This document shows positions 1-64,000 of a stretch of DNA of 64,000 bases, piece after piece (the stretch's first letter is position 1; each line of letters opens with the position of its first letter). The notes under the pieces are model-generated. The model was not told the DNA's origin, made no database searches, and saw only the letters and a program-made list of their open reading frames with translations. The DNA comes from Terriglobus saanensis SP1PR4. GTDB taxonomy: Bacteria; Acidobacteriota; Terriglobia; Terriglobales; Acidobacteriaceae. The translations under genes and the position numbers were made by a program. The DNA is taken from NCBI RefSeq assembly GCF_000179915.2, contig NC_014963.1, forward strand, positions 4,464,001 through 4,528,000. The letters are read 5' to 3'.

Positions 1-457
1 CCCGGTGCGCCACGTATTTCGCATTGCGAAATGTTGGCGTAATGCGACCGTCGGCGTGGAGCGTGGTGTTCCACGAACAGTGGTCCCAGTGGAGATGCGT
101 GTTGATGACGAAGTCGATGCTCTCCGGGGCGATGCCTGCGGCGGCGAGGGATGCGGGCAGAAGCTCCTGATTGCCACAGATCTCACGGAGTTTTGGCGAG
201 AGCTTGTTCCCGAAGCCGGTTTCGATCAGCAGCGTCTTTCCCGCGATCTTCACCACGACGCAGTTGAGACCGATAGTGATTCGATTGAGCTCGTCGCTCG
301 CGACTTTTCGGCTCCAGAGTGTTTTGGGCACTACGCCAAACATCGCACCGCCGTCGAAGAGGCAGGTGCCGTCCGTGCAGACGACGATCTCTGCCTTCCC
401 GACTTGCGCATGGCCGCGGATAAGGTCGGTGGAGTTTTCAGCGACAGAAATTTGCAT
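1..457 (-). CDS. MBL-fold metallo-hydrolase, partial (N-terminal part only)
   Basis: Reading the complement from an ATG at 457 gives about 152 uninterrupted codons that run off the left edge of the window, so the C-terminus is missing. The signature HLHWDH at residues 121-126 is the HxHxDH zinc-binding motif of the metallo-beta-lactamase fold, preceded by a strand with ETGFGNK that fits the first fold half. This family contains lactonases, glyoxalase-II-like thioesterases and arylsulfatases, so the substrate cannot be named. The N-terminus lacks a signal peptide, so it is probably cytoplasmic. The ORF on the opposite strand here is a shadow. Confidence 0.85.
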   Translation of the reverse strand, partial: MQISVAENSTDLIRGHAQVGKAEIVVCTDGTCLFDGGAMFGVVPKTLWSRKVASDELNRITIGLNCVVVKIAGKTLLIETGFGNKLSPKLREICGNQELLPASLAAAGIAPESIDFVINTHLHWDHCSWNTTLHADGRITPTFRNAKYVAHR

Positions 458-511
458 CGTCAGGTGAGCCTAGTTCGCTGCGAGGTCTGACGCAAGTCGC
501 GTGCAGGAATT

Positions 512-964
512 TCAGGCGTCGCTGGCTTCGGTCCGGAGTATATCCAGACTGGTGGAAGCATCTCCCTGTTCGAGCATCGCAGCAACGGCCGAGACCGCTG
601 CCATCTGAGATAAAGGCGACGGAACGGACAAGGGCGACGAAGCCGACAGCGGCGAAGGAGAGGCTGCCTTCTGCAGGTTAAAGCAGGCACGGCAAAGCAC
701 GGGGCGGCCCTGTGTCGGTTTGAAGGGAACGGTTGTGTCGATGCCACAACCGGAGCAGCTGGTGCGGGTCTCAACGCGTCCGAGGATGGATTTTCTGACC
801 CCACCCGCTGTCTGCATGGTAACTGCCCGCTTGGCCTTGCACGCTTTACAGCGCTTAGGGTCGTTCTTGAACTCGCGGTCAGAGAAAAATAACTGCTCGC
901 CTGCGGTGAAAATAAAATCTTCGCCACAATCGGAGCAACGAAGCATTCTGTCGATGAAGTTCAT
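512..964 (-). CDS. Small zinc-ribbon protein (CxxC-x-CxxC type)
   Basis: A 150-residue protein with three CxxC or CxxC-like zinc knuckle pairs: C10/C13 with C39/C42, and C70/C73 with C91/C94. It therefore probably folds as two treble-clef or zinc-ribbon modules. The first half resembles the probable zinc-ribbon families common in Acidobacteriota and Chloroflexi (zf-trcl and CxxC-x17-CxxC type, named from memory). The second half ends in a low-complexity Ser/Pro/Leu stretch (about 102-120) and a short helical tail. Role unknown; nucleic-acid binding or a regulatory adaptor is the usual guess. It stands alone, transcribed leftward between the MBL hydrolase and rpsU. Confidence 0.8.
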   Translation of the reverse strand: MNFIDRMLRCSDCGEDFIFTAGEQLFFSDREFKNDPKRCKACKAKRAVTMQTAGGVRKSILGRVETRTSCSGCGIDTTVPFKPTQGRPVLCRACFNLQKAASPSPLSASSPLSVPSPLSQMAAVSAVAAMLEQGDASTSLDILRTEASDA

Positions 965-1139
965 GCGGCTTCTCCAACGTGCGGAAAAGGGAAAAGTGCC
1001 TCATCCTTTGGAGGATGTCGGACGGCTGCCGACAGAGGGTGATTTTCTGCGCGGGCCGCGTAGGGGAAGTTTTAAGTGCGGGGGCCCGGTGGTGCAAATT
1101 CAGTACTGCGATTCAGTATTGCCGGTAATGCTTTACGAA

Positions 1140-1169
1140 GTTGGGAGCCACCTTGCGGCAGCTCCCAAC
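1140..1169 (-). terminator. Hairpin downstream of rpsU
   Basis: A perfect 9-bp inverted repeat (GTTGGGAGC / GCTCCCAAC) around a 12-nt loop lies 17 bp past the rpsU stop. The T-run after it on the minus strand is weak, so it may be an RNA stabiliser or an inefficient intrinsic terminator. Confidence 0.55.
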
Positions 1170-1185
1170 CGGTTACATCAGGAGA

Positions 1186-1383
1186 TTAATCCTGTTCCTT
1201 GCGAATCTTCTTGCGATTCCGTTTGCGTGCGAGAGCTTCCTTCACGCGCTTCTTCTCGCCGGGCTTCAGGTAAAAGGAATGACGCTTGACTTCCTTAATG
1301 ATGTCTTCCTGTTGCACCTTGCGTTTGAAGCGGCGGAGAGCGTTCTCTAACGGTTCGCCTTCCTGGACACGTACTTCTGCCAA
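1186..1383 (-). CDS. rpsU: 30S ribosomal protein S21
   Basis: S21 is a small basic protein of the 30S subunit that helps initiate translation. The 65-residue product from a TTG at 1383 starts MAEVRVQEGEPLENALRRF, the conserved S21 N-terminus, and ends in the Arg/Lys-rich tail RKRNRKKIRKEQD. A longer frame adds nine residues upstream, but the TTG matches where the family begins and has a GGCGAGG Shine-Dalgarno-like stretch before it. Single-gene unit followed by the hairpin at 1140-1169. Confidence 0.95.
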   Translation of the reverse strand: MAEVRVQEGEPLENALRRFKRKVQQEDIIKEVKRHSFYLKPGEKKRVKEALARKRNRKKIRKEQD

Positions 1384-1666
1384 GGGAAATACACCTCGCC
1401 TTCGGGCCAATCAGCCAGTTACCAGAATACTCTGTTTGCTCATAAGCGAGCACATAAAGATGGGACAAATGCCCCATTACCGCAGGCGATAGGCGTCGAA
1501 ATTCGCAGGTATTCCGGAATTGGGACTTCTGCGTCGCCAAGGTGCCCGGATTCAGCGAGAAACGCCAAGCCAGAGAGATCTGCAGGGGTCTTCTCTGGAC
1601 AGGAAGGGAGGGTCAGGCCTTAGAATCGTGAGCCGACGGAAGAAGATAGATTTTCAGGGGGTGAAA

Positions 1667-2383
1667 ATGGCCATGCAGCGAAGAGATTTCATGAGGGCCA
1701 TGCTGGCGGCCACGGTTGTGCCCGCAGTCGCGGCGCAGATGGAGGCGCAGGCGGCAGCACCGACACCCACGAAAGAAGGCCCACCGGCTCCTGGTCCCGT
1801 GCCATGGATGCGCGGTCTGGACAGTGCCAAGGTAGACCCGGCTTCGACCATCTCACCGGAAGAGATTGGTCTTGAAAATGTCCGGTTCTTTACGCAGACG
1901 CAGATGGACACGCTTCGTCATCTGAGCAATATCCTCGTTCCACCCCTTAAAGGAAAACCCGGCGCGGTGGCCGCGGGAGCGCCCGAGTTTATGGATTTCT
2001 ATGTCGGCGAGTCCCTGCCCGACACCAAGATGCTCTACCAGGGCGGTCTCGACTGGATCGATTCAGAATCCAGACAAAAGCTAGGTAAACCCTTTGTGCA
2101 GACCAACGAGACGGAAGCGAGCGGCCTGATCAAGCCGTGGCTGCGCACATGGATGACCGACCATTATCCGCACCCGGTACATGAGCGGTTCCTGACCGTG
2201 GCTCTCCATGACCTCCGCTTCGCCACCACGAACTCACAGGCATGGGCCGACACCGCCGCGAAGAATGAAGAGAAGCCATGGATGGATCTCTACTGGTCTC
2301 CGGTGCAGCCGGATATCTCGCGCGACTACTTTCGTCCCGCTCAGCATGTCGTCACGCCCGCCAAACATACTTCGAAGCGCTAA
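1667..2383 (+). CDS. Gluconate 2-dehydrogenase subunit 3 family protein (Tat-exported)
   Basis: A 238-residue small subunit of a periplasmic membrane-bound GMC-type sugar or alcohol dehydrogenase. The N-terminus carries a twin-arginine signal (QRRDFMRAM followed by a hydrophobic run and an Ala-rich cleavage zone near residue 25), as in family members. The ATG at 1667 is chosen because an AGGGGG ribosome site precedes it and the Tat motif then sits at residues 4-9; the frame is open for 49 more codons upstream. It ends 21 bp before the GMC oxidoreductase at 2405, its expected catalytic partner. In such complexes subunit 3 is needed for assembly and export of the flavoprotein. The family is common in Acidobacteriota and Bacteroidota. 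Confidence 0.88.
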   Translation: MAMQRRDFMRAMLAATVVPAVAAQMEAQAAAPTPTKEGPPAPGPVPWMRGLDSAKVDPASTISPEEIGLENVRFFTQTQMDTLRHLSNILVPPLKGKPGAVAAGAPEFMDFYVGESLPDTKMLYQGGLDWIDSESRQKLGKPFVQTNETEASGLIKPWLRTWMTDHYPHPVHERFLTVALHDLRFATTNSQAWADTAAKNEEKPWMDLYWSPVQPDISRDYFRPAQHVVTPAKHTSKR

Positions 2384-2404
2384 GCCCGGGAGACAGGAAA
2401 ATCC

Positions 2405-3973
2405 ATGTCGAAAGAAGTAGTCGATGTTCTGATTATCGGTTCCGGTCACTCGGGCGGCATGGCCGCGAAGATGCTCACGGAACGCGGCATCAGCTGCCTG
2501 ATGCTGAACGCCGGGCCCATTGCGGATGTAACGAAGAACGCAGAAGAGAAACCTGCGCATGCCCTTCCCTATCGCGGCTTCCGCCCACCCAGCAGGCTTC
2601 CCCACGTCTTTCAATCGAACGAGTTCAACGCCAATGTCTGGGTGGACGAGAAGGAAGTCCCCTACACCTACGACCCAGACCATCCCTACAACTGGGTGCG
2701 CGTGCGTCTCTTCGGTGGACGTTCGCTCTTCTGGTCGCGGCAGTCGTTTCGCCTGAGCGACTACGAGTTGAAGGGCAAATCGCACGACGGTTTTGGCGAC
2801 GACTGGCCGATCAGCCATGCGGACCTCGATCCCTACTACTCCAAGGTTGAGCAGATCTTTCACGTATCGGGCAACAAGGACGGCATTCCGCAGATGCCGG
2901 ATGGCGACTTCTTCGCCGACAAGACGCCGTGGACGCCGGCGATGACGCGCCTCCGCACGGTCGCGGAAAAGAATAAATTTCCGTGCGTGAAGCAGCGACG
3001 CGCAGAGGGCCACGACGGCCTGGCAAGCTCCGTCAATCTCCTGCTGCCCGCAGCCTTTGCCACCGGCAAACTCAAGGTGATTCCGAACGTCATTGTGCGT
3101 GAGCTTTCGGTCGACAAGAACACCGGTCTGGTCAACGGGGCATACTTCGTCGACCGCATCTCGCGCCGAGAGATGTCCGTGAAGGCGCGCGTTGTGGTCC
3201 TGGCTGCGGGAACGCTCGAAAGTACGCGTCTGCTGATGAACTCGAAGATCGCCAACTCCAGCGGCGTGATGGGCCACTATCTCTGCGACCAGACGTACGG
3301 CGTCGGCGTTACCTGTTCCGTGCCTGAAGCCCGGAACGGCCACAGTGCGAAGATCAGCGGGGGCGGAGCGATCATGCCACGCTTCCGCAACCTCGATACG
3401 AAGGCGAGCAACTTCGTCCGCGGCTACGCCTACAACTGTTACAGCAGCACCGGCGCAATGGATGCGCGATGCTTTGCTGCCTACGGGCAGGAGCTCGAAG
3501 ACAAGCTGGCGGAGTACCACGGCAGCGGTATTACACTGAGCGCAATGTGCGAGGTGCTGGCGCGGTACGAAAACCACGTGCGGCCGAGTACCGATGTTGT
3601 GGATGCCTGGGGCATTCCGGCGCTTCACATCCAGGCGCACTATGGCGACAACGAGTTCAACATGGCCCGCGACGCCGCCAACACCGCCGAGCAGTTGGCG
3701 CACGAAGCCGGGTTTGAAGTTCTAGCAAAAAACTCCGAACCGAACCCTCCGGGGTACAGCATTCACGAACTGGGAACCTGCCGCATGGGGAACGATCCCA
3801 AGACCAGTGTTCTGAATAAGTGGAACCAGAGTCACGACATCAAGAACCTCTTTGTGGTGGACGGCGCAGCATTTGTGAGCGCGGGCTGGCAGAACCCCAC
3901 CATGACCATCCTTGCGCTGGCGATGCGTTCGTCAGAGTATCTCGCCGAGCAGATGCGGCTTCGCGCTGTCTAA
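2405..3973 (+). CDS. GMC family FAD-dependent oxidoreductase
   Basis: A 522-residue flavoprotein that probably oxidises a sugar or polyol. The Rossmann FAD motif GSGHSGG is at residues 12-18 directly at the N-terminus, with no export signal of its own. This fits co-export with the Tat-tagged small subunit encoded just upstream. The C-terminal GMC region has HELGTCRMG and GWQNPTMT, supplying the usual catalytic His/Asn pair. Genes 1667-4883 are closely spaced and form a small operon with the isomerase downstream. The substrate is not visible from sequence; glucoside-3-dehydrogenase-like activity is a common assignment for this gene set and is only an inference here. Confidence 0.92.
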   Translation: MSKEVVDVLIIGSGHSGGMAAKMLTERGISCLMLNAGPIADVTKNAEEKPAHALPYRGFRPPSRLPHVFQSNEFNANVWVDEKEVPYTYDPDHPYNWVRVRLFGGRSLFWSRQSFRLSDYELKGKSHDGFGDDWPISHADLDPYYSKVEQIFHVSGNKDGIPQMPDGDFFADKTPWTPAMTRLRTVAEKNKFPCVKQRRAEGHDGLASSVNLLLPAAFATGKLKVIPNVIVRELSVDKNTGLVNGAYFVDRISRREMSVKARVVVLAAGTLESTRLLMNSKIANSSGVMGHYLCDQTYGVGVTCSVPEARNGHSAKISGGGAIMPRFRNLDTKASNFVRGYAYNCYSSTGAMDARCFAAYGQELEDKLAEYHGSGITLSAMCEVLARYENHVRPSTDVVDAWGIPALHIQAHYGDNEFNMARDAANTAEQLAHEAGFEVLAKNSEPNPPGYSIHELGTCRMGNDPKTSVLNKWNQSHDIKNLFVVDGAAFVSAGWQNPTMTILALAMRSSEYLAEQMRLRAV

Positions 3974-3995
3974 CGTTTTTAAGGAGAGTTGTTCG

Positions 3996-4883
3996 ATGGC
4001 TACAAGAAGAGAGTTCGTCAAAGCGTCCACCGCCGCGTTGTGTGTCGCAGGGATGTCCCGGGTCGCAACTGCTGCTTCGCTCAAGCTACCCATAGGTCTG
4101 CAGCTTTACTCCGTACGCGAAATGCTGCCGAAGGATTACGCGGGCACGCTGAAGCAGATTGGAGGCCTTGGCTACAAGGACGTGGAAGCCGCTGGCTTCT
4201 ATAACCACAGCCCCGCGGAGGTAAAGCAGGCGATGTCGGATGCTGGCCTTCGTCTCGTCAGCAGCCACCATAACAACGCCGACCTTCATAAGAACTTCGA
4301 CTCCATTCTGGCCTTCCACAAGGAGTTGGGCACTGAGTACGTCATCTGCTCCTCCACCGGCCCGAAAAACCCGACACCTCCGGGCGAGAAGACCCCGGAG
4401 ATGACGATCGACGACTGGCACTGGGCCGCGGACGAGTTCAACAAGTTTGGCGAGAAGTTCAGTGCTGCCGGGATCAAGTTCGGATATCACAACCACGTGC
4501 ACGAGTTCGATAAGATTGAAGGCGGCGTTCCCTTCTACGAGATGCTGCAGCATACCAATCCGAAATATGTGAACTTCGAACTGGACTGTGGCTGGGCGAA
4601 AGTCGCCGGAGCCGACCCTGTGGAGATCCTGCGCAAGCATCCGACGCGCATCATCCTGCTGCATGTGAAGGACTTCATTAAGCCTGCGACGCCCTCCACC
4701 AACCCGCGCGACTTCAAAAATACGGAGCTTGGACGAGGCTTCATCGACTACGGACCGATCTTCAGTGAAGCCGCAAAGGCAGGACACGTGAAGCATATCT
4801 TCGTGGAGCAGGAAGGCTTCGACGTGCCTCCGTTGGAGTCGCTCAAGATCGACGCCGACTACATCCACAATCTCGAACGCTAA
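3996..4883 (+). CDS. Sugar phosphate isomerase/epimerase family protein (TIM barrel, exported)
   Basis: A 295-residue xylose-isomerase-like TIM barrel. The ATG at 3996 follows AAGGAGAG with good spacing and yields a Tat-type leader (MATRREFVKAST...) with cleavage expected near residue 28. The mature part has IGLQLYSVRE, a family hallmark at the first strand, and acidic and His residues typical of metal sites (GYHNHVHEF, FELDCGW, LLHVKDF, FVEQEGFD). Its position 22 bp after the GMC dehydrogenase suggests a periplasmic pathway in which an oxidised sugar or inositol-like compound is isomerised or eliminated. This pairing recurs in keto-sugar degradation loci. Confidence 0.9.
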   Translation: MATRREFVKASTAALCVAGMSRVATAASLKLPIGLQLYSVREMLPKDYAGTLKQIGGLGYKDVEAAGFYNHSPAEVKQAMSDAGLRLVSSHHNNADLHKNFDSILAFHKELGTEYVICSSTGPKNPTPPGEKTPEMTIDDWHWAADEFNKFGEKFSAAGIKFGYHNHVHEFDKIEGGVPFYEMLQHTNPKYVNFELDCGWAKVAGADPVEILRKHPTRIILLHVKDFIKPATPSTNPRDFKNTELGRGFIDYGPIFSEAAKAGHVKHIFVEQEGFDVPPLESLKIDADYIHNLER

Positions 4884-4908
4884 ATTAACGATCTCGTCAA
4901 TCAAACAA

Positions 4909-4941
4909 AAGGCGCGGACAGGAGAACCCTGTCCGCGCCTT
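4909..4941 (+). terminator. Strong hairpin terminator after the sugar-oxidation operon
   Basis: A perfect 14-bp stem (AAGGCGCGGACAGG with its complement) encloses a 5-nt AGAAC loop, starting 26 bp past the stop at 4883. Only two Ts follow, so termination efficiency is uncertain. Confidence 0.75.
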
Positions 4942-5061
4942 CACTGCGTCCTATGCGGGTTATGATGAGGGAATCAACGCCGCGAGATGCCGAAGTTCCT
5001 GGCCTGCGGTCATCATCAAGATAGCAACTGTTTTACTCCGGCGAAGCGCCAGGAGGGCTGT

Positions 5062-6195
5062 TTGAAACGAATCTCGCAACTTGATGGGATCCGCGGAGCC
5101 GCAGTGGGCGCTGTGATCCTCCATCACATGGCCTCGATCCTAAATATTGGGCTCGGCAGGAATGTGGTGGTCCTTGTTCTCTATCGCCTGCTGCATGTCG
5201 GCTGGTTGGGCGTCGATATCTTTTTTGTGCTGTCGGGATTTCTGATCACGGGCATCATTCTGAAAGACCGACCCAAACCTAACTTCTGGCGTAACTTCTA
5301 TCTTCGTCGCGCCTTCCGCATTCTTCCCGCCTTCACAGTTGTCTTCGTTGTCACCCTGCTCATGGCACATTATTTGGTGCCCAGCATGCAGATCTCCACC
5401 AGCTATGTGCTCGCCGCGATCTTCTTCCTGGCGAACTGGACCATCGTAAACTTCAGCGAAATGCCGATGCTCACGCATCTTTGGTCGCTCGCCGTGGAAG
5501 AGCAGTTTTACTTTCTCTGGCCTCAGGCAGCCAAGCGCATGAGCTATACCGCTTTATTCAAGCTGGCACTTGGCCTGGCCCTTGGGAGCGCCTTGCTTCG
5601 TACCGCCCTGGCGATGACGCATCTGAATCCATACATCCTCTACAAGATCACACCGACACGGATGGATGGCCTGGCCATCGGGGCCGCGTTGGCCGTGGGT
5701 ATCCAGTTGCCGGGCGTGCATGCTTTTCTGGCGCGGTGGTGGAAGAGGATCGCGCTTGCTTCGATCGCGATGCTGGTTCTATCGTTCCTCGGTCTGAAAT
5801 TCAACCTCTTCGCCTTTGATCCATGGAGCCAGGTACTCGCCATTCCGCCCACAGTGATTCTGGTCGCCATGACCATCTACGCCTCAGTGGAAGGATTGCT
5901 TCCGCGAGCAGTGGATCTCTTCCTGAAAGGCTCTGTGATCACGCACCTGGGACGACGGAGTTATGCGCTCTATCTGATCCATGAGCCAATCAACGTGGCT
6001 GTACACAACAGCCGTATGCACGGACACCTGTCCCATCTGCCCTCGGGCATCGGGGTGAACTTGCTTCTTATGATCGCAGTGGTTGCGGTCTCTCTGGTCC
6101 TCACCGAAGTCTCATGGCACCTGATTGAAAATCCCGCTCAAAAATTCCGACACAAACTAGGAACGGCGGCAACCTCTCAAGGTGCTGCCGTTTAG
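5062..6195 (+). CDS. Acyltransferase 3 family membrane protein
   Basis: A 377-residue integral membrane acyltransferase that O-acetylates or acylates sugars of surface glycans, as in OafA-type enzymes. The N-terminus (LKRISQLDGIRGAAVGAVI, then HH) matches the family start containing the catalytic His pair, followed by about ten hydrophobic segments including FFVLSGFLITG. The TTG at 5062 follows AGGAGGG. The ATG at 4987 would add 25 atypical Cys/His-containing residues, so the TTG is preferred. It converges with the glycosyltransferase on the other strand and marks the start of a polysaccharide region. Confidence 0.85.
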   Translation: MKRISQLDGIRGAAVGAVILHHMASILNIGLGRNVVVLVLYRLLHVGWLGVDIFFVLSGFLITGIILKDRPKPNFWRNFYLRRAFRILPAFTVVFVVTLLMAHYLVPSMQISTSYVLAAIFFLANWTIVNFSEMPMLTHLWSLAVEEQFYFLWPQAAKRMSYTALFKLALGLALGSALLRTALAMTHLNPYILYKITPTRMDGLAIGAALAVGIQLPGVHAFLARWWKRIALASIAMLVLSFLGLKFNLFAFDPWSQVLAIPPTVILVAMTIYASVEGLLPRAVDLFLKGSVITHLGRRSYALYLIHEPINVAVHNSRMHGHLSHLPSGIGVNLLLMIAVVAVSLVLTEVSWHLIENPAQKFRHKLGTAATSQGAAV

Positions 6196-6218
6196 TTAGA
6201 TCGAATCGTAAGTAGAGA

Positions 6219-7418
6219 TTATGCCGGGATGACGCGTGGAACCGATCGATTGTCTAAACATCCCTGGATTCCATCCCAAAATCTACGCGTCGTCTTTTCT
6301 ATAAGAAATTCACTTCTGGCCGCATGAAGACCTGCCGTTGCGAGCGAAGTGTAGTTCTTCAGGAGAAGGATGATCCCATCCACGATCGCCTGAGTCTCCA
6401 TCGTAGAAACAATCTGCGCTGCATTGTGTCGTTCGAGAAACTTGCAGGCAGCCGCATACGATGGGCCGTGATAGAGAATCGGTAAACCAGAACCTAGATA
6501 TCCAATCATTTTGGTAGAGAGGCTATAGCGTGTAAAAGCTTCCTGGTCCTGACCAAACGGCAAGGGAAGATAAGCGATATCCGCATTGCGCATATCTTCC
6601 GCAGTAGGATCGGCTGCCGCAAAGGGCAACTCACTTACAGTTACATTTTTGGAAGAAGAAAACATTCCTACAGAGCCGCAACGTGTAATCAACTCCACTT
6701 TCCACTCTGGATGCTCGGAGCCTAGCTGCTCTAAAGCTGAGAGAAGCTGCTGAAAGTTGGCGGTATAACTTTGATGAAACAGTCCCATAAAATAGATGCG
6801 GACTTTGCCTTCTACCCGCGCTCTCGGAGAGTCCGCAATCTTTTCCAAACCGTCCGTCACGGGAATGTACTCTCTTTTTCCATATCTCCGTCCGTACTCC
6901 TCTCCAATCTCTTCCGAGATAACGAAGCGGACGTTAGATCCCTGCCACATACGCGCAAGCAACTTCTCTGCTTTACCTAGCCACAATTGTCCGTGCATTG
7001 CGTAGAGAAGATCGTCATGCACTGTAAGTGCGAAGGGCAGACCCAGGTCTTGAGCCACCTCAAAGGCATCCAGGCAATCCCACGTATGCGCGATCGCATG
7101 AATGCACGAGACTTCTTCACGACGCACTAGATTTGTCAGGTTGCGTTGGAAACTTCGACTGAAAAACCGGTTCGAGGAATGGATGAGGGAGTGTAAGCGA
7201 GTTTTCTCAAGACGGCCGAGAGTGGGACGTCTTGGAAGATGAAATTCCCGAATGATTGTGGTGGCCTTGGGAGAATTCAAGGTGGTATTGATGCTGATCG
7301 CATCGAGAGGAGCATTCTTCAGAAGGGTCTTCAACACCTTCGGACCGCCACCAAATTCAGCCAGGCCAAACGGTTGTACAAACGCCACGCGTTCCAGATG
7401 CTTAGCCCCGGCTGTCAT
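6219..7418 (-). CDS. Glycosyltransferase (GT4/GT-B-like)
   Basis: A 399-residue cytoplasmic GT-B type transferase. The N-terminal domain begins RVAFVQPFGLAEFGGG, the glycine-rich first strand and loop. The C-terminal domain has YFMGLFHQSY and DIAYLPLPFG followed by FTRYSLSTKMIGYLGSGLP, the donor-binding region in place of the classical E-x7-E. Family 4 or a diverged relative is likely. It clusters with an acetyltransferase and a flippase in the same orientation, so it probably adds a sugar to an exported surface polysaccharide. Donor and acceptor unknown. Confidence 0.82.
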   Translation of the reverse strand: MTAGAKHLERVAFVQPFGLAEFGGGPKVLKTLLKNAPLDAISINTTLNSPKATTIIREFHLPRRPTLGRLEKTRLHSLIHSSNRFFSRSFQRNLTNLVRREEVSCIHAIAHTWDCLDAFEVAQDLGLPFALTVHDDLLYAMHGQLWLGKAEKLLARMWQGSNVRFVISEEIGEEYGRRYGKREYIPVTDGLEKIADSPRARVEGKVRIYFMGLFHQSYTANFQQLLSALEQLGSEHPEWKVELITRCGSVGMFSSSKNVTVSELPFAAADPTAEDMRNADIAYLPLPFGQDQEAFTRYSLSTKMIGYLGSGLPILYHGPSYAAACKFLERHNAAQIVSTMETQAIVDGIILLLKNYTSLATAGLHAARSEFLIEKTTRRFWDGIQGCLDNRSVPRVIPA

Positions 7419-7502
7419 CGCTTCGTTTCTCCCTGGAGATGATTCTAGTTGAGGGGATCGCGATGCACTAGGTCACCAAAGGCACATACAAGCGTTGCAC
7501 CT

Positions 7503-8060
7503 CTACTGGAATAAACGAGGATAGTGCGCTTGATAGCGCAGGTCCTGATTGCGTTTACCGATGGGGACAGCGGGAATACCGGCCACAACAGTGTAGGGTT
7601 GGACGTCTTTCGTAACAACGGCTCCTGCGGCAACAACGGAGCCTTCGCCGAGAGTAACGCCGGGAAGAATCATGGCACGCGTGCCAATAAAAACATAGTC
7701 ACCGATCGTAACTGGCGACTGCACGCCCGCAAAATCACTGTCTTGAATATCGTGCTGCGCCGTGAGGATGCAGACCTCGGCAGAGATGGAAACATTGTTT
7801 CCAATCGTGAGTGAACCGCGACTGTCGAGGCGGCATTGTTGATTCACCACGCTATTGGAGCCAACCGTCAGTCCCCCCGGACAGTCCAGCCATGCGCGCA
7901 TAAAGATAAGCGAGTCGGGACCGATCTTCGCCAGCATGACTTTGCGATAGAAGAAGAGACGGACGGTATGGCTGGGGATATAGGCGATCACGTTGTTCGC
8001 CATCCAGATACGGCCGTCAAGCCATACACGCCGCAGAAAACCAGAGGAACCAGTGCTCAT
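7503..8060 (-). CDS. Left-handed beta-helix (hexapeptide) O-acetyltransferase
   Basis: Acetyl-CoA-dependent O-acetyltransferase of the WcaF/LacA type, probably decorating polysaccharide. From an ATG at 8060 the product has 185 residues. The frame is open 51 codons further upstream, but that part does not look family-like. Repeats such as LTIGNNVSIS, VTIGDYVFIG and VTLGEGSVVAAGAVVTKDV are the [LIV]GxxxxI hexapeptide coils, and QHDIQD includes the catalytic His region. It sits between the glycosyltransferase and the flippase, all read leftward. Confidence 0.85.
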   Translation of the reverse strand: MSTGSSGFLRRVWLDGRIWMANNVIAYIPSHTVRLFFYRKVMLAKIGPDSLIFMRAWLDCPGGLTVGSNSVVNQQCRLDSRGSLTIGNNVSISAEVCILTAQHDIQDSDFAGVQSPVTIGDYVFIGTRAMILPGVTLGEGSVVAAGAVVTKDVQPYTVVAGIPAVPIGKRNQDLRYQAHYPRLFQ

Positions 8061-8227
8061 GCCGATGCTCTCTGAAGGATCGTATCCCAAAGATGCTGCC
8101 GCTTTTGTTCCACAGTCATCCGCTTCTCCGGGTATAGATCGAACGCATGGATACGTCGGGGTGATCAGGGCAAGTGTATCGCATTGCAAAATTGCCTCGC
8201 GTACGAGCCGCACTGAAGCGAATTGAG

Positions 8228-9571
8228 CTAATCGCTCACTTCAGCCTCAACCGCAGTGAGAGGAAGGCTGTCCTCCCGCACATGCTCATGCTCTTCAATG
8301 TCGATGCGCGGGCCTCGCTTGAGGCCATAGAAGAGGTTATAGACCTGAGCGGCGAGCGAGGCCGCTGCGGACAAGCAGCCCATTTGAATGGCACGCATCG
8401 GGCTGGTGACGCCTACGAACACGATGAATCCAACCTGGGAGAGGGTGATGAGCACGATGTTTACGAAGGTGGTCTGCCAGAAGATCAAGCGTCGCGCCGA
8501 GATCACGGTCCAGGTCATTCCCATCAGGAAGCCGATGCATCCCTGCAGGACGATCCACACCACCTCAAGGCGAAGGTCTGCGTACTTCTTACCTAGGAGT
8601 TGAAGCAAGACACCAGGGAAAAGATAGGTGAAGCCAACGAAAGCCGCCGACCCGACCAGCACCATCCCCACAAGCGTGAAGTAACGCTTGACGACGTGGC
8701 TGCCATCATCCTTGGCGAACCACGGTTCAACGATGACGCCGTTGATGGAATTAAGAAGAGTGAAGATCTGTCCGATGCGTCCCAGAGCAGAGACCTGGGC
8801 GATGCCTTTGTTACTACCAAAAGTCGCGATCAGAAAGATGGAAATCTGGCCTTGCAAGGCAAAGAAAAGCAGCCCCGGAATGTTGGGCATCGCATAGCGC
8901 ACCATCTGTTTGGTGAACTTGGGGTTGACCTTGCTTGGCTCTTCGACAAGGTCGCGACACGCAGCGCGCAGAGAGACGCCAGTGAGCGCGATGCCCACTA
9001 CATTGACCCAGGCAGCGGAGACAGAGGTGATCCAGCCGAGTTCGAAGAGGATAAAGCAGGCGACGAGGCGAAAGAGCGCCGTGAGAATAAGGATGCGGTA
9101 GTACGTCGTCAGACGGCGGTGAATGATCAGCGGTGAAGTGTAGTACGACTGCAGCCCGGAAACATTTACCGACGCACAGATGGAGAGCAGAAGCAACACC
9201 TGCGTAGACACCGGCCAGTGCAGGTGCTTGGTCATGAAGTAGTAAAAGATGGAGACGGTCGGCAGGACAAAGACCATCATCTTGAAGCGCATCCGTCGGC
9301 CTGCACGGACGTAGTTGCCGATGATCGTCTTATCGTGAATGCGGTGCCCTACAAGCGCGACGATGGTGCCGGCAAAACCCAGGTCGAGGCCTGCGTTGAC
9401 CAGCATCTGAAAACCATAGACAAGACCGTACTGCGAGTACTCCGTAATGGGAAGCCAGCGCAGGATAAGCAGACCGCAAAGCAGGTTGAGCCCTTGCGCG
9501 GCGCCCTGGCCACCCATAAAGGTGAGGAGAATACGTACTCTACGCTGGAGATTTGGGGACATCCTCGCCAT
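8228..9571 (-). CDS. Polysaccharide flippase-like membrane protein (MOP/Wzx superfamily)
   Basis: A 447-residue polytopic membrane protein with roughly 12 hydrophobic segments (for example LLNLLCGLLILRWL and AMPNIPGLLFFALQGQISIF). It is laid out like oligosaccharide flippases that move lipid-linked repeat units across the inner membrane. The last 30 residues are a charged cytoplasmic tail. It is probably the first gene of the leftward cluster 6219-9571. The lack of a recognisable polymerase (Wzy) in view means it may serve a short glycan or lipid modification rather than a full capsule. Assignment rests on topology and a few family-like segments. Confidence 0.75.
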   Translation of the reverse strand: MARMSPNLQRRVRILLTFMGGQGAAQGLNLLCGLLILRWLPITEYSQYGLVYGFQMLVNAGLDLGFAGTIVALVGHRIHDKTIIGNYVRAGRRMRFKMMVFVLPTVSIFYYFMTKHLHWPVSTQVLLLLSICASVNVSGLQSYYTSPLIIHRRLTTYYRILILTALFRLVACFILFELGWITSVSAAWVNVVGIALTGVSLRAACRDLVEEPSKVNPKFTKQMVRYAMPNIPGLLFFALQGQISIFLIATFGSNKGIAQVSALGRIGQIFTLLNSINGVIVEPWFAKDDGSHVVKRYFTLVGMVLVGSAAFVGFTYLFPGVLLQLLGKKYADLRLEVVWIVLQGCIGFLMGMTWTVISARRLIFWQTTFVNIVLITLSQVGFIVFVGVTSPMRAIQMGCLSAAASLAAQVYNLFYGLKRGPRIDIEEHEHVREDSLPLTAVEAEVSD

Positions 9572-9712
9572 GAAACCGAGTATATCGAACGGATATCAGT
9601 CCATCCTGTCGAGACGGGGCTGCTTGCTCGGCGCACATTGACTTTCAAAACTTTCGATTTTTTTCTAACTGCTTGAGAGAGGGGATGGAATAAGCGTCAA
9701 CGGCCTGTGTCT

Positions 9713-9735
9713 CTTATAAGGACGACTTATAAGGA
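9713..9735 (+). repeat. Direct repeat of CTTATAAGGA ahead of the cupin gene
   Basis: CTTATAAGGA occurs at 9713-9722 and again at 9726-9735, 13 bp apart. Each copy contains the 8-bp palindrome CTTATAAG, and the second ends in the AAGGA ribosome site. Possibly an operator overlapping the translation start; possibly chance. Confidence 0.4.
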
Positions 9736-9741
9736 ATGAAT

Positions 9742-10209
9742 ATGACAGAAACCACCACCATCGCAAACGGCGCTCTTACTGATCCCTGGCTCCAGACGAG
9801 GCCTGGAGAGCTCTGCGCTATCCGTGTCGATTCTGCCGAAACCAACGGCACTTACTCCGTCGTGGAGATCGTCGCCAGCCCAGGAGACAGTACACCCATT
9901 CACGTCCATGCGCGTGAGGATGAGCACTTTGTCATCCTGGAAGGCACAGCGCGCATCGCCTACGGAGAAAAAACGTTCGATGCACCGACGGGTACCTCCA
10001 TCAGCCTGATGCGTGGCATCTCCCACGCGTGGGGAAATCCTTCTCCCGATTCCAAACTGCGCATGCTGGTCACCTGTACGCCGGGCGGCGCCGAAGAGGC
10101 GCTGCGCCTGATTGCCAAAGGTGGCGACATTGACCTGATGGCCATTGCAAAGAAGTCCGGTGTCGAGATCCTCGGTCCCCCTTTGCTCGGGATACCACCC
10201 GCGCAGTAA
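9742..10209 (+). CDS. Cupin domain protein (quercetinase-like fold)
   Basis: A 155-residue single-domain cupin. The metal-site motifs are clear: motif 1 HVHAREDEHFVILEG (HxH...E) and motif 2 GISHAWGNPSP containing the last His. Small cupins of this type are dioxygenases, isomerases or ligand sensors, and nothing here decides which. The ATG at 9742 has AAGGA six bases ahead; the in-frame ATG at 9736 abuts that site and is less likely. A strong terminator follows at 10247, so the gene is monocistronic. Confidence 0.85.
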   Translation: MTETTTIANGALTDPWLQTRPGELCAIRVDSAETNGTYSVVEIVASPGDSTPIHVHAREDEHFVILEGTARIAYGEKTFDAPTGTSISLMRGISHAWGNPSPDSKLRMLVTCTPGGAEEALRLIAKGGDIDLMAIAKKSGVEILGPPLLGIPPAQ

Positions 10210-10246
10210 GGCTTTGTTTTGAACGCGAATTACCCTGTTTCAAGCC

Positions 10247-10300
10247 GGTACGGATCCAGGTAGAGCCTCGGCTCACCTGGATCCGTACCAATTTTTTATT
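10247..10300 (+). terminator. Rho-independent terminator
   Basis: A 15-bp perfect outer stem (GGTACGGATCCAGGT with complement) and inner GAGCC/GGCTC pairs form a long hairpin, followed by ATTTTTTATT. Canonical intrinsic terminator for the cupin gene. Confidence 0.9.
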
Positions 10301-10303
10301 AAA

Positions 10304-10389
10304 GGGGCTAACCGGCGTTCAGCCGGATGGCAAACCTGACGCGATACCAAAGTAGGGTAGCCGCATCCCCCTTAAGGGACTATGGTCCC
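10304..10389 (+). ncRNA. Candidate structured leader RNA (unassigned)
   Basis: Between the terminator and the small ORF at 10392 lies a stretch with several nested pairings. GGCTA (10306-10310) can pair with TAGCC (10358-10362). CCGGC/GCCGG (10312-10326) forms a hairpin with loop GTTCA. GGGG (10304-10307) can pair with CCCC (10367-10370). GGGAC/GTCCC (10376-10389) forms a last hairpin touching the downstream start. Unpaired GGCAAACCTGACGC is purine/C-rich in a way seen in riboswitch cores, and GCAAACC occurs in class I c-di-GMP riboswitches, but the rest does not match that class. Identity is a guess. Confidence 0.4.
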
Positions 10390-10391
10390 GG

Positions 10392-10682
10392 GTGAAATGG
10401 TTTGAAGATTCAGGTGTCGGCCATCCAACTCATGCGAGCCTCCCCATGCAGGAATTCCTCCGTTTCACGCATCCCAAGTACGAACGAATGACCATAGACT
10501 CCATGCTGGCGAGCGGCTATAGCCCTTCGGCCTGTGGTCATATCAAAGAGCTTGAGGCAGAAGTCTGCACCTTAAGACAGATCGTCGCCGAACTTCTGGC
10601 CAAGAACCAGGAATTGAGAACGCATCCGTTCGCCTTTCCCTATGGAGCGCCGCCCTCTCCGGATCTATTGCGGAAGGTCTAG
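10392..10682 (+). CDS. Hypothetical small coiled-coil protein
   Basis: A 96-residue frame from GTG at 10392, directly after the candidate RNA hairpin; later ATGs at 10446 or 10488 would give shorter products. The middle contains a heptad-like helix (IKELEAEVCTLRQIVAELL, about residues 51-69), then a Pro-rich tail (FPYGAPPSP). The helix plus a short N-terminal part resembles small DNA-binding or oligomerisation modules, but no family is recognised. It converges with the cupin gene at 10696. Coding status is uncertain. Confidence 0.4.
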   Translation: MKWFEDSGVGHPTHASLPMQEFLRFTHPKYERMTIDSMLASGYSPSACGHIKELEAEVCTLRQIVAELLAKNQELRTHPFAFPYGAPPSPDLLRKV

Positions 10683-10695
10683 TCTTCCATCACTT

Positions 10696-11208
10696 TCACA
10701 AGGAAATCCCAATGGCAGCATTTTCTTCGGGGGAGCCCATCCAATAGTGACATTCCGCCGCGGCGGCGAAGAGGCGCTGCATCTCTTCAGGGGACGGGGG
10801 CACGGGTATCTGTTCAGGCTCGAAGGGCTTTGCCAGGTTCCGGAAGAAGTTATAAAGCTCCTCCTGCGTCGCCAGGATCGCCGTGACCGGCGTTGACGAT
10901 GTGTTCCGCAAAGCGTGCTTTACGTCCCCAGCAATCGCTACGGCTCCGCCACCTTGCGTCGTAGACCAACCCTTGGAAGGTCCACTGTCTTGATAAACAT
11001 CCAAGGCTCCCTCAAGAATGTAAAAAACTTCAGGATCAGGATGACTGTGAAGCGGGACGACGACGCCGGAACGAATGATTCCTTTGAAGAGGCTGATCTT
11101 ATGCCCCGTCTCATCTGGGGTCACCAGAAAATCGATCAGCACTCCAAACAGGTCAAAGGTTTGGGGTATGGACGATAGACTTGTATTACGTTGTTCGGTT
11201 GCGTGCAT
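10696..11208 (-). CDS. Cupin domain protein
   Basis: A 170-residue cupin with motif 1 PLHSHPDPEVFYILEG and motif 2 GDVKHALRNTSSTP, giving three His and one Glu metal ligands. An alpha-helical C-terminal extension of about 50 residues (NFFRNLAKPFEP...) follows the barrel. It is divergently transcribed from the AraC-type gene at 11334, across a 125-bp shared promoter region, so the AraC protein probably controls it. The ligand or reaction is unknown; related genes are often annotated as quercetin 2,3-dioxygenase-like. Confidence 0.83.
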   Translation of the reverse strand: MHATEQRNTSLSSIPQTFDLFGVLIDFLVTPDETGHKISLFKGIIRSGVVVPLHSHPDPEVFYILEGALDVYQDSGPSKGWSTTQGGGAVAIAGDVKHALRNTSSTPVTAILATQEELYNFFRNLAKPFEPEQIPVPPSPEEMQRLFAAAAECHYWMGSPEENAAIGISL

Positions 11209-11333
11209 GGCATCTTCTCTGCCGAAATCTCGGTCTCCTCTTTTCTATTGTTTCCAGACATAGAAGATGTGTCCCGAAGTCCGCACCTGTGTCCATATGT
11301 TCGGAAAACTCACTTCGGAGGTACCGAATAGTT

Positions 11334-12134
11334 ATGAGTGATGTAGTCAAAGTAGGTCTACTGCAGGGAACACCGACGCCGGATGCGATCGCTCACATCT
11401 TTCCGGTGCAGTATGTCGCAAAGGCCCTGACCGCAGGAAGTGCAGGGATTGGATTGAGTACGCGCGATCTGTCACGCCACCAATTCACACCGGGCGATAT
11501 CACGCTATGCCGGCGAGACACGAAAGAGCTGGTGCGCTGGAATGATCCGGTGGAAGTGCTGATGATCGAGGTACCGGACAATGCCTTGCGCTCCGCCGCG
11601 GAAGAGCTTGGCGCCGATAAGGTGGAGTTTCACGGCACTCCCTACCTGCAAGACCCGCGTGTCTCTGCGATCGTCACCGCGATTGAAGTGGAGAGCACGT
11701 TAGGAAATCCGTCAGGTCGCCTCTACATGGATTCTTTGGGTCAGGCGATTGCTTCAGCGATCACTCAGGTGTGCGGCGTGCTTCGCAGGCCGTTTCGGCA
11801 GGTCAAGGGTGGCCTGGCTCCTGCACAGTTGCGAAGGGTATCGGAGTATATCCAGGACAGACTGGCTCACGAGCTTACGCTCGTCGAACTTGCAAACGTT
11901 GCCGGGCTGAGCCGGGCTCATTTTTCTCAGATGTTCCATCGCTCAACAGGAATCCCGCCGCACAAGTTTGTTACAAATGCCCGGATCGCTCGTGCGAAGG
12001 AACTTTTACTGCAGCCCGAACTGCGTGTCATCGATGTAGCGATGGCGTGTGGTTTTCAAACATCGCAACACTTTGCGCGGGTCTTCAAGATGCTCTCCGG
12101 AACAACTCCAGTGCAGTTCCGAAGGGCCTGCTGA
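11334..12134 (+). CDS. AraC family transcriptional regulator
   Basis: A 266-residue regulator. The C-terminal 100 residues carry the double helix-turn-helix of the family: LTLVELANVAGLSRAHFSQM for the first HTH and RVIDVAMACGFQTSQHFARV for the second, ending GTTPVQFRR. The N-terminal 150 residues are a ligand-sensing domain rather than a recognisable cupin. The ATG at 11334 follows GGAGGT; the longer upstream frame has no family similarity. It probably regulates the divergent cupin gene at 10696-11208 and possibly itself. Confidence 0.9.
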   Translation: MSDVVKVGLLQGTPTPDAIAHIFPVQYVAKALTAGSAGIGLSTRDLSRHQFTPGDITLCRRDTKELVRWNDPVEVLMIEVPDNALRSAAEELGADKVEFHGTPYLQDPRVSAIVTAIEVESTLGNPSGRLYMDSLGQAIASAITQVCGVLRRPFRQVKGGLAPAQLRRVSEYIQDRLAHELTLVELANVAGLSRAHFSQMFHRSTGIPPHKFVTNARIARAKELLLQPELRVIDVAMACGFQTSQHFARVFKMLSGTTPVQFRRAC

Positions 12135-12144
12135 GGCTCACCTG

Positions 12145-12699
12145 CTATCCAATGGGACGAAGCACACGGCAGGGATTGCCTACTGCGAGAACGTCGTCTG
12201 GAATATCCCGCGTAACGACACTTCCCGCTCCAATCACTGCTCTTGACCCGATGGTGACTCCGGGGAGAATCAACGCACCCGAGCCCACCCAGACATCGGA
12301 ACCGATTGTGACAGGTGCGCCGTACTCTTGCTTTCGTCTCATCTCTGCATCGAGTGGGTGCAGAGGCGTCAGAATCTGTACGCCCGACCCGAACTGCGTA
12401 TAGTCGCCGATCTTCACCTTGCAGACATCCAGGACAGTGCAGTTGAAGTTGAAGAAAACGCGCTCTCCTAATTCAATGTTGGTTCCGTAGTCGCAGAAAA
12501 AGGGAGGTTGCAGCGATACTGTCTCGCCGCCCTTTCCGAAGATCTGTTTCAGGAGGTTGCGTCGAAGATCACGATCTGACTCTCGTGTGGCATTCAAGGT
12601 TTGGCAAAGATCGCGGGCGCGGTCTCTCGCCTGAAGCAGCTCAGGATCAGAGGCATCATAGAGTTCGCCTCCCAACATCTTTTCCCATTCCGTTTTCAT
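12145..12699 (-). CDS. Sugar O-acetyltransferase (maltose/NodL acetyltransferase family)
   Basis: A 184-residue hexapeptide-repeat acetyltransferase that transfers acetyl from acetyl-CoA to a sugar hydroxyl. The N-terminal EWEKMLGGELYDASDPEL segment is the typical maltose-transacetylase cap. LTPLHPLDAEMRR includes the catalytic His, and the C-terminus has VWVGSGALILPGVTIGSRAV plus the final NPCRVLRPI. Length and order match Maa/LacA/NodL proteins. It faces the AraC gene tail to tail. Confidence 0.9.
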   Translation of the reverse strand: MKTEWEKMLGGELYDASDPELLQARDRARDLCQTLNATRESDRDLRRNLLKQIFGKGGETVSLQPPFFCDYGTNIELGERVFFNFNCTVLDVCKVKIGDYTQFGSGVQILTPLHPLDAEMRRKQEYGAPVTIGSDVWVGSGALILPGVTIGSRAVIGAGSVVTRDIPDDVLAVGNPCRVLRPIG

Positions 12700-12984
12700 C
12701 TTCCTCCCAGACCTGCCCCACCATCTGTTTCGCGCCTGTGAATTGGAGGATACTGCTTAGTTGATGGACGTTGCTTTTGAGTCGCCAGGTTGGAGCGAAG
12801 CCAAGTCTAATGAATGCCTCGCTTGAATGGAGTGCGCCATCAAAGAAGATCCTTTTGCTCTAAAGGATCCTTACCGAAAAGCAGTGGAACGCCGGCCGCG
12901 CGCACGTCCAGAAGGGCCGCAGCTTACGGATCGTATACAGCGGAGAGCTGCAAAATTCCGTAAGGCCACGACGCACTTCTATCT

Positions 12985-13944
12985 TCAGAGATCCTTTAGA
13001 AAATTAATCAGCGCCGTACTCACTTCAGCAGGCTGTTCCTGCTGCGTCCAGTGACCACAATCCTTGAGGCATAGCTTTCCGCGCAGATCTAAGGCACGAT
13101 TCGAGAGACCCGCGATCGTTTTATCCATGCCGGGAAAACGGCCAACAACATCGCGGTCGCCATAAATATAGAGGGATGGAACAGTTATGTTTGCATTGGC
13201 AAACGGCGCAAGCAGTTCCCAATTTCTATCGATATTTCGATACCAGTTCAGAGCACCCGTAAAGCCGGTATTTGTAAATTGTTTTGTGAAGTGATCCAGA
13301 TCTTGCTCACTTAGCCATGAAGGAAGATTCATCGGCTTAGACATGCCATGTAGCAAACCGCGTGTGGAATCAACCATACCGATTCGATCTGACGGCTGAT
13401 CTTCGCCAAAGCCTGACCCGAAGATCGTATAAATAGATGCACGAACATCGCGTTCCAGCTCTGATTCGGCTATTCCGAGACTTTGAAAATAGAGGATATA
13501 CCAGATAAATTCGTCCATACGAGCCATTAAGCTTGTTGGCCGAACGGATGGACGAGGCAGGAGAGGCACACTGAGCCCAGCGACTGCACGAAACAAATCG
13601 GGTCTCATGATTGCTGCATTCCAGGCTACGGGAGCGCCCCAGTCATGTCCTACAATTACTGCCTGCTTCTCTCCAAGCGCATCAAGAAGGCCTACCATGT
13701 CACCGACAAGGTGAAGCAGAGTATAACTTTCAACCGCCTCTGGGCGATCGGTTTCCCCATAGCCTCGCATGTCCGGCGCAACAGCATGGAAGCCAGCTTC
13801 TGCAAGCGCTTTGAGTTGATGACGCCAGGAATACCAACCTTCCGGAAAGCCATGACAGAGCAAAACCAATGGACCTTTCCCTTGTTCGGCGATATGGATA
13901 CGAATTCCGTTGCTGTCAAGAGTCCGGTGATGGATATCAGTCAT
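12985..13944 (-). CDS. Alpha/beta hydrolase, epoxide hydrolase-like
   Basis: A 319-residue soluble alpha/beta hydrolase. The oxyanion motif HGFPEGWYSWR (31-41) and the nucleophile motif GHDWGAP with Asp101 are those of soluble epoxide hydrolases and related haloacid/haloalkane enzymes. A cap domain follows (about 135-235, with Tyr-containing segments such as GALNWYRN), and the acid and His come from YGDRDVV and DCGHWTQQE. The ATG at 13944 has AGAAGG upstream; the frame stays open for 16 more codons. Likely converts an epoxide to a diol. Confidence 0.9.
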   Translation of the reverse strand: MTDIHHRTLDSNGIRIHIAEQGKGPLVLLCHGFPEGWYSWRHQLKALAEAGFHAVAPDMRGYGETDRPEAVESYTLLHLVGDMVGLLDALGEKQAVIVGHDWGAPVAWNAAIMRPDLFRAVAGLSVPLLPRPSVRPTSLMARMDEFIWYILYFQSLGIAESELERDVRASIYTIFGSGFGEDQPSDRIGMVDSTRGLLHGMSKPMNLPSWLSEQDLDHFTKQFTNTGFTGALNWYRNIDRNWELLAPFANANITVPSLYIYGDRDVVGRFPGMDKTIAGLSNRALDLRGKLCLKDCGHWTQQEQPAEVSTALINFLKDL

Positions 13945-14303
13945 ATATATACCTTCTGAAGCGCATATCGAATGTGCTCGCGAGTTCTTCATTTGGCGAA
14001 ATTAATCGTACAGTCCGATAAAACACGTATGTGGTTGATTTATTCCATTTCACTCACATGAACGTGTGGTTCGTCACGGGACTGCAAGCATGGCCCACTA
14101 AGAATCGATCTCCTCACACCGACACCGTTTCAACGCGGATCGTCCTTCCTGGAATAGTCCGGAGCGTCAGGGGTTTATACCGATAGGGTTTGATTTGGTC
14201 TAGGGGAGCGACATTGAGTACGGGCAAATCTGCAAAGTCGCACCGGCTTCCTGCCGATCCATTGCATTCCCTGCAGAAACGCCACAACTCATTGAATCTA
14301 AAG

Positions 14304-14376
14304 TGGTGGCCAGAGACGGGATCGAACCGCCGACGCCGGCCTTTTCAGGGCTGCCGGACAATTCAGCTAAATGGCC
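14304..14376 (-). pseudogene. Degenerate tRNA-Phe-like sequence with CCA end
   Basis: Read on the minus strand, 73 nt resemble a tRNA. The T-arm (GGCGG TTCGATC CCGTC) is intact, there is an encoded CCA end, and the CTGAAAA loop has anticodon GAA (Phe). The 5' half is three bases short: acceptor positions 6-7 do not pair, and D-stem (GCTG/CAGC) and anticodon stem (CAGCC/GGCCG, one A-C mismatch) compete for the same bases. A good 3' half with a spoiled 5' half is what integration into a tRNA leaves behind. Probably not functional. Confidence 0.6.
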
Positions 14377-14420
14377 TGGAATCAGCGGATGTAATTGAAA
14401 ATAAAGATTTTATGCTCTAT

Positions 14421-14460
14421 CAAATTTAGGACCGTTTAGGACAAATTAGGCCCATTTGGG
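14421..14460 (+). repeat. Four tandem 10-bp repeats ending TTAGG/TTGGG
   Basis: CAAATTTAGG, ACCGTTTAGG, ACAAATTAGG and CCCATTTGGG follow head to tail with an exact 10-bp period, so the same face of the helix is presented four times. They lie 45 bp beyond the tRNA-like remnant and 300 bp before the DUF1016 gene. Such phased arrays suit cooperative protein binding, for example integrase arm sites or a regulator. Confidence 0.5.
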
Positions 14461-14466
14461 ACGCGC

Positions 14467-14487
14467 ATTGTTCGCGTATTGTTCGCG
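14467..14487 (+). repeat. Direct repeat of ATTGTTCGCG
   Basis: ATTGTTCGCG occurs at 14467-14476 and 14478-14487, an 11-bp period, immediately after the 10-bp array. Part of the same repeat-rich 70-bp block. Confidence 0.5.
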
Positions 14488-14759
14488 CGAATCGTGCGGA
14501 AGCGTGGATGACGAATCGATAAGAGAATTGCTCGGATTGTGCGGCGAGGAGATTACAAGGCTGTTATGAAAGATTCTGTGTACTGTTTTGGCCGGTCCAT
14601 GAATCCGGAGTGGACGCGCTACAACCGCCCTCCGCTGCTCCTATGTCTCGTCTTTGACACCAATTTGACACCAAGTCCTTGAGCTTTGGGCTGGGGTCGT
14701 GGCGGGCCAGCTCATCCCACTTCCTTCCGCAATGTAGAGCACGTAACCTTAGAGACGAC

Positions 14760-15848
14760 ATGGATAACCTGCAGTACGGCGAAATCCGTAACGACATCAT
14801 AGAGCTGCTACAGGCTTCGCGGGCCGCTTCGGCTCGGCGTGTGAATGCGCTAATGACTGCCACGTATTGGGAGATCGGACGGCGCATTGTGGAGTTTGAA
14901 CAGGAGGGACACGAGCGGGCGGAGTATGGGGAGGCCGTCATCAAGCAGCTTGCCAAAGACCTGGAGCCTCGTTTCGGGCGCGGATTTGGCTGGCGCAATC
15001 TCACGCAGATGCGAGCTTTCTTCGTCACATGGCCTCCCTCGAAGATTTTGCAGACACCGTCTGCAAAATCCATTCCGCTTGACGATCTGGCTAAACAATT
15101 CCTTTTGCCTTGGTCGGCATACGTCCGCTTGCTCTCGGTCAAGCGGCCTGAAGCCCGCACGTTTTACGAGAAGGAGGCTCTGCGTTCCGGCTGGTCGGTT
15201 CGCCAACTCGACCGCCAGATCGGTAGCCAGTTTTACGAGCGTATCGCGCTCTCCCGCAACAAGGCCGCCATGCTTGAGAAGGCGAATATTACCGAATCCG
15301 GCGATGCCATCACGCCAGAGGAAGCCATCAAGGACCCATTCGTTCTGGAATTCCTCGGCCTTAAGGACGAGTATTCCGAATCCGAGCTTGAAGAGGGCCT
15401 TGTTCAACATCTCACCGATTTCCTGCTGGAACTGGGCGATGACTTCGCGTTTCTTGGAAGACAGAAGAGGCTCCGTATTGATGACACTTGGTTCCGCGTC
15501 GATCTGCTCTTCTTCCATCGCCGGCTGCGCTGCTTGGTAGTCATCGACCTCAAGGTGGGGAAATTCGGTTACGCAGACGCCGGACAAATGCACCTGTATC
15601 TCAACTACGCTCGCGAACACTGGATGAAAGAGGGAGAGAACCCCCCGGTTGGCCTGATTCTCTGCGCAGAAAAGGGCACTGCGGAAGCTCACTATGCTCT
15701 GGACAACCTGCCCAATAGAGTGCTCGCTGCTGAATATCAGATGGTACTTCCTGATGAAAAGATGATTGCGGACGAGTTGCAGCGCTCCCGAGCGCAATTC
15801 GAAAAGAGAGTTCTTGGCACAGCGCAGTTGGACGAATTGAAGTCCTAA
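14760..15848 (+). CDS. DUF1016 / PDDEXK nuclease domain protein (YhcG type)
   Basis: A 362-residue protein with an N-terminal helical DUF1016-N domain (TATYWEIGRRIVEFEQEG, then AEYGEAVIKQLAKDL) and a C-terminal PD-(D/E)XK nuclease fold. The catalytic motif is visible as FRVDLLFFHRRLRCLVVIDLK, with the Asp and the D-x-K pair about 17 residues apart. Members occur in accessory regions with restriction-modification and defence genes and are thought to act on DNA. The ATG at 14760 starts the recognisable domain. It stands alone next to a tRNA-like remnant and tandem repeats, so it is probably cargo of an old mobile element. Confidence 0.92.
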   Translation: MDNLQYGEIRNDIIELLQASRAASARRVNALMTATYWEIGRRIVEFEQEGHERAEYGEAVIKQLAKDLEPRFGRGFGWRNLTQMRAFFVTWPPSKILQTPSAKSIPLDDLAKQFLLPWSAYVRLLSVKRPEARTFYEKEALRSGWSVRQLDRQIGSQFYERIALSRNKAAMLEKANITESGDAITPEEAIKDPFVLEFLGLKDEYSESELEEGLVQHLTDFLLELGDDFAFLGRQKRLRIDDTWFRVDLLFFHRRLRCLVVIDLKVGKFGYADAGQMHLYLNYAREHWMKEGENPPVGLILCAEKGTAEAHYALDNLPNRVLAAEYQMVLPDEKMIADELQRSRAQFEKRVLGTAQLDELKS

Positions 15849-15913
15849 CAATCAACAATGAGTACCCGTAGGAGCTCTGTCCAGTGGTCGGCAGATCTTG
15901 GAGAGTTGTCAAC

Positions 15914-16351
15914 TCACTCGGATTGGGTCTCTGAGAAGGGCATCTTTGACAGTTCATCTGAATCGTAGAGCGTGCCCCATTCCGCAAGGTGATCTAACAG
16001 CGTGATGAGGGGTTCTTGCATTGCATCTGCGAGTTCGTATTCGACGTGTAGTACAGAACTGCTCAGGTCTCGTCGAAAGATGACTCGCGCAGCTTCAAGG
16101 GATCGCAGACTCGCCGTAAGCGCTTTCTTGGATGCTGATGGTATCGCACGTTTAAGTTCACTGAGGCGCACCGGACGTGTTCGCATCGCACAGAGGATCT
16201 GAACCGTCCATTTTCCTTGCAACAGCTCGATTACCCGCGAAACATGTCCCGTGTAAGAGGCATCCATTGGGTTTAGCCGTGCCGGAATCCTGCGCTTTCG
16301 TTCTTCCCTCAACTCGCTTTGCAAATTGAAACGGTATGTTTTGGGCCGCAT
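15914..16351 (-). CDS. HxlR/MarR-like winged-helix regulator
   Basis: A 145-residue regulator of the HxlR group. Its core LLQGKWTVQILCAMRTRPVRL corresponds to the conserved GgKWtllIL...G..rF segment, followed by the recognition helix region SASKKALTASLRSLEAARVI and the wing VLHVEYELAD. An in-frame Met at residue 29 could be the start, but AGGAAGAAG precedes the first ATG. It lacks the sensory Cys near the N-terminus that defines HypR/HxlR redox sensors. It probably regulates a neighbour such as the reductase at 16561. Confidence 0.85.
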   Translation of the reverse strand: MRPKTYRFNLQSELREERKRRIPARLNPMDASYTGHVSRVIELLQGKWTVQILCAMRTRPVRLSELKRAIPSASKKALTASLRSLEAARVIFRRDLSSSVLHVEYELADAMQEPLITLLDHLAEWGTLYDSDELSKMPFSETQSE

Positions 16352-16560
16352 GCGAAGCTTCTTCCTGCCGCTTAATCGGTCTGCGGAGTCGCGTCTAGGT
16401 ACACCCGAGGTGCGGCCCCTTTGTGTGGATGTTAGGCCGCGTCCATTTTGAACCTAATCCCTGCCTTCACAGCCTTTAGCTTGCAATGCCTTGTTCTGTT
16501 CAAGGCGTCCGTTAAAGAGAGATTGAAACAATCGGCACCTCCCACCGGATGCTGCATGGA

Positions 16561-17640
16561 TCAGGAGAGCGTGGGATAGCTCGTGTACCCGGCAGCGCCA
16601 CCTCCATAGATAGTCGCTGGGTCAAGTTCATTGAGAGCAGTGCCGAGTTGCAGTCTCCTTGGCAGATCTGGGTTGGCTAGAAAGGCGCGGCCGTACGCAA
16701 CTGCGTCGGCATGACCGGCCCGTATCGCTTCCTCGCCCTTAGGTCCGTCATATCCGCCGTTCACGACGTAGACACCGTTCCAAAGTGTTCTAAGGTGTGC
16801 CGACAAATTGACAGCCTCCTCGGCGCTCCCTATGCTGTCTTGTGCCTGCTCAACGACATGAAGATAACCAAGCCCATAGCTGTTGAGCTTTTCAACCGCG
16901 ACCGAAAAGGTTTCGAGTGGATTAGCGTCCGTCATGTCGTTGAAGTCAACTGTCGGAGAGATTCGCACACCGACCTGCCTGCTGCCCCATACTTCAAGCA
17001 CCGTTTCGACTGTTTCAGCAAGGAAGCGGATTCGATTCGACGCAACGCCGCCATACTCATCGGTTCGCTGATTCGTTCCTGTCCTGAGAAATTGATCGAT
17101 CAGGTATCCATTCGCCGCATGAATCTCGACCCCGTCGAATCCGGCCTCTTTCGCATTGCTGGCTGCCGACCGGTAGTCGGCCAAAGTCTGTTTTATACCG
17201 CTGGCCGACAAGGCTACCGGCTCCGAGACCTCTGCTGAGCCCGTGGCAATGTGGGTATCGGCATTGGCACGGATTGCGGATGGAGCCACGGGCTGCGCGT
17301 TGTTTGGCAACAAGGACGTATGAGAGATTCGGCCGACGTGCCACAACTGGAGGAAAATTCGGCCTCCGCTCTTGTGAACAGATTCAGCAATGTGGGACCA
17401 CGCTTGTACCTGTGCGCGGGAATGAATCCCGGGAGTATTGCTGTACCCCTTCCCCATGGGCGAGATCTGTGTCGCCTCGGTCACGATGAGTCCGGCCGAA
17501 GCACGTTGTGAGTAATAAGTCGCTGCGAGTGCGCTAGGAACACCCTCCGCGTCTGCGCGCGTGCGCGTAAGGGGCGCCATGAAGACACGATTTGCCAGAA
17601 CGAAAGATCCAAGCTGAACGGGTTCGAAGAGAGTAGCCAT
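16561..17640 (-). CDS. Alkene reductase, old yellow enzyme family
   Basis: A 359-residue FMN- and NAD(P)H-dependent ene-reductase (NemA/OYE class), which reduces activated C=C bonds or nitro compounds. The N-terminus FEPVQLGSFVLANRVFMAPLTR and the substrate-site segment FDGVEIHAANGYLIDQF are diagnostic, and HAANG supplies the His/Asn pair. The C-terminal GGYDGP and AYGRAFLANPDLPRR bind FMN phosphate. The ATG at 17640 has GGAG upstream; the frame extends 66 codons further without similarity. Belongs to a leftward block of redox and detoxification genes. Confidence 0.95.
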   Translation of the reverse strand: MATLFEPVQLGSFVLANRVFMAPLTRTRADAEGVPSALAATYYSQRASAGLIVTEATQISPMGKGYSNTPGIHSRAQVQAWSHIAESVHKSGGRIFLQLWHVGRISHTSLLPNNAQPVAPSAIRANADTHIATGSAEVSEPVALSASGIKQTLADYRSAASNAKEAGFDGVEIHAANGYLIDQFLRTGTNQRTDEYGGVASNRIRFLAETVETVLEVWGSRQVGVRISPTVDFNDMTDANPLETFSVAVEKLNSYGLGYLHVVEQAQDSIGSAEEAVNLSAHLRTLWNGVYVVNGGYDGPKGEEAIRAGHADAVAYGRAFLANPDLPRRLQLGTALNELDPATIYGGGAAGYTSYPTLS

Positions 17641-17860
17641 TCTTGTACTCCTGTTGTTGCGAGACGTGGTGGGCTGCTGGTGATAAGTCCCCCAGAAGGC
17701 GCTGGCTGTTTCCCGCGCCGCCACCTGAGACCTCTGAATCTTTCGGTTCCCACGCCGCAGCAAACCAGCGTAGGAACCCCGACTCAACAGAATGCCATCG
17801 GTTCGTGATAGCGCGGGCCGCTCGACTGCACCGGCCACCCCCTCCAGGTGAAGAAGAACT

Positions 17861-18580
17861 TTATGCGAAGACTTCCTCCAGGAAGTTCACCAGAGATTCC
17901 CAGGAGCGCTTGTCGGCACTCGCGCTGTAGCGGAGAATGTTGGGCTCGCCGCGGGTATCGGCTTCTTTATTGGTGAAGCTATGCACCACGCCTCCATAAA
18001 GATGGAGTTGCCAGTCCACCTTACCTGCGTTCATTTCCTCAGCGAATTTTTGCCGGATGTCTGGGCCGATCATCGGGTCATCTGCGCCGATGCAGACCAA
18101 CACTTTGGTACTAATGTTCTTGGCATTCTCCGTGCGTGCGGTGGTAAGGCCGCTATGGAAACCGGCAACGCCTTTGACATTTGCACCAAGACGCGCCAGT
18201 TCCAGCGCGACGGAGCCACCGATGCAATAGCCGATGGCTGCCACCTTGCTCGTGTCCACTTCCGGCCGCGACGTTAGTGCGTTCAGTCCTGCTTCCGCGT
18301 AAGCGCCGATTCGCTCGGGATCCCCCATGAGGGGGCCGACGAAAGCCATCACCTCAGCGAGGGTGCTGACGGTTTTGCCTTCGCCAAACAGGTCGCTGAC
18401 CAGGGTTACATAGCCCAATGCTGCCAGGCGCTGCGCCTTTTCCTTGGCGTGCGCACTGATGCCGAACCCCTCCGGAAATACAACGACCGCCGGCCGCGGG
18501 CCAGTCTTGGTCTCGTCGAAATACAACACGCTCTCCATGTTCAGGCCATTGACTTCATATTTCAGGACTTCAGTGTGCAT
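17861..18580 (-). CDS. Dienelactone hydrolase family protein
   Basis: A 239-residue alpha/beta hydrolase of the dienelactone hydrolase group. Cys119 in AIGYCIGG is the nucleophile, with Asp in IGADDPMIG and His in GGVVHSFTN completing the Cys-Asp-His triad. Such enzymes open dienelactones in chloroaromatic degradation, but many homologues have other ester substrates. The ATG at 18580 is preceded by a perfect AAGGAG; an upstream in-frame start ten codons earlier is weaker. Next to an OYE-type reductase, which fits xenobiotic turnover. Confidence 0.92.
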   Translation of the reverse strand: MHTEVLKYEVNGLNMESVLYFDETKTGPRPAVVVFPEGFGISAHAKEKAQRLAALGYVTLVSDLFGEGKTVSTLAEVMAFVGPLMGDPERIGAYAEAGLNALTSRPEVDTSKVAAIGYCIGGSVALELARLGANVKGVAGFHSGLTTARTENAKNISTKVLVCIGADDPMIGPDIRQKFAEEMNAGKVDWQLHLYGGVVHSFTNKEADTRGEPNILRYSASADKRSWESLVNFLEEVFA

Positions 18581-18678
18581 GCTCTTCTCCTTGTTAGTGG
18601 CTGTTGACATCCAACCGCAATACGCGAACCGTTCCTACGAGATTGTTGCTACCGGAACCTGTTCTCAACAGACCATCG

Positions 18679-19428
18679 TTACCCGGCCACCGCGCGGGCC
18701 GCCTGTTTAATTACATCGACCACCACGTCAGGGAAAGTGACGGGGATGGCGTGCGAAGACTTCAACTCGACGACCGTAGAGTGGGCACGCTCTGCCTCGA
18801 ATTTGAATTCTTCCTGAGGGATTACGGGGTCAAGCAGCGGCCTAATTTGCCAGCTCGGTTTGCTCGTCCATGCAGCCGATGTCAGTACATCGGCAAGCGC
18901 TGCAGCCTCGATGGGACGTTGCGTGGCGATCATGAGGGCGAGCTTGCTCTCCGGCACGTCAGCGGCGAGGAGGTAGGCGTACTTCTCGGCCTTGATGAGG
19001 ATATTCGTGCCCTTGGTTCCGTCGGGCAAGGTATATGGAATCAGATCGGCGGACGACGCGAAATCGCCGCCGGGAAACCGATTGAGACAATCGTTTGTAG
19101 ATTCGCCTGCCGCTGGCATGGGCGAGCCCGCGTAGATGAGGCCCTTTACCTTCGGATCGTCGCCGCCTTGGGTAATGACGGCCCCGCCGTAGGCGTGAGA
19201 GACGAGGAGCACTGGCCCCTCGATCGTGTCGAGCAAGCTACGCAAGTAGGCAACGTCGTTCGGCAGGCCCCGCAAAGGATTGGAGTAGACTCTGACCGGA
19301 TAGCCGTCGCGCTGGAGGCCTTGGATCACACCATGAGTCCAGAGCGAAGAGTCTTCAACGGCTCCGTGCACAAGCACAATAGTGGGCTTCGGAAAATCGT
19401 TATCTGCAGTTTGTTCTTGAGTGGCCAT
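18679..19428 (-). CDS. Alpha/beta hydrolase-fold protein with Ala at the nucleophile position
   Basis: A 249-residue EstC/pyrethroid-hydrolase-like protein. The oxyanion strand IVLVHGAVEDSSLW and the general layout are standard. The nucleophile elbow, however, reads VSHAYGG (76-82), where relatives have GHSYGG, so residue 79 is Ala rather than Ser. The codon is GCC and the reading is unambiguous. The late His (SSHAIPVTFP) is present. Either the protein is non-hydrolytic (lyase or binding role), or Ser77 two residues earlier has taken over. It lies between a peroxiredoxin-like gene and the dienelactone hydrolase. Confidence 0.85.
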   Translation of the reverse strand: MATQEQTADNDFPKPTIVLVHGAVEDSSLWTHGVIQGLQRDGYPVRVYSNPLRGLPNDVAYLRSLLDTIEGPVLLVSHAYGGAVITQGGDDPKVKGLIYAGSPMPAAGESTNDCLNRFPGGDFASSADLIPYTLPDGTKGTNILIKAEKYAYLLAADVPESKLALMIATQRPIEAAALADVLTSAAWTSKPSWQIRPLLDPVIPQEEFKFEAERAHSTVVELKSSHAIPVTFPDVVVDVIKQAARAVAG

Positions 19429-19493
19429 GGTGAGTTGTTCTCCTTCGTATTGATCGGTTCCGGTTTACCTGCTCCTGCAAGACGGGTGGTAGA

Positions 19494-20090
19494 TCACTCC
19501 TGCTCGCGGATCGTCTGGGTGTATGTCCTACCGTATGGGTAGAACAAATCCTTGCGGCCTTCCTGCCACGCCTGCTTCATTTCGGGCGTCGTGATGTCCC
19601 AATCCTGCCTGCACTTCTTGCTGACGGCTCGCAGATCCTGGCGCAATTCCTCCATGGTCGGCCTTCCAAAGAACCAGTATCCGCAATAGATCTTATGGAT
19701 GATGAGCCCCGGCTCAAGAACAACAACGTGAGGGATCATGGGATTGTGTAGAGGATCTGTATATTCGGCGATGTCGAGGTCCTTTTGCACAACACGGCCT
19801 GCGTCCGACAGAAAGGGCCAGTGTGCTCCGACCCCGCTGCGGTATTCGTTCGTCTCCGTGAGCGTATCCGTGCTGATCGTCACAAGACGGCAATAGCCCA
19901 CTTCCATCTCGCGATGCAGCTCGATAAGACCTTCATTCTGGCGGCGGTCCTTTGGACAGAAGCCTCCGCGACTTAACACGACGATCATGGGGTCCGTGCC
20001 TTGAAGTTCGGACAATTTCCGCCGTGTCGCTGTCTGGTCGGTTAATTCGTAATCAGGAAAACGAGTTCCAGGCACGATGTCGTTTCGCAT
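19494..20090 (-). CDS. AhpC/TSA-family redoxin with single catalytic Cys
   Basis: A 198-residue thioredoxin-fold protein. The start GTRFPDYELTDQ and the motif LSRGGFCPKDRRQ with Cys45 correspond to the peroxidatic Cys region of peroxiredoxins, though PxxxTxxC is replaced by SRGGFC. The resolving Cys is not obvious, since later Cys residues (C67, C136, C160) are not in CxxC spacing. The C-terminal 45 residues (QDWDITTPEMKQAW and following) are typical of a peroxiredoxin-like subgroup seen in soil bacteria. Probably reduces peroxides or acts as a thiol oxidoreductase in the cytoplasm. Confidence 0.82.
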   Translation of the reverse strand: MRNDIVPGTRFPDYELTDQTATRRKLSELQGTDPMIVVLSRGGFCPKDRRQNEGLIELHREMEVGYCRLVTISTDTLTETNEYRSGVGAHWPFLSDAGRVVQKDLDIAEYTDPLHNPMIPHVVVLEPGLIIHKIYCGYWFFGRPTMEELRQDLRAVSKKCRQDWDITTPEMKQAWQEGRKDLFYPYGRTYTQTIREQE

Positions 20091-20247
20091 GTTCTTGAGG
20101 GTCTCCCTTCACTGAGTTGAGGGTCACTATGCAGCGTGATCCGTTTTTTGAGCGGGCTTCACGCCATATGTCCGCCACTCATCTTCTTGCCTCTTCCTTG
20201 CTTCCGTTTCACGGGCAAACCTGCTCGGCGAGATGAGTTGCCCATTG

Positions 20248-20667
20248 TTAAGCCTTCTCTGCCTGCAGGTGTTTCCAAACATCGAAAGCAGTGAGCAATC
20301 CAAGGAAAAGGATGGCAGTGGGAACAACGGGTGGCTTGATACCGAAAGGAAGAACGTTGGCAGGCACTCCGGGCTGCAGGTGGACGTAGATTGCCACGAA
20401 CATCTGAATGAGGAGGATGAAGCACGCGGTCAGCAGGATTTGATCCTTGCTTTTTACGGTGAGCGATCTCCGAAGCCATGGCAGGAGGAAGAGAACTCCG
20501 ACGACCATTTCACTCACTTTGCCTGGGAGAATTAGTTGGTGGGGTAGATGACTCTGTTGAAACTGAACATCAAACCATCCACGGATTGGCTGGAAGAATT
20601 TAAGGAATCCGAACATGAACATCCACACTCCCAAGAGCAGGGTTAAAACTTTTAGACGGCCAGGCAT
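20248..20667 (-). CDS. Small four-helix membrane protein, DoxX-like
   Basis: A 139-residue inner-membrane protein with four hydrophobic segments (about 5-25, 50-66, 79-97 and 112-128) and a basic C-terminus. Layout and sequence feel (LKVLTLLLGVWMFMFGFLKF, then PGKVSEMVVGVLFLLPW) are those of the DoxX/DoxX-like superfamily, linked in some bacteria to thiol and oxidative stress. It lies between two AhpC/TSA-type genes on the same strand, which supports such a link. AGGAGAAG precedes the ATG. Confidence 0.7.
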   Translation of the reverse strand: MPGRLKVLTLLLGVWMFMFGFLKFFQPIRGWFDVQFQQSHLPHQLILPGKVSEMVVGVLFLLPWLRRSLTVKSKDQILLTACFILLIQMFVAIYVHLQPGVPANVLPFGIKPPVVPTAILFLGLLTAFDVWKHLQAEKA

Positions 20668-20737
20668 ACTCTTCTCCTATTTTGTCTTTTGATTTCCGGA
20701 GCCATTCCGCGTGCTATCTTTTCGAATCGCCTAGTTA

Positions 20738-21409
20738 CTAGGCGGGCGTTTTTGTATGCTCCATGACTTCTCTTGCGATGTCGAACACTTCTGAAGGTTC
20801 GGGGCGGAAACGATAATCAGGGTCTGCCTTGACATCGCGGATCACACCGTTCCCATCAATGAAGAAACGCGCTGGGATTGGGAGTTGCCAGCTACTTGCT
20901 TCATTTATCGCCTGAATGTCCAGGTTGAGTACGCTGCTGTAAATCTTCTTAAGATCATCAGGGAAGGTGTAGACCAACCCAAAGGCCTTGGCGATCTCGT
21001 TATTGGTGTCCGCTAGCAAGCTGAACTTCAACTTCCCGGCCGTCGCCTGCTTGCGAGTTCTGTCCAGGCTTTGCGGAGAAAGGACAACAAGTTCTACACC
21101 AGCTTGCCGAAGCTGGTCATACGCTTCGTTAAGAGCACGTACCTCAGCAGAGCAAAAGGGGCACCAACTCCCGCGCGTGAAACTCACGACAAGCGGACCG
21201 CGCTTGATCAAATCGACAGACGATATGTCCTCGCCGTGCTGGTTTATCAATGTGAATGTCGGCGCTTTCGCACCGGGCTTGATGATTTGGTCTACCGCTC
21301 CGCTTTTGCGAAGGGATTCGATGTGACCTTCCATAATGGCGGTAGCGCTCTCCGGAAGAATCTTCGCGAACTTGTCCCGTAATTCCACAAGCGTTTGTGC
21401 GAGTGACAT
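20738..21409 (-). CDS. Peroxiredoxin-like protein, AhpC/TSA family (CxxC)
   Basis: A 223-residue protein. The first 40 residues are helical, then comes a thioredoxin fold with VVSFTRGSWCPFCSAEVRAL containing Cys83 and Cys86. The CPFC motif with RGxW upstream is characteristic of the peroxiredoxin-like AhpC/TSA group in soil bacteria. LSPQSLDRTRKQ and FFIDGNGVIRDV are the later strands. The ATG at 21409 is preceded by AGGGAG with 7-nt spacing. Probably a peroxide or thiol reductase in the same stress cluster as 19494-20667. Confidence 0.9.
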   Translation of the reverse strand: MSLAQTLVELRDKFAKILPESATAIMEGHIESLRKSGAVDQIIKPGAKAPTFTLINQHGEDISSVDLIKRGPLVVSFTRGSWCPFCSAEVRALNEAYDQLRQAGVELVVLSPQSLDRTRKQATAGKLKFSLLADTNNEIAKAFGLVYTFPDDLKKIYSSVLNLDIQAINEASSWQLPIPARFFIDGNGVIRDVKADPDYRFRPEPSEVFDIAREVMEHTKTPA

Positions 21410-21641
21410 AAACAATCTCCCTTGTGGCTTGTGTTGGCTCCGACACGCTAGTTGGTCGGTGCATGCATCTTGGGTTAGGTGTCAGAAGGGCCCCACTGAG
21501 ATCTTGTGGATCTTCTCTGTCAATACTTCTCATCGAAGAACCTGGGCAGCGTTCCGGAACGACACCAGCGATGGACGCAAGAACATATCGAGACGCGCGA
21601 TCCAACGAAGTGTCTACTCAACAAAACGCCGCCCAAGAACC

Positions 21642-21941
21642 TTACTTCTGGGCAACCACCTGAAGCTTAGAAACCTTAGGAGCCGGGGAAAATAGTTCGT
21701 CCGCCTTGTCCACAAGTTCCTGTCCAGCCTCCCCGTTCAAGTGGGCATCGCGGGCCTCTTCAGTATCGAAAGTATCGAACACTCGATAGACACCGGGCTC
21801 ACCTTCGATCTTCGCTGCGTGCCACGACAATGTTCCTGGTTCTTTTCTTACCAGTGATGCTTCCTTCTCCAGAAAGGCCTCTACTTCCGATTCTTTCCCT
21901 GGTTTTGCTTTCAACTCAACGAGCAACGCGAACTTAGCCAT
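21642..21941 (-). CDS. Antibiotic biosynthesis monooxygenase (ABM) domain protein
   Basis: A 99-residue ferredoxin-like-fold protein of the ABM/YgiN family, usually a homodimer acting on quinones or as a cofactor-free monooxygenase. Visible family features are FALLVELKAKPGKESEVEAF at the first strand and helix, EPGTLSWHAAKIEGEPGVYRV and DTEEARDAHLNGEAGQ. Its position beside peroxiredoxin-like genes suggests quinone or reactive-electrophile handling. Confidence 0.9.
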   Translation of the reverse strand: MAKFALLVELKAKPGKESEVEAFLEKEASLVRKEPGTLSWHAAKIEGEPGVYRVFDTFDTEEARDAHLNGEAGQELVDKADELFSPAPKVSKLQVVAQK

Positions 21942-22352
21942 TTGGACAGATCCTCTCTTAAGCAGTTGATATTCGTTACATTCAGTCGCACCTAATCGCG
22001 GCTATACCGGCCCGCGCTGACCACTCTGGAAGAGTGGCATCGTGGAGACAGAGAGCCCAGGTGCCGTAGCCGGACGCCCAAAAGCCTTGGCCGCCGACCG
22101 TCTGACACCTGTCGATTTGAGCATGGTGAGAGCCAGAAGTATCGCGGTTTGTTCTGCTAGCAGCTATCAGAATTAGCGATGGGACAGAATGGTGTACTGT
22201 GCTTTCAGGGTTAAGCTGCGCGCCTCCATCACTGCTGTGCTGTTGTTGCACTTTACGAATTGCGCCGCCATTGGTTAGCTTTCACTTGAAGAGCACAATT
22301 TCGACCGCAAGCGCTATTGCAGAGCCCGCGAAGATTCGGAGGGAGGAGCGGC
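21942..22352. other. Intergenic region, no gene recognised
   Basis: About 410 bp between two divergent genes. Frames here have no recognisable similarity or ribosome sites. It must hold promoters for the ABM gene (leftward) and the cNMP-reductase fusion (rightward), whose GGAGGGAGGAG ribosome site is at about 22338-22348. Confidence 0.5.
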
Positions 22353-24086
22353 ATGGCAGACCAAGTAATGATTGAGAGCAGTGCGTGGACACCGGACTTC
22401 AGAGCCGACTTGGCGTTCCAGAAGCTGACCGAAGATATGGTGGATCGCATGCGTGCGTACGGGCGCGAAGAAAGCTTTCCCGCGAATGTAGTGCTTTTTA
22501 CATATGGCGAGCGGAAGGTGGATCTGTTCGTGGTTCTGGAAGGCGAGGTGCATGCTTGCCTGCCTGCCGGGAATGGCGAGGCGAAGGTGTTCGCCCGTCA
22601 ACAGAGTCTCGCATTTCTGGGGGAGTTAAATCTCCTGACCTCACAGGGCTCTCTGGTTGAAGCGCGGACCTTCGCGGAAAGTCGCCTCTTGAGGATTTCT
22701 CGGGATGAGTTGCAGCGGTTGATGCGGTCTGAAGGTGATATAGCGAACCTTATTGCTTCTGCGACGGTGTGGCGAAGGATAGGCATCATAGGCGAAGAAA
22801 GTGCCGGCGTGGCACTCCTTGGCAATAATCGTGACCCGAAGATGACGGAGTTGCAGCGGTTCCTTATTCGCAACAACTATCCACACCGGGTGGTGGAACT
22901 GCCAATATCTGAGGCGCCACCTGAGCAGGATCTGTTCGAAGGCTCGGCGCGAACCTCGAACGGAAGATTCCCAGCGGTAACCGTCTACGATGGACGCACG
23001 TTGTACCACCCCACAATTGCGGAGCTCGCCGATGAACTCGGCATTACGGAACTACCCGATCCTGAGATGGTCTACGACGTGGTCGTGGTGGGTGCCGGGC
23101 CTTCGGGCCTTGCGGCGGCTGTGTATGCGGCTTCCGAAGGGCTCTGCACCATTGTGATCGAAGGAATTGCGCCAGGTGGGCAGGCGGGAACTAGCTCAAA
23201 GATTGAGAACTACCTCGGGTTCCCGACGGGTATTTCTGGTCAGAGGTTGGCGAGCCGCGCGCAACTGCAGGCTTTGAAGTTCGGCGTGCGGTTTGCCATT
23301 TCTCGGCAGGTGGTGACGGCGGAGCAGGTGGATGGAATTCACAAACTGACGCTCGCGGGCGGGATTCCCGTGTGCTCCCGCGCTGTGGTGGTAGCTTCCG
23401 GCGCGCAGTATCGGAAACTTTCAGTTCAGAACTACGAGGAGTACGAGAATCGCGGAATCTATTATGCTGCAACTTCGATGGAAGGTGTCCTATGCCGGGA
23501 CAAAGAAGTGATCGTTGTGGGAGGGGGAAACTCCGCAGGCCAGGCAGCCGTGTTTCTCTCTGGAATAGCAAAGCATGTGCACTATGTCGTGCGCGGCAAG
23601 TCACTGGCAACCACGATGTCACAGTATTTGATATCGCGGATCGAAAGCTCAGCTCATATCACGCTCTACACGGGATCGGAGATCGTGGGCTTGGAGGGCG
23701 ACGCGGGGCTGGAGTGGGTCACGTGGGCACAGCGTAGAACCGGCGAGACCACACGGAAACGCGTTGGAAGCGTGTTCGTGATGATCGGTGCGGAGCCAAA
23801 TTCGGGGTGGCTGTACGGAACAGTGAAGCTCGACAAGAAAGGTTTTGTTATAACCGGCGGAGCGGAAGGTTTTAATGGAACTCCCTATGCGACCAGTGTG
23901 CCGGGAATGTTTGCAGTCGGGGATGTTAGATCCGCATCGGTCAAGCGGGTGGCGAGCGCGGTGGGTGAGGGTTCTGTGGTGATTTCAGACGTGCACCGAT
24001 ATCTCGCAGACCATCGAAATAGCTTTGCAGCGGAACCGAATTCGACTTTGGAAGCATTACGATTGGCGAGTGCGGCGGCAGAGTAG
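22353..24086 (+). CDS. Cyclic-nucleotide-binding domain + thioredoxin-reductase-like flavoprotein fusion
   Basis: A 577-residue fusion. Residues 1-130 form a cNMP-binding-type beta barrel (LFTYGERKVDLFVVLEGEV and GELNLLTSQG). Residues 150-225 look like a thioredoxin/glutaredoxin-type module (LQRFLIRNNYPHRVVEL). From about 232 comes a pyridine-nucleotide oxidoreductase: GAGPSGLAAAVYAA (FAD), APGGQAGTSSKIENYLGFP, VVGGGNSAGQAAVFLSG (NADPH), and C-terminal FAVGDVR. The redox CATC of thioredoxin reductase is replaced by AATS, so the dithiol is gone. The start follows GGAGGGAGGAG. The family is known in soil bacteria; its substrate is not. Confidence 0.88.
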   Translation: MADQVMIESSAWTPDFRADLAFQKLTEDMVDRMRAYGREESFPANVVLFTYGERKVDLFVVLEGEVHACLPAGNGEAKVFARQQSLAFLGELNLLTSQGSLVEARTFAESRLLRISRDELQRLMRSEGDIANLIASATVWRRIGIIGEESAGVALLGNNRDPKMTELQRFLIRNNYPHRVVELPISEAPPEQDLFEGSARTSNGRFPAVTVYDGRTLYHPTIAELADELGITELPDPEMVYDVVVVGAGPSGLAAAVYAASEGLCTIVIEGIAPGGQAGTSSKIENYLGFPTGISGQRLASRAQLQALKFGVRFAISRQVVTAEQVDGIHKLTLAGGIPVCSRAVVVASGAQYRKLSVQNYEEYENRGIYYAATSMEGVLCRDKEVIVVGGGNSAGQAAVFLSGIAKHVHYVVRGKSLATTMSQYLISRIESSAHITLYTGSEIVGLEGDAGLEWVTWAQRRTGETTRKRVGSVFVMIGAEPNSGWLYGTVKLDKKGFVITGGAEGFNGTPYATSVPGMFAVGDVRSASVKRVASAVGEGSVVISDVHRYLADHRNSFAAEPNSTLEALRLASAAAE

Positions 24087-24199
24087 CAGACTAAAGGGTC
24101 CTTGGCTTCTAGTGCGCCATGCGGCGCGGAACAACTGGAGGTCAAGCGACGTCAAGCCATGAGCGCGCGGCTATCACCAAGCGCAATCGCATTTCCGGA

Positions 24200-25108
24200 C
24201 TACGGATTAGCTCGTTTGGCTTCCTCGCGCCTGGCGCGCAGAAGGTCTAAGAAGCTGTCCATGATTTTGCTGCTCTCATGTCGACGCCATGCGATGATCG
24301 CGTCCACCTTGCAGCGCTTATCCTTTAGTGGGCGAAAGACAACATCATCGGAGCGGAGGTACTGCACAGAAGAGGGAACAATCCCTACTCCCTCGCCGGC
24401 TTCGACCATAGTCAGAATGGATTGCCAAGAACGTGGTGTGTCTCCGATCCTGGGTGAAAACTTTGCCTTCTTGCACATCGCTACGATAGAGTCGAACACC
24501 TCTGGTGATCCCTCGCGAAAATATAAGATTAGGCGCTCCTTTGCAAACTGATTCAAAGCAACGGCTTGCTCACGGACGAGCGGATGCCCTTTTGGCAGGG
24601 CCACCACCAAGGGTTCACTCATAAAAAACTCGTGATTGAGGAGGGACTTTGATTCGACGGAGATTCCGCGCGTAAAAGCAATATCGATATGGCCATTAAG
24701 GAGAGCTTCAATTTGTTCCGAAGTATTCAACTCTCGCAGTGCAACCGTAACGCCAGGGAGTTGTTTGCGAAACTTTTGGATAAGTTTTGGCAGAAATACT
24801 GCCGTAGCGGGACCGCAGAGCCCGACTGTCAGCGTCCCCGACATACCCTTGGATGATCTGACAGCCAATTCAACGGCCCGGTCAGCGCGAATCAGAATCT
24901 CGCGTGCCTCGTGAAAGAAGATAGCCCCTTCGGGGGTAAGTGTCACCTCACGCTGATGACGTCGGAACAGACTGACGCCGATCTCTTTTTCGAGGTCCCG
25001 CACCTGTCCGCTGACACCTGACTGGGAGACATTAAGCTGCCTTGCGGCGGTGGTAAAACTTCTGTGCTCAGCAACAGCGCAGAAGTATCTGAGATGACGA
25101 AGCTCCAT
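24200..25108 (-). CDS. LysR family regulator, copy 1
   Basis: A 302-residue LTTR. N-terminal winged HTH: MELRHLRYFCAVAEHRSFTT, then ARQLNVSQSGVSGQVRDLE. The C-terminal part is a periplasmic-binding-protein-like effector domain (TLTVGLCGPATAVFLPKLIQ). It is strikingly similar to the second LysR at 27933-28844 across the whole length, so the two arose by duplication. The ATG at 25108 starts the HTH; 19 further upstream codons are open but unlike the family. It probably senses a metabolite and controls genes between the copies. Confidence 0.93.
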   Translation of the reverse strand: MELRHLRYFCAVAEHRSFTTAARQLNVSQSGVSGQVRDLEKEIGVSLFRRHQREVTLTPEGAIFFHEAREILIRADRAVELAVRSSKGMSGTLTVGLCGPATAVFLPKLIQKFRKQLPGVTVALRELNTSEQIEALLNGHIDIAFTRGISVESKSLLNHEFFMSEPLVVALPKGHPLVREQAVALNQFAKERLILYFREGSPEVFDSIVAMCKKAKFSPRIGDTPRSWQSILTMVEAGEGVGIVPSSVQYLRSDDVVFRPLKDKRCKVDAIIAWRRHESSKIMDSFLDLLRARREEAKRANP

Positions 25109-25160
25109 AGTAAAGCAGAATACCACCGTTGTAGTGCTATCGCCTTTTCTGATGGGTAAG

Positions 25161-25185
25161 ATCAAAACATACAGCGTTACTTCTG
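25161..25185. repeat. Element shared with the upstream region of LysR copy 2
   Basis: A 25-bp segment (ATCAAAACATACAGCGTTAC plus TTCTG) recurs at 28895-28919 with only two differences. Both lie about 50 bp upstream of a LysR gene in the same orientation. A LysR-type T-N11-A box (TCGCCTTTTCTGA) lies between this element and the gene. Conserved regulatory DNA retained after duplication. Confidence 0.65.
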
Positions 25186-25396
25186 ATGTCGGCGTAGCCC
25201 GAATGACCGCCTGTGCGCTGGCTGTCGGAACTCATAACCCCTGAATCGCCGCAGGACCATCTCTTGTCAAAGCGCACACGAGTGCTCGCTTCGCATAACG
25301 TTCTTGGGGTAGGTGAGATTTGACTCTTGTATCCGATTGTTCTCGTCCACCAAGACCTCGGGGGCTAATCGGTAGCCAGAAAACGGCTTTGCAGCG

Positions 25397-26425
25397 TCAA
25401 CGTTCGGCCAGAAACAAATCGAGGTGACGATTGACGGCATCTACACTGTGCATAATCTCATCCGGCGGAGCAAAGGAACCGAGGAAGCTATTGCGCGCAA
25501 GAGCAGCAATATCCTCCGCAGATAGACTCAGGGCCGCGCAACAGGCTTCAAGATTCTCATTGACGTAGCCCCCAAAGTAAGGTGGATCGTCAGAGTGGAC
25601 GCTCACTCGCAGTCCACGATCAAGCATCGTCTTTAGAGGGTGAGCCTCAAGCGATGGCACACCCTTTAAGCGGAGATTGGAAAGCGGACAGACTGTAAGG
25701 GGCGTCTGCTCGGCGGCGAGTCGCTCCATGAGGGCGCTATCGTGGCAGGCGGTGACCCCGTGGTCGATCCGCTCGACCGACAGCATGTCCAACGCTTCCC
25801 TGATGTACGCAGGGGGGCCTTCCTCCCCGGCATGGACCGTTGTTCTGTATCCCAGCGCCTTGGCTTTGAGGTAGAAAGGCCTGAATCTCCCCGGGGGGTA
25901 TCCCACCTCCGGACCGCCCATGCCGACCCCTACAATATGCTCGGACCATGGCCCAATCGACTCAAGCAGGCGTAAAGCGTCCTCTACGGGCCTGTGACGA
26001 TGGACGCTCAGGATGTATGCTGCGCTAATGGCGCTGCTGGACTGCGCGTCCGCGATTGCACCAAGCACACCGTCCATTATGGCCCCGAGCGGCACGCCGC
26101 GCTCGGTAAAACTCTGCGGTCCAAGAAACAGCTCTACTCGGCGGACGCTCTGTTCATTGGCTTTTGCCAGATAAGCCGCAGTCACATCGTAGAAGTCTTT
26201 CTCCGTTACAAGAACGCGACATCCCTCAAAATAGAGGGCGAGAAAATCCTCCAGGTTCTCGAATTCGTAAGCGGCAAGCAGAGCTTCCTCAGAGGACCAC
26301 CGCAAGGCAATCTTATTGCGCTTAGCCAGCCTAAAGAGCATTTCCGGTTCCAGCGAGCCTTCCAAATGCATGTGGAGCTCAGCTTTTGGGACAGTCCCGA
26401 TAAACTCCCGAATGTGGTTCATCAT
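25397..26425 (-). CDS. Adenosine/adenine deaminase family amidohydrolase
   Basis: A 342-residue zinc amidohydrolase that deaminates adenine or adenosine. Metal ligands are in AELHMHLEGSLEPE (H18, H20) and HAGEEGPP, and in VHSDDPPYFGGYVNEN near the end. RIDHGV and LTVCPLSNLRL are typical. PxYFGGYV and the spacing point to the adenine deaminase subgroup, though adenosine is not excluded. The ATG at 26425 is chosen from two adjacent ATGs; GGGTGG lies upstream. It is divergent from ridA across a 200-bp region with a strong dyad. Confidence 0.92.
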   Translation of the reverse strand: MMNHIREFIGTVPKAELHMHLEGSLEPEMLFRLAKRNKIALRWSSEEALLAAYEFENLEDFLALYFEGCRVLVTEKDFYDVTAAYLAKANEQSVRRVELFLGPQSFTERGVPLGAIMDGVLGAIADAQSSSAISAAYILSVHRHRPVEDALRLLESIGPWSEHIVGVGMGGPEVGYPPGRFRPFYLKAKALGYRTTVHAGEEGPPAYIREALDMLSVERIDHGVTACHDSALMERLAAEQTPLTVCPLSNLRLKGVPSLEAHPLKTMLDRGLRVSVHSDDPPYFGGYVNENLEACCAALSLSAEDIAALARNSFLGSFAPPDEIMHSVDAVNRHLDLFLAER

Positions 26426-26541
26426 GTCCACCCTTTCTAACCTTACTTTCCACATCTCCGCTGACTAGGCAAGCCTAGTCTGACCTTTTCGTTTTTTTAC
26501 ATCGATATTGCCACGTTACAACTCTTATGTATGATGGCACG

Positions 26542-26564
26542 TTTACATACGCGGTCTATGTAAA
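26542..26564. promoter_or_regulatory. Operator-like inverted repeat TTTACATA-N7-TATGTAAA
   Basis: A perfect 8-bp inverted repeat with a 7-bp spacer, located between the divergent deaminase (start 26425) and ridA (start 26625) genes. The dyad is AT-rich within GC-rich DNA and is well placed to control both. The binder could be one of the flanking LysR proteins, but a GntR- or TetR-type protein would also fit. Confidence 0.6.
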
Positions 26565-26624
26565 GTCGGGTATACCAATCAACTCGCTCCAATGCGCGGC
26601 CCCTACACAACCTGAAAGGATGTT

Positions 26625-27023
26625 ATGACTCAACGTGATGCCGTATTTCCTGCGGAACCTAATGCCCTTTACGAACTACACGGCTATTCAGCTGCCATCA
26701 GATCCGGAAGCCTGCTCTTTGTCTCCGGCCAAGTAGGAAGCCGCGCCGATGGCTCGCCGGAAGCGGACTTTGGGAATCAGGTCCGGTTAGCGTTTGCCAA
26801 CCTAAAGGCGACGTTGTTGGCAGCGGGATGCGGATTCGATGACATTGTCGACGTAACAACGTTCCACACTGATCCAGAGAAACAGTTTGAAACATTCATG
26901 GCAGTTAAGAGGGAGATTTTCGAACAGGCTCCTTACCCGAACTGGACGGCGATCGGCGTCAACTGGCTAGCCGGCTTTGATTTTGAGATCAAGGTGATCG
27001 CCCGCATTCCAGAGAAGGCTTAG
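26625..27023 (+). CDS. RidA family protein
   Basis: A 132-residue member of the RidA/YjgF/UK114 family. Relatives hydrolyse reactive enamine or imine intermediates such as 2-aminoacrylate; others act in specific catabolic pathways. Visible features are RSGSLLFVSGQVG, the helix NLKATLLAAGCGFDDIVDVT and the C-terminal strand FEIKVIARI. The catalytic Arg of canonical RidA (in R-x-C/V-V near residue 105) is not apparent; WTAIGVNWLAG stands there. This suggests a Rid subfamily of other function. Paired with the deaminase next door in a divergent arrangement. Confidence 0.9.
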   Translation: MTQRDAVFPAEPNALYELHGYSAAIRSGSLLFVSGQVGSRADGSPEADFGNQVRLAFANLKATLLAAGCGFDDIVDVTTFHTDPEKQFETFMAVKREIFEQAPYPNWTAIGVNWLAGFDFEIKVIARIPEKA

Positions 27024-27245
27024 CCCTAAGCCATGATTCGGACCGAAGTGCCGGACGATTGCATCCTAGAACTCCCGTTGGCACCGTTGTGCGATGCCTG
27101 TATCCGCGCCCCACGCTGTAAAGCCATGAGGGCACCGGGGTAGACATGCAACTCCGTGAAAACGCCGTCGCGAATGACCTTTGATATCGGTCCCGTTTTG
27201 CAACATCTTGACCTGGATTCGTTCGCTCGAGCCAGCGAAAGTCTC

Positions 27246-27629
27246 TTACATCTGAGGCGCTGACCGCGCCATAGCAGACCCAACCGCGACCGCTACGAGC
27301 CCTGCCACAAGGCTCACCACCATATAAAGTACTCCGATCCAGAAAGCTCCTGAAGTGAAGTCCGTCCATATTTCCCATTCGAATGTTGAGAAAGTGGAGT
27401 AGGCCCCGATGAATCCTACTGGAACGAGATAACGCCAAGTCGGATCGATGTTCGCGTGTCGATTGAGGAACTCCACGGAGAACCCAATTAAAAGACAAGC
27501 GCTGATATTGATAACAAGCGTACCCACTGGAAAGCGCATTCCGAACCGCTCGGCCGCAAGAGCGCCGACTTGGTATCGGGCAATTGATCCCAGAGCACCA
27601 CCAATCGCGATGAGCAGGTATCGTTGCAA
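27246..27629 (-). CDS. crcB: Fluoride channel CrcB/Fluc
   Basis: A 127-residue dual-topology fluoride exporter with four transmembrane segments. Hallmarks are LLIAIGGALGSIARY, the pore segment GTLVINISACLLIGF, and FIGAYSTFSTFEWE containing the conserved Phe box. The TTG at 27629 is preferred over TTG 27635 because AAGGAG then has 7-nt spacing and the product starts MQRYLLIAIGG like relatives. No typical fluoride riboswitch was recognised upstream; that space holds a hydrolase fragment. Confidence 0.93.
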   Translation of the reverse strand: MQRYLLIAIGGALGSIARYQVGALAAERFGMRFPVGTLVINISACLLIGFSVEFLNRHANIDPTWRYLVPVGFIGAYSTFSTFEWEIWTDFTSGAFWIGVLYMVVSLVAGLVAVAVGSAMARSAPQM

Positions 27630-27668
27630 TGTCAATCTCCTTATTTCTATTTGGTTGCGATGGGAAGG

Positions 27669-27818
27669 CTAATGAAACTTGCTTTGCAGCCGCGCCATGA
27701 CAACCGTGAATCCTTCATAGGATGAGCCCAACATGCCGACGCGGCCATTGGATTCGGGAACATTCTTCACGAGCAAATCAATCGTGTCGTAGGCATCGGT
27801 TGTGTCATCGGCCCCGAG
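27669..27818 (-). pseudogene. Fragment of a CocE/NonD (S15-type) hydrolase
   Basis: On the minus strand, about 48 codons ending in TAG read TTDAYDTIDLLVKNVPESNG, then RVGMLGSSYEGFTVVMAR. This is the nucleophile-elbow region (GxSYxG) of acylase/X-Pro-dipeptidyl peptidase type hydrolases. Two consecutive in-frame TAA codons lie at its upstream end. The rest of the normally 500-600-residue enzyme is missing, so this is a decayed remnant directly upstream of crcB. Confidence 0.75.
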
Positions 27819-27932
27819 TTATTAAAAGCCTAATCCCACCGGCGGCGGGGTCATCAGGTATACGCCCTCCGAGCCATACGGGGGATTAGGGTAGTCATGG
27901 CATTTTCTCTCAGCTGAACAAAATGATTGTCA

Positions 27933-28844
27933 CTAACGCTCGTTGGCACGCTGAAGTTCCGTGCGCTTAGCACGCAGGAGCGCTAGAAATGCGTCCGTGA
28001 CTGCGCTGCTCTCATGGCGACGCCACGCGAATATCGCGTCTACCTTACAACGCTTGTCAGCTAGGGGCCGAAAAATAACATCGGTGGAGCGCAAATATTG
28101 AACGCAGGAAGGAATAAGTCCAACCCCTTCATCGGCTTCCACCATAGTCAAAATCGACTGCCAAGCACTAGGTGTGTCTCCAATCCTGGGCGAGAACTTT
28201 GCCTTCTTGCATACCGCCACAATCGCATCGAATACCTCTGGCGCGCCATCGCGACAGAATACAATCAGGCGCTCTTTCGCAAGCCTATTCAATGCGATTG
28301 TCTGCTCGCCGGCGAGAGGATGCTCCTTTGGTAGGGCAACTACTAACGGCTCTCTGACAAGAAGCTCGTGACCGACAAACGGCTTAGATCCTGCAGGAAT
28401 TCCGCGGGTAAATGCAATATCAATATCACTATTGAGAAGCGCTTCAATCTGTTCAGATGGAAGAAGCTCTCGCAGGGCCACCGCGACACCGGGAAATTGT
28501 TTGCGGAATCTTCGGATCAGTTTCGGAAGAAACGCAGCCGTAACAGGTCCGCAGAGCCCAACCGTCAGCGTCCCGGACACACCTTGGGATGATCTGCGGA
28601 CCAATTCAACGGCCCGGTCCGCTCGAATCAGAATCTCTCGCGCCTCATGAAAGAAGACAGCTCCTTCAGGAGTGAGGGTCAGCTGACGCTGATTGCGTTG
28701 GAAAAGCACGACGCCAATCTTCTTTTCGAGATCGTGTACCTGCCCGCTAACCCCAGATTGGGAGACGTTCAGCTGCCGCGCGGCTGTCGTAAAACTACCG
28801 TGCTCAGCAACCGCGCAAAAGTATCTGAGGTGACGCAATTGCAT
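27933..28844 (-). CDS. LysR family regulator, copy 2
   Basis: A 303-residue paralogue of the LysR gene at 24200-25108. The HTH (MQLRHLRYFCAVAEHGSFTT, then RQLNVSQSGVSGQVHDLEKK) is nearly identical. The effector domain is somewhat more divergent, for example VRRSSQGVSGTLTVGLCGPV and DIAFTRGIPAGSKPF. The two copies bracket the deaminase, ridA, crcB and the hydrolase fragment. They may recognise the same or related sites and compete. A perfect LysR-type dyad lies 27 bp upstream. Confidence 0.93.
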   Translation of the reverse strand: MQLRHLRYFCAVAEHGSFTTAARQLNVSQSGVSGQVHDLEKKIGVVLFQRNQRQLTLTPEGAVFFHEAREILIRADRAVELVRRSSQGVSGTLTVGLCGPVTAAFLPKLIRRFRKQFPGVAVALRELLPSEQIEALLNSDIDIAFTRGIPAGSKPFVGHELLVREPLVVALPKEHPLAGEQTIALNRLAKERLIVFCRDGAPEVFDAIVAVCKKAKFSPRIGDTPSAWQSILTMVEADEGVGLIPSCVQYLRSTDVIFRPLADKRCKVDAIFAWRRHESSAVTDAFLALLRAKRTELQRANER

Positions 28845-28870
28845 ATGAAGCAGCGTACCACCAATTTTTG

Positions 28871-28889
28871 CTATCAGGATCTCTGATAG
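28871..28889. promoter_or_regulatory. LysR-type box, CTATCAG-N5-CTGATAG
   Basis: A perfect 7-bp inverted repeat with a 5-bp spacer, containing the LysR consensus T-N11-A (TCAGGATCTCTGA). It sits just upstream of LysR copy 2, suggesting autoregulation. The corresponding place before copy 1 keeps the T-N11-A spacing but a weaker dyad. Confidence 0.65.
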
Positions 28890-29056
28890 TAGGTATCAAA
28901 ACAAACGGCGTTACTTCTGGTAGTGACCGTGCTCAAATCAGCGTGTGAGCGTCGGCGCGCCGGACATCGCAGGTACTACGACTGTCTAGCGATTTGCCTA
29001 TCGCATGGTTGAAATGGTCCCACTTGAGCTTGTCACAGCAACGGAGAGATAACGAC

Positions 29057-29962
29057 ATGTCATCGACATATACCCCCACCATCGCCCCGCAGACGGTCGC
29101 CTACAAGTCGCTTGAAGTGAATGGACTCAACATAGCCTATCGAGAGGCAGGCAACACCTCCAATCCAAAGCTTGTTCTGCTTCATGGCTTTCCATCCTCG
29201 TCACATCAGTATCGCGACCTTATCCCGGCTCTCGCGGATCGCTTCCATGTTATCGCTCCAGACTATCCGGGCTTCGGCGACAGCGATTATCCGGATCCTG
29301 ACAAGTTTTCTTACACGTTCGACAATCTTGCTGAGGTAGTGGAACGCTTTCTGGAGAAGAAGGGATTTGATCGATACGGCCTGTATGTCCAGGACTACGG
29401 CGGCCCCGTCGGCTTTCGCATTGTCACGAAAAACCCCAGCGCGCTTGAATGGTTGATCATTCAGAACACGAACGCCTATGAGATCGGATTTACCGCCGCA
29501 TGGGGAAGTCTGCGAGGGGATCTTTGGAAGCAACGGACTCCGGCCTCGGAGGCTGCCGTAGCGGGTTTGCTCGCGCTTGACACAGTCAAGGCCATCTATC
29601 TGCACGGTTCCACGATTCCCGAACTGATCAGCCCGGACAACTGGAATTCGGACTTCGCATCGCTCCAGCGCCCGAACGCACATCGCATTCAAATGGACTT
29701 GTTCTACGACTATCGCACCAATGTTGCCCTCTATCCGGAGTGGCAAGCGTTCCTGAAACAACACCAGCCGGAGACCATCATCTTTTGGGCCCAGGGTGAT
29801 ATCTTCTTCACTCCTGAAGGCGGTGAGGCCTATCTTCCCGATCTCCCCACGGCAGAGATGCATCGGCTGAGTGCTGGACATTTCGCGGTGGAGGATTGCC
29901 TCGACTACATCTCCACCCATATCCATAAGTTTTATGACGCCCGTGTCGGGCCGGAGGCCTAA
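29057..29962 (+). CDS. Alpha/beta hydrolase, haloalkane dehalogenase/epoxide hydrolase-like (Asp nucleophile)
   Basis: A 301-residue alpha/beta hydrolase with Asp113 in VQDYGGPVG as nucleophile, the type used by haloalkane dehalogenases and epoxide hydrolases. LLHGFPSSSHQYRDL gives the oxyanion region, FWAQGDIFF the second acid and SAGHFAVEDC the His. The cap (about 135-215) is large and Trp-rich. Bacterial homologues are often annotated as haloalkane dehalogenase without proof. The ATG at 29057 follows GGAGAG. It precedes the coupled operon starting at 30060 by about 100 bp and may be cotranscribed. Confidence 0.9.
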   Translation: MSSTYTPTIAPQTVAYKSLEVNGLNIAYREAGNTSNPKLVLLHGFPSSSHQYRDLIPALADRFHVIAPDYPGFGDSDYPDPDKFSYTFDNLAEVVERFLEKKGFDRYGLYVQDYGGPVGFRIVTKNPSALEWLIIQNTNAYEIGFTAAWGSLRGDLWKQRTPASEAAVAGLLALDTVKAIYLHGSTIPELISPDNWNSDFASLQRPNAHRIQMDLFYDYRTNVALYPEWQAFLKQHQPETIIFWAQGDIFFTPEGGEAYLPDLPTAEMHRLSAGHFAVEDCLDYISTHIHKFYDARVGPEA

Positions 29963-30059
29963 AGGTCGCGCAGTTTGGTGTCCCTACGGGTAGGCTGCGT
30001 GACGCTATCGCAACCGACTCGCGACGTTGTGATACGCAATCGGTTGGTGGAGACAATAC

Positions 30060-30629
30060 ATGGGACGCCAATTTGCGAAGATCGCGTTTACCCCTCTCGT
30101 TAAGAAGCAGCAGGAACTCCACGGCAGTCGGCGGCAATACCAACGGATAGAAGAGATTGGTGAACCGGGCGGCCGACTGGGCGAGGACGAAAGAGAGTTC
30201 ATTGAAGCCCGCGACGGGTTCTACATGGCTTCCGTGAGCGAAACCGGATGGCCATACATCCAGTTTCGTGGAGGCCTAAAAGGCTTTCTTCGCGTGTTGG
30301 ATGACCAGACGCTCGGTTTTGCCGACCTGAGAGGCAACAAGCAGTACATCAGTGTCGGGAACCTACAGCACGATGACCGGGTGGCTTTGTTCTTGATGGA
30401 CTACGTAGGACAACAGCGACTCAAAATCCTAGGGCGAACGAAGATCCTGGAAGGCAATGAAGAGGCTCGAGAGCTGATTGCGAAGTTCAGGACCTCCGAA
30501 CACAACGCCATTCCCGAACGAGCCTTCGTGATTCATATCGAAGCCTTCGACTGGAATTGTCCTCAGCATATTACGCCGCGTTTTACGGAGGAAGAGGTCA
30601 GGGACCTACTCGCAGAGAGGAATGCATGA
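30060..30629 (+). CDS. Pyridoxamine 5'-phosphate oxidase-like FMN-binding protein
   Basis: A 189-residue split-barrel flavin-binding protein of the PNPOx-like superfamily. After a 40-residue N-terminal helix it has LGEDEREFIEARDGFYMASV, TGWPYIQFRGG and YISVGNLQHDDRVALFLMDY, the typical FMN-contacting strands, then RLKILGRTKIL. Such proteins are oxidoreductases, F420 enzymes or flavin sensors; the actual role is unknown. The last codon overlaps the start of the cytochrome b gene (ATGA), so the two are translationally coupled. Confidence 0.88.
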   Translation: MGRQFAKIAFTPLVKKQQELHGSRRQYQRIEEIGEPGGRLGEDEREFIEARDGFYMASVSETGWPYIQFRGGLKGFLRVLDDQTLGFADLRGNKQYISVGNLQHDDRVALFLMDYVGQQRLKILGRTKILEGNEEARELIAKFRTSEHNAIPERAFVIHIEAFDWNCPQHITPRFTEEEVRDLLAERNA

Positions 30630-31393
30630 GTACTGAAAACACGGACGGTACGGCTCCTGTACTGCCCCCGGCGCGTATCCGCCTCGAACGGAAACATCCT
30701 CTCGCAATTCGCTGGATGCACTGGGTGAACTTCCCGGTGCTCTTCACCATGATCTGGAGTGGCATCCTCATTTATTGGAATGACTCAGATAACGCTTATC
30801 AACATCCCCATGCGATTTACCGCATTGGGATTGGCAGGTTCACCCTCTTTCGGCTGTTTCCTGATTGGTTCTATCAAAAGATGCACGTCCCTTACCACGT
30901 AACGCAGGGCCTGGGTTACCACTTCTTTTTCATGTGGATCTTTGCCCTGAACGGTATAGCTTACGTGCTCTACACGGCGTTCTCAGGAGAATGGCGTTTC
31001 CTGCTGCCGGAACGCCGAAGTCTGCGCGACGCGATCCAGGTCACACTCGTCGACCTCCATCTACGGAAGGGCTTGCCCGAGCAAAAGAAGTACAACGGCG
31101 CTCAACGCATCGCTTACACATCGGTAATCATGATGGGCGCGGGAATGCTGATCACAGGTCTGGCCATCTATAAGCCAACACAGGCGCATTGGCTCACGAG
31201 TCTTCTTGGTGGCTATGAGATGGCTCGGTGGCTACATTTTTGGATAACGATGAGCTTCCTGGGGTTTTTCGCAGTTCACGTCCTGCAGGTCGTGCTTGCA
31301 GGATGGAACAATTTTCGCGCCATGGTGAGCGGCCTTGAGATTCAGAAGACGGAATCCCCGTCGCTGGAACCGGAACGACGGAGTCAGCCATGA
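30626..31393 (+). CDS. Cytochrome b561-type membrane subunit
   Basis: A 255-residue membrane protein with about five transmembrane segments and the di-heme pattern of cytochrome b subunits of periplasmic oxidoreductases. Heme-ligand His candidates are RWMHWVNFPV (first helix), PYHVTQGLGYHFFFMW, ARWLHFWITMSF and FAVHVLQVV. It should pass electrons between the quinone pool and the molybdopterin protein encoded next, much as MsrQ/YedZ does for MsrP/YedY. The ATGA overlaps at both ends (30626 and 31390) show tight coupling. Confidence 0.9.
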   Translation: MSTENTDGTAPVLPPARIRLERKHPLAIRWMHWVNFPVLFTMIWSGILIYWNDSDNAYQHPHAIYRIGIGRFTLFRLFPDWFYQKMHVPYHVTQGLGYHFFFMWIFALNGIAYVLYTAFSGEWRFLLPERRSLRDAIQVTLVDLHLRKGLPEQKKYNGAQRIAYTSVIMMGAGMLITGLAIYKPTQAHWLTSLLGGYEMARWLHFWITMSFLGFFAVHVLQVVLAGWNNFRAMVSGLEIQKTESPSLEPERRSQP

Positions 31394-32628
31394 ACGATCA
31401 AGATCAATCGCCCGAGGAGAAATCTACTCCTCACGTTGCGCCGGTAGACACCGAATCGACAGCGTCCGGCCCTGCACGCGATGCTTCGGTTTCAGATGAA
31501 GCAAAAGTCTCAACGTCGTCAGACGAGAAGCCGGCGCTCCCCGAGCCCGACGAACTGGAACCGAAGGAACTCGCTGTTGAGGTCGATCCGCAGCCTAAAC
31601 CAGATTCGGACTTTGAATCGGAATCGAAGGCCCGGTTGGACGAGGGCGACGCGACCGTTCTGGCGGCATCGCGAAAACATACTCGCCGATCCTTCTTCGT
31701 CGCAGCAGGCGGCGCTGCGGCTGGCTATGGGTTGTACCGTTGGATTGACCAAAGCCCAGGCGACGAAATGCAACCCGAACCTTTTCGGCGCACGTTTCAG
31801 GCGAATGCCACCGTCGCAAGAGAGGTGTTCAGGGATCATGCGCTCACGCCGACATACCCGCTAAAGGCTGCGAGAGACCTTCGCGTGAACGGCGTCTACG
31901 GGCTGAAAAGCATGCTGAAGGCGGAGAGCTGGCGGCTTCAGTTGGTTGGCTCAAGGCATGATGCTGCCCACCTACGATTCACGAGCGATGTGACCGCTTG
32001 GGAATACAAGTACCTGAATGCCGATACCCATGAGGACCAGGGTCACGATACCAAGATCGACCCCAACATCAAGACTGCCGAGAAAATGGCACCAGAGCCG
32101 ATGCTCAATCAAGCAAGAGCGCAGGAAGAGCGCACAGGACGGATGCCCCGTGGCACAGAAGAGGCCGGTGAAAGCGACAGCACACTCCAAGCTGGAACTC
32201 CGGGCCTATTGCTCACAATGGAAGACATTCTGAAACTGCCTCGCCACGAGTTGATTACCCAATTCAAATGCATTGAGGGGTGGAGTCAGATTGTTCAATG
32301 GGCAGGTGTACGCATGGCTGACTTCATGGAAGCGTATCCGCCCAAGTCTATCGGCGGGCGGGTGCCCAAATATGTCTATATGGAAACCCCAGATGGTGAT
32401 TACTACACCGGATACGACCTCGATGTATGCCGGCACCCGCAAACCCTTCTAGTGACCGAAATGATGGGCGCTCCGTTAACTCAATTCCATGGAGCACCCC
32501 TTCGGCTGCATATGCCCACAAAGTACGGTTACAAACAGATCAAGCGGATTGGACTCATCAGCTATACGAATCAAAAACCCGACGACTACTGGACCAAACT
32601 TGGCTATGACTGGGATGCGGGCCTATGA
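31390..32628 (+). CDS. Molybdopterin-dependent oxidoreductase, sulfite-oxidase/MsrP-like, with long acidic N-terminus
   Basis: A 412-residue enzyme. Residues 1-97 are an acidic, Pro/Ser/Glu-rich disordered region. Then comes a twin-arginine segment (KHTRRSFFVAAGGAAAG, Arg99-Arg100). The sulfite-oxidase molybdopterin fold follows, with LITQFKCIEGWSQIVQW, where Cys294 should ligate molybdenum, and PLRLHMPTKYGYKQIKRI near the end. It is probably periplasmic and electron-coupled to the cytochrome b before it. The substrate (sulfite, methionine sulfoxide or other) is unknown. A ~97-residue stretch before the Tat motif is unusual, since Tat n-regions are normally short. Confidence 0.9.
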   Translation: MNDQDQSPEEKSTPHVAPVDTESTASGPARDASVSDEAKVSTSSDEKPALPEPDELEPKELAVEVDPQPKPDSDFESESKARLDEGDATVLAASRKHTRRSFFVAAGGAAAGYGLYRWIDQSPGDEMQPEPFRRTFQANATVAREVFRDHALTPTYPLKAARDLRVNGVYGLKSMLKAESWRLQLVGSRHDAAHLRFTSDVTAWEYKYLNADTHEDQGHDTKIDPNIKTAEKMAPEPMLNQARAQEERTGRMPRGTEEAGESDSTLQAGTPGLLLTMEDILKLPRHELITQFKCIEGWSQIVQWAGVRMADFMEAYPPKSIGGRVPKYVYMETPDGDYYTGYDLDVCRHPQTLLVTEMMGAPLTQFHGAPLRLHMPTKYGYKQIKRIGLISYTNQKPDDYWTKLGYDWDAGL

Positions 32629-33359
32629 TGACGGGTTCACACCGATACGAGCTCTCGGACGAAAGCGCCTCACAGTCCCCGGAAAGCCTGTTTGAACGAT
32701 GTCACTGGCTATATGCGCTCTGTCGAGAGTATTTTTTTCGCGACCATACACGGGAGATTACCTCTGCTCTCTTTCCATCCGGCAATCCTGCGAACGGGAC
32801 TAAGCTTCTCGAATTGGGTTGCGGCCCCGGCCTCTATGCGTGTCGATTTGCGAAGGACTTTCCGCAGGTGACCGCGACGGGAATCGATCTATCGAAGCGT
32901 CTGATTCGGCGGGCACGAGCGCGGGCGGCGAACCTCCAGTTGCAAAATTGCACCTTCCTTGTGGGCGATGCTCAGGCCTTAAGCCAGCTTGCACACTCGG
33001 TTGACGCGGTCATTGTCTCCCGGCTATTCCTTATCGTTCCGGATAGGGAGGCGGTACTTACAGAGATCTTTCGCGTTCTGCGGCCGGGAGGTCGATGCTT
33101 CATTGCAGAACCGACATCTGGCATCGTCTCTCGGTTGCCGCTCAGCGCGATGTGGGTGTTGGCGCGTATGACCGCCAGCCCCTGGGAAAAGTTCCGCGAA
33201 CCTCAGCAAGTCGAGGTGATGCGCCCGGGTGAATTTCTTAAGTTGGTACAGGGGCTACCCTGGGCTTCGGTTGATGTGCGCCGTGACGACTGGTACCAGT
33301 ATGCGGTCTGTGAAAAGAGCGAAGCCCGAATCAACGAGCAAAGTTGGAGTGCAGCCTAA
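32625..33359 (+). CDS. Class I SAM-dependent methyltransferase
   Basis: A 244-residue Rossmann-fold methyltransferase. Motif I is LLELGCGPGLYACRF (61-75), motif II GIDLSKRLIRRARAR, and motif IV/post-I VDAVIVSRLFLIVPDREAVL with LRPGGRCFIAEPTSG. It resembles small UbiE/arsenite-methyltransferase-like enzymes. It is coupled to the molybdoenzyme by an ATGATG at 32625 overlapping its stop, and abuts the DUF2064 gene (TAAATG). The substrate may be a sugar, lipid or quinone-like headgroup. Confidence 0.9.
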   Translation: MMTGSHRYELSDESASQSPESLFERCHWLYALCREYFFRDHTREITSALFPSGNPANGTKLLELGCGPGLYACRFAKDFPQVTATGIDLSKRLIRRARARAANLQLQNCTFLVGDAQALSQLAHSVDAVIVSRLFLIVPDREAVLTEIFRVLRPGGRCFIAEPTSGIVSRLPLSAMWVLARMTASPWEKFREPQQVEVMRPGEFLKLVQGLPWASVDVRRDDWYQYAVCEKSEARINEQSWSAA

Positions 33360-34118
33360 ATGGCGTATCCAATTCTTAACCCTCTATGCAAAGACCCCGC
33401 ACTTGCATCTAGCTGCGCGCTTGCCGTAATGGCAAAGGCTCCGCGTCCCGGAAAAGTAAAGACGCGCCTATCCCCACCCCTTACGCTCGAACAATCTGCA
33501 GCGTTGAACATTGCCTTTCTCAAGGACACCACTCGGAATATTGCCGATGTCGCTGCGACGAGCACCGCCGTAGGGCTCGTCTGTTACACGCCTATCGGGG
33601 ATGAAAGCCTCTTTGAGGGCATTCTGCCCGAGAGCTTTGCTCTCATTCCCCAACGTGGCGACACCTTCGGGGAAAGGCTGCACGCTGCAAGCGACGACAT
33701 CCTTGCATGTGGTTTCGGAGCCGTGTGTCTCATCGACTCCGATTCCCCCACGGTCCCGGCAAGTGTCTTTCACCAAGCTATCGACCTATTGGACCGCCCT
33801 GGCGATCGCATCGTACTCGGTGGCTCAAACGACGGCGGCTACTACCTCATCGGGCTCAAGAAGCCCCATCGCGAGCCTTTCACAGGTATTCACTGGAGCA
33901 CCTCGACGGTATACGCAGAAACCGTCTCGGCAAGCAGAGATGCCAAGATTGAGCTTGCCGAGCTTCCAGTCTGGTATGACGTTGACGATGGCGACACTCT
34001 GCACATGCTTTGCAATGAACTGTTCGGGGGAATGCCGTTACCTTTTGCTAGTGTTCCGGGATACCGGGCCCCTCACAGCCGCGAATTTCTTCACCGCTTA
34101 TTTGGAGTGAGCAAATGA
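33360..34118 (+). CDS. DUF2064 / CofC-like glycosyltransferase (TIGR04282 type)
   Basis: A 252-residue GT-A/nucleotidyltransferase-like protein. AVMAKAPRPGKVKTRL at residues 22-37 is the family hallmark (phosphate-binding), and GAVCLIDSDSPTVPASVF and LGGSNDGGYYLIGL are the conserved acidic and glycine motifs. I recall this family as an rSAM/selenodomain-associated transferase often next to GT2 genes, and linked to arsenosugar biosynthesis in some bacteria. The start is flush with the previous stop, and its own stop overlaps the next ATG. Confidence 0.9.
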   Translation: MAYPILNPLCKDPALASSCALAVMAKAPRPGKVKTRLSPPLTLEQSAALNIAFLKDTTRNIADVAATSTAVGLVCYTPIGDESLFEGILPESFALIPQRGDTFGERLHAASDDILACGFGAVCLIDSDSPTVPASVFHQAIDLLDRPGDRIVLGGSNDGGYYLIGLKKPHREPFTGIHWSTSTVYAETVSASRDAKIELAELPVWYDVDDGDTLHMLCNELFGGMPLPFASVPGYRAPHSREFLHRLFGVSK

Positions 34119-35539
34119 GCTTGGCTTCCGCGAGACCCTGGCATCATGCGCGTGCCTGGCAGACCAACTTAGCCTTGATACTTCTCGGATCGGGTCTGTT
34201 TCTGCTCACGCTACAACTCATCAGTGAGTACCGCCGCTTCACAATCGGATTCTCTGGCGTCTCCGGATGGTCGGTAGTTCTCTACCTGTCAGCGATACTC
34301 ATCATACGTTCGCAGCCCGCTGACCGTTACACCTTCGGAATCATTCTGACGTTTGCGATCGCGTTTCGGTTGGTCACATTAGTTCCCGCACCCTATCTCT
34401 CTTCTGATATCTACCGCTACGCATGGGACGGAGTGGTGCAACACGCACACATTTCACCGTATCGCTATGTACCTGGAGATCCGGCCCTTCAATTTCTTCG
34501 CGGGCCGAACCAAGAGCTTTTTGATCACATTAATCGTCGCGATTATGCCCATACGATCTATCCGCCTGTCGCTCAATTCCTCTTCTACGTCATCACCTTC
34601 ATCAACCCGACGATGACGTTTATGAAGACTGCAATGATTCTGTTTGAAGGGCTCACGTTGTTCGCGCTCCTGAAACTTCTGCGCGAATTGGGTGTTCGCC
34701 GAGAGCAGTCTTTGCTTTACGCATGGTGCCCTCTCCTTGTCTGGGAGATCGGCAGTTCTGGGCATTTGGATTCAGTAGCACTTGCGTTTATGGGTCTTGC
34801 ACTTCTTGCTCGATATCGCCGACAGCCCATTCTCACAGGTCTGTTTCTGGGACTAGCCATCATGACGAAAATGTACCCACTCGTTCTATTCCCCGCGCTT
34901 TTTCGCCGCGGGGAATACAAAATGCCAGCGGCACTTGTCGTCGTTGTAGCCGTGGGGTACGCCTGCTATTCGAGTGTTGGCATGAAGGTCTTTGGCTTCC
35001 TTGGAGGCTATGTTCATGAAGAGGGCATGGATACCGGGACACACTATTTTCTTCGAGAGCTAACGCAACACCTGCCGGGCCTGCACACATTATCGGTCAA
35101 GTCGTATTTTGTCTTCGTGACCATTGTTTTTACGGTCCTCATCATCTGGTGTTGGCGAACATGCTGCAATCCCGCTTGGCCCAAAGTCAACAGCGCACAA
35201 ACGCGTGTCTTCGGATTACCTACAGAGGCGGATTTTGTGATCCCCGCCTTCTCTTTGGCATTTACGCTGATGCTGCTGTTTTCGCCTCGTTACCCCTGGT
35301 ATGTTGCATGGCTGGTCCCTTTCGTCACGATCGTGCCTGACCTTACTGCTTTCGCTTATATCTGCGGACTTTTCTATATGTGCACAACTTCTCTAGCCGT
35401 GGGCTCTGGGCCATCGCAATTCCTGCTCAACAAATGTCTTTATGGTGGAGTCTTCTTTGCCTTTTTGCTGGATATCATTCTGCGCCGATGGCCCATTCAT
35501 CGTCGTCACTTCACGCTCGAACCGGAGAACGTCAGGTGA
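34115..35539 (+). CDS. Polyprenol-phosphate-sugar-dependent membrane glycosyltransferase (GT-C, GT87/MptB-like)
   Basis: A 474-residue membrane transferase with about 11 transmembrane segments. The first periplasmic loop has YLSSDIYRYAWDGVVQ, the GT-C catalytic acidic motif as in mannosyltransferases MptA/MptB and DUF2029 proteins. Further on are HTIYPPVAQFLFYVI and SPRYPWYVAWLVPF. It uses a lipid-linked sugar donor, presumably made by the GT2 enzyme encoded immediately after it (GTGA overlap at 35536). Glycosylates something at the periplasmic face. Confidence 0.88.
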   Translation: MSLASARPWHHARAWQTNLALILLGSGLFLLTLQLISEYRRFTIGFSGVSGWSVVLYLSAILIIRSQPADRYTFGIILTFAIAFRLVTLVPAPYLSSDIYRYAWDGVVQHAHISPYRYVPGDPALQFLRGPNQELFDHINRRDYAHTIYPPVAQFLFYVITFINPTMTFMKTAMILFEGLTLFALLKLLRELGVRREQSLLYAWCPLLVWEIGSSGHLDSVALAFMGLALLARYRRQPILTGLFLGLAIMTKMYPLVLFPALFRRGEYKMPAALVVVVAVGYACYSSVGMKVFGFLGGYVHEEGMDTGTHYFLRELTQHLPGLHTLSVKSYFVFVTIVFTVLIIWCWRTCCNPAWPKVNSAQTRVFGLPTEADFVIPAFSLAFTLMLLFSPRYPWYVAWLVPFVTIVPDLTAFAYICGLFYMCTTSLAVGSGPSQFLLNKCLYGGVFFAFLLDIILRRWPIHRRHFTLEPENVR

Positions 35540-36240
35540 CGAGTCGCAAGAACATCTCGGTCGTTATCCCCGCGCTTAATGAGCAAGAGTCTATTGCCTA
35601 CGTGGTCGGATCGATGCCCTGGTCGGACATCGCCGAATGCATCGTCGTCGATAATGGGTCCACTGACAGAACGGCAGCAATCGCTGCCTCCGCAGGGGCA
35701 CGCGTCGTTACCTCATTACGCGGCTATGGAGCTGCCTGCAAGGCGGGCAGTGACGCGGCAATCGATACCAGTACAATCCTCGTCTTTATGGATGGAGACG
35801 GTAGCGACGTCGTTTCTGACCTCTCACGCCTTGTTGTCCCCATCGAATCCGATGTGGCCGACTTCCTCATCGGCTCGCGCATCCGAGGTCGGCGCGAACC
35901 TGGCTCGATGTTGCCCAGCCAGATTTTTGCAGGCCACTTCGTGGCAATGCTTTTACGCATCCTGCATGGTGCCCGCTACACGGACATGGGGCCGTTCCGC
36001 GCCATTCGCAGGTCGTCCCTGAAGAAATTGAATATGACGGAGATGACCTATGGATGGAATCTGGAGATGCAGGCCAAAGCCGCGCGACAAGGGCTTCGCA
36101 TTCAGGAAATCGCCGTGGACTACAGATGCAGAAGAGGCGGTCTAAGCAAGGTTTCAGGCAATCTCGGAGCTTCTCTGAAAACTGGAGTCCGCATCTTGGC
36201 AGTGCTGCTCCGAACTTCGTATCGCAGCAACGCTCAATGA
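35536..36240 (+). CDS. GT2 glycosyltransferase, dolichol-phosphate-mannose-synthase-like
   Basis: A 234-residue GT-A family 2 enzyme. ISVVIPALNEQESIAYVV starts the fold, IVVDNGSTDRTA binds the nucleotide, and VFMDGDGSDVVSD is the DxD-type metal motif. It lacks transmembrane helices at the C-terminus, as soluble DPM-like synthases do, and probably loads a sugar onto undecaprenyl phosphate for the GT-C enzyme upstream. The start is GTG at 35536, whose last two bases begin the preceding TGA stop. A frame continuing upstream overlaps the GT-C gene and is not real. Confidence 0.9.
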   Translation: MTSRKNISVVIPALNEQESIAYVVGSMPWSDIAECIVVDNGSTDRTAAIAASAGARVVTSLRGYGAACKAGSDAAIDTSTILVFMDGDGSDVVSDLSRLVVPIESDVADFLIGSRIRGRREPGSMLPSQIFAGHFVAMLLRILHGARYTDMGPFRAIRRSSLKKLNMTEMTYGWNLEMQAKAARQGLRIQEIAVDYRCRRGGLSKVSGNLGASLKTGVRILAVLLRTSYRSNAQ

Positions 36241-36273
36241 ATTCCAATACACAACGGTTTCAAGGATAACCAC

Positions 36274-37404
36274 ATGGATACACATCGAAAGCGGGCACTC
36301 GTCACGGGCGGAGCTGGTCTCATCGGCTCTCACATCGTTGATTTGCTTGTGAGGGAAGGTTGGACAGTCCGCATTCTCGATAATCTCGAGCCACAGACCC
36401 ACAAGAACGGCAAGCCGGACTGGGTCAACCCTGTAGCCGAGTTTCGCCAGGGCTATGTGCAGGACTACGAGACGATGCGGGAGGCGTTGACTGACATCGA
36501 CGTGGTTTTTCACGAAGCAGCATACGGCGGTTACATGCCAGAGATGGCGAAGTACGTCCTCGTCAATAGCTTCGGCACGGCCCAAATGCTGGAGATTATC
36601 CGGGATCATCAACTACCTATCCGGAAGGTCTTGGTGGCGAGTTCGCAGGCAGTCTACAGCGAAGGTGCGGCAAATTGCCCGGAACATGGCCACGTCGTCC
36701 CCATGCTGCGCCCCGCCGAACAACTTCGGGCTGGTGACTTCAATGTGCATTGTCCAGTCTGCGGCCATCCTACTTCTTCGATCCCAACCCCAGAAGCCAC
36801 ACCGGGAGGCGGCGAGACCGTATACGCCCTCACGAAGGTGGACCAGGAACGTCTCGTTCTGTTGTGGGGCAAACAGATGGGCATTCCGACCGTCGCATTA
36901 CGGTACTCATGCACGTACGGTCCGCGCCAGTCGCTCTTCAATCCCTATACCGGCGTCATTGCCATTTTCTGCACTCGTCTATTGAATGGGCGACCGCCAA
37001 TCATGTACGAGGATGGGGCCCAGACACGCGATCTTTGTTTCGTCGAAGACATTGCGCGCGCCAATCTGCTTGCAGCGACAACGGACACGCTCGATGGCTT
37101 ACCGGCCAATGTCGGCAGCGGGCGCGCTACCAGTGTCCGCGATCTGGCCGAGATCATCGCCGATCAGTTAGGCGTCAAACTTGCTCCGATCGCTAGGGGT
37201 GAATTTCGACCCGGTGAGATTCGCTCGCTGATCTCGGACATAAGTCGCATTCGTACAATCGGCTACGCCCCGCAGACCTCAATCGAGGAGGGGATTGCAC
37301 GTTACGTCAACTGGATCAAAACACAGGGCACAGTCGAAGACTATTTTTCGAAGGCTGAAGCCGGCCTCCGTGCGAAGGGTATCGTACAAAGCGTGCACAC
37401 TTGA
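36274..37404 (+). CDS. NAD-dependent epimerase/dehydratase with Cys-rich insertion
   Basis: A 376-residue extended SDR. ALVTGGAGLIGSH (8-20) binds NAD, and YALTK with an upstream SSQAVYSEG provides the catalytic Tyr-Lys and Ser. Between them, residues about 133-167 hold an insertion with ANCPEHGHV and HCPVCGHPT, a probable zinc-binding ribbon. I recall a similar insertion in dTDP-L-rhamnose 4-epimerase-like proteins. It probably supplies the nucleotide sugar used by the three transferases upstream. Last gene of the operon, 34 bp after the GT2 gene. Confidence 0.9.
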   Translation: MDTHRKRALVTGGAGLIGSHIVDLLVREGWTVRILDNLEPQTHKNGKPDWVNPVAEFRQGYVQDYETMREALTDIDVVFHEAAYGGYMPEMAKYVLVNSFGTAQMLEIIRDHQLPIRKVLVASSQAVYSEGAANCPEHGHVVPMLRPAEQLRAGDFNVHCPVCGHPTSSIPTPEATPGGGETVYALTKVDQERLVLLWGKQMGIPTVALRYSCTYGPRQSLFNPYTGVIAIFCTRLLNGRPPIMYEDGAQTRDLCFVEDIARANLLAATTDTLDGLPANVGSGRATSVRDLAEIIADQLGVKLAPIARGEFRPGEIRSLISDISRIRTIGYAPQTSIEEGIARYVNWIKTQGTVEDYFSKAEAGLRAKGIVQSVHT

Positions 37405-37560
37405 TCGAAGCTCCTGCACTGTATGTACTTCTCCTGACACGCATAGGAGCGCCAAGTTACCTTTTGCCTAAGTTGTAACCTTCCGAAGCTGCGCCCATCG
37501 AACAAGGCCGATGTGATGCGGATGATTCGTGGCGCCGTGTTCGGTCAAGGAGAAATGTCA

Positions 37561-37899
37561 ATGAGACAGGATTACCTAGCTGACGAGGTCACTGTCGGAA
37601 CGCAGGCCCGGTCGCGCAGAATGCGACTTCAGGCTGCGCTAGGTGCCTGGGCGCTGGGCTTTGGGCCAGCCGAAATTGCCGCGCAAGGGCCGATCCTGTC
37701 GTCGGTTGGTGCCGATCTGCCGCCCGTCAATGACGCCGTGAGCGCTTTCCGCGTCGCTATACCGTCTGACGCAATTGAGGATCTCAGGCGGCGACTCGCG
37801 ATGACACGTTGGCCCGAGCGGGAGACCGTGGCCGATGGGGCGCAAGGCGTGCCGCTGGCGAGAGCGGGCCCTTATCGAGGACGTTTCGGGCTCTACTAA
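37561..37899 (+). pseudogene. Truncated epoxide hydrolase N-terminal region
   Basis: About 112 codons with an export-like leader, then FRVAIPSDAIEDLRRRLAMT and RWPERETVADGAQGVPLA. This is the N-terminal domain (EHN) of an exported epoxide hydrolase of about 400 residues. After VPLA the sequence loses similarity and stops within 13 codons, so the alpha/beta hydrolase domain is deleted. AAGGAG precedes the ATG at 37561, so it may still be translated. Confidence 0.75.
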
Positions 37900-37959
37900 G
37901 TCGAACCTTCACGTATATGAACTCCCTTGTTCTTGGGCTTAGCCTCGAAAGGTAAATGT

Positions 37960-39819
37960 ATGTCTCTGTTGTTGGCCATGCTGCTCTATTCAATACCCGC
38001 GTCTTCATCCAGCGTGCGAACAAATGAGTCGCTTTCAGTCCTGCACTATAGCAACCTTCTGACTATAGCCCCCCTTGATCAGGAGACGACGAGCGGAGCA
38101 AGTCCGACGGGGCAGGAACTGGAGACGTCTTCCTTGCAGAGGCGGCTGGAGCGGCAGAATCAGCTCTTCAAAGAACAGGCTGCTTCGGACGCAACTCCCA
38201 CTTCCGGAGACAAGAAGTCCTTGCTCGACGACTTTTCTCTCGCCGCAAGCGTCCGACAGGATGCGATCGACCGCGAATTTCGCACCGAGCTCGCCGCCAT
38301 CTCTCCCGATGGATTTCCTGAACAGGATCGGATCTCGCACGAGTTGATGCTGCGGGAGTTGGATCAACGGATGACCGACTACTCTCTGAAGATCTATGAG
38401 ATGCCGCTCACGCAATTCAGAGGCATTCACACCGATCTTGCGGACGTCCCTCGGTCGCTGTCATTCCACTCGGTCAAAGACTATGAAGACTACATTACGC
38501 GACTGCATGAGATGCCGCTTGCCTTCGAGCAGACAGTTGAAGTCTTGAAGCAGGGAGAAAAAGACAGGTTAATGCCGGTGCGCCTCCTGCTGGAGCAGGT
38601 CCCCGCTCAATGCCAGGGGATCATTGCTGAAGACCCATTCCTCTTGCCAACGACAAAGTTTCCAGCGTCGATCCCAGCCGCAGATCAGAAGCGTCTCACC
38701 GATGAGATCGTCAATGCGGCGAACAACGAGGTCTTGCCCGCATACAAGCGTTTTGCGGCCTTTGTCGCAAACGACTATGCGCTGCATGGGCGCACGGCAA
38801 TCGGCCTGAGTAGTCTTCCAGATGGAGTTCAGCGCTATCAAAATGCCATTCACGAACAAACCACGACGAATATGACGCCAGCTGAGATTCATGCGCTTGG
38901 GCTTCGAGAGATCGCTCGCATCAACGGGCTCCTCACCGACCTCGCTCATAAGGCGGGATACCCCGATCTGAAAAGCTTTCGTGCCGCGCTGAACAGTGAT
39001 CCCAGGTACATCCCAACGTCAGCCGACCAGATCGTCGAAGACTATAGGCATTACGTCAACCAGATGGAACCCCGCCTGCCTGAGCTTTTTCTTAACTATC
39101 CCAAAACAAAGCTGGTCGTCGAAGCGATACCCGCATCTCAGCCGCAAATGGGTACGCATCATGTCGATGGGAGCGCCGACGGAAGCACTCCGGGACGTGT
39201 CGTCGTGGCTACTTCCAACTACGCCCATCGACGGCTCATAAGCGATGAAACACAGGCTTATCACGAAGGCATACCGGGACATGAACTGCAGGTCACCATT
39301 GAGCAACATCTGAAGGACTTACCGGCTTTCAGGTCGCAGATTCGCAACAACGCCTACATCGAGGGCTGGGCCGTGTATGCGGAAGCACTCGGCAAAGAGA
39401 TTGGATTCTTTCAGGATCCCGCCTCGGATTACGGACGACTAAATCTCGAACTCATGAGGGCTGTTCGCTTCGTTGTGGACACCGGGATCCACGCCGATGG
39501 ATGGACCCGCGACCAGGCGGTCACTTACTTTCGCGAGAGTGGTGCGGCCGACGAACCCACCATACAGTCTGAGATCGATCGGTACATCGCCCTTCCTGCT
39601 CAAAGCCTCAGCTACAAGATCGGTCAACTCAAGATCCGCGAGCTGCGCGCCCGCGCACAGCAGCAGCTTGGTCCACGCTTCGATATTCGCAAGTTCCATG
39701 ACCAGATACTCAGTGCCGGCAGCTTGCCCATGGACATGCTGGACGCTCGGATCAATGGATGGATCAAGAGCGAACAAGTGACGGGTGAAAAGTCGGTGCA
39801 ACCGCAGACCGGCTCTTGA
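37960..39819 (+). CDS. DUF885 family exported metallopeptidase-like protein
   Basis: A 619-residue protein with an N-terminal signal sequence (MSLLLAMLLYSIPASSSS). It belongs to the DUF885 family, distantly related to M32/M3-type zinc peptidases. The zinc motif is YHEGIPGHELQ, with His435. Later come NAYIEGWAVYAEALGKE with a Glu ligand and VDTGIHADGWTRDQAVTYF, both diagnostic. Very common in Acidobacteriota; probably periplasmic peptide hydrolysis. The ATG at 37960 is preferred because it puts the signal peptide at the N-terminus, with AAAGG upstream. Confidence 0.92.
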   Translation: MSLLLAMLLYSIPASSSSVRTNESLSVLHYSNLLTIAPLDQETTSGASPTGQELETSSLQRRLERQNQLFKEQAASDATPTSGDKKSLLDDFSLAASVRQDAIDREFRTELAAISPDGFPEQDRISHELMLRELDQRMTDYSLKIYEMPLTQFRGIHTDLADVPRSLSFHSVKDYEDYITRLHEMPLAFEQTVEVLKQGEKDRLMPVRLLLEQVPAQCQGIIAEDPFLLPTTKFPASIPAADQKRLTDEIVNAANNEVLPAYKRFAAFVANDYALHGRTAIGLSSLPDGVQRYQNAIHEQTTTNMTPAEIHALGLREIARINGLLTDLAHKAGYPDLKSFRAALNSDPRYIPTSADQIVEDYRHYVNQMEPRLPELFLNYPKTKLVVEAIPASQPQMGTHHVDGSADGSTPGRVVVATSNYAHRRLISDETQAYHEGIPGHELQVTIEQHLKDLPAFRSQIRNNAYIEGWAVYAEALGKEIGFFQDPASDYGRLNLELMRAVRFVVDTGIHADGWTRDQAVTYFRESGAADEPTIQSEIDRYIALPAQSLSYKIGQLKIRELRARAQQQLGPRFDIRKFHDQILSAGSLPMDMLDARINGWIKSEQVTGEKSVQPQTGS

Positions 39820-39915
39820 GACTCGGCTGCTGGATTGACAGCTCATTTCCCGCCGACCTGATTTCCCATAACGATAACGAACGGTGGCTTGGCCATCAGA
39901 AAGTAAAGGTGCAAC

Positions 39916-40359
39916 ATGGGACGTTTCCTAACAACTACACTCCTTCTCGCTTCTTTAGCCTCTGCGACGACGCCGGCAGAAAGTCCCTGGACCGGTACCT
40001 GGCTTCTCGATGTCGGCAGAAGCACTCCCGGGATCAAGGATCAGGCTGCGGAGGGGTATCGATTTACTCTGCAATCGGATGGGCAGATCAAATGGGAGAT
40101 TCCATCTCTTGGCGAAGTGGTTACGGGTAAAACAGACGGAGTGCCGATGGAGATCCATAGGACGAAGCCGTCGCCTGGTCTGACACTCAGTGTTACGGCG
40201 GAGGGTCCGGAGGTGCTCATCTACAAGGTCGCTCGCAATGGCAAGCCCCAAGGGGAAGGTCGCATGACCTTGGTCGAGAACGGCAAGGCCTGGGTCGATA
40301 TCTCCTGGCCTGCAGGTCAGCCGCAATACGCGGGCGAAGTTGTATACGTCAAGCAGTGA
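39916..40359 (+). CDS. Hypothetical exported protein, beta-rich
   Basis: A 147-residue protein with a cleavable signal peptide (TTTLLLASLASATTPAES, cleavage near 21). The mature part begins SPWTGTWLLDVGRSTPG, a pattern often seen in small lipocalin-like or DUF-type secreted proteins of Acidobacteriota (WxGTWxL...). No catalytic motif is visible. AAAGG precedes the ATG. It lies about 100 bp after the DUF885 gene on the same strand. Function unknown. Confidence 0.75.
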   Translation: MGRFLTTTLLLASLASATTPAESPWTGTWLLDVGRSTPGIKDQAAEGYRFTLQSDGQIKWEIPSLGEVVTGKTDGVPMEIHRTKPSPGLTLSVTAEGPEVLIYKVARNGKPQGEGRMTLVENGKAWVDISWPAGQPQYAGEVVYVKQ

Positions 40360-40478
40360 GTCTGACCCGTGCCTGCTAGACCGGCACAGACTAGAGAATT
40401 TGTCCCAATCGCTGCAACAGCGGTACTCAGTAGGTTTGCTTACGCTGCGACTTGGGCCGCTTCAGTAGAAAGGCTTCT

Positions 40479-41069
40479 ATGACACCTTCGACGCATCTGC
40501 AGCGAACATTCTATGAAAGACACCCGAGTGTGGTGGCACCGGAGCTGCTAGGTAAGCTCGTGGTGCGGCGCTATCGAAGATGCCCACTTGTCGGCAGAAT
40601 TACGGAGGTTGAAGCATACCTGGGTTTAGAGGATCAGGCGTCCCATGCCTCTCGGGCGAAGTCGGCGTTCAATGCTGTTCTCTTCGGGCCTGCTGGCTAC
40701 ACTGATGTCTACCTCATCTATGGCTTGCATCACTGTTTGAACATATCTTGTCATCCGGCAGGCCAGTCAGGTGGTGTCCTGATTCGTGCGTTACAACCAA
40801 TCGTCGGCGTTTCAACGATGGCCAAACTTCGCAAGCTACCGGCGAACGCACCATCTCAGAGGATCTCTGGCGGTCCCGGTCGAGTTTGTCAGGCACTCGG
40901 CATCACGCGCGCAAATGTGCATGGGCTCGATGTGACGAGTCATTCTTCCGCTATACAGATTGTCGACGATGGTTGGAACCCTCCAGGTATCCGTGTTACA
41001 AAACGGATCGGGATTCGCAAGTCGGTAGATCTTCCACTGCGCTTTCTCGTTGCGGACGGAGAGGTTTGA
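40479..41069 (+). CDS. DNA-3-methyladenine glycosylase (AAG/MPG family)
   Basis: A 196-residue base-excision repair glycosylase of the AAG fold, removing alkylated purines. GRITEVEAYLGLEDQASHAS contains the catalytic Glu and YTDVYLIYGLHHCLNISC the intercalating Tyr region. GGVLIRALQP and ISGGPGRVCQALGI complete the family pattern. The ATG at 40479 matches typical N-termini (RTFYERHPSVVAPELLGKLV). It is convergent with another DNA glycosylase, 22 bp apart. Confidence 0.93.
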   Translation: MTPSTHLQRTFYERHPSVVAPELLGKLVVRRYRRCPLVGRITEVEAYLGLEDQASHASRAKSAFNAVLFGPAGYTDVYLIYGLHHCLNISCHPAGQSGGVLIRALQPIVGVSTMAKLRKLPANAPSQRISGGPGRVCQALGITRANVHGLDVTSHSSAIQIVDDGWNPPGIRVTKRIGIRKSVDLPLRFLVADGEV

Positions 41070-41090
41070 ACGAGCGCTAGCGGGTAGCCC

Positions 41091-41636
41091 TTAAGGCGCT
41101 TGACAAGCTATCTGAAGCTCTCGATAGGCGGACACCAGTGCATCGAGTGTAAAGGCGCGATTCAACCCGCTCGGGTTAGGCAAGACCCAAACCTCGGCAC
41201 CTCCGAAGCGGACCTGTTGCCGCCCCCAAGCCACCGATCTCTTGTTGAAGATAGCTGCGAACGCAGGCTTGCCTAAAAAAGCGAGAAAGCGTGGATGGTA
41301 CCGCTGTACCTTCCTTTCCAGCCCATCAGCCCCTGCGCGAAACTCGTGGAGAGCAAGATCGCTAGCCTTGACGGTTGGCCTTTCGACAGCAGCCGTTAAG
41401 CCGCAACCGTGGTGAAGAATCGTGTGATCGTCTTCGGGTCGAATTTGGTGCGGCGTGAACCCTGCGAGATGAAGCGATCGCCAGAACCTATTGCTGCGAT
41501 TTGAAAAGTGGTGCCCTGCATGCGCAGCACTCAATGCTGGGTTTATTCCGCAAAACAACACATCGAGGTTCCCAGCGAGCATATCCGCCAATTGAGTTGG
41601 CGTCGCGTCACTGCTTTGAGTCTGGTTCACGCCCAT
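41091..41636 (-). CDS. mug: Mismatch-specific uracil/thymine DNA glycosylase (Mug/TDG)
   Basis: A 181-residue Mug-family glycosylase acting on G:U and G:T mismatches. Motif 1 is LFCGINPALSAAHAGHHFSN (GINP with catalytic Asn) and motif 2 VLPNPSGLNR. An FxGKPAF segment and the overall length fit Mug. It sits tail to tail with an AAG-type glycosylase, giving a small DNA repair pair. Confidence 0.92.
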   Translation of the reverse strand: MGVNQTQSSDATPTQLADMLAGNLDVLFCGINPALSAAHAGHHFSNRSNRFWRSLHLAGFTPHQIRPEDDHTILHHGCGLTAAVERPTVKASDLALHEFRAGADGLERKVQRYHPRFLAFLGKPAFAAIFNKRSVAWGRQQVRFGGAEVWVLPNPSGLNRAFTLDALVSAYRELQIACQAP

Positions 41637-41666
41637 CGCAACCCCTTACCTCGCTATGCTTTTTGT

Positions 41667-42077
41667 TCAAAGGACGCGGTCCGCTTCAGCAATTGCTAGA
41701 TCGTTGATGCTAGCCTCGCGGCGCCTCATGAGACCGGAGGGAGCAAACTCCCATAGCTCGTTCCCATAGGATCGGTACCACTGTCCTTGAGTGTTGTGCC
41801 ACTCGTACTGGAACTTGACTGCCATGCGATTGTCTCTGAACCCCCAAAGTTCCTTCTTGAGTTTGTAGTCCAACTCGCGTTGCCACTTTCGCGTAAGAAA
41901 CTCAATCACTGCGGCGCGACCCGTAAGAAAGTCGGTGCGATTTCGCCATTGGGTGTCCTCGGTGTAAGCAGCCGCCACACGTTCAGGATCACGCGTATTC
42001 CAGAGGTTTTCAGCAAGTTGCACTTTCTGAGCTGCAAGGTCGGGATCGGTGAACGGTGGAGCAATCACAGTACCCAT
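41667..42077 (-). CDS. DUF1348 / NTF2-like protein
   Basis: A 136-residue cystatin-like alpha+beta barrel protein. [20 protein letters not shown], then [20 protein letters not shown] and [19 protein letters not shown] are typical of the DUF1348 nuclear-transport-factor-2-like family, for which no biochemical role is established. Preceded by GGAAAGGA. It shares direction with the CMD gene upstream and may be cotranscribed. Confidence 0.9.
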
Positions 42078-42196
42078 AGGGATTCCTTTCCAAGGTGCGT
42101 TATGACGAAGAGGAATGAGTCGCCTTCACGGATCATGACAGGGCGGCGCATAACCGGGGCGTCACGAATCACGCCCCGGCGAATTGGCCTTTCGAG

Positions 42197-42742
42197 TTAG
42201 GCTACTTCAGAGTGCGATACCTTTGGGAAGTCGATGTCCACATCAGCTGCGATGTTGAAGTAGTTTGTGAAAACGTTGAGCGCAACATGCGCGATGATCT
42301 CCGCAATCTCACCGTCAGAGAAACCCGCGTGACGCACTTCGGTCAGTTCTGCTTCGCTGATCTGGCCCTTCGTGTCTAGGACATGCTTCGCAAAGGCCAA
42401 CGCGGCAGTCGTCTTTGGGTTGTTGCCGTCACCGTGACGGCTGGCGACAATCTCCTCGTCCTTGAGTCCGACCAATTTGCCGATCGCGGTATGCGCGGAC
42501 AAGCAATAATCGCAGGCATTCTCCTGTGCCGTCAGCAGCGCCAGCTTTTCGCGCGTCTTAGCGTCCAAGAGCCCAGCGGCGAGCGCTCCGCTGAAGCCGA
42601 GGTAGGATTCAAGCACCACTGGCGAGGTAGCCATCACTTTGGTCATATTGGGGACAATCCCGAGTTTGCCCTTCACTGCGTCCAGCAGTTCCTTGGCTTT
42701 TCCGGTGGCGACTGAGGGATCTATCGTTTTCAAACGTGACAT
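42197..42742 (-). CDS. Carboxymuconolactone decarboxylase / AhpD-like protein
   Basis: A 181-residue all-helical CMD-fold protein. QENACDYCLSAHTAIGK contains Cys77, Cys80 and His84, the CxxCxxxH redox motif of AhpD-like peroxidases. The C-terminus (ALNVFTNYFNIAADVDIDFP) is typical of a subgroup annotated as peroxidase-related. A good AAAGGAG precedes the ATG. It is divergent from the TetR gene at 42900, which probably represses it. Confidence 0.9.
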   Translation of the reverse strand: MSRLKTIDPSVATGKAKELLDAVKGKLGIVPNMTKVMATSPVVLESYLGFSGALAAGLLDAKTREKLALLTAQENACDYCLSAHTAIGKLVGLKDEEIVASRHGDGNNPKTTAALAFAKHVLDTKGQISEAELTEVRHAGFSDGEIAEIIAHVALNVFTNYFNIAADVDIDFPKVSHSEVA

Positions 42743-42899
42743 GCTGTTTCTCCTTTGAGTGTTGACCGGAACGTGTCAGCCCGGTTCCTTGCCGCAACCA
42801 TATGATTGCCGACCGTTCGGTAAAGATGCACTATTTGGCGCAAATAAAATTCGGGTCTCCCAACCGAATGTTCGGCATATATTAGAAGAGAGGGTTTAC

Positions 42900-43463
42900 A
42901 TGGCACACCGCATCGTCAGTGACGAAGTCTTTCTTGCGACAGCATTGGATCTGTTCCGCACCTACGGCTTTGAAGGCGTAAGCCTGAAGCAACTTGCTGA
43001 TGCGACGGGACTGGAGAAGGCAAGCCTTTACTACCGCTATCCCGGTGGTAAGGACGCGATCGCGATGGCTGCTGCTGGTGAGGCCGTCAGGTGGCTTCAG
43101 GCCAACGTTTTCGACCCACTGGCTGGGGGCGGACCTCCACGCAAGCGCGTGTCTCTTGTCGCCGAAAAGCTTCGGGAGTTCTATGCCGGAGGGCTAAAAG
43201 CGTGCGTGATGGACGTTCTTTCGATTCGCGGAGGGTCGGAAGAGCTTCAACTTGGCCTTAAGACGGCAATGCAGGCATTGACGAGTGCTTTCGCGCACGT
43301 CGCAAAGGAAAGCGGATATGGTGCAGCCGCGGCGCGGTCTAAAGCGGAGGAAGCCGTCGTGCGCCTCGAAGGTTCCCTCATCCTCGCGAGGGTTTTGGGA
43401 GATACTGCGTGCTTCGAGCGCGTGCTCAAAGGGCTACCCGATTTGTTGACTGCGCCGTCATAG
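42900..43463 (+). CDS. TetR family transcriptional regulator
   Basis: A 187-residue TetR-type repressor. The N-terminal HTH spans LATALDLFRTYGFEGVSLKQ, then LADATGLEKASLYYRYPGGK. The remainder is the helical ligand/dimer domain. The ATG at 42900 matches the usual distance to the HTH; the frame is open 47 codons upstream without similarity. The divergent 157-bp region shared with the AhpD-like gene (42742) should hold its operator. Last gene before the ParB-containing accessory block. Confidence 0.92.
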   Translation: MAHRIVSDEVFLATALDLFRTYGFEGVSLKQLADATGLEKASLYYRYPGGKDAIAMAAAGEAVRWLQANVFDPLAGGGPPRKRVSLVAEKLREFYAGGLKACVMDVLSIRGGSEELQLGLKTAMQALTSAFAHVAKESGYGAAAARSKAEEAVVRLEGSLILARVLGDTACFERVLKGLPDLLTAPS

Positions 43464-43629
43464 TATCGGCGTTGGGTCGTCTTCTCAAATAGCATCGCCG
43501 AGTAGGCGCAGTAGCGGTAAATGACCGCGTTGCCTCCCTCATAGAGACATAGGGGAAGGTCCAGGAGGAGGAACTCGACTCCTGGCGCGCGCACGGCGAG
43601 CGAAGGCCGGTAGTGGGGGGATGAGGGGC

Positions 43630-43658
43630 CGGGGAGAAACCTGCACGGTTTCTCCCCG
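43630..43658. terminator. Hairpin between TetR gene and ParB operon
   Basis: A perfect 12-bp stem (CGGGGAGAAACC / GGTTTCTCCCCG) with loop TGCAC. Possible bidirectional terminator between convergent units; on the plus strand it is followed by CTCGATTTTCG. Confidence 0.65.
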
Positions 43659-43683
43659 CTCGATTTTCGCGAGGAATAAGGAC

Positions 43684-43708
43684 GAGGGGCGGCAGATTCG
43701 CCGCCCTC
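43684..43708. terminator. Second hairpin 3' of the ParB gene
   Basis: GAG(G)GGCGGC and GCCGCCCTC pair over 9 bp with one bulged G and a 6-nt loop, 14 bp past the ParB stop. Likely transcription end or RNA stabiliser for the leftward operon. Confidence 0.6.
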
Positions 43709-43721
43709 GTTGCATGGATAC

Positions 43722-45308
43722 TTAGGCTGCCTTCTTTGCCGCCTCTATTGCTGGCTGTGCTACCTTCTTCGCCTTCTCCTTCGCGGCGAACTCCTGCTTC
43801 ACCTTGGCAGAGATGGCATCCGTATCCACCTTGTATGCTGTGGCAGCTTCCTTGAGGATCACGCTCGGATTACCCCGCGAGGACGCCAGCAGGATACTCG
43901 ACTCGACCAGCAGGCGAGAGAGGGTGCCTTCATCCGCACGACGAACAAAGGCACTCAGCGTCTTGCCGAGTCCTCCATCATCGCGTTTCTGCCGGATGCC
44001 ATGCTGCCGCGCCAGCATCTCGACGCGGCTCTCGTCCATGACGCTCACCAGCTTCTCGATGATGAACAGCAGGTCACGCTTGAGCAATCGAACCGGAACG
44101 GCGGCGCTCACGGCGGCAAGGACACGGAGGCCGGTCGTGTTGGCGACGGCCTGTTCCTTGCGCTGCTTGTCCTGCTCGGCCTTCCACTTCTCCTCGTCTC
44201 GGCTGGTTGGCTGCTTCGCATGATGAACGGGGCAAGATGGATTAACGCATACCTTGTGGATGGTGCCAACGTCCGAGCCTTCCGTGATGATGGCCTCGGT
44301 GGTGAACTTGCAAACCTTGAATTCGGGGCGCTTGGCGTCGTCTTTCGACTTTGGCTTCTCGTCTCGAATGCTCGTGTACTTGTTGCGTGGCAAGACAGAG
44401 CTACCTTCCTTTTGTCCCCCATAGGCGGTGCTGATCTGCACCAACTCCGGCTTCGCCGCTACGGTCTGAGCGACGTGCGCCGAGACCTTGGCCTGATAGC
44501 AGTTGGGATCGGTGCACCGGTCACCCTGCCTTCCGAGGTCATCGCCGAACAGCAGCTTGTTATGTCCTGTCCGTTTGGGGCAGTCGGCACAACTGCCAGC
44601 GGCAGGGACAAGCTGCGCGTCCCGCTTGTTGAACGGCGCGTCTTTCAGAACCAACAGGATATTGCTGTCAATCCAGAATTGCAGGTTGCGGACGGGCAGC
44701 AGGATACGGGAAGGTTTCGAGGCTCCGCTGTATACCTCTTTGAAGCAGGACGAGAGCGCGGCATCCTGTTGGTCGGCGGGGAGCTTCGCCAACAGCAGCG
44801 CATGGCCTACACCGATTTCATCGGCATAGAACGCATCGACCGCTGACGGTACAAGGTCAGCCAATTTCAACCTAGAAGCCACGAACACGGGCGATTTGCC
44901 CACCTTAGCCGCGATCTGCTCGATGCTGTACTTGGGGTCTTCCAAGTCCAGCAACGCTCGGAATCCTTGGGCCTCTTCCATCGGGTGGATTTCAGACCTG
45001 ACAAGGTTCTCCACTAATTGAGCCTCTAACGCGGATGCATCGGAGAGATGAACGACGCGGACGGGCACGGTCGGGACTTCCGCCATCTGCGCGGCGCGGT
45101 AACGCCGTGCTCCAGCGATGATCTCGAAGCCGTTCTCGGTCAGTGGCCTTACCAGCAAGGGCGAGAGTACGCCCTGGGTGAGGATGGACGAAGCGAGTTC
45201 CTTCAAAGCCACTTCCTCGAAGGTGCGGCGTGGGTTGGTCTTGGACTCACTCAGTAGAGCGAGGGATACGTTACGGTACTCCGTGGCATTGACGATTTGG
45301 GTTTCCAT
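43722..45308 (-). CDS. ParB/RepB/Spo0J-like nuclease-domain protein
   Basis: A 528-residue protein. The N-terminal ParB domain (about 12-110) has LKELASSILTQGVLSPLLVR, FEIIAGARRYRAAQMAEV and QLVENLVRSEIHPMEEAQGF, then a KorB-like HTH (SIEQIAAKVGKSPVFVASRL). The middle holds Cys-rich patches (CADCPKRTG, CTDPNC, CVNPSCPVHH) suggesting zinc sites. The Lys/Ala-rich C-terminus is probably helical. Much longer than chromosomal ParB; proteins of this form occur on plasmids and integrative elements with ArdC and DUF6908 genes, as here. No parA is in view, so a regulatory role is possible. Confidence 0.9.
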   Translation of the reverse strand: METQIVNATEYRNVSLALLSESKTNPRRTFEEVALKELASSILTQGVLSPLLVRPLTENGFEIIAGARRYRAAQMAEVPTVPVRVVHLSDASALEAQLVENLVRSEIHPMEEAQGFRALLDLEDPKYSIEQIAAKVGKSPVFVASRLKLADLVPSAVDAFYADEIGVGHALLLAKLPADQQDAALSSCFKEVYSGASKPSRILLPVRNLQFWIDSNILLVLKDAPFNKRDAQLVPAAGSCADCPKRTGHNKLLFGDDLGRQGDRCTDPNCYQAKVSAHVAQTVAAKPELVQISTAYGGQKEGSSVLPRNKYTSIRDEKPKSKDDAKRPEFKVCKFTTEAIITEGSDVGTIHKVCVNPSCPVHHAKQPTSRDEEKWKAEQDKQRKEQAVANTTGLRVLAAVSAAVPVRLLKRDLLFIIEKLVSVMDESRVEMLARQHGIRQKRDDGGLGKTLSAFVRRADEGTLSRLLVESSILLASSRGNPSVILKEAATAYKVDTDAISAKVKQEFAAKEKAKKVAQPAIEAAKKAA

Positions 45309-45392
45309 GATTTGAAGTTCCTTTCGAGCGGTTGCCCTGCATGGGGTTGTGGAGCGTACACGCTGCCCTGTATCCGCTCCGTGGAGAACGGC

Positions 45393-45809
45393 TTAGGCGC
45401 GTGGGGTCTGTTGCCGTGCGAAGGCTTCGGCGAAGCCCTGCAAACGCAGGTTGTTGTCCCACAGCTTGGCGAATCGCTCGTGCTGGTCGTGTAATTGCGT
45501 GTGGTAGCAGTAGTGGCCATCCTTGATAAAGCGGCTCCACTGCTCCACGGCGACGTAATCGTTTCGCCAATAGAAGGCGTTTAGGTGCGCCCCTCCCGCA
45601 AGTCCAAGCTCGAAGCACATCTCCGGGTCACGCATGAGGTCGCCGTTCTGTTCGCCGTAGTGAAAGACAGAGAGAGCGGGAAGACCACACGGGCCTGACT
45701 CGTCGCTCGCCTCGATCACCAACGCCATATAGGGCAGGTTCTCGATTTTGAGGGAGAGGCCGTGGTGCCACCCTCCGGCCTGTTTGAGGATTGCGAGGAT
45801 GGTCTGCAT
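45393..45809 (-). CDS. DUF6908-type small protein
   Basis: A 138-residue protein with GGWHHGLSLKIENLPYMALVIE and HYGEQNGDLMRDPEMCFEL, features I recall from the DUF6908 family found between ArdC and ParB genes in mobile elements. Its start overlaps the stop of the ArdC gene by one base (TAATG), so the two are coupled. Function unknown; an anti-restriction or replication accessory role is only a guess. Confidence 0.75.
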   Translation of the reverse strand: MQTILAILKQAGGWHHGLSLKIENLPYMALVIEASDESGPCGLPALSVFHYGEQNGDLMRDPEMCFELGLAGGAHLNAFYWRNDYVAVEQWSRFIKDGHYCYHTQLHDQHERFAKLWDNNLRLQGFAEAFARQQTPRA

Positions 45810-46720
45810 TACGCCACCCGCGCCAGTTCTGCATCGGGCATCGTCTCTGCGGTTGCAGACGATTCCAAGGCTTCAAGGATGACGGCGGAGGCCTGCTGAA
45901 TGACTTCCAGCGACTCAATCAGCAACGAGGCGTTGCCATGATAGAGACTGATGTAGTCTGCACTCGCGGTGCCAGCCTCCAGCCCTACGGCTTTGCCAAC
46001 GACAAAGGCGATCGCCTCGGCCTCCGTCTCGCGCACCACCTTGGTGGTGGCGGTGCGCCGTTCGGCCTTGTGTAACATCTCGTGCGCCAGCTCATGGAGC
46101 AAGGTGGCGAAGGTTTCGGCCTTTGATTGTCCGGGAAGAATGGCAATGCGTCCGCCGTAGCTCATGCCCAGAGCGGGAGCGATCTTCTCAGTAAAGACAA
46201 GCTCGATGCCCTGACGCTCGATGAACGAAACGAGTCGGTCGTGGTTCTCGCCTACATCGCCGTACACCTCGCGCATGGCTGGAAGCTCGACGCCTTCGGT
46301 CTGCTCCACATCGAAGACATAGGCATTCCGAAACCCAACAAGGACGCGGGTATTCTGTTTGGTGATGTCCTTCTCAGCTTCTACGTCTTTCTTGCGCTTG
46401 ATGCCGATAATAGGAGCGAGGATGCGGATGCCTTTCTCGCCTTTCTTCACGCTGCGGCCAAGCTGATTCCACGCATACATGCCCGCTACTCTTGTGGCTG
46501 TCGGGCGTTGTCGCGCGATCTCTAGGACGTTGCCAAACGAGTACGAATGAAATCGGCTCATCGCATTGAGGTAGGCGGTGAGTGCATCGGAGTGTCCGGC
46601 CTCTAGCTGCTCGATGAGGCACTTGACGTTGGCGGCGATCATCTCTTTGGTGGTCTGCCGTGGCTGCGGCTGTTGGGGGTTTTCCCTGATGGGGGTGATG
46701 GTGCTGGTGGTGGCGTTCAT
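45809..46720 (-). CDS. ArdC-like ssDNA-binding / metallopeptidase protein
   Basis: A 303-residue protein of the ArdC anti-restriction type. The N-terminal ssDNA-binding domain (DUF1738) reads AMSRFHSYSFGNVLEIARQR, AWNQLGRSVKKGEKGIRILA. The C-terminal zinc metallopeptidase-like domain has LLHELAHEMLHK with HELAH at 209-213 and ETEAEAIAFVVGKAVGLEAG. ArdC helps incoming conjugative DNA evade host restriction. The ATG at 46720 follows GAGGAACC; 49 more codons are open upstream but unlike the family. First gene of the leftward ArdC-DUF6908-ParB operon. Confidence 0.9.
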   Translation of the reverse strand: MNATTSTITPIRENPQQPQPRQTTKEMIAANVKCLIEQLEAGHSDALTAYLNAMSRFHSYSFGNVLEIARQRPTATRVAGMYAWNQLGRSVKKGEKGIRILAPIIGIKRKKDVEAEKDITKQNTRVLVGFRNAYVFDVEQTEGVELPAMREVYGDVGENHDRLVSFIERQGIELVFTEKIAPALGMSYGGRIAILPGQSKAETFATLLHELAHEMLHKAERRTATTKVVRETEAEAIAFVVGKAVGLEAGTASADYISLYHGNASLLIESLEVIQQASAVILEALESSATAETMPDAELARVA

Positions 46721-47495
46721 GGGTGGTTCCTCCGTTTTTGAATGGCTGTGCTGTGTTTGCTCACAAACACGCCTTGGCCCTGGCCCACGCCAGCGGAGGC
46801 GGCAAGTGCAAGAGGTGGGTTCCCTCCCCGGAATGCAATGGAGGGCGAGCGCAGCGAAGGTCTGCACAAGCGCAGCGCGGAAGATGAGGGTGCCTCTTGC
46901 GCGCGCCAGAGGCGGAGCCTCTCAGGAAGGCTTGGTTTCCTTGTGCGTGCGCGTGAGCGCACAGGACTTGTCAGGGTCGCGTTGCGGCAGGAACAGGCCG
47001 CTGTGGTGGGAAGCGGAGAATGCGCAGCAGTCGCAGTGCGGGAGGCGACGCCTCCCGTTGAAGGCAGTCATTGCCATCAGCATCGGGTATGACCGATGAT
47101 GGACATGGGACGGGTACGCACCGTCCTGGGGCGTGGAAACCCCTGTCGAAACTACAGTGTGCCTTTTGCAGGTGCACCGAGAATCCCCTTGCCTTTGCGG
47201 TCGGGGAGCCTGTGACGTATGTCCAGGCCCCTAAAGCTAAAGGTCACTGGGACCGTGTTTCGACCGGTTTTCCAACTCCCCGATCATGGGTTATGGGGCT
47301 GTTTGCGGGGGCGCACCGCAGATGTTTTCCCTCTCTCCCCGGCGGAGGAGTTATGCTGATTTCTCGTACGATCCCCTGGGAACGGTATCTGCTGGTGTCC
47401 AAAAGACACGGATTTGCTTTGCCTTCAGGCAAGCGATGGAGGCATGGCTCTGTGTGCATGAAATTTCCATGTGCGAGAGTGAGAGGGTATCCGCG
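46721..47495. other. 775-bp intergenic region with a 19-bp palindrome
   Basis: Divergent promoter region between the ArdC operon and the gene at 47496. No convincing gene is seen. A near-perfect palindrome (CGGGAGGCG A CGCCTCCCG) lies at 47039-47057 and could be an operator or a partition/centromere-like site for the ParB protein. Open frames on both strands have no ribosome site or recognisable motif. Confidence 0.5.
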
Positions 47496-48575
47496 ATGAG
47501 CTCCATTCGCGAACTGAACTTCGCCCCCCAAGGGGAACGGCGTCTGCCGCTGCCGGATCGGTGCAGCCTTAATGTCTCCTGCTTTGAAGAACCAGAGGTG
47601 CAAGAGGCTCTGGCGATTGCCATCGAAGAAACGCTCTACGTCGTCGCATTTTCCGGGATAGAGTTGCAGGCGCTGGACGGCGTCACAGTCGCCAACGATT
47701 GCTGTGCTGCTGCGTGCGCACTCCAAGATCTTCCGCATGGCCAGGTTCCGCTGGAGATGAGTCCTCAGCCGGAGGTCATGGAGATGGCACGGACAGCCGC
47801 CGTCCGCCGCGACGGAGACCTGCGATTTCACATCGTGTTGCGTCGCGGCCTCGCGCTGTCGACGCTGTCGCCGGAGCCCGAGATGCAGCGGTTAGCCCTG
47901 GCGTGTATCGCTCATGAAGCCGCGCACGTGGAACACGAGAGCCATCTCTACCGGATGTTCCCCGACAGCTATGGAAAACCACTGGAGTGCGGGAACCGGT
48001 CGCGCCAGACCTTCTTGAAGGCAATGGATGTCTGGAGCGAGTATGCCGCGTGCCGGTCTTCGGCAACGTTCCGTCCGGAAGCGGTGGAGGAGTTCGAAGG
48101 CATTCTCTGCCGCGCGATCGAAGACAGTTTTGCAGCGGCGCTGGAACAAATCAAGGCGCACCGCGAGGGGCGCGGCGCAGGCGAGGTCTTCCGCGAGATC
48201 CAGCAAATCTTCGGAGACGTTTTCATATGTGCCGGCTACCTGCTCGGCCACATTCACGGAATGGAACGGAACCTGAAAGATCGTACGCCGCGCCTTGACG
48301 AAATCTTCCGGAAGAATCCGTTCGTGGAAGATCTCATGACCCGGGTCGAACGCATCGTGCGTGAACTTTGGCTGCGGGAATTCGCCTGGGACTCCATCGA
48401 AGTATTTGCGCCCATCTACGACCTGATCTGCGAGATGATGAGCCAGTCCGGCCTCGTCTTTGCCAAACACGAGGAGGAATGGAGGATCGTGATGTATGAA
48501 GAACCCAAGGCGGCCGAAGAAGCTAAAAAGGCTTTGGAAGGATGGACAAGGCCGTCTAGGTCACAAGAGAGCTAG
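47496..48575 (+). CDS. Unknown protein with HExxH-like metallopeptidase motif
   Basis: A 359-residue soluble protein. The only recognisable motif is CIAHEAAHVEHESH, with HEAAH at residues 140-144, followed by a long helical C-terminal half (for example FAAALEQIKAHREGRG and DLMTRVERIVRELWL). The zinc-peptidase helix is convincing by sequence, but no family is recalled. The ATG at 47496 follows GAGAGGG; the frame extends 70 codons upstream without family-like features. It sits between mobile-element genes and a defence-like pair, so it is accessory. Possible role: protease effector, sensor or regulator cleavage. Confidence 0.7.
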   Translation: MSSIRELNFAPQGERRLPLPDRCSLNVSCFEEPEVQEALAIAIEETLYVVAFSGIELQALDGVTVANDCCAAACALQDLPHGQVPLEMSPQPEVMEMARTAAVRRDGDLRFHIVLRRGLALSTLSPEPEMQRLALACIAHEAAHVEHESHLYRMFPDSYGKPLECGNRSRQTFLKAMDVWSEYAACRSSATFRPEAVEEFEGILCRAIEDSFAAALEQIKAHREGRGAGEVFREIQQIFGDVFICAGYLLGHIHGMERNLKDRTPRLDEIFRKNPFVEDLMTRVERIVRELWLREFAWDSIEVFAPIYDLICEMMSQSGLVFAKHEEEWRIVMYEEPKAAEEAKKALEGWTRPSRSQES

Positions 48576-49040
48576 GTATTAATAGCGACTCGCGCCAGTA
48601 TTGCCGTGAAACTTCTCCAACGGAAACCGAGCTGGAAACGTGCATCGGCCTGTTCTTACCTCTTGAGAACGCCCGGGAGAAAGGATGCCTAAATCACTCG
48701 CAACCTGATATCCGCGTCCGCTCGGTAACAAAAGGCATTCCCCCGCACGAATACGTATAGGCTCTTGTAGTTAGTCGGCGGCAAGCCATCCTTCTCCGGA
48801 GACGAGTGCGAGGAGTGGTTGGCGTCATCCGCAGCGTTGTGGCAGCTACAAGCATCTCTGGATTGTTACTGCGGACGTTCTCGCCTTTCAGGGTCTTAGC
48901 CTTTGCGATTTGGCGCGAGACGCTCGGTGCCGCATGAGAGTGAGTGGCGCCTGCGACGACTGTGACGCACTCCACACCAGCACCACCCTTGCCCGCTGAT
49001 CCGGGTATCGCGAAACCGGTGGTCCTCAGGACACTTCTGA
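48576..49040. other. 465-bp convergent intergenic region, nothing recognised
   Basis: Between the rightward unknown gene and the leftward HNH gene. Frames present are short, of skewed composition and without motifs. No clear hairpin terminator was found. Confidence 0.4.
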
Positions 49041-49865
49041 TCAGCTGAACACGTAATTGACGAAGTCCCCAGACTCCGCGAGATGTTGCAAGAGTGCGAC
49101 TTCCCAATGGTTCGGTGGGCATTGTGTTTTTCTGTCGATTGCCATTTGACGCAGCCTGCGCCGCAATTTGCGGGGACCAAGGTCTAAGCTTGCAGGGCTC
49201 TGGAACGTCTTCAGGAGTAGGGCCATGGTGGTCGAGGCTTGCTTCGTGTAGCGTCGCCCCAGATCAAGGGCTTGAAAGTGGCGTTCCAACACCGCGAAAC
49301 TCTCGAGTGTCCCAGGATTCGCTAACGAATAGGAGACCGTCAACTTGGGAAGATATGTGATATCTACCTGCAACAGTCCGTCTATGCCGCTCAGTTCGGA
49401 GAGCGCGTATATGAAAAGCCGGGAGCCTGTCTCGTGGTAACGGGCGAGTTTCTTCCCGTTGCAGGGCTTGCAAATGGGCACAAGATTTCTTGGAAAGAGA
49501 GTGAACTCGGGGAACATGCTCTTTGGTAAATAGTGGTCGTGCTCCCACTGTTCTCCGAAATTGCAATAGGGGCATGTACTGTTGCCCGTATCTTCGAAGT
49601 GATCATTCAGTGCGTCCCATAACGATCTGAATTTGCCGAGCCGGCTCGAGAAGATCGTAGCTAAGGTTTTGCGGACATCGGGGGACAAACCGATCGGCGT
49701 CAACGCGTGAAGGTCGTGCGGTATCGCGGCGGCGAAGTCATCGTACGCCGCTTCGATTTCCGCGAAAGATGCCTCAATCGGTGGTCTATGGATCGGCTTG
49801 ACGCTTCCCTTGATATCAGTCAGCGTCGGTAGATCGGTCAGCTCTACGGGGGCGACATGTCGCAT
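49041..49865 (-). CDS. ptuB: HNH endonuclease, PtuB-like partner of the ATPase
   Basis: A 274-residue protein with an HNH/treble-clef nuclease motif. CPYC (98-101) and CKPC (132-135) bind the structural zinc, and WEHDHYLPKSMFPEF between them has the His-Asp-His catalytic core; NLVPICKPCN completes it. Its start overlaps the stop of the AAA ATPase gene by one base (TAATG). An ATPase followed by a coupled HNH gene is the layout of the Septu anti-phage system, where PtuB is the nuclease effector. Assigned from motifs and order; it is not tested by search. Confidence 0.8.
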   Translation of the reverse strand: MRHVAPVELTDLPTLTDIKGSVKPIHRPPIEASFAEIEAAYDDFAAAIPHDLHALTPIGLSPDVRKTLATIFSSRLGKFRSLWDALNDHFEDTGNSTCPYCNFGEQWEHDHYLPKSMFPEFTLFPRNLVPICKPCNGKKLARYHETGSRLFIYALSELSGIDGLLQVDITYLPKLTVSYSLANPGTLESFAVLERHFQALDLGRRYTKQASTTMALLLKTFQSPASLDLGPRKLRRRLRQMAIDRKTQCPPNHWEVALLQHLAESGDFVNYVFS

Positions 49866-51358
49866 TATTCGTCAGCCTCGACCGTGAGAGATTCCAGATA
49901 GATTTGTGCTGGCAAAGGCAAACCCCGCTCGAACATCGCTTGGATCTGCCCTGCGGTCATGCCTCGGTCAACAAGTCGATCAAGCACCGAATGAAAATCC
50001 TGTTCTGGCTCAGCAAGGTCCAGGATATGGCGGGTTAGTTCCCCGAGGTCCTCACCGAACGTTTCAATATTCGGCAACCCGATTGAGGTGCGTGATCCGC
50101 GGCGTCTGAGTACCCGCACATATCTACGTGGCACTTGCTGCAGGAGAATGGGCGAATGCGTTGCGATCACCGCGAAGGACTGAAATTCGCGAAGTATCTC
50201 ATCTAGAATTGCGATCAAAGTGCTCAAGAGGCCGGGATGGAGGTGAGTCTCTGGTTCATCGAATAGCAGGATGCTTCGTTCTTCGATAAATCCGACCACG
50301 TCGGCGGCGACCGAGATGATGAATCGCTGTCCAGCACTCAGCAGCGCAAATATCTGATCGCGACTCGCCTTGTCAGCGGCAAAGGGCTCCGCGATCTTGG
50401 GACCCAACAGACGGTCGGCCAACCGCTGAAAGATATCAAGACGATCTTCCGAAATGATGGACTTCATGGCACCATCAAGCATCGTCTTCAACTCGCGGAC
50501 GTCAATGGCACCCTCCGCGTTCCTGAGACCGCAATATTTGTAATCAAACCGCATCTTCCGACCGCGAAAGGGCTTGGGCTTGGGAATTGGGAATTGATCA
50601 AAGGCGCTGTAGGAGATCGTGATGATCTTGCTGAATTCTGGGTCTCCTTCGGAGATCTTGGCCGTCCCCAGCAGTTCTTTTTCGTCATCATCCCATTTAT
50701 CTAGGCCATAAAGGCTCTGCGCGAGATGGGCGAGAAGCTGCGTCTTGCCGGTGCCGTTCCGCCCGATAAGAAGGTTGATCCGATTTGGCAATTCAACGTG
50801 GGGTGCGAAGTCTAAATGGATTTCGTGCGGCGCCGTTGAGTTGGGCAACGTCATTTCAAAATGAAAGGACGGGGGATCCAGCTCGTGAACTGGATACCCG
50901 ACGTAGTGCCCTCCACGTCTCAGACCGTCTCGTGCGCCGCTGTTTCTCAACAACGACTTCTCGAAGCCGGAGTGCGCTTCAAACTTTGCCTGTTGTTTGG
51001 GGCGCGACACGATGTCCCGAAGGGACTTCAGGTATTCCTTCCGTACCCCTACCGGCAAGTCATCGCGAAGATGGCGATAATAACGCACCGATTGCCCCAG
51101 CGAACAGAAGCGGGGGGCCAAGGTGGTGAATTCATCCTCGATTCTCGGCGTGTAAATTACATCTTCGTCCGATATCTCCAAAATTTTCACTTCGCCCAAT
51201 TCGATCTCATCGGCATCGGCATGGAGCTTTATGCTCGCTTTGAAGAGCGTGTAGTACCCATAGTCGTTCCAGTTGTCATCAAAGAGATAGACGGCTGGGT
51301 ACTTGACGTTACTAGGCTTGCGGCGCCGGGACGGACGATAGACGTAAAAGTGAAGCAA
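49865..51358 (-). CDS. ptuA: AAA (ABC-like/OLD-type) ATPase, PtuA-like
   Basis: A 497-residue ATPase. After a unique N-terminal domain of about 165 residues comes INLLIGRNGTGKTQLLAHL with the P-loop (199-206). Signature-like LLSAGQRFIISVAADVV, Walker B ILLFDEPETHLHP and switch His FAVIATHSPILLQQ follow. This is the AAA_21/AAA_15 group used by many defence ATPases. With the coupled HNH gene downstream it matches Septu PtuA: the ATPase is thought to hold the nuclease in check until infection. Retron-type partners are absent. Divergent from the ubiquitin-like operon at 51871. Confidence 0.82.
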   Translation of the reverse strand: MLHFYVYRPSRRRKPSNVKYPAVYLFDDNWNDYGYYTLFKASIKLHADADEIELGEVKILEISDEDVIYTPRIEDEFTTLAPRFCSLGQSVRYYRHLRDDLPVGVRKEYLKSLRDIVSRPKQQAKFEAHSGFEKSLLRNSGARDGLRRGGHYVGYPVHELDPPSFHFEMTLPNSTAPHEIHLDFAPHVELPNRINLLIGRNGTGKTQLLAHLAQSLYGLDKWDDDEKELLGTAKISEGDPEFSKIITISYSAFDQFPIPKPKPFRGRKMRFDYKYCGLRNAEGAIDVRELKTMLDGAMKSIISEDRLDIFQRLADRLLGPKIAEPFAADKASRDQIFALLSAGQRFIISVAADVVGFIEERSILLFDEPETHLHPGLLSTLIAILDEILREFQSFAVIATHSPILLQQVPRRYVRVLRRRGSRTSIGLPNIETFGEDLGELTRHILDLAEPEQDFHSVLDRLVDRGMTAGQIQAMFERGLPLPAQIYLESLTVEADE

Positions 51359-51776
51359 CTAGCGGGCCTCGTTTGAGTTGACCAAACATAGAACACCGAT
51401 CGGCCAGTGGTGTCAGCGTTTGGTTCTTGGATGACAACGTTTCTCAAGACGATAACATTCTCCAGATTTATCGCACTTCCGCGTTTCCTTAATCACTGCG
51501 CTCAAGCACTTCGTTCGCTTCATGAACGAGAACCTCATGGAGCTCAGGGTCGGCACGTGGATCCCGGTTGGAACTATGTGGGTGGTATGGAACGCGGCGA
51601 GCGCAATGTCGCATTAGAGAACAGCGCGAAACTATCCTGATCGAACTCTGGCTGACAAATTTCATACGCGTTCTGTCCGCAGGAATTTCCCTCAGGTATA
51701 CGCAAACCCAGCGATATCAGCCTCAGAGTCCAACCCATCGGGCTGTCCGCGGTTACTAGTTGATTACAACCGACCG

Positions 51777-51794
51777 TTTGCCGCTAACGGCAAA
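51777..51794. promoter_or_regulatory. Inverted repeat TTTGCCG-CTAA-CGGCAAA
   Basis: A perfect 7-bp dyad with a 4-bp centre, 77 bp upstream of the operon's first gene. Operator-like in size and position. Confidence 0.5.
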
Positions 51795-51805
51795 ACCATG
51801 TCGTT

Positions 51806-51822
51806 CCGTATGATGTATACGG
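51806..51822. promoter_or_regulatory. Inverted repeat CCGTAT-GATGT-ATACGG
   Basis: A perfect 6-bp dyad with a 5-bp centre, 49 bp before the first gene and 11 bp after the other dyad. The two together suggest a regulated promoter; the small HTH-like protein at 52662 is a candidate binder. Confidence 0.5.
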
Positions 51823-51870
51823 TATTCAACAGCCCTAACAAAAAGAGCTTCAGATGAGCTAGGTGAACTA

Positions 51871-52665
51871 TTGAGCATCCCTCCCCTCAAGAAAAAGACG
51901 CTCGCCGGCGAACTCTACACACGCGATGCAGGCATAGAGTCGATGCTGTTCGAACTTTACGCTCTTCCTCGCACTTCGCTAGTGGAGCGCGCACAGATCA
52001 GTCGAGCGAGCGACCCTCTCTATATTCCAAGTGAATGCATCGTCCATCTGATTCGTACTAGCCGGGACGAGGTAGACGAAGTTTGGTTTAGCGTGCTTTT
52101 CAAAATTCTCAGCAAGCGAATCCTAAATGCATTGCCACGGGCGACCACGCGCGACGGGAAAGACACTTCGCTTACGAAGGAATCCATCCGGGATGAAGCG
52201 TTCGGCCGTTTCGTAGAAATTTTATCGAGTGACCGTCAAGGCTACGACGAGCGCCTAGATTTCTTTGAGATCAAGTTCAATGGAGCCGTAGAGAAGCTTC
52301 GCCTGACCGCCCAGAAAAGGGCGTGGCTGGCAGAGAAAAGATACGCACCCCTCGAGTCCGATGAGGATGGGGCAGAGCTATCGCCGGAGGTTGAGCAGGC
52401 GGCGGGTGCCTTCGATCCCTTCGATGTATCAAATTTGCAGAGCCAGAGTTACCGGTTGCGCCTAGATGCAGCGATTAACCAGTTATCTCCTTTACAGCGC
52501 AGGATCATTCACATGTTGAGACAGGGCTTCCAAATAGACTCCAATGACGCCGACACAACGACTATCGTCAAAGCAGTTAGCCGTTCCGAAAAAACCGTTA
52601 GAACTCACCGCGATCTCGCCTTCGCCATCATTCGGGACAGCATGAAGGAAGGAGGAACTCTATGA
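51871..52665 (+). CDS. Sigma-factor-like DNA-binding protein
   Basis: A 264-residue protein starting at TTG after AGGTGA. Its C-terminal 60 residues resemble sigma-70 region 4: LDAAINQLSPLQRRIIHMLR, then TTIVKAVSRSEKTVRTHRDL as the HTH. The N-terminal part (IPSECIVHLIRTSRDEVDEV, then VWFSVLFKILSKRILNA) could be a region-2-like helical domain but lacks clear family residues. It heads the operon and its stop overlaps the next ATG (ATGA). Probably an ECF-like or phage-type sigma factor, or an activator, driving the operon. Confidence 0.7.
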   Translation: MSIPPLKKKTLAGELYTRDAGIESMLFELYALPRTSLVERAQISRASDPLYIPSECIVHLIRTSRDEVDEVWFSVLFKILSKRILNALPRATTRDGKDTSLTKESIRDEAFGRFVEILSSDRQGYDERLDFFEIKFNGAVEKLRLTAQKRAWLAEKRYAPLESDEDGAELSPEVEQAAGAFDPFDVSNLQSQSYRLRLDAAINQLSPLQRRIIHMLRQGFQIDSNDADTTTIVKAVSRSEKTVRTHRDLAFAIIRDSMKEGGTL

Positions 52666-53243
52666 GCGTCCCTGCCAAACCTACGCGCGAAGAGGTTCTA
52701 GATGCATTCTCCGTGGAGAAAAAGGCCGATCCAGAGACGCTTGAGCACTACATACGGACGTACCCGGAGTTTGCTGAAGATCTCATCGATCTGTCATGGC
52801 AATTGAACAGCGTCACGACACAAGAGGAGGAACACCTTACCTCTATGGACATGGCTAAGATTGAGACAGCGTGGAGCATATACAGAAGTTCCAGCGCTTC
52901 TCCCAAGTCGGATCCCTTCGCTGCGTTGTCTGCCACGGATTTACGTTCCGCTGCATTGAACCTTGGTGTCCCACGCCAGGTCCTATCCGCTTTCCGAGAG
53001 CATCGCGTGTTGCTTTCAACTGTACCTAAACGTTTCCTGTTACGCCTGGCAACAACCCTGAACACGAGTGTTGAAACAATCTTGTCGCTAGGTTCGGCGT
53101 CTTCATTGAATTTAGAGCCGAGTCGAGCTTATAAGGCCGATTCCAAACCGAAGGTCGCCGAGCAGGTCAGTTTTGTCCGTCTGTTGACCGATGCGGGTGT
53201 GACGGATGAAGACATCCGTGATTTGACGGTTGACGGAGAGTAA
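52662..53243 (+). CDS. Small HTH-like protein, possible substrate of the downstream ImmA domain
   Basis: A 193-residue protein. Residues 20-50 (DPETLEHYIRTYPEFAEDLI) are helical. The segment about 86-125 (DLRSAALNLGVPRQVLSAFR, then TVPKRFLLRLATTLNTSVET) resembles a helix-turn-helix module that I recall preceding ImmA/IrrE genes in mobile elements. A linker and short helix end the protein. It is coupled to the sigma-like gene by ATGA, and its stop is flush with the next start (TAAATG). By analogy with ImmR/DdrO it may be a repressor or antagonist cleaved by the ImmA-type protease next door. Unproven. Confidence 0.6.
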   Translation: MSVPAKPTREEVLDAFSVEKKADPETLEHYIRTYPEFAEDLIDLSWQLNSVTTQEEEHLTSMDMAKIETAWSIYRSSSASPKSDPFAALSATDLRSAALNLGVPRQVLSAFREHRVLLSTVPKRFLLRLATTLNTSVETILSLGSASSLNLEPSRAYKADSKPKVAEQVSFVRLLTDAGVTDEDIRDLTVDGE

Positions 53244-56200
53244 ATGGACTCCGTTGAGCTTGCTCGCCAGATCGCCGCTCGACTCCACGCTTGCGCGGTG
53301 GCCGATGGGAGCAATCCTTGTGATCCGTACGCCTTTGCTCTCGCTGAGGCAAAGCGCCAAGACGTCGATGTCGAATCAACGGCAAAAGGTGCCGCGATCC
53401 TAGATGGGGGACGTGCTGCGATCCTACGGAAGGATCGGCTCATTCTCCATGAAAATTGCGAGTCGTTTTTTGAACGAGCTTTCCTCACTGCTCATGAACT
53501 AGGGCACGTTGTGCTGGAGGATGATCTTGCCGACGAATCGGTCCTTGAGATTGATCCTAGCCGACCATCTGAGCCTTCGCCCCTTGGATTCGATAGGGTC
53601 GTTGACTACGGTAGAAGGCAGAGGCGTGAAATCCAAATGGATCTCTTCGCGAGGGAGTTCCTCTTGCCCAGATCATGGGTTCGAACGCTCCACTTGGACG
53701 ATGGACTCACCGCGTCAGAGATATCAGATAAGGTGGGCGCACCCTTCGAGGTAGTGGCTCAGCAGCTACTTGACGCGCTCCTCTTACCAGCCGTCAACCT
53801 CCGCCCATTGGAGTGGACGCAAGAAGCACCGCTCAACGAGCTTCAGGAATTAGCGGCCAAGCATCGTGGTGAAGCCTATCTGCTTGAGGCCGGGCCAGGA
53901 ACTGGGAAGACGCGAACTCTCGTGGCGAGGGTCGAAGGGCTGTTGGCGGACGGCGTTGACCCACGGCGCATACTTGTACTCACATTCTCAAATAAAGCCG
54001 CCAGCGAGATGGGCGAACGCATTGCGCGGAAGCACAGAGAGGCAGCCGCGGCGATGTGGGTGGGGACCTTCCACGCGTTTGGCCTCGATTTGGTCCGTCG
54101 CTTTTTTACGGAGTTGGGACTTCCACGAGATCCGCGGATGATGGACAGAACCGAAGCTGTTGAGTTGCTGGAAGATCGATTTCCTTCGTTCAATCTCCGT
54201 CATTACCGAAACATCTACGACCCGACCCAGATCATCACCGAGATACTGACTGCTATATCTCGTGCGAAGGATGAAGTCGTTGACGCAGAGGAATATGCTC
54301 GCTTGGCAGGGTCAATGGGATCAAGTGAGGCCGCAGAGCGCGCCGCAGAGGTCGCACAAGTATATGGCGCTTATGAGCGCCTGAAAAGAGATGCAAACTG
54401 CGTTGACTTTGGTGACTTAGTCTTGCTTCCAGTACGGTTACTGGAGACAAGTCCTGACATTCGGTCACACATCCAGTCCCTGTACGACCACGTCATCGTT
54501 GACGAATATCAAGACGTGAACCGAAGCAGCACCCGCTTGCTAGCGGCCCTTAAACCGGATGGTCATAACCTCTGGGTTGTCGGAGATGCGAAGCAGTCCA
54601 TCTATAGATTCCGCGGGGCATCTCCATTCAGCATGATGCGCTTCGGGACTCAAGACTTTCCTGGTGCCAAACGCGAGCGCTTAGGCCAAAACTATCGATC
54701 CTCCGCAGAGATCGTCAACGCTTTTTCGACATTTGCAGCCACCATGCGTCTGGGTGCCGGGAGTAGGGCACTCCATGCCGACCGTGGGCCAAACGGCATT
54801 CACCCCAAATTGCTTTGCGTACGGAGGGCAGAGCAGCAGGCGGTGGCCCTTGCAGATTCGATTCAAGTGCTAAGAAGCGAAGGCTTGACGTACAGAGAAC
54901 AGGCGGTCTTGTGCACGGGAAATGAAAAGCTGTCGACGCTGGCGAGAGAGCTCGAGGTTTTAGGCATCCCTGTTCTCTTCTTAGGCAGCTTGTTCGAACG
55001 TCCCGAGGTCAAAGATCTCCTTTCATTACTTTCGGTGTTGATCGACCGTCGCGCGATGGGCTTGGTTCGGCTCGGCTGCTGGCCAGAATTCAAAATGCAG
55101 TTTGCGGATGTTGCAGCGACCTTGGAGTTCCTTCGCCTAACAGAGGTATCGCCGGGGGCTTGGTTACAGAGCGTCGACGGAATTCCGAAAATAACGGATC
55201 AGGGGGCAAGAGCCCTGACATCTTTGGGAGTCGCTCTCCATGGCTTTGATCAGAGTTCATCACCGTGGACAGTCCTTGTAACTCTGCTTCTTGATCACAC
55301 GCGCATGGCTGCTAGACTTGGCAGCTCAGTCAACATCGCCGATCGCTCTCGTGCCATTGCCATCTGGCAGTTCTTGAACTTCCTACGTGTCCAGCCATCC
55401 GGACAAGGCCTGCCAATCACGCGGCTACTAGATCGTGTACGTCGGCTAGTTCGCCTTGGAGACGACCGAGACCTTCGCCAGCTCCCGAACGCGGCTCAAG
55501 GTCTTGACGCGGTGCGTCTGCTGACCATACATGGTGCCAAGGGACTTGAGTTTTCCGCTACACATATACCTGGCGTGAACGCAGACACGATTCCTCGCGT
55601 TTCGTCAGCCCCAATCTGCCCGCCCCCAGAAGGGATGATTCAGGGCGCAACGGCATCTTCATTGGAAACGTACCGCGAAGGACAGGTGGAAGAGCAGGAA
55701 TGTCTTTTCTATGTGGCGTTGTCACGAGCGAAAGGCCATTTGCTTTTTTACGCACCAATGGAGAAGAGCAACGGCCATAATCGGCCCCTCTCTTCATTCT
55801 TGGATCGCATCGGCACTACGCTAATAAGGACAGTAGTTGTTCCGCAACGTTCGATTCCCGAGGCAGCGGAGGAGGCTGCACTTCAAATAGTATTCGACGG
55901 TCCTATGCGATTCGGGGCTCCGCAGATTGCACTTTATGAGAGCTGCCCGAGGCGCTTCTTCTACACCCACATTCTGCAAGTCGGCGGAAGACGAACCTCC
56001 ACTGCCTTTATGAAAATGCACGACGCGGTGCGGATGATACTGGCCACGCTGATCATTGATGGGAAGCCTGCCGGCCCGGAGGACTTGGAGGATCGCATCG
56101 AGGCGGCTCTCAAGACTGTGGAACTTGCTGATCACGGCCATCGAAATGAATTCTCTGCGCTCGCCCTTACGATGCTAAGGTACTTCGTCAGTACACAGGA

Positions 56201-56624
56201 AGGCTGTGCGAACGAGGTTCCCGTTGCTATCAATCTCAAATTCGGAGACGAAGAGATCGTGGTGCGAGCTGATGACATCCTCATCAGACCTGATCAAAGT
56301 AGGGTTGTACGTCGGATTCGGACTGGGCATCTAAGATCCTCTGAAACGAAGGATGTTGGCGCTGCCGCATTCGTACTTGCAGTTCAGCAGGCGTTTCCAG
56401 ACTCGGTAGCGGAAATCGTCCATCTATCAGACGGCACCTCTCAACGGCTTTTGCTATCCGTGAAGGAGCTACAGAATCGGCGAACGAAGCTCGAGGGCTT
56501 CTTGGGTGATATTCGAGCGGGGCATTTCCCAGCGATCACTTCTCCTTTCACCTGTCCCGGCTGTCCAGCCTTCTTTATCTGTGGACCCACGCCCGAGGGG
56601 CTCCTGCAGAAAAAATTCTCCTGA
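53244..56624 (+). CDS. ImmA/IrrE protease + UvrD helicase + Fe-S nuclease-like fusion
   Basis: A 1126-residue fusion. Residues 1-150: ImmA/IrrE zinc protease (AFLTAHELGHVVLEDD, HELGH at 84-88; RREIQMDLFAREFLLPRSW). About 195-800: SF1A UvrD-type helicase with EAGPGTGKTRTL (217), VLTFSNKAASEM, VIVDEYQDVNRS (420), VVGDAKQSIYRFRGA, LGQNYRSS, LTIHGAKGLEFS (760) and FYVALSRAKGHLL. About 890-1126: RecB/AddB-like nuclease fold with ESCPRRFFYTHIL (Cys901) and CPGCPAFFIC (Cys1104, 1107, 1113), the four-Cys Fe-S pattern. The catalytic Asp1010 (VVRADDIL) is present, but the DxK strand reads VVRRIRTG, so nuclease activity is doubtful. Likely senses or remodels DNA ends and signals by proteolysis. Confidence 0.88.
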   Translation: MDSVELARQIAARLHACAVADGSNPCDPYAFALAEAKRQDVDVESTAKGAAILDGGRAAILRKDRLILHENCESFFERAFLTAHELGHVVLEDDLADESVLEIDPSRPSEPSPLGFDRVVDYGRRQRREIQMDLFAREFLLPRSWVRTLHLDDGLTASEISDKVGAPFEVVAQQLLDALLLPAVNLRPLEWTQEAPLNELQELAAKHRGEAYLLEAGPGTGKTRTLVARVEGLLADGVDPRRILVLTFSNKAASEMGERIARKHREAAAAMWVGTFHAFGLDLVRRFFTELGLPRDPRMMDRTEAVELLEDRFPSFNLRHYRNIYDPTQIITEILTAISRAKDEVVDAEEYARLAGSMGSSEAAERAAEVAQVYGAYERLKRDANCVDFGDLVLLPVRLLETSPDIRSHIQSLYDHVIVDEYQDVNRSSTRLLAALKPDGHNLWVVGDAKQSIYRFRGASPFSMMRFGTQDFPGAKRERLGQNYRSSAEIVNAFSTFAATMRLGAGSRALHADRGPNGIHPKLLCVRRAEQQAVALADSIQVLRSEGLTYREQAVLCTGNEKLSTLARELEVLGIPVLFLGSLFERPEVKDLLSLLSVLIDRRAMGLVRLGCWPEFKMQFADVAATLEFLRLTEVSPGAWLQSVDGIPKITDQGARALTSLGVALHGFDQSSSPWTVLVTLLLDHTRMAARLGSSVNIADRSRAIAIWQFLNFLRVQPSGQGLPITRLLDRVRRLVRLGDDRDLRQLPNAAQGLDAVRLLTIHGAKGLEFSATHIPGVNADTIPRVSSAPICPPPEGMIQGATASSLETYREGQVEEQECLFYVALSRAKGHLLFYAPMEKSNGHNRPLSSFLDRIGTTLIRTVVVPQRSIPEAAEEAALQIVFDGPMRFGAPQIALYESCPRRFFYTHILQVGGRRTSTAFMKMHDAVRMILATLIIDGKPAGPEDLEDRIEAALKTVELADHGHRNEFSALALTMLRYFVSTQEGCANEVPVAINLKFGDEEIVVRADDILIRPDQSRVVRRIRTGHLRSSETKDVGAAAFVLAVQQAFPDSVAEIVHLSDGTSQRLLLSVKELQNRRTKLEGFLGDIRAGHFPAITSPFTCPGCPAFFICGPTPEGLLQKKFS

Positions 56625-56704
56625 GTTTACCGGTCGACCCATGTGCCAGCGATTACTCCTATAGAGCCGAGGCAAAGCCCCGCGCTACGAAAGGATGTGA
56701 TCCT

Positions 56705-57460
56705 ATGAATACCGAAACCTTCCTCGAGTTTGACGATCTGGGCGTCGCGGTGCGAGAAGGACGACCTCTCTATCCTGCCCGCAATTACCGTTTCCTCTTG
56801 GCGCAGGGAAACCTGAACTTCGCCACTCTCACGATCGGCGATCCCATCCCACTTGGCAGCCAGATACTGGAGGCAGCCGGTCTCCTTCCGAGCGATGGCT
56901 ATAGTCTCTTCGGCATTCTACCGTCGGGAGATTTCGAGGACATTCGTCTCGACGAGCTTTTCGACCTGCGGACGAGGGGCGCTGAGCGATTTGTCGCTTT
57001 TCTCACGGACCGCGACTTCAAGCTAACTGTCGATGACAAGCAACTCGCTTGGGGCAAACCGATCATCAGCGGCGCAGAGATCCACAAACTGGCCATGCCC
57101 CGGGAGGGCGAATGCGTCTTCCTCCAAGTACGTGGCGGGGAAGATCGAGTCGTTGAGGTCGGCGACTTTGTCGACCTTGCGGAACCCGGAATCGAACACT
57201 TCATTACAGCACCCAAGAGGCCCACGAATTACGAGATCATCGTCAATTCGCGGCCACGCATCGTGAATGAGCGTCTCGTCACGTTCGAAGAGGTTGTTCA
57301 GCTCGCCTTCCCGGGAGTTCACGAGCCCAATGTGGTGTTTTCAATGACCTACCGACACGCGGCCTCTGCCCCACATGCAGGGGAACTCGGTATCGGGGGT
57401 AAGGTTGACGTCAAGCGGAAGGGGACAATCTTCAATGTCACACGCACTGTTCAGTCGTAA
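56705..57460 (+). CDS. Triple ubiquitin-like (multi-beta-grasp) protein
   Basis: A 251-residue protein built from three tandem beta-grasp-like units: about 27-97 (NYRFLLAQGNLNFATLTIGD...), 103-169 (RDFKLTVDDKQLAWGKPIIS...) and 175-249 (NYEIIVNSRPRIVNERLVTF...). The second resembles the multiubiquitin family, the third single-domain bacterial ubiquitin-like proteins. The C-terminus IFNVTRTVQS has no Gly-Gly; I recall the same FNVTxTxxS ending in bacterial ubiquitin-like proteins of E1/DUF6527 operons. It should be activated by the E1-like enzyme encoded next, whose start overlaps this gene by 26 bp. AAAGGATG precedes the ATG. Confidence 0.82.
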   Translation: MNTETFLEFDDLGVAVREGRPLYPARNYRFLLAQGNLNFATLTIGDPIPLGSQILEAAGLLPSDGYSLFGILPSGDFEDIRLDELFDLRTRGAERFVAFLTDRDFKLTVDDKQLAWGKPIISGAEIHKLAMPREGECVFLQVRGGEDRVVEVGDFVDLAEPGIEHFITAPKRPTNYEIIVNSRPRIVNERLVTFEEVVQLAFPGVHEPNVVFSMTYRHAASAPHAGELGIGGKVDVKRKGTIFNVTRTVQS

Positions 57461-58613
57461 CGCCGACCTCAAACGTCTCCGCGACGAGGGTTATCTTGTG
57501 CACGTGCAGGGTGGCTTCCTCGTCATGGAGGAAGTCCCCTACGTCAACGCGAAGGGAGAAGTCCTCACGGGCCGCCTCATCTCCAGTCTCACGTTGGCTG
57601 GAGATGAGACCCGGCAGCCGGACAACCACGTAATCCATTTCGACGGCGACTTTCCTTGCCGCGCAGATGGCGTTCCTATCCAAGCCATTGCGCACCAGAC
57701 AAACGTTCAGATCAATTTAGGTAATGGCCTGGCTGCCAGGCAGGCATTCTCAAGCAAACCTGATGGAGGATATACAGACTATTACCAGAAGTTCACGAGC
57801 TATGCCGGCATCTTGTCCGGTCCAGCGGCAGTGGTAAAACCTGGAATGAGTGCCAGGGTAATGCGGGCGCCAGATGAAGAGGAAGACAGCGTTTTCAACT
57901 ATATGGAAACGGCATCCGGTCGGGTCGGCATAGGAGCCCTTACCGAACTGCTCAAGGCGGATCGCATCGCCATAATTGGAGTCGGTGGCACGGGCTCTTA
58001 TGTGCTGGACCTCGTCGCCAAGACCCCGGTGCAGGAGATCAGACTCTTTGATTCAGATCTCTTTCTGCAACACAACGCGTTCCGTGCGCCCGGTGCTCCC
58101 GGTCTGGAAGAACTGCGCGAGGCACCTAAGAAGGCTGATTACCTCAAGGGAATTTATTCACGGATGCGTAAAGGCATCACCGCGAATGCGGTGGCGCTCC
58201 ACGGAGACAATCTGCATCTCCTCGAGGGTGTGACCTTTGCCTTTCTTTGCCTGGACGCCGGCGAAGAAAAACGTGCCATCGTTCAAAAGCTAGAGTCGAT
58301 GGGTGCTTCGTTCGTGGACGTGGGCATGGGGCTCGAGTTGACGGATGGTTCACTTGGCGGAATTCTCCGAGTCACAGCCAGCACGCCGCAGAAACGCGAC
58401 CATGTCCATAGCGGCCGCATTTCGTTTGCTGGAGGCGGTCCCGCAGACCTTTATGCCTCAAATATTCAGGTCGCCGACCTTAACGCACTAAACGCGGTGC
58501 TGGCCGTTGTGAAGTGGAAGAAGATTCGAGGCTTCTACCGGGATCTAGAACGGGAGCATCACTGCACCTACACCACGGATGGCAACATGCTCGTAAATGG
58601 AGATTGCGGATGA
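57435..58613 (+). CDS. E1-like ThiF-family adenylyltransferase with DUF6791-type N-terminal domain
   Basis: A 392-residue enzyme. Residues 170-330 form the ThiF/MoeB/E1 Rossmann fold: RIAIIGVGGTGSYVLDLVA (ATP loop 182-188), EIRLFDSDLFLQHNAFRAPG with the conserved Asp, Asn214 and Arg217, and SFVDVGMGL with GGILRVT. It should adenylate the C-terminus of the ubiquitin-like protein encoded upstream. Residues 1-165 are a separate domain I associate with DUF6791. Only four Cys exist (75, 272, 377, 391) and none sits where E1 catalytic Cys usually does, so thioester transfer is questionable. No separate E2 gene is in the operon. Confidence 0.85.
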   Translation: MSHALFSRNADLKRLRDEGYLVHVQGGFLVMEEVPYVNAKGEVLTGRLISSLTLAGDETRQPDNHVIHFDGDFPCRADGVPIQAIAHQTNVQINLGNGLAARQAFSSKPDGGYTDYYQKFTSYAGILSGPAAVVKPGMSARVMRAPDEEEDSVFNYMETASGRVGIGALTELLKADRIAIIGVGGTGSYVLDLVAKTPVQEIRLFDSDLFLQHNAFRAPGAPGLEELREAPKKADYLKGIYSRMRKGITANAVALHGDNLHLLEGVTFAFLCLDAGEEKRAIVQKLESMGASFVDVGMGLELTDGSLGGILRVTASTPQKRDHVHSGRISFAGGGPADLYASNIQVADLNALNAVLAVVKWKKIRGFYRDLEREHHCTYTTDGNMLVNGDCG

Positions 58614-59062
58614 TTTCCCACAAATATCTGAAGCACCACTTCGTGGAACATATCCCTGAACAACTTGAACTTGGACTGCTCTATATCTCCATACCCTATG
58701 CTACTGCGGCCCATAGTTGCTGCTGCGGATGTGGCGAAGAAGTCGTTACCCCATTTACCCCCACGGATTGGAGGATGACCTTCGACGGAGATACGGTGTC
58801 TCTTAAGCCGTCGATCGGCAACTGGAGTCTTCCGTGTCGATCGCATTACGTCATCAGCCGAGGAAGTGTAATTGAAGCTTTGCCTTGGACAAAAGATGAG
58901 ATTCGGGGGGAGCATCACCGGGACAAGACTGCCAAGAAGGAGTTCTACGAACATAGGGTATACGAGCCGGTGCCGCCTCATGTTCAGAGCCCCCGCCTAT
59001 CGGAAGCGGTAAAACCAAGTCTTTGGGTGCAAGCGTGGCGTTGGATCAGAGAGAGAGGTTGA
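58610..59062 (+). CDS. DUF6527-like Cys-rich protein of the ubiquitin-like locus
   Basis: A 150-residue protein. Conserved-looking blocks are HSCCCGCGEEVVTPFTPTDW (His35, Cys37, 38, 39, 41), VSLKPSIGNWSLPCRSHYVI (Cys76, Ser78, His79), and an N-terminal EHIPEQLELGLLYISIPYA. I recall this arrangement from DUF6527, which accompanies bacterial poly-ubiquitin and ThiF genes. The Cys cluster suggests metal binding, and CRSHY could be catalytic, for example a protease or isopeptidase that trims or removes the modifier. The start overlaps the E1 stop (ATGA). Function unproven. Confidence 0.78.
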   Translation: MISHKYLKHHFVEHIPEQLELGLLYISIPYATAAHSCCCGCGEEVVTPFTPTDWRMTFDGDTVSLKPSIGNWSLPCRSHYVISRGSVIEALPWTKDEIRGEHHRDKTAKKEFYEHRVYEPVPPHVQSPRLSEAVKPSLWVQAWRWIRERG

Positions 59063-59127
59063 GCGTGCCTACTTCGAAATCTCAACTCTACCGCGGTGCA
59101 ACCCTGGACTCCGATTACACTTCTCCG

Positions 59128-60384
59128 ATGCCTACTTTTCGGTTCATCCATGCGGCGGATATACATCTAGATAGCCCTCTACGAGGTTTATCGCGCTATG
59201 AGGGACTTCCTATAGAAGAGATTCGCGAAGCAAGCAGGAGCGCTTTCGACAGACTTATTCGGTTCGCTTGCTCCGAAAAGGTCGATTTCGTCGTCATTGC
59301 AGGCGATCTTTACGATAGCGACTGGAAGGACATGGGAACGGGCCTGTATTTCGCGAAGGCTATGGGCAGACTCGGTTCGGCCGGGATCCCAGTTTTTCTA
59401 ATACGCGGCAATCATGACGCTGTTTCGGTGTTGACACGCTCGCTGCCCCTGCCCGAAAACGTCCATGTATTTAGTGATCGAGTTGCTGAAACAAAGCAAC
59501 TAGAAGCGCTTCGAGTCGCTTTGCATGGGCGAAGCTTTGGCTCTCGAAGAGAGGTCGATGACATCACTCCCAGCTACCCAGAGCCGGTCTCGGGTTTCTT
59601 CAACATCGGGATTCTCCACACATCACTCAACGGATATGCGGAACACGAGCCCTATGCGCCGTGCAACCTAGCAGCATTGGAAGCGAAAGGTTACGACTAC
59701 TGGGCTCTAGGGCATGTCCATGAGCACGCGATTTTGAATACTTCCCCATATGTTGTATTCAGTGGCGTTCTGCAAGGCCGACATATCCGTGAGCAAGGAC
59801 CAAAGGGAGCCGTCTTGGTGGAAGTCGAAGACGGTGCCGTGAAGCGTGCAGAACATATCCCGCTAGATGTGTTTAGGTGGGCTATTGTCGCCGTCGATTG
59901 CACCGAAATCGATCAGCTTGAAGACCTACAAGGCCTCATCCGCAGAGAAATTCGTTCGCACTTAGAGATGTTAGGGACGAACCCACCCGTTGTGATCCAG
60001 CTCGTTCTCAAGGGTTCAACACCATTGCATGCGCGAATTATGGAGAGTTCTGGCCAGATTAGAGATGATGCACGGGCAATCGCCGTGGAGCTTTCGACCG
60101 ACCTTTGGCTGGAAAAACTGAAGATCCAGGTGGAAGCGCCAAAAGAGTCAGCGCCCAATCCTCAAGTTGGAGGACTGGATGAACTCCTCGCTTCGGCAGC
60201 ATCAGACGATCTCTTGTCCAAGAAACTTCAAAATGAGCTCACGCCGTTCCTCTTAGCCTATCCAAAGCCACCGAGTGAAACTGAGGAAACGGTAGTGCTC
60301 TTGGCGCGTGCCGGCAGTTGGAATGAATTAATTTCCTTAGCTTCTAAAACCCTTCAAGCGCGGCTTGTTTCGGCGGAGGATTAG
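59128..60384 (+). CDS. SbcD/Mre11-like metallophosphoesterase (YhaO type)
   Basis: A 418-residue DNA repair exonuclease-like protein. The N-terminal calcineurin-like phosphoesterase has all metal motifs: FIHAADIHLD (DxH), VIAGDLYDSDWKD (GD), LIRGNHDAV (GNHD), ILHTSLNG and ALGHVHEHAIL (GHxH). The C-terminal 150 residues are the capping and partner-binding part. YhaO of Bacillus and its relatives act with the SMC-like YhaN encoded next, 2 bp downstream. The ATG at 59128 is chosen because it starts MPTFRFIHAADIHLD; GTG starts closer to the previous stop add an unusual leader. Confidence 0.92.
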   Translation: MPTFRFIHAADIHLDSPLRGLSRYEGLPIEEIREASRSAFDRLIRFACSEKVDFVVIAGDLYDSDWKDMGTGLYFAKAMGRLGSAGIPVFLIRGNHDAVSVLTRSLPLPENVHVFSDRVAETKQLEALRVALHGRSFGSRREVDDITPSYPEPVSGFFNIGILHTSLNGYAEHEPYAPCNLAALEAKGYDYWALGHVHEHAILNTSPYVVFSGVLQGRHIREQGPKGAVLVEVEDGAVKRAEHIPLDVFRWAIVAVDCTEIDQLEDLQGLIRREIRSHLEMLGTNPPVVIQLVLKGSTPLHARIMESSGQIRDDARAIAVELSTDLWLEKLKIQVEAPKESAPNPQVGGLDELLASAASDDLLSKKLQNELTPFLLAYPKPPSETEETVVLLARAGSWNELISLASKTLQARLVSAED

Positions 60385-60386
60385 CG

Positions 60387-63300
60387 ATGCGTTTCAATAA
60401 ACTAAAGCTGTCCAAGTACGGAAGTTTTGATGGTTGCGAGATGACATTTCCTCAGGCAACCAGAGACTTTCATTTCATCGCGGGTCGAAACGAAGCCGGA
60501 AAGTCTACAGCAATGGCTGGCGTATCGGATTTACTTTTCGGGTTTTCGCATGCGAAATCACAAGATTACAAATTCGACGCAAATTTATTGCGGGTCGGGG
60601 CCTCTCTGAGTCATAACGGAGAAACGCTAGACTGCCAACGCAAGCGGGGTAAAGTTGGGACTTTGCTTGACTCCTCTAGCCAATTCGTCAGCGAAGACCG
60701 CATCATTCGGATGCTACAAGGAAGCACACGCGACTCTTTCCGCCTCGGATGGAGTCTAAGCCACCAACAGTTGCGTGATGGGGGGCGTTCAATTGCCGAA
60801 TCACGTGATGATGTCGGCCAAGCAATTTTCGCGGCTGGCTCTGGGCTCGTGGGCATAGCTGAGACAGTCGACGCCCTGTGTTCGGAGGCTGAACAAATCT
60901 GGAAGAAAGGTGCGACAGCGCGCAGATGGAACATCGCCCATCGGGAACTAGTGAGCGCGATCCAGTCGGTGAAGGAAAACAGCATCCGCCCGAAAGACTG
61001 GCAGGATGCGCTAGAAAAGAAAGAGCTTCTAGAACTACGTCGGGATGAGTTGACGACAAAACGAGCCCATTTACGCATCGAGGAAAAGAAGCACCAACGG
61101 CGCTGGCGATTGGCTTCCAATGTTCGGCGCTTCGAAGAGCTAAAGACGTACCTCTTCAATAGCACGACGAAAGTTCTCTCTCTTTCTGATGAACGAGAGT
61201 TTTATGCAGCCATGGAAGCCCTTGCGACCGCACACAGAGCCTGGGACGCTGCGCAAGCACGTCTGCATGATCTGGACGCGCAATTTAACGCTCTGTCGAG
61301 AGATGCCGAGATCGTCGAACTGTCCAACGACATTTCGGAATTGCTGGAGAAGAGGGGAGCAGTGAAGCAGGCGTCTGACGATCTGCCGCGGAGGCGTGCG
61401 AATCTCGCGACGAAGCAATTACACATATCCAACATCTTGGCCGATGTGAATCTGGTTTCAGATGCCAAAATCGGCGAACTCAGGAAGCATCTACCGTCGC
61501 GTCAAACTGTGTCGGCCATCCGCGACAAAGCCAGAAAGCTCGATAGGCTGAGGGAAGCTAAACGCTCCGCAAACGATCGTGTAGTGGAACTGAAGGAAGA
61601 AGCTGAATCCATTCTGAGCCAGGGTGCCGAAACAGATGAGCCGGTGTCATTGCCGTCTTTGAGATCGGCTGTGGGCATTGCCAGAAAACAAGGAAAGATT
61701 GATCAAGAACTTCGCGCTGCCGAGGTCTCCAAGAAAGATGCCGAGAAACGTCTTGCAGCCCTGATCACGAAACTAGCTCCCTGGAGCGGTGGGATTGAGG
61801 ATCTATTGATCGTCGATGTCATAGCTGACGGGGTGCTGGAATCGCGGCGACTGCAACTCGAAGACGCACAGCGCAATGTTGCTGAGGAGAAGTCGGCCGC
61901 CCGTAAATTAGCAGATGATCGGGAGCAAAAACGCATATCCCGTGCGTCACTTGTCGCTTCGGGGCGCGCAATAACTGCCGAGGAAGTACGTGTAGCCCGG
62001 AAGATGCGGACTGACTCCTGGCAACCACTTCGCAATCATCTCTTTGCTCAAGAACTTCTCGCAGACCCCAAATCTTCCGTCTCGCAGTACGAAGACTCGA
62101 TCTTGTCGGCGGATGGGCTTTCCGACGACCGCTTCTTGTCAGCAAAGTCTTCTGCTGCTCTTGAAGTGCTGGACGCAGAAATTGCTCTACTGGATCTGAA
62201 GATCAAGCAGACTGACGAGCGCTTTGAAGAGGCTGAGAGGCTTGTTGCTGAGTTGCTTGTCGCGTGGGAAAAGGAACTCAGCATGAGAACCTTGCCTTCG
62301 TTGGACCCACTGAACCTACGAGACTGGATCACAAAACGACAGGCGGCAGTTGACCAGCACGCGACCTTGCTAACCGATTCGGAAGATGTCACACGTCTCA
62401 AAGAGGAAAGGGCAAACGCGCTGACTTCATTGCGGAAAGTCTCACAGGAGATGATCCCACTTGAAATACAAATGTTTGCGGAGGCATTAGAGATTGCAGA
62501 AGCTCGCTTGGAGGAGTTGGAAGGACAATCCCGCCGGTTCGAGCAGCGTGAGAAGGAGAAACTGGATTTAGCCGTTGCGACGAAACTTGCGGTACAAAAG
62601 GCCGACCTGGCGGACAAGGCCTTCAATGAAAGTCTCGCGGCGTTTACCGCGTCAACTTCTGCTGCGGCCTTACCCGACGATATCGACGAAGCGACGTTAG
62701 ACTTGTATGAGGAATTGCGAAGCGAGTTGGATGCCGCTTTAGATCTCGAACATCGGATCGAGTCAATGGACGCGGATTGCACCCAATTCACTCTAAAAGT
62801 TTCCGAACTTGGCGCTCGGCTTGCCGTTACGAACAGCGATCCCATGGATTGCCTGCTTATATTCGATCGCCGTTTGACTGCCGCCAAAATCGTTGAGACT
62901 AGGGCCGAGCATTTTAGCGAGCAGATCGCTCAGCTTAAGGATGAAATTGAAGTTGAGGCTGGGCACAAAGAGGCGGCCGTCGCGAGTCTGCTACCAATTA
63001 AAAAGCTCTTGCTTGAACAGGACATAGAGAGTCTAAAAAACCTTGTTGAAGAGTCGACTTCCATCCGAGGGCTCCAAGCTGAGAAAGAAGAACTGGCAGC
63101 GCGAATTGTCCTGAATGGAGATGGGCTCCCTCTTGAAACACTTCTCGCCGAAGCTGAGGGGGCAGCGTCGGACAAAGACGCCGCAGTCGAAGATGGGATC
63201 GCGCAGCAGATTGCTGATCTCGACACACAACTAACGGAAGCTGCCACAGACCTAGGGATTGCCAAAGAATCCTTTCGAGCGATCGATAAGGGCGACGAAG

Positions 63301-63839
63301 CGGTAAAGGCGGCGGCTGACGTCGAAATCGCACGCGCAAATCTAGCTCTCGAATCAGAGGAGTTTGTCTTCAAGAAGACGCAAGTAATTCTGCTGGAGTG
63401 GTTGCTTGAGAAACAACGTGAAGCAGACAAGAGTCCTTTGTTGTCGAGAGCAAGCGATATATTCAAGCACCTGACATTAAGCCGTTACGACAAGCTTGAA
63501 GTGGATTCTGATGGCTCGACTCCAAGACTGTTAGGTGTCCTCGCGGACGGTGCGTCAACCGTCCCACTTGATGCTATGAGCGACGGTACGAAGGATCAGC
63601 TTTACCTGTCGCTTCGGATTGCCGTTATCGAGCAATCCGTGCGAAGCGGTGTAACGCTGCCGTTTCTCGCCGATGATCTGTTCATCAACTATGACGACGA
63701 TCGAGCCCGCGCCGGTCTCGAAGTATTGGGTGATTTATCGAAAGTCACTCAAGTTCTTTTCTTCACGCATCATGACCATCTGCTTGAAATCGCCAAAGAC
63801 GTTTTTGGCGCTGCCGACATGCACCATTGCCAGATCTAA
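60387..63839 (+). CDS. Rad50/SbcC-like SMC ATPase (YhaN type)
   Basis: A 1150-residue SMC-like ATPase. The N-terminal P-loop FIAGRNEAGKSTAM is at 33-40. Between about 180 and 1030 are long helical, heptad-rich coiled-coil regions. The C-terminal lobe has the ABC signature region MSDGTKDQLYLSLRIAVIE, Walker B LPFLADDLFINYDDDRA and VLFFTHHDHLL. No CxxC zinc hook is obvious in the middle, as in YhaN rather than Rad50. It is expected to tether DNA ends with the YhaO nuclease, making an SbcCD-like complex. It closes the eight-gene operon. Confidence 0.92.
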   Translation: MRFNKLKLSKYGSFDGCEMTFPQATRDFHFIAGRNEAGKSTAMAGVSDLLFGFSHAKSQDYKFDANLLRVGASLSHNGETLDCQRKRGKVGTLLDSSSQFVSEDRIIRMLQGSTRDSFRLGWSLSHQQLRDGGRSIAESRDDVGQAIFAAGSGLVGIAETVDALCSEAEQIWKKGATARRWNIAHRELVSAIQSVKENSIRPKDWQDALEKKELLELRRDELTTKRAHLRIEEKKHQRRWRLASNVRRFEELKTYLFNSTTKVLSLSDEREFYAAMEALATAHRAWDAAQARLHDLDAQFNALSRDAEIVELSNDISELLEKRGAVKQASDDLPRRRANLATKQLHISNILADVNLVSDAKIGELRKHLPSRQTVSAIRDKARKLDRLREAKRSANDRVVELKEEAESILSQGAETDEPVSLPSLRSAVGIARKQGKIDQELRAAEVSKKDAEKRLAALITKLAPWSGGIEDLLIVDVIADGVLESRRLQLEDAQRNVAEEKSAARKLADDREQKRISRASLVASGRAITAEEVRVARKMRTDSWQPLRNHLFAQELLADPKSSVSQYEDSILSADGLSDDRFLSAKSSAALEVLDAEIALLDLKIKQTDERFEEAERLVAELLVAWEKELSMRTLPSLDPLNLRDWITKRQAAVDQHATLLTDSEDVTRLKEERANALTSLRKVSQEMIPLEIQMFAEALEIAEARLEELEGQSRRFEQREKEKLDLAVATKLAVQKADLADKAFNESLAAFTASTSAAALPDDIDEATLDLYEELRSELDAALDLEHRIESMDADCTQFTLKVSELGARLAVTNSDPMDCLLIFDRRLTAAKIVETRAEHFSEQIAQLKDEIEVEAGHKEAAVASLLPIKKLLLEQDIESLKNLVEESTSIRGLQAEKEELAARIVLNGDGLPLETLLAEAEGAASDKDAAVEDGIAQQIADLDTQLTEAATDLGIAKESFRAIDKGDEAVKAAADVEIARANLALESEEFVFKKTQVILLEWLLEKQREADKSPLLSRASDIFKHLTLSRYDKLEVDSDGSTPRLLGVLADGASTVPLDAMSDGTKDQLYLSLRIAVIEQSVRSGVTLPFLADDLFINYDDDRARAGLEVLGDLSKVTQVLFFTHHDHLLEIAKDVFGAADMHHCQI

Positions 63840-64000
63840 TCCGGTTGCATTTGTCAGTCAAATCCTGACCTGCGGGCTTGTATCGCTTAGGGCCAATGGT
63901 CCAAAGTGGAGGTCGATCCAGAGACGCTACCATTACATTCGCACCGGTGCTAGCTCCAATCTTCGGAAAGCAATACTTAGAAGCCAATGCCGAAATCATG

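Follow-up and report, generated by a model that had tools for sequence, protein, structure and literature searches.

A sigma-like, HTH-like and protease-helicase gene triad precedes a ubiquitin-like operon in Terriglobus saanensis and may form a DNA-damage-responsive controller

Bacterial ubiquitin-like operons and their controllers

Ubiquitin-like conjugation has newly been established in bacteria, and the trigger and purpose of the polyUbl and Bub systems are open questions. The polyUbl operons correspond to class 6e of Iyer et al. 2006 (PMC1779556), who cite a triple-ubiquitin protein of Mesorhizobium. In their passages on this class, tandem ubiquitin-like domains are encoded together with an E1 carrying a JAB or other N-terminal domain and with a small metal-binding protein, and no controller or promoter is described. 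The Bub operons, as presented in excerpts of PMC13373217, are accompanied by CapW or CapH/CapP in 219 of 544 cases and by CapK/CapS in 59 of 544, and according to those excerpts protection against phage has not been demonstrated for Bub. CapH/CapP is described there as an HTH repressor paired with a protease activated by single-stranded DNA.

The Terriglobus saanensis locus

The operon analyzed here occupies positions 51871-63839 of a 64,000-nucleotide stretch (hereafter the window) of Terriglobus saanensis SP1PR4 (NC_014963.1). The initial annotation had described eight ORFs with tight junctions, and re-reading of the ORFs bore out all of them; every gene is on the plus strand. The first encodes a sigma-like protein of 264 amino acids with a TTG start (51871-52665). 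It overlaps by ATGA at 52662 with the gene for an HTH-like protein of 193 amino acids (52662-53243), whose stop meets the start of a 1126-residue ImmA/IrrE-UvrD-PD(D/E)XK-like fusion (53244-56624) in a TAAATG at 53241-53246. After an 80-bp gap (56625-56704) comes polyUbl, of 251 amino acids (56705-57460), which overlaps by 26 bp (57435-57460) with the gene for an E1-like enzyme (57435-58613); this in turn shares an ATGA at 58610 with a DUF6527 gene (58610-59062). Two accessory genes close the series, encoding a YhaO-like metallophosphoesterase (59128-60384) and a YhaN-like AAA_27/SMC-like ATPase (60387-63839), with 2 bp ahead of the yhaN start at 60387. The yhaO ORF is open from 59023, but its likely start is the ATG at 59128, because a homologue (L092) reads alike from there; a gap of about 65 bp therefore precedes yhaO, besides the 80-bp gap. 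A transcription stop at about 56.65 kb had been named at the outset as an observation that would speak against a single unit, and no terminator-like site was found on the plus strand near that position.

Neither the sigma-like nor the HTH-like protein has a Pfam match at E<=0.05. For the former, NCBIfam sigma matches are weak (2e-5, far under the cut-off) and sigma region 2 is not recognised. A family member about 30% identical to it (L070) contains Sigma70_r4_2 above the Pfam cut-off (8e-10), and one annotator, in an A. seifertii plasmid record, applies the sigma label; other records call the gene product a response regulator or transcriptional regulator. On the basis of the weak NCBIfam matches, L070 and that one label, the first gene is taken to encode a putative sigma factor, though for the window protein as such the assignment is weak. 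In the HTH-like family, an HTH_3 match occurs in one homologue alone (L069, 9e-4, below cut-off).

The fusion contains the Pfam domains Peptidase_M78, UvrD and PDDEXK_1, with the protease domain matching PF06114 at 3e-13 and the UvrD part resembling GajB models. Residues H84, E85 and H88 are invariant in all 13 aligned proteins, as are the HExxH motif as a whole, the helicase motifs and four cysteines. The C-terminal domain had been labelled Fe-S; it does keep the Fe-S-type cysteines, but it is PD(D/E)XK-like and has lost the catalytic acid. At the position that we take, from the AddB/Cas4 pattern, to be that of the acid, the residue is replaced in 13 of 13, and the lysine of the motif is kept in three (L067, L068 and L069) and lost in ten. 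The replacement of the acid makes the fusion unlikely to be an active nuclease.

Pfam domains agree with the earlier reading of the remaining genes as a triple ubiquitin-like protein, an E1, a DUF6527 protein and YhaO/YhaN (Metallophos and AAA_27). The polyUbl protein consists of three Multi_ubiq domains and matches multi-ubiquitin proteins in the PDB at 4e-27 and BubA weakly at 0.0074; its C-terminus is TxxS in 13 of 16 aligned rows, and a terminal glycine is absent. In the E1-like enzyme, the ThiF domain is above the Pfam cut-off and follows a DUF6791 domain, not a JAB domain. Across 15 DUF6791-type rows, the glycine-rich loop, the Asp/Asn/Arg positions and a histidine and a serine of DUF6791 are invariant, and there is no invariant cysteine. 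A profile links this enzyme to JAB-type E1s at 6e-12, and it matches BubCD by profile alone (1.2e-4); its structural model (pLDDT 56) is too poor for a structure search. The DUF6527 protein carries a metal-site-like signature, CxCGC...CxSH. No E2-like protein is recognised by Pfam among the three genes of the cassette, and an E2 identity of DUF6527 found no support: its model (pLDDT 80) gave no Foldseek match in the PDB at E<=0.001.

By its domains the cassette is of Iyer class 6e and Bub-like, sharing with that class (PMC1779556) the tandem ubiquitin-like domains, the E1 and a small metal-binding protein. The E1s described for class 6e have a JAB or other N-terminal domain, and the DUF6791 of the window E1 might be domain X of Iyer et al. 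or a protease; Bub operons, known here from excerpts of PMC13373217 and from PDB titles, have JAB at this place. Upstream control differs as well: the passages on class 6e describe none, and the controllers reported beside Bub operons are CapW, CapH/CapP and CapK/CapS (PMC13373217), whereas the window operon has a helicase fusion with a sigma-like gene and bipartite sites. As in CapH and CapP, an HTH-like gene adjoins an ImmA/IrrE-type protease with HExxH. CapP, however, stands alone, while the window protease is fused to UvrD and a PD(D/E)XK-like, Fe-S-type domain, and the sigma-like gene and the conserved bipartite sites are extra. The UvrD helicase core recalls GajB of Gabija, but the fusion adds the protease and Fe-S-type domains, and no GajA/OLD partner occurs among the ORFs of the operon and their Pfam and PADLOC matches. 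The metallophosphoesterase and AAA_27 ATPase form a Mre11/Rad50-like YhaO/YhaN pair, here a variable add-on to a ubiquitin-like operon. A term search of the main text of Iyer et al. (PMC1779556) did not find the words helicase, UvrD, Rad50 or YhaN. In a literature search no paper on DUF6527 was found, nor, among the listed titles and beginnings of abstracts and in passages of PMC13373217, PMC1779556 and PMC10952713, one that links a UvrD-ImmA fusion to ubiquitin-like genes.

Conservation of gene order and accessory genes

The fusion was located on 45 contigs, four of which end too early (L108, L119, L120 and L129), leaving 41 species-level loci among the matches listed; L111, the same contig as L067, was counted once and kept out of the site statistics. 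All counts out of 41 below refer to these listed matches. In 34 of the 41 a ubiquitin-like cassette comes after the fusion, always on its strand and within about 310 bp by tblastn coordinates, and seven have no such cassette. A sigma-like gene was found in 30 of the loci and an HTH gene in 37; two of the misses are explained by contigs whose sequence starts within the fusion gene. The linked cassettes are of three kinds, 12 of type i, 11 of type ii and 11 of type iii. Two loci (L093 and L103) have E1s that are JAB-type by alignment and are therefore placed in type ii; one JAB-E1 of this type matches Citrobacter BubCD at 7e-33. One of the three kinds is made up of a Ubl-like protein, DUF7665, a distant JAB and an E1-like protein, with almost no annotated family among them. 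Some loci are less complete: the sequence of L113 breaks off behind the E2-like gene, L109 gives only weak polyUbl and E1 matches, and the polyUbl ORF of L088 reads just 137 amino acids.

Among 20 type-i loci, the gap between fusion and polyUbl is 80-98 bp in 19 and 63 bp in one, and the overlap of polyUbl with the E1 gene is 26 bp in 17 and 53 bp in three, where an earlier ATG was taken (the records of two of the three are annotated with 26 bp). Gene order, the 26-bp overlap and the 63-98-bp gap persist across phyla, and this recurrence marks the junctions as more than chance. On plasmids, the 40 listed fusion matches and the 40 listed E1 matches have 31 in common, with the two genes mostly less than 1 kb apart. 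In Robbsia, the arrangement is divergent and the halves are still adjacent.

Seen from the cassette, the association is looser. The triad lies beside a DUF6791-type E1 in two of seven other sampled Proteobacteria, and none of seven other genomes of the phylum of T. saanensis with such an E1 has a fusion match at E<=1e-60; the family of T. saanensis itself has three further cassettes (L056-L058) without the triad. Elsewhere the cassette adjoins XRE+ImmA-type pairs or a GHKL and wHTH pair, kinds of controllers that are activated by single-stranded DNA according to excerpts of PMC13373217. By gene neighbourhood, the proposed linkage of the regulator-helicase and ubiquitin halves is thus supported from the side of the fusion and is looser from that of the cassette.

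The expectation that all eight genes keep their order across genera did not survive. Six do, and YhaO/YhaN adjoin only 4 of the 41 fusion loci, not counting the window operon and L055, which is nearly a copy of it; at the other 37, no YhaO/YhaN pair is seen in the available sequence. An obligatory eight-gene unit is rejected on that count. Four adjacent pairs are nevertheless far above the 0.04 expected from genome sizes, a background drawn from 27 of the 34 linked loci, among them all four positives. L109 has a lone, weak YhaO-like match, which was not counted. Where YhaO/YhaN are missing, the cassette is followed by an AddB/AddA-like pair (L076, L082 and L118), by other genes or by nothing. 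In gene order the locus is thus composed of three modules and not of one eight-gene unit: sigma/HTH/fusion, polyUbl-E1-DUF6527 and YhaO/YhaN.

A block at 51744-62303, found by blastn, is 94.5% identical to L055, which belongs to another genus of the same family. Its left edge precedes the sigma-like gene by 127 bp, and the likeness ends where the yhaN of L055 is truncated, at 75 bp from the contig end. The operon also adjoins a Septu/PDC-M01-like pair and conjugation genes. Judged from such comparisons, the fusion-led gene set is mobile and is carried by dozens of bacterial species.

The bipartite sites P1 and P2

A bipartite site, TTACCGG-N16-CGATT, occurs twice in the operon, both times on the plus strand: P1 (52447-52478) lies inside the sigma-like coding sequence about 215 bp before the HTH gene, and P2 (56625-56656) lies in the gap between the helicase fusion and polyUbl. 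The exact pattern is found nowhere else in the 5.1-Mb genome; a reversed control pattern is found once. The half-sites are spaced 23 start to start in 12 of 12 training sites, which is the spacing of ECF promoters. At the 1% shuffle threshold, P2 scores above the limit in 22 of 22 type-i loci (ten of them outside the training set, most of these close kin of training rows), in 8 of 11 type-ii loci, a more independent test, and in 3 of 13 type-iii loci, with the other ten below. It does so in 2 of 10 loci without a cassette and at none of the 8 cassettes that lack the triad, and upstream of the sigma-like gene a site passes in 2 of 32 loci. Most type i and ii operons have two copies, and all 29 sites scoring >18 in 19 operons are P1 or P2. 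One shuffle reached 25.1, as high a score as those of true sites, and a match by itself is therefore no proof.

Codon choice provides a further line of evidence for P1. Among 22 sigma-like genes, selected so that they share <70% identity, the synonymous choice that maintains the site was made at four positions in 22/22, 21/22, 21/21 and 19/21 cases, against 12.3, 8.6, 6.9 and 5.6 expected, with P-values inflated by relatedness among the genes. The genes came from type i and ii loci and cut-off contigs, were picked after the occurrence of P1 had been seen, and include L099, which was added manually. The test did not include L106, L109, L079, type iii or loci without a cassette; among these, L106 has P1 and the others have no visible P1 (type iii, L079 and L109 lack it). 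The CGATT half is kept even where the encoded alanine changes to serine or threonine. The sites are conserved, and we infer that they act as a dedicated promoter bound by the sigma-like protein.

Possible mechanism and alternatives

We lean slightly towards a model of a mobile, stress-inducible operon in which a protease-helicase senses DNA damage and releases a dedicated sigma factor, which then switches on the ubiquitin cassette. The fusion would engage damaged or foreign DNA through its UvrD motor and Fe-S-type C-terminal domain, and this engagement, by analogy to CapP, would activate the ImmA/IrrE domain. The activated protease would then cleave its presumed substrate, the adjacent HTH protein, which may be an anti-sigma factor or a repressor and whose loss would free the sigma-like protein to read both sites. 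P1 would raise expression of the HTH protein and the fusion, and P2 would fire the cassette, whose E1-like enzyme would adenylate polyUbl for attachment to proteins, DUF6527 serving as an accessory. The fusion is common to the three cassette types, with YhaO/YhaN or the AddB/AddA-like pair as optional add-ons for DNA-end processing. The initial annotation had already proposed an ImmA switch, and a DNA-damage response of this kind is plausible given the likeness to CapH/CapP. Chances are about even that the triad is a previously undescribed controller class with a two-site regulon, placed before three kinds of cassette, and that tagging is a sigma-driven DNA-damage response.

It could be the HTH protein instead that binds at P1 and P2. 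The sites would then be operators of a CapH-like repressor, derepressed through ImmA cleavage upon damage, and the sigma-like protein an ordinary DNA-binding partner. The precedent of an HTH repressor with an ssDNA-activated protease in CapH/CapP (PMC13373217), the vague likeness of TTACCGG to reversed AATCGG and the regulator labels of the first gene fit this reading. The site is a poor palindrome, however, and its location within a coding region and before a leader suits promoters at least equally. With the ECF-like spacing in every training site also counting against it, we regard the operator reading as unlikely.

Still less probable is a role for the fusion as an effector, a helicase with a DNA-binding tail that acts on phage DNA, with the cassette modifying the fusion or a YhaO/YhaN complex. 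This takes up the second half of the initial annotation's hypothesis, by which the tag would modify a component of the helicase/SMC complex or of the phage. Its resemblance to GajB and the recurrence of DNA-end enzymes as neighbours (YhaO/YhaN at 4 of 41 loci among the matches listed, and the AddB/AddA-like pairs) would agree with such a role, but the nuclease-like domain lacks its catalytic acid in every aligned protein, the window operon has no GajA-like partner, and no YhaO/YhaN pair is seen at most of the listed loci. It is very improbable that independent defence genes have simply gathered on mobile elements, as the Septu-like and conjugation neighbours and the separate occurrence of cassette and fusion might suggest, and this is already unlikely for the six genes from the sigma-like gene to DUF6527; order, overlaps, gap and P2 recur across phyla, the linkage holds in 34 of 41 listed loci, and the divergent halves in Robbsia have stayed together.

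The gene arrangement suggests a protein-tagging response that is induced by DNA damage, and the presence of the same fusion before three cassettes suggests that these are interchangeable answers to one signal. If the sigma-driven model is true, bacterial ubiquitin-like tagging would be a sigma-factor-driven DNA-damage response with one promoter hidden in the sigma gene. With its predicted promoter, the triad offers a testable trigger (DNA ends or ssDNA) as well as a reporter, and the recurrent DNA-end enzymes beside the operon hint at targets of tagging.

The alignment of polyUbl leaders yielded no consensus base pair, and in the window a hairpin predicted by folding at 56655-56707 (plus strand) tentatively reaches the ribosome-binding site. 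Taken singly, leaders fold better than their shuffles in 14 of 15 cases (z -1.0 to -5.6, with one at +0.5).

Gene order and linkage of the operon

The eight open reading frames in the initial annotation of this operon, and all the junctions quoted for them, are correct. Pfam recognizes Peptidase_M78, UvrD and PDDEXK_1 domains in the ImmA-UvrD fusion, three Multi_ubiq domains in the polyubiquitin-like protein (polyUbl), and DUF6791 and ThiF in the E1-like protein; DUF6527, Metallophos (YhaO) and AAA_27 (YhaN) are each recognized in their respective proteins. At E<=0.05 Pfam gives no match for the sigma-like or HTH-like protein of the window, and the former has a weak NCBIfam sigma factor match (2e-5). 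PADLOC assigns the fusion mainly to GajB-type models (best 25 of 55 matches) and the E1 mainly to E1-E2-type models, gives YhaO a single weak effector match, and has nothing for polyUbl, DUF6527, YhaN, the sigma-like protein or the HTH protein.

A scan with the fusion alignment, taking one genome per species, yields at least 80 loci; 45 among those listed encode the fusion proper (L085-L129), and 41 were evaluated after setting aside four whose contigs end too early. Among the matches listed, the fusion is followed on its own strand by a ubiquitin-like cassette in 34 of these 41, with the first match within ~310 bp; it is of type i (polyUbl, DUF6791-E1 and DUF6527, as in the window) in 12 of the 34, of type ii (polyUbl, JAB-E1 and mostly a DUF6527-like gene) in 11, and of type iii (a Ubl-like protein, DUF7665, a distant JAB and an E1-like protein) in 11. 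In the same set, reading the ORFs behind the fusion leaves 7 loci lacking a cassette, and the sigma-like and HTH genes are detected in 30/41 and 37/41 loci, respectively. Plasmid records matching the fusion number 93 and those matching the E1 113; when the best 40 of each are compared, 31 plasmids are common to both, and fusion and E1 lie less than 1 kb apart in all but one (~2 kb). The triad (sigma-like, HTH-like and fusion genes), polyUbl, E1 and DUF6527 keep one order in 8 of 9 annotated records, namely those of Mesorhizobium, Cereibacter, Leptolyngbya, Acinetobacter (two), Agrobacterium, R. etli and R. leguminosarum. The helicase gene is broken in the R. leguminosarum record, and in the Robbsia record the cassette is divergent yet adjacent to the triad. 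Spacing is also conserved across 20 type-i loci. All but one leave 80-98 bp between UvrD and polyUbl (the exception has 63 bp), and 17 share a 26-bp overlap of polyUbl with E1, which is 53 bp long in the remaining three, where an upstream ATG was taken. Downstream of the six genes, the Leptolyngbya locus (L078) encodes a hypothetical protein and a large caspase-family protein (15085-21396).

The proposal that the regulator-helicase and ubiquitin-like halves belong together thus holds as viewed from the fusion, where six-gene linkage is firm, but is looser from the cassette side. Sampling of 398 Proteobacterial genomes gives eight with a DUF6791-type E1, a count that includes the sampling center, itself picked as a positive; in the other seven the triad is beside the cassette in two (L165, L166) and missing in five. 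In the window's own phylum such E1s occur in 8 of 396 genomes, window counted, and none of the other seven has a fusion match at E<=1e-60. Within its order, a Multi_ubiq search is positive in 22 of 298 genomes and turned up four type-i cassettes in addition to that of the window: the near-copy L055, with all eight genes, and L056-L058, which lack the triad.

Controller neighbors were examined at eight triad-free cassettes. An XRE-type and an ImmA/IrrE protein are found at L058, L168 and L170 (the L168 matches are below cut-off), and a sigma-like and an ImmA/IrrE protein at L056. The L167 cassette is directly preceded by a GHKL ATPase and a wHTH protein (5167-7711) of CapK/CapS-like make-up, part of which is read as STAS, and no recognized controller adjoins L057, L169 or L171. 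At L056 (10494-12535), the sigma-like gene (27%) and the stand-alone ImmA/IrrE gene are accompanied by a 147-aa ORF; the three run divergently from the polyUbl cassette and may represent the triad in unfused form.

Proteins of the fusion and the cassettes

The alignment of 13 fusion members shows no variation in HExxH, the helicase motifs or four cysteines (C901, C1104, C1107, C1113). The stretch expected to bear the PD(D/E)XK catalytic acid and lysine, whose position we take to be that given by the AddB/Cas4 pattern, is RRIxTGH in close members. None of the 13 retains the acid; three still have the lysine and 10 do not. Because the cysteines are kept and the catalytic acid is replaced, the C-terminal domain is read as a DNA-binding Fe-S-type domain that would lack nuclease activity.

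The window polyUbl matches solved multi-ubiquitin proteins (4e-27). Citrobacter BubCD is matched by the type-ii JAB-E1 of L092 (7e-33), whereas the window DUF6791-E1 matches it by profile only (1.2e-4). Across 15 DUF6791-type E1s (18 aligned minus three JAB-type), there is no invariant cysteine, and His85 and Ser126 of DUF6791 are invariant, which would fit the oxyester intermediates and, in one type, the Ser-His protease reportedly found in Bub studies. No E2 was recognized in type i.

Type-iii labels rest partly on motif reading. The Ubl-like protein has an invariant glycine at or near its C-terminus, and the DUF7665 protein is read as E2-like. In Pfam, DUF7665 is strong in 2/2 proteins scanned, Prok-JAB is below cut-off in 4/4 (best 1.9e-5), and nothing is found for the Ubl-like (one scanned) or E1-like (three scanned) proteins. 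Profile comparison links the E1-like proteins to type-ii E1s (3.5e-5) and gives no match between the Ubl-like proteins and polyUbl. For the type-iii cassettes L065, L067, L068, L100, L101 and L123, Pfam, NCBIfam and PDB scarcely cover the members searched. At L126 (13659-13916), the E2-like gene is apparently broken by a stretch reading FPYTTLFRS, presumably a sequencing-adapter artefact.

Bipartite sites and a candidate controller

The gap behind the fusion holds TT[A/T]CCGG-N16-CGATT, with a start-to-start spacing of 23 in 12/12 training loci (P2, 56625-56656 in the window), and a second copy lies within the sigma-like coding region (P1, 52447-52478). With a matrix built from these 12 loci and a threshold at 1% of shuffles, P2 scores over threshold in 22/22 type-i loci, 10 of them held out of training and most of those close relatives of training rows. 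The corresponding counts are 8/11 for type ii, 3/13 for type iii, 2/10 for fusion loci lacking a cassette, 0/8 for cassettes lacking the triad, and 2/32 for regions upstream of the sigma-like gene. A search of the window's own genome for the exact pattern gives two matches, at 52449 and 56627, against one for the reversed control, and 64 kb of its non-operon DNA contains one site over threshold and none >20. Across 19 operons, all 29 sites scoring >18 are P1 (14) or P2 (15); neither exceeds 18 in L099 or L103.

Codon choice at P1 was examined in 22 sigma-like genes thinned to <70% identity, with L099 added by hand and type iii, L079 and L109 left out, as the peptide is absent there; expected counts come from codon usage of the fusion, except for L084. 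Tyr/Phe/His codons end in C in 22/22 (12.3 expected), Arg is CGG/CGA in 21/22 (8.6), Ala/Ser/Thr is NCG in 21/21 (6.9) and Ile is ATT in 19/21 (5.6; ATT makes up 123/329 of all Ile codons in these genes), with single-position P-values of 3e-7 to 3e-11, assuming independence. CGATT is kept despite Ala to Ser (L083, L166) or Ala to Thr (L078) replacement, and is AGATT in L165.

The operon is built of known parts; the triad is a new kind of candidate controller with two putative promoters. The spacing of the site halves is, we assume, that of ECF promoters, and the simplest reading is a sigma switch in which a dedicated sigma factor would act at P1 to express the HTH protein and fusion and at P2 to express the cassette. 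The main rival is that P1 and P2 are operators of the HTH protein. In the sigma switch, the HTH protein would hold the sigma-like protein system in check until the fusion's helicase meets damaged or foreign DNA and its ImmA protease releases that check. To the sites, gene order and residue conservation observed in this system, we add binding, cleavage and induction as they may be inferred from CapH/CapP, described as an ssDNA-activated protease cleaving its HTH repressor (PMC13373217).

A transcription stop at about 56.65 kb had been named as a sign that the unit is coincidental, and no terminator-like site lies on the + strand there. The leader between P2 and the polyUbl start (56655-56707) and its homologues contain putative hairpins near the ribosome-binding site.

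YhaO/YhaN, other additions and mobility

The expectation that all eight genes keep their order is borne out for the six but not for YhaO/YhaN, which adjoin the operon in 4/41 loci among the matches listed (L092, L100, L114, L126), with types ii and iii and once upstream. Of 10 strong YhaN genes counted across 27 operon-bearing genomes, four are these operon-adjacent ones, against an expectation of ~0.04 within 10 kb; this background covers 27 of the 34 linked loci, among them all four positives. The window pair groups with two Sphingomonas operon copies (YhaN 100/100, YhaO 87/84) and the Mesorhizobium operon pair with a chromosomal Mesorhizobium pair; the YhaN tree has three long branches. Because the window and Mesorhizobium pairs group separately, the trees indicate at least two recruitments of YhaO/YhaN. 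An AddB/AddA-like pair is found behind the operon in L076, L082 and L118.

The region 51744-62303 is 94.5% identical to L055, in another genus; on the left the similarity begins abruptly, shortly before the sigma-like gene. In L055, yhaN is truncated to 639 aa, ending 75 bp short of the contig end. Right of the operon, a TrwC relaxase, a TrwB-type coupling protein and a T2SSE-type ATPase are encoded (3977-13635 of L071, the stretch just beyond the window), and the operon is apparently part of an integrated conjugative element. Among the fusion plasmids, 72/93 are typed as mobilizable or conjugative. Left of the operon, on the - strand (49041-51358), is a Septu-like pair, an AAA ATPase and an HNH protein, matching PDC-M01A/B (5.7e-129, 5.8e-45) and PtuA/PtuB.
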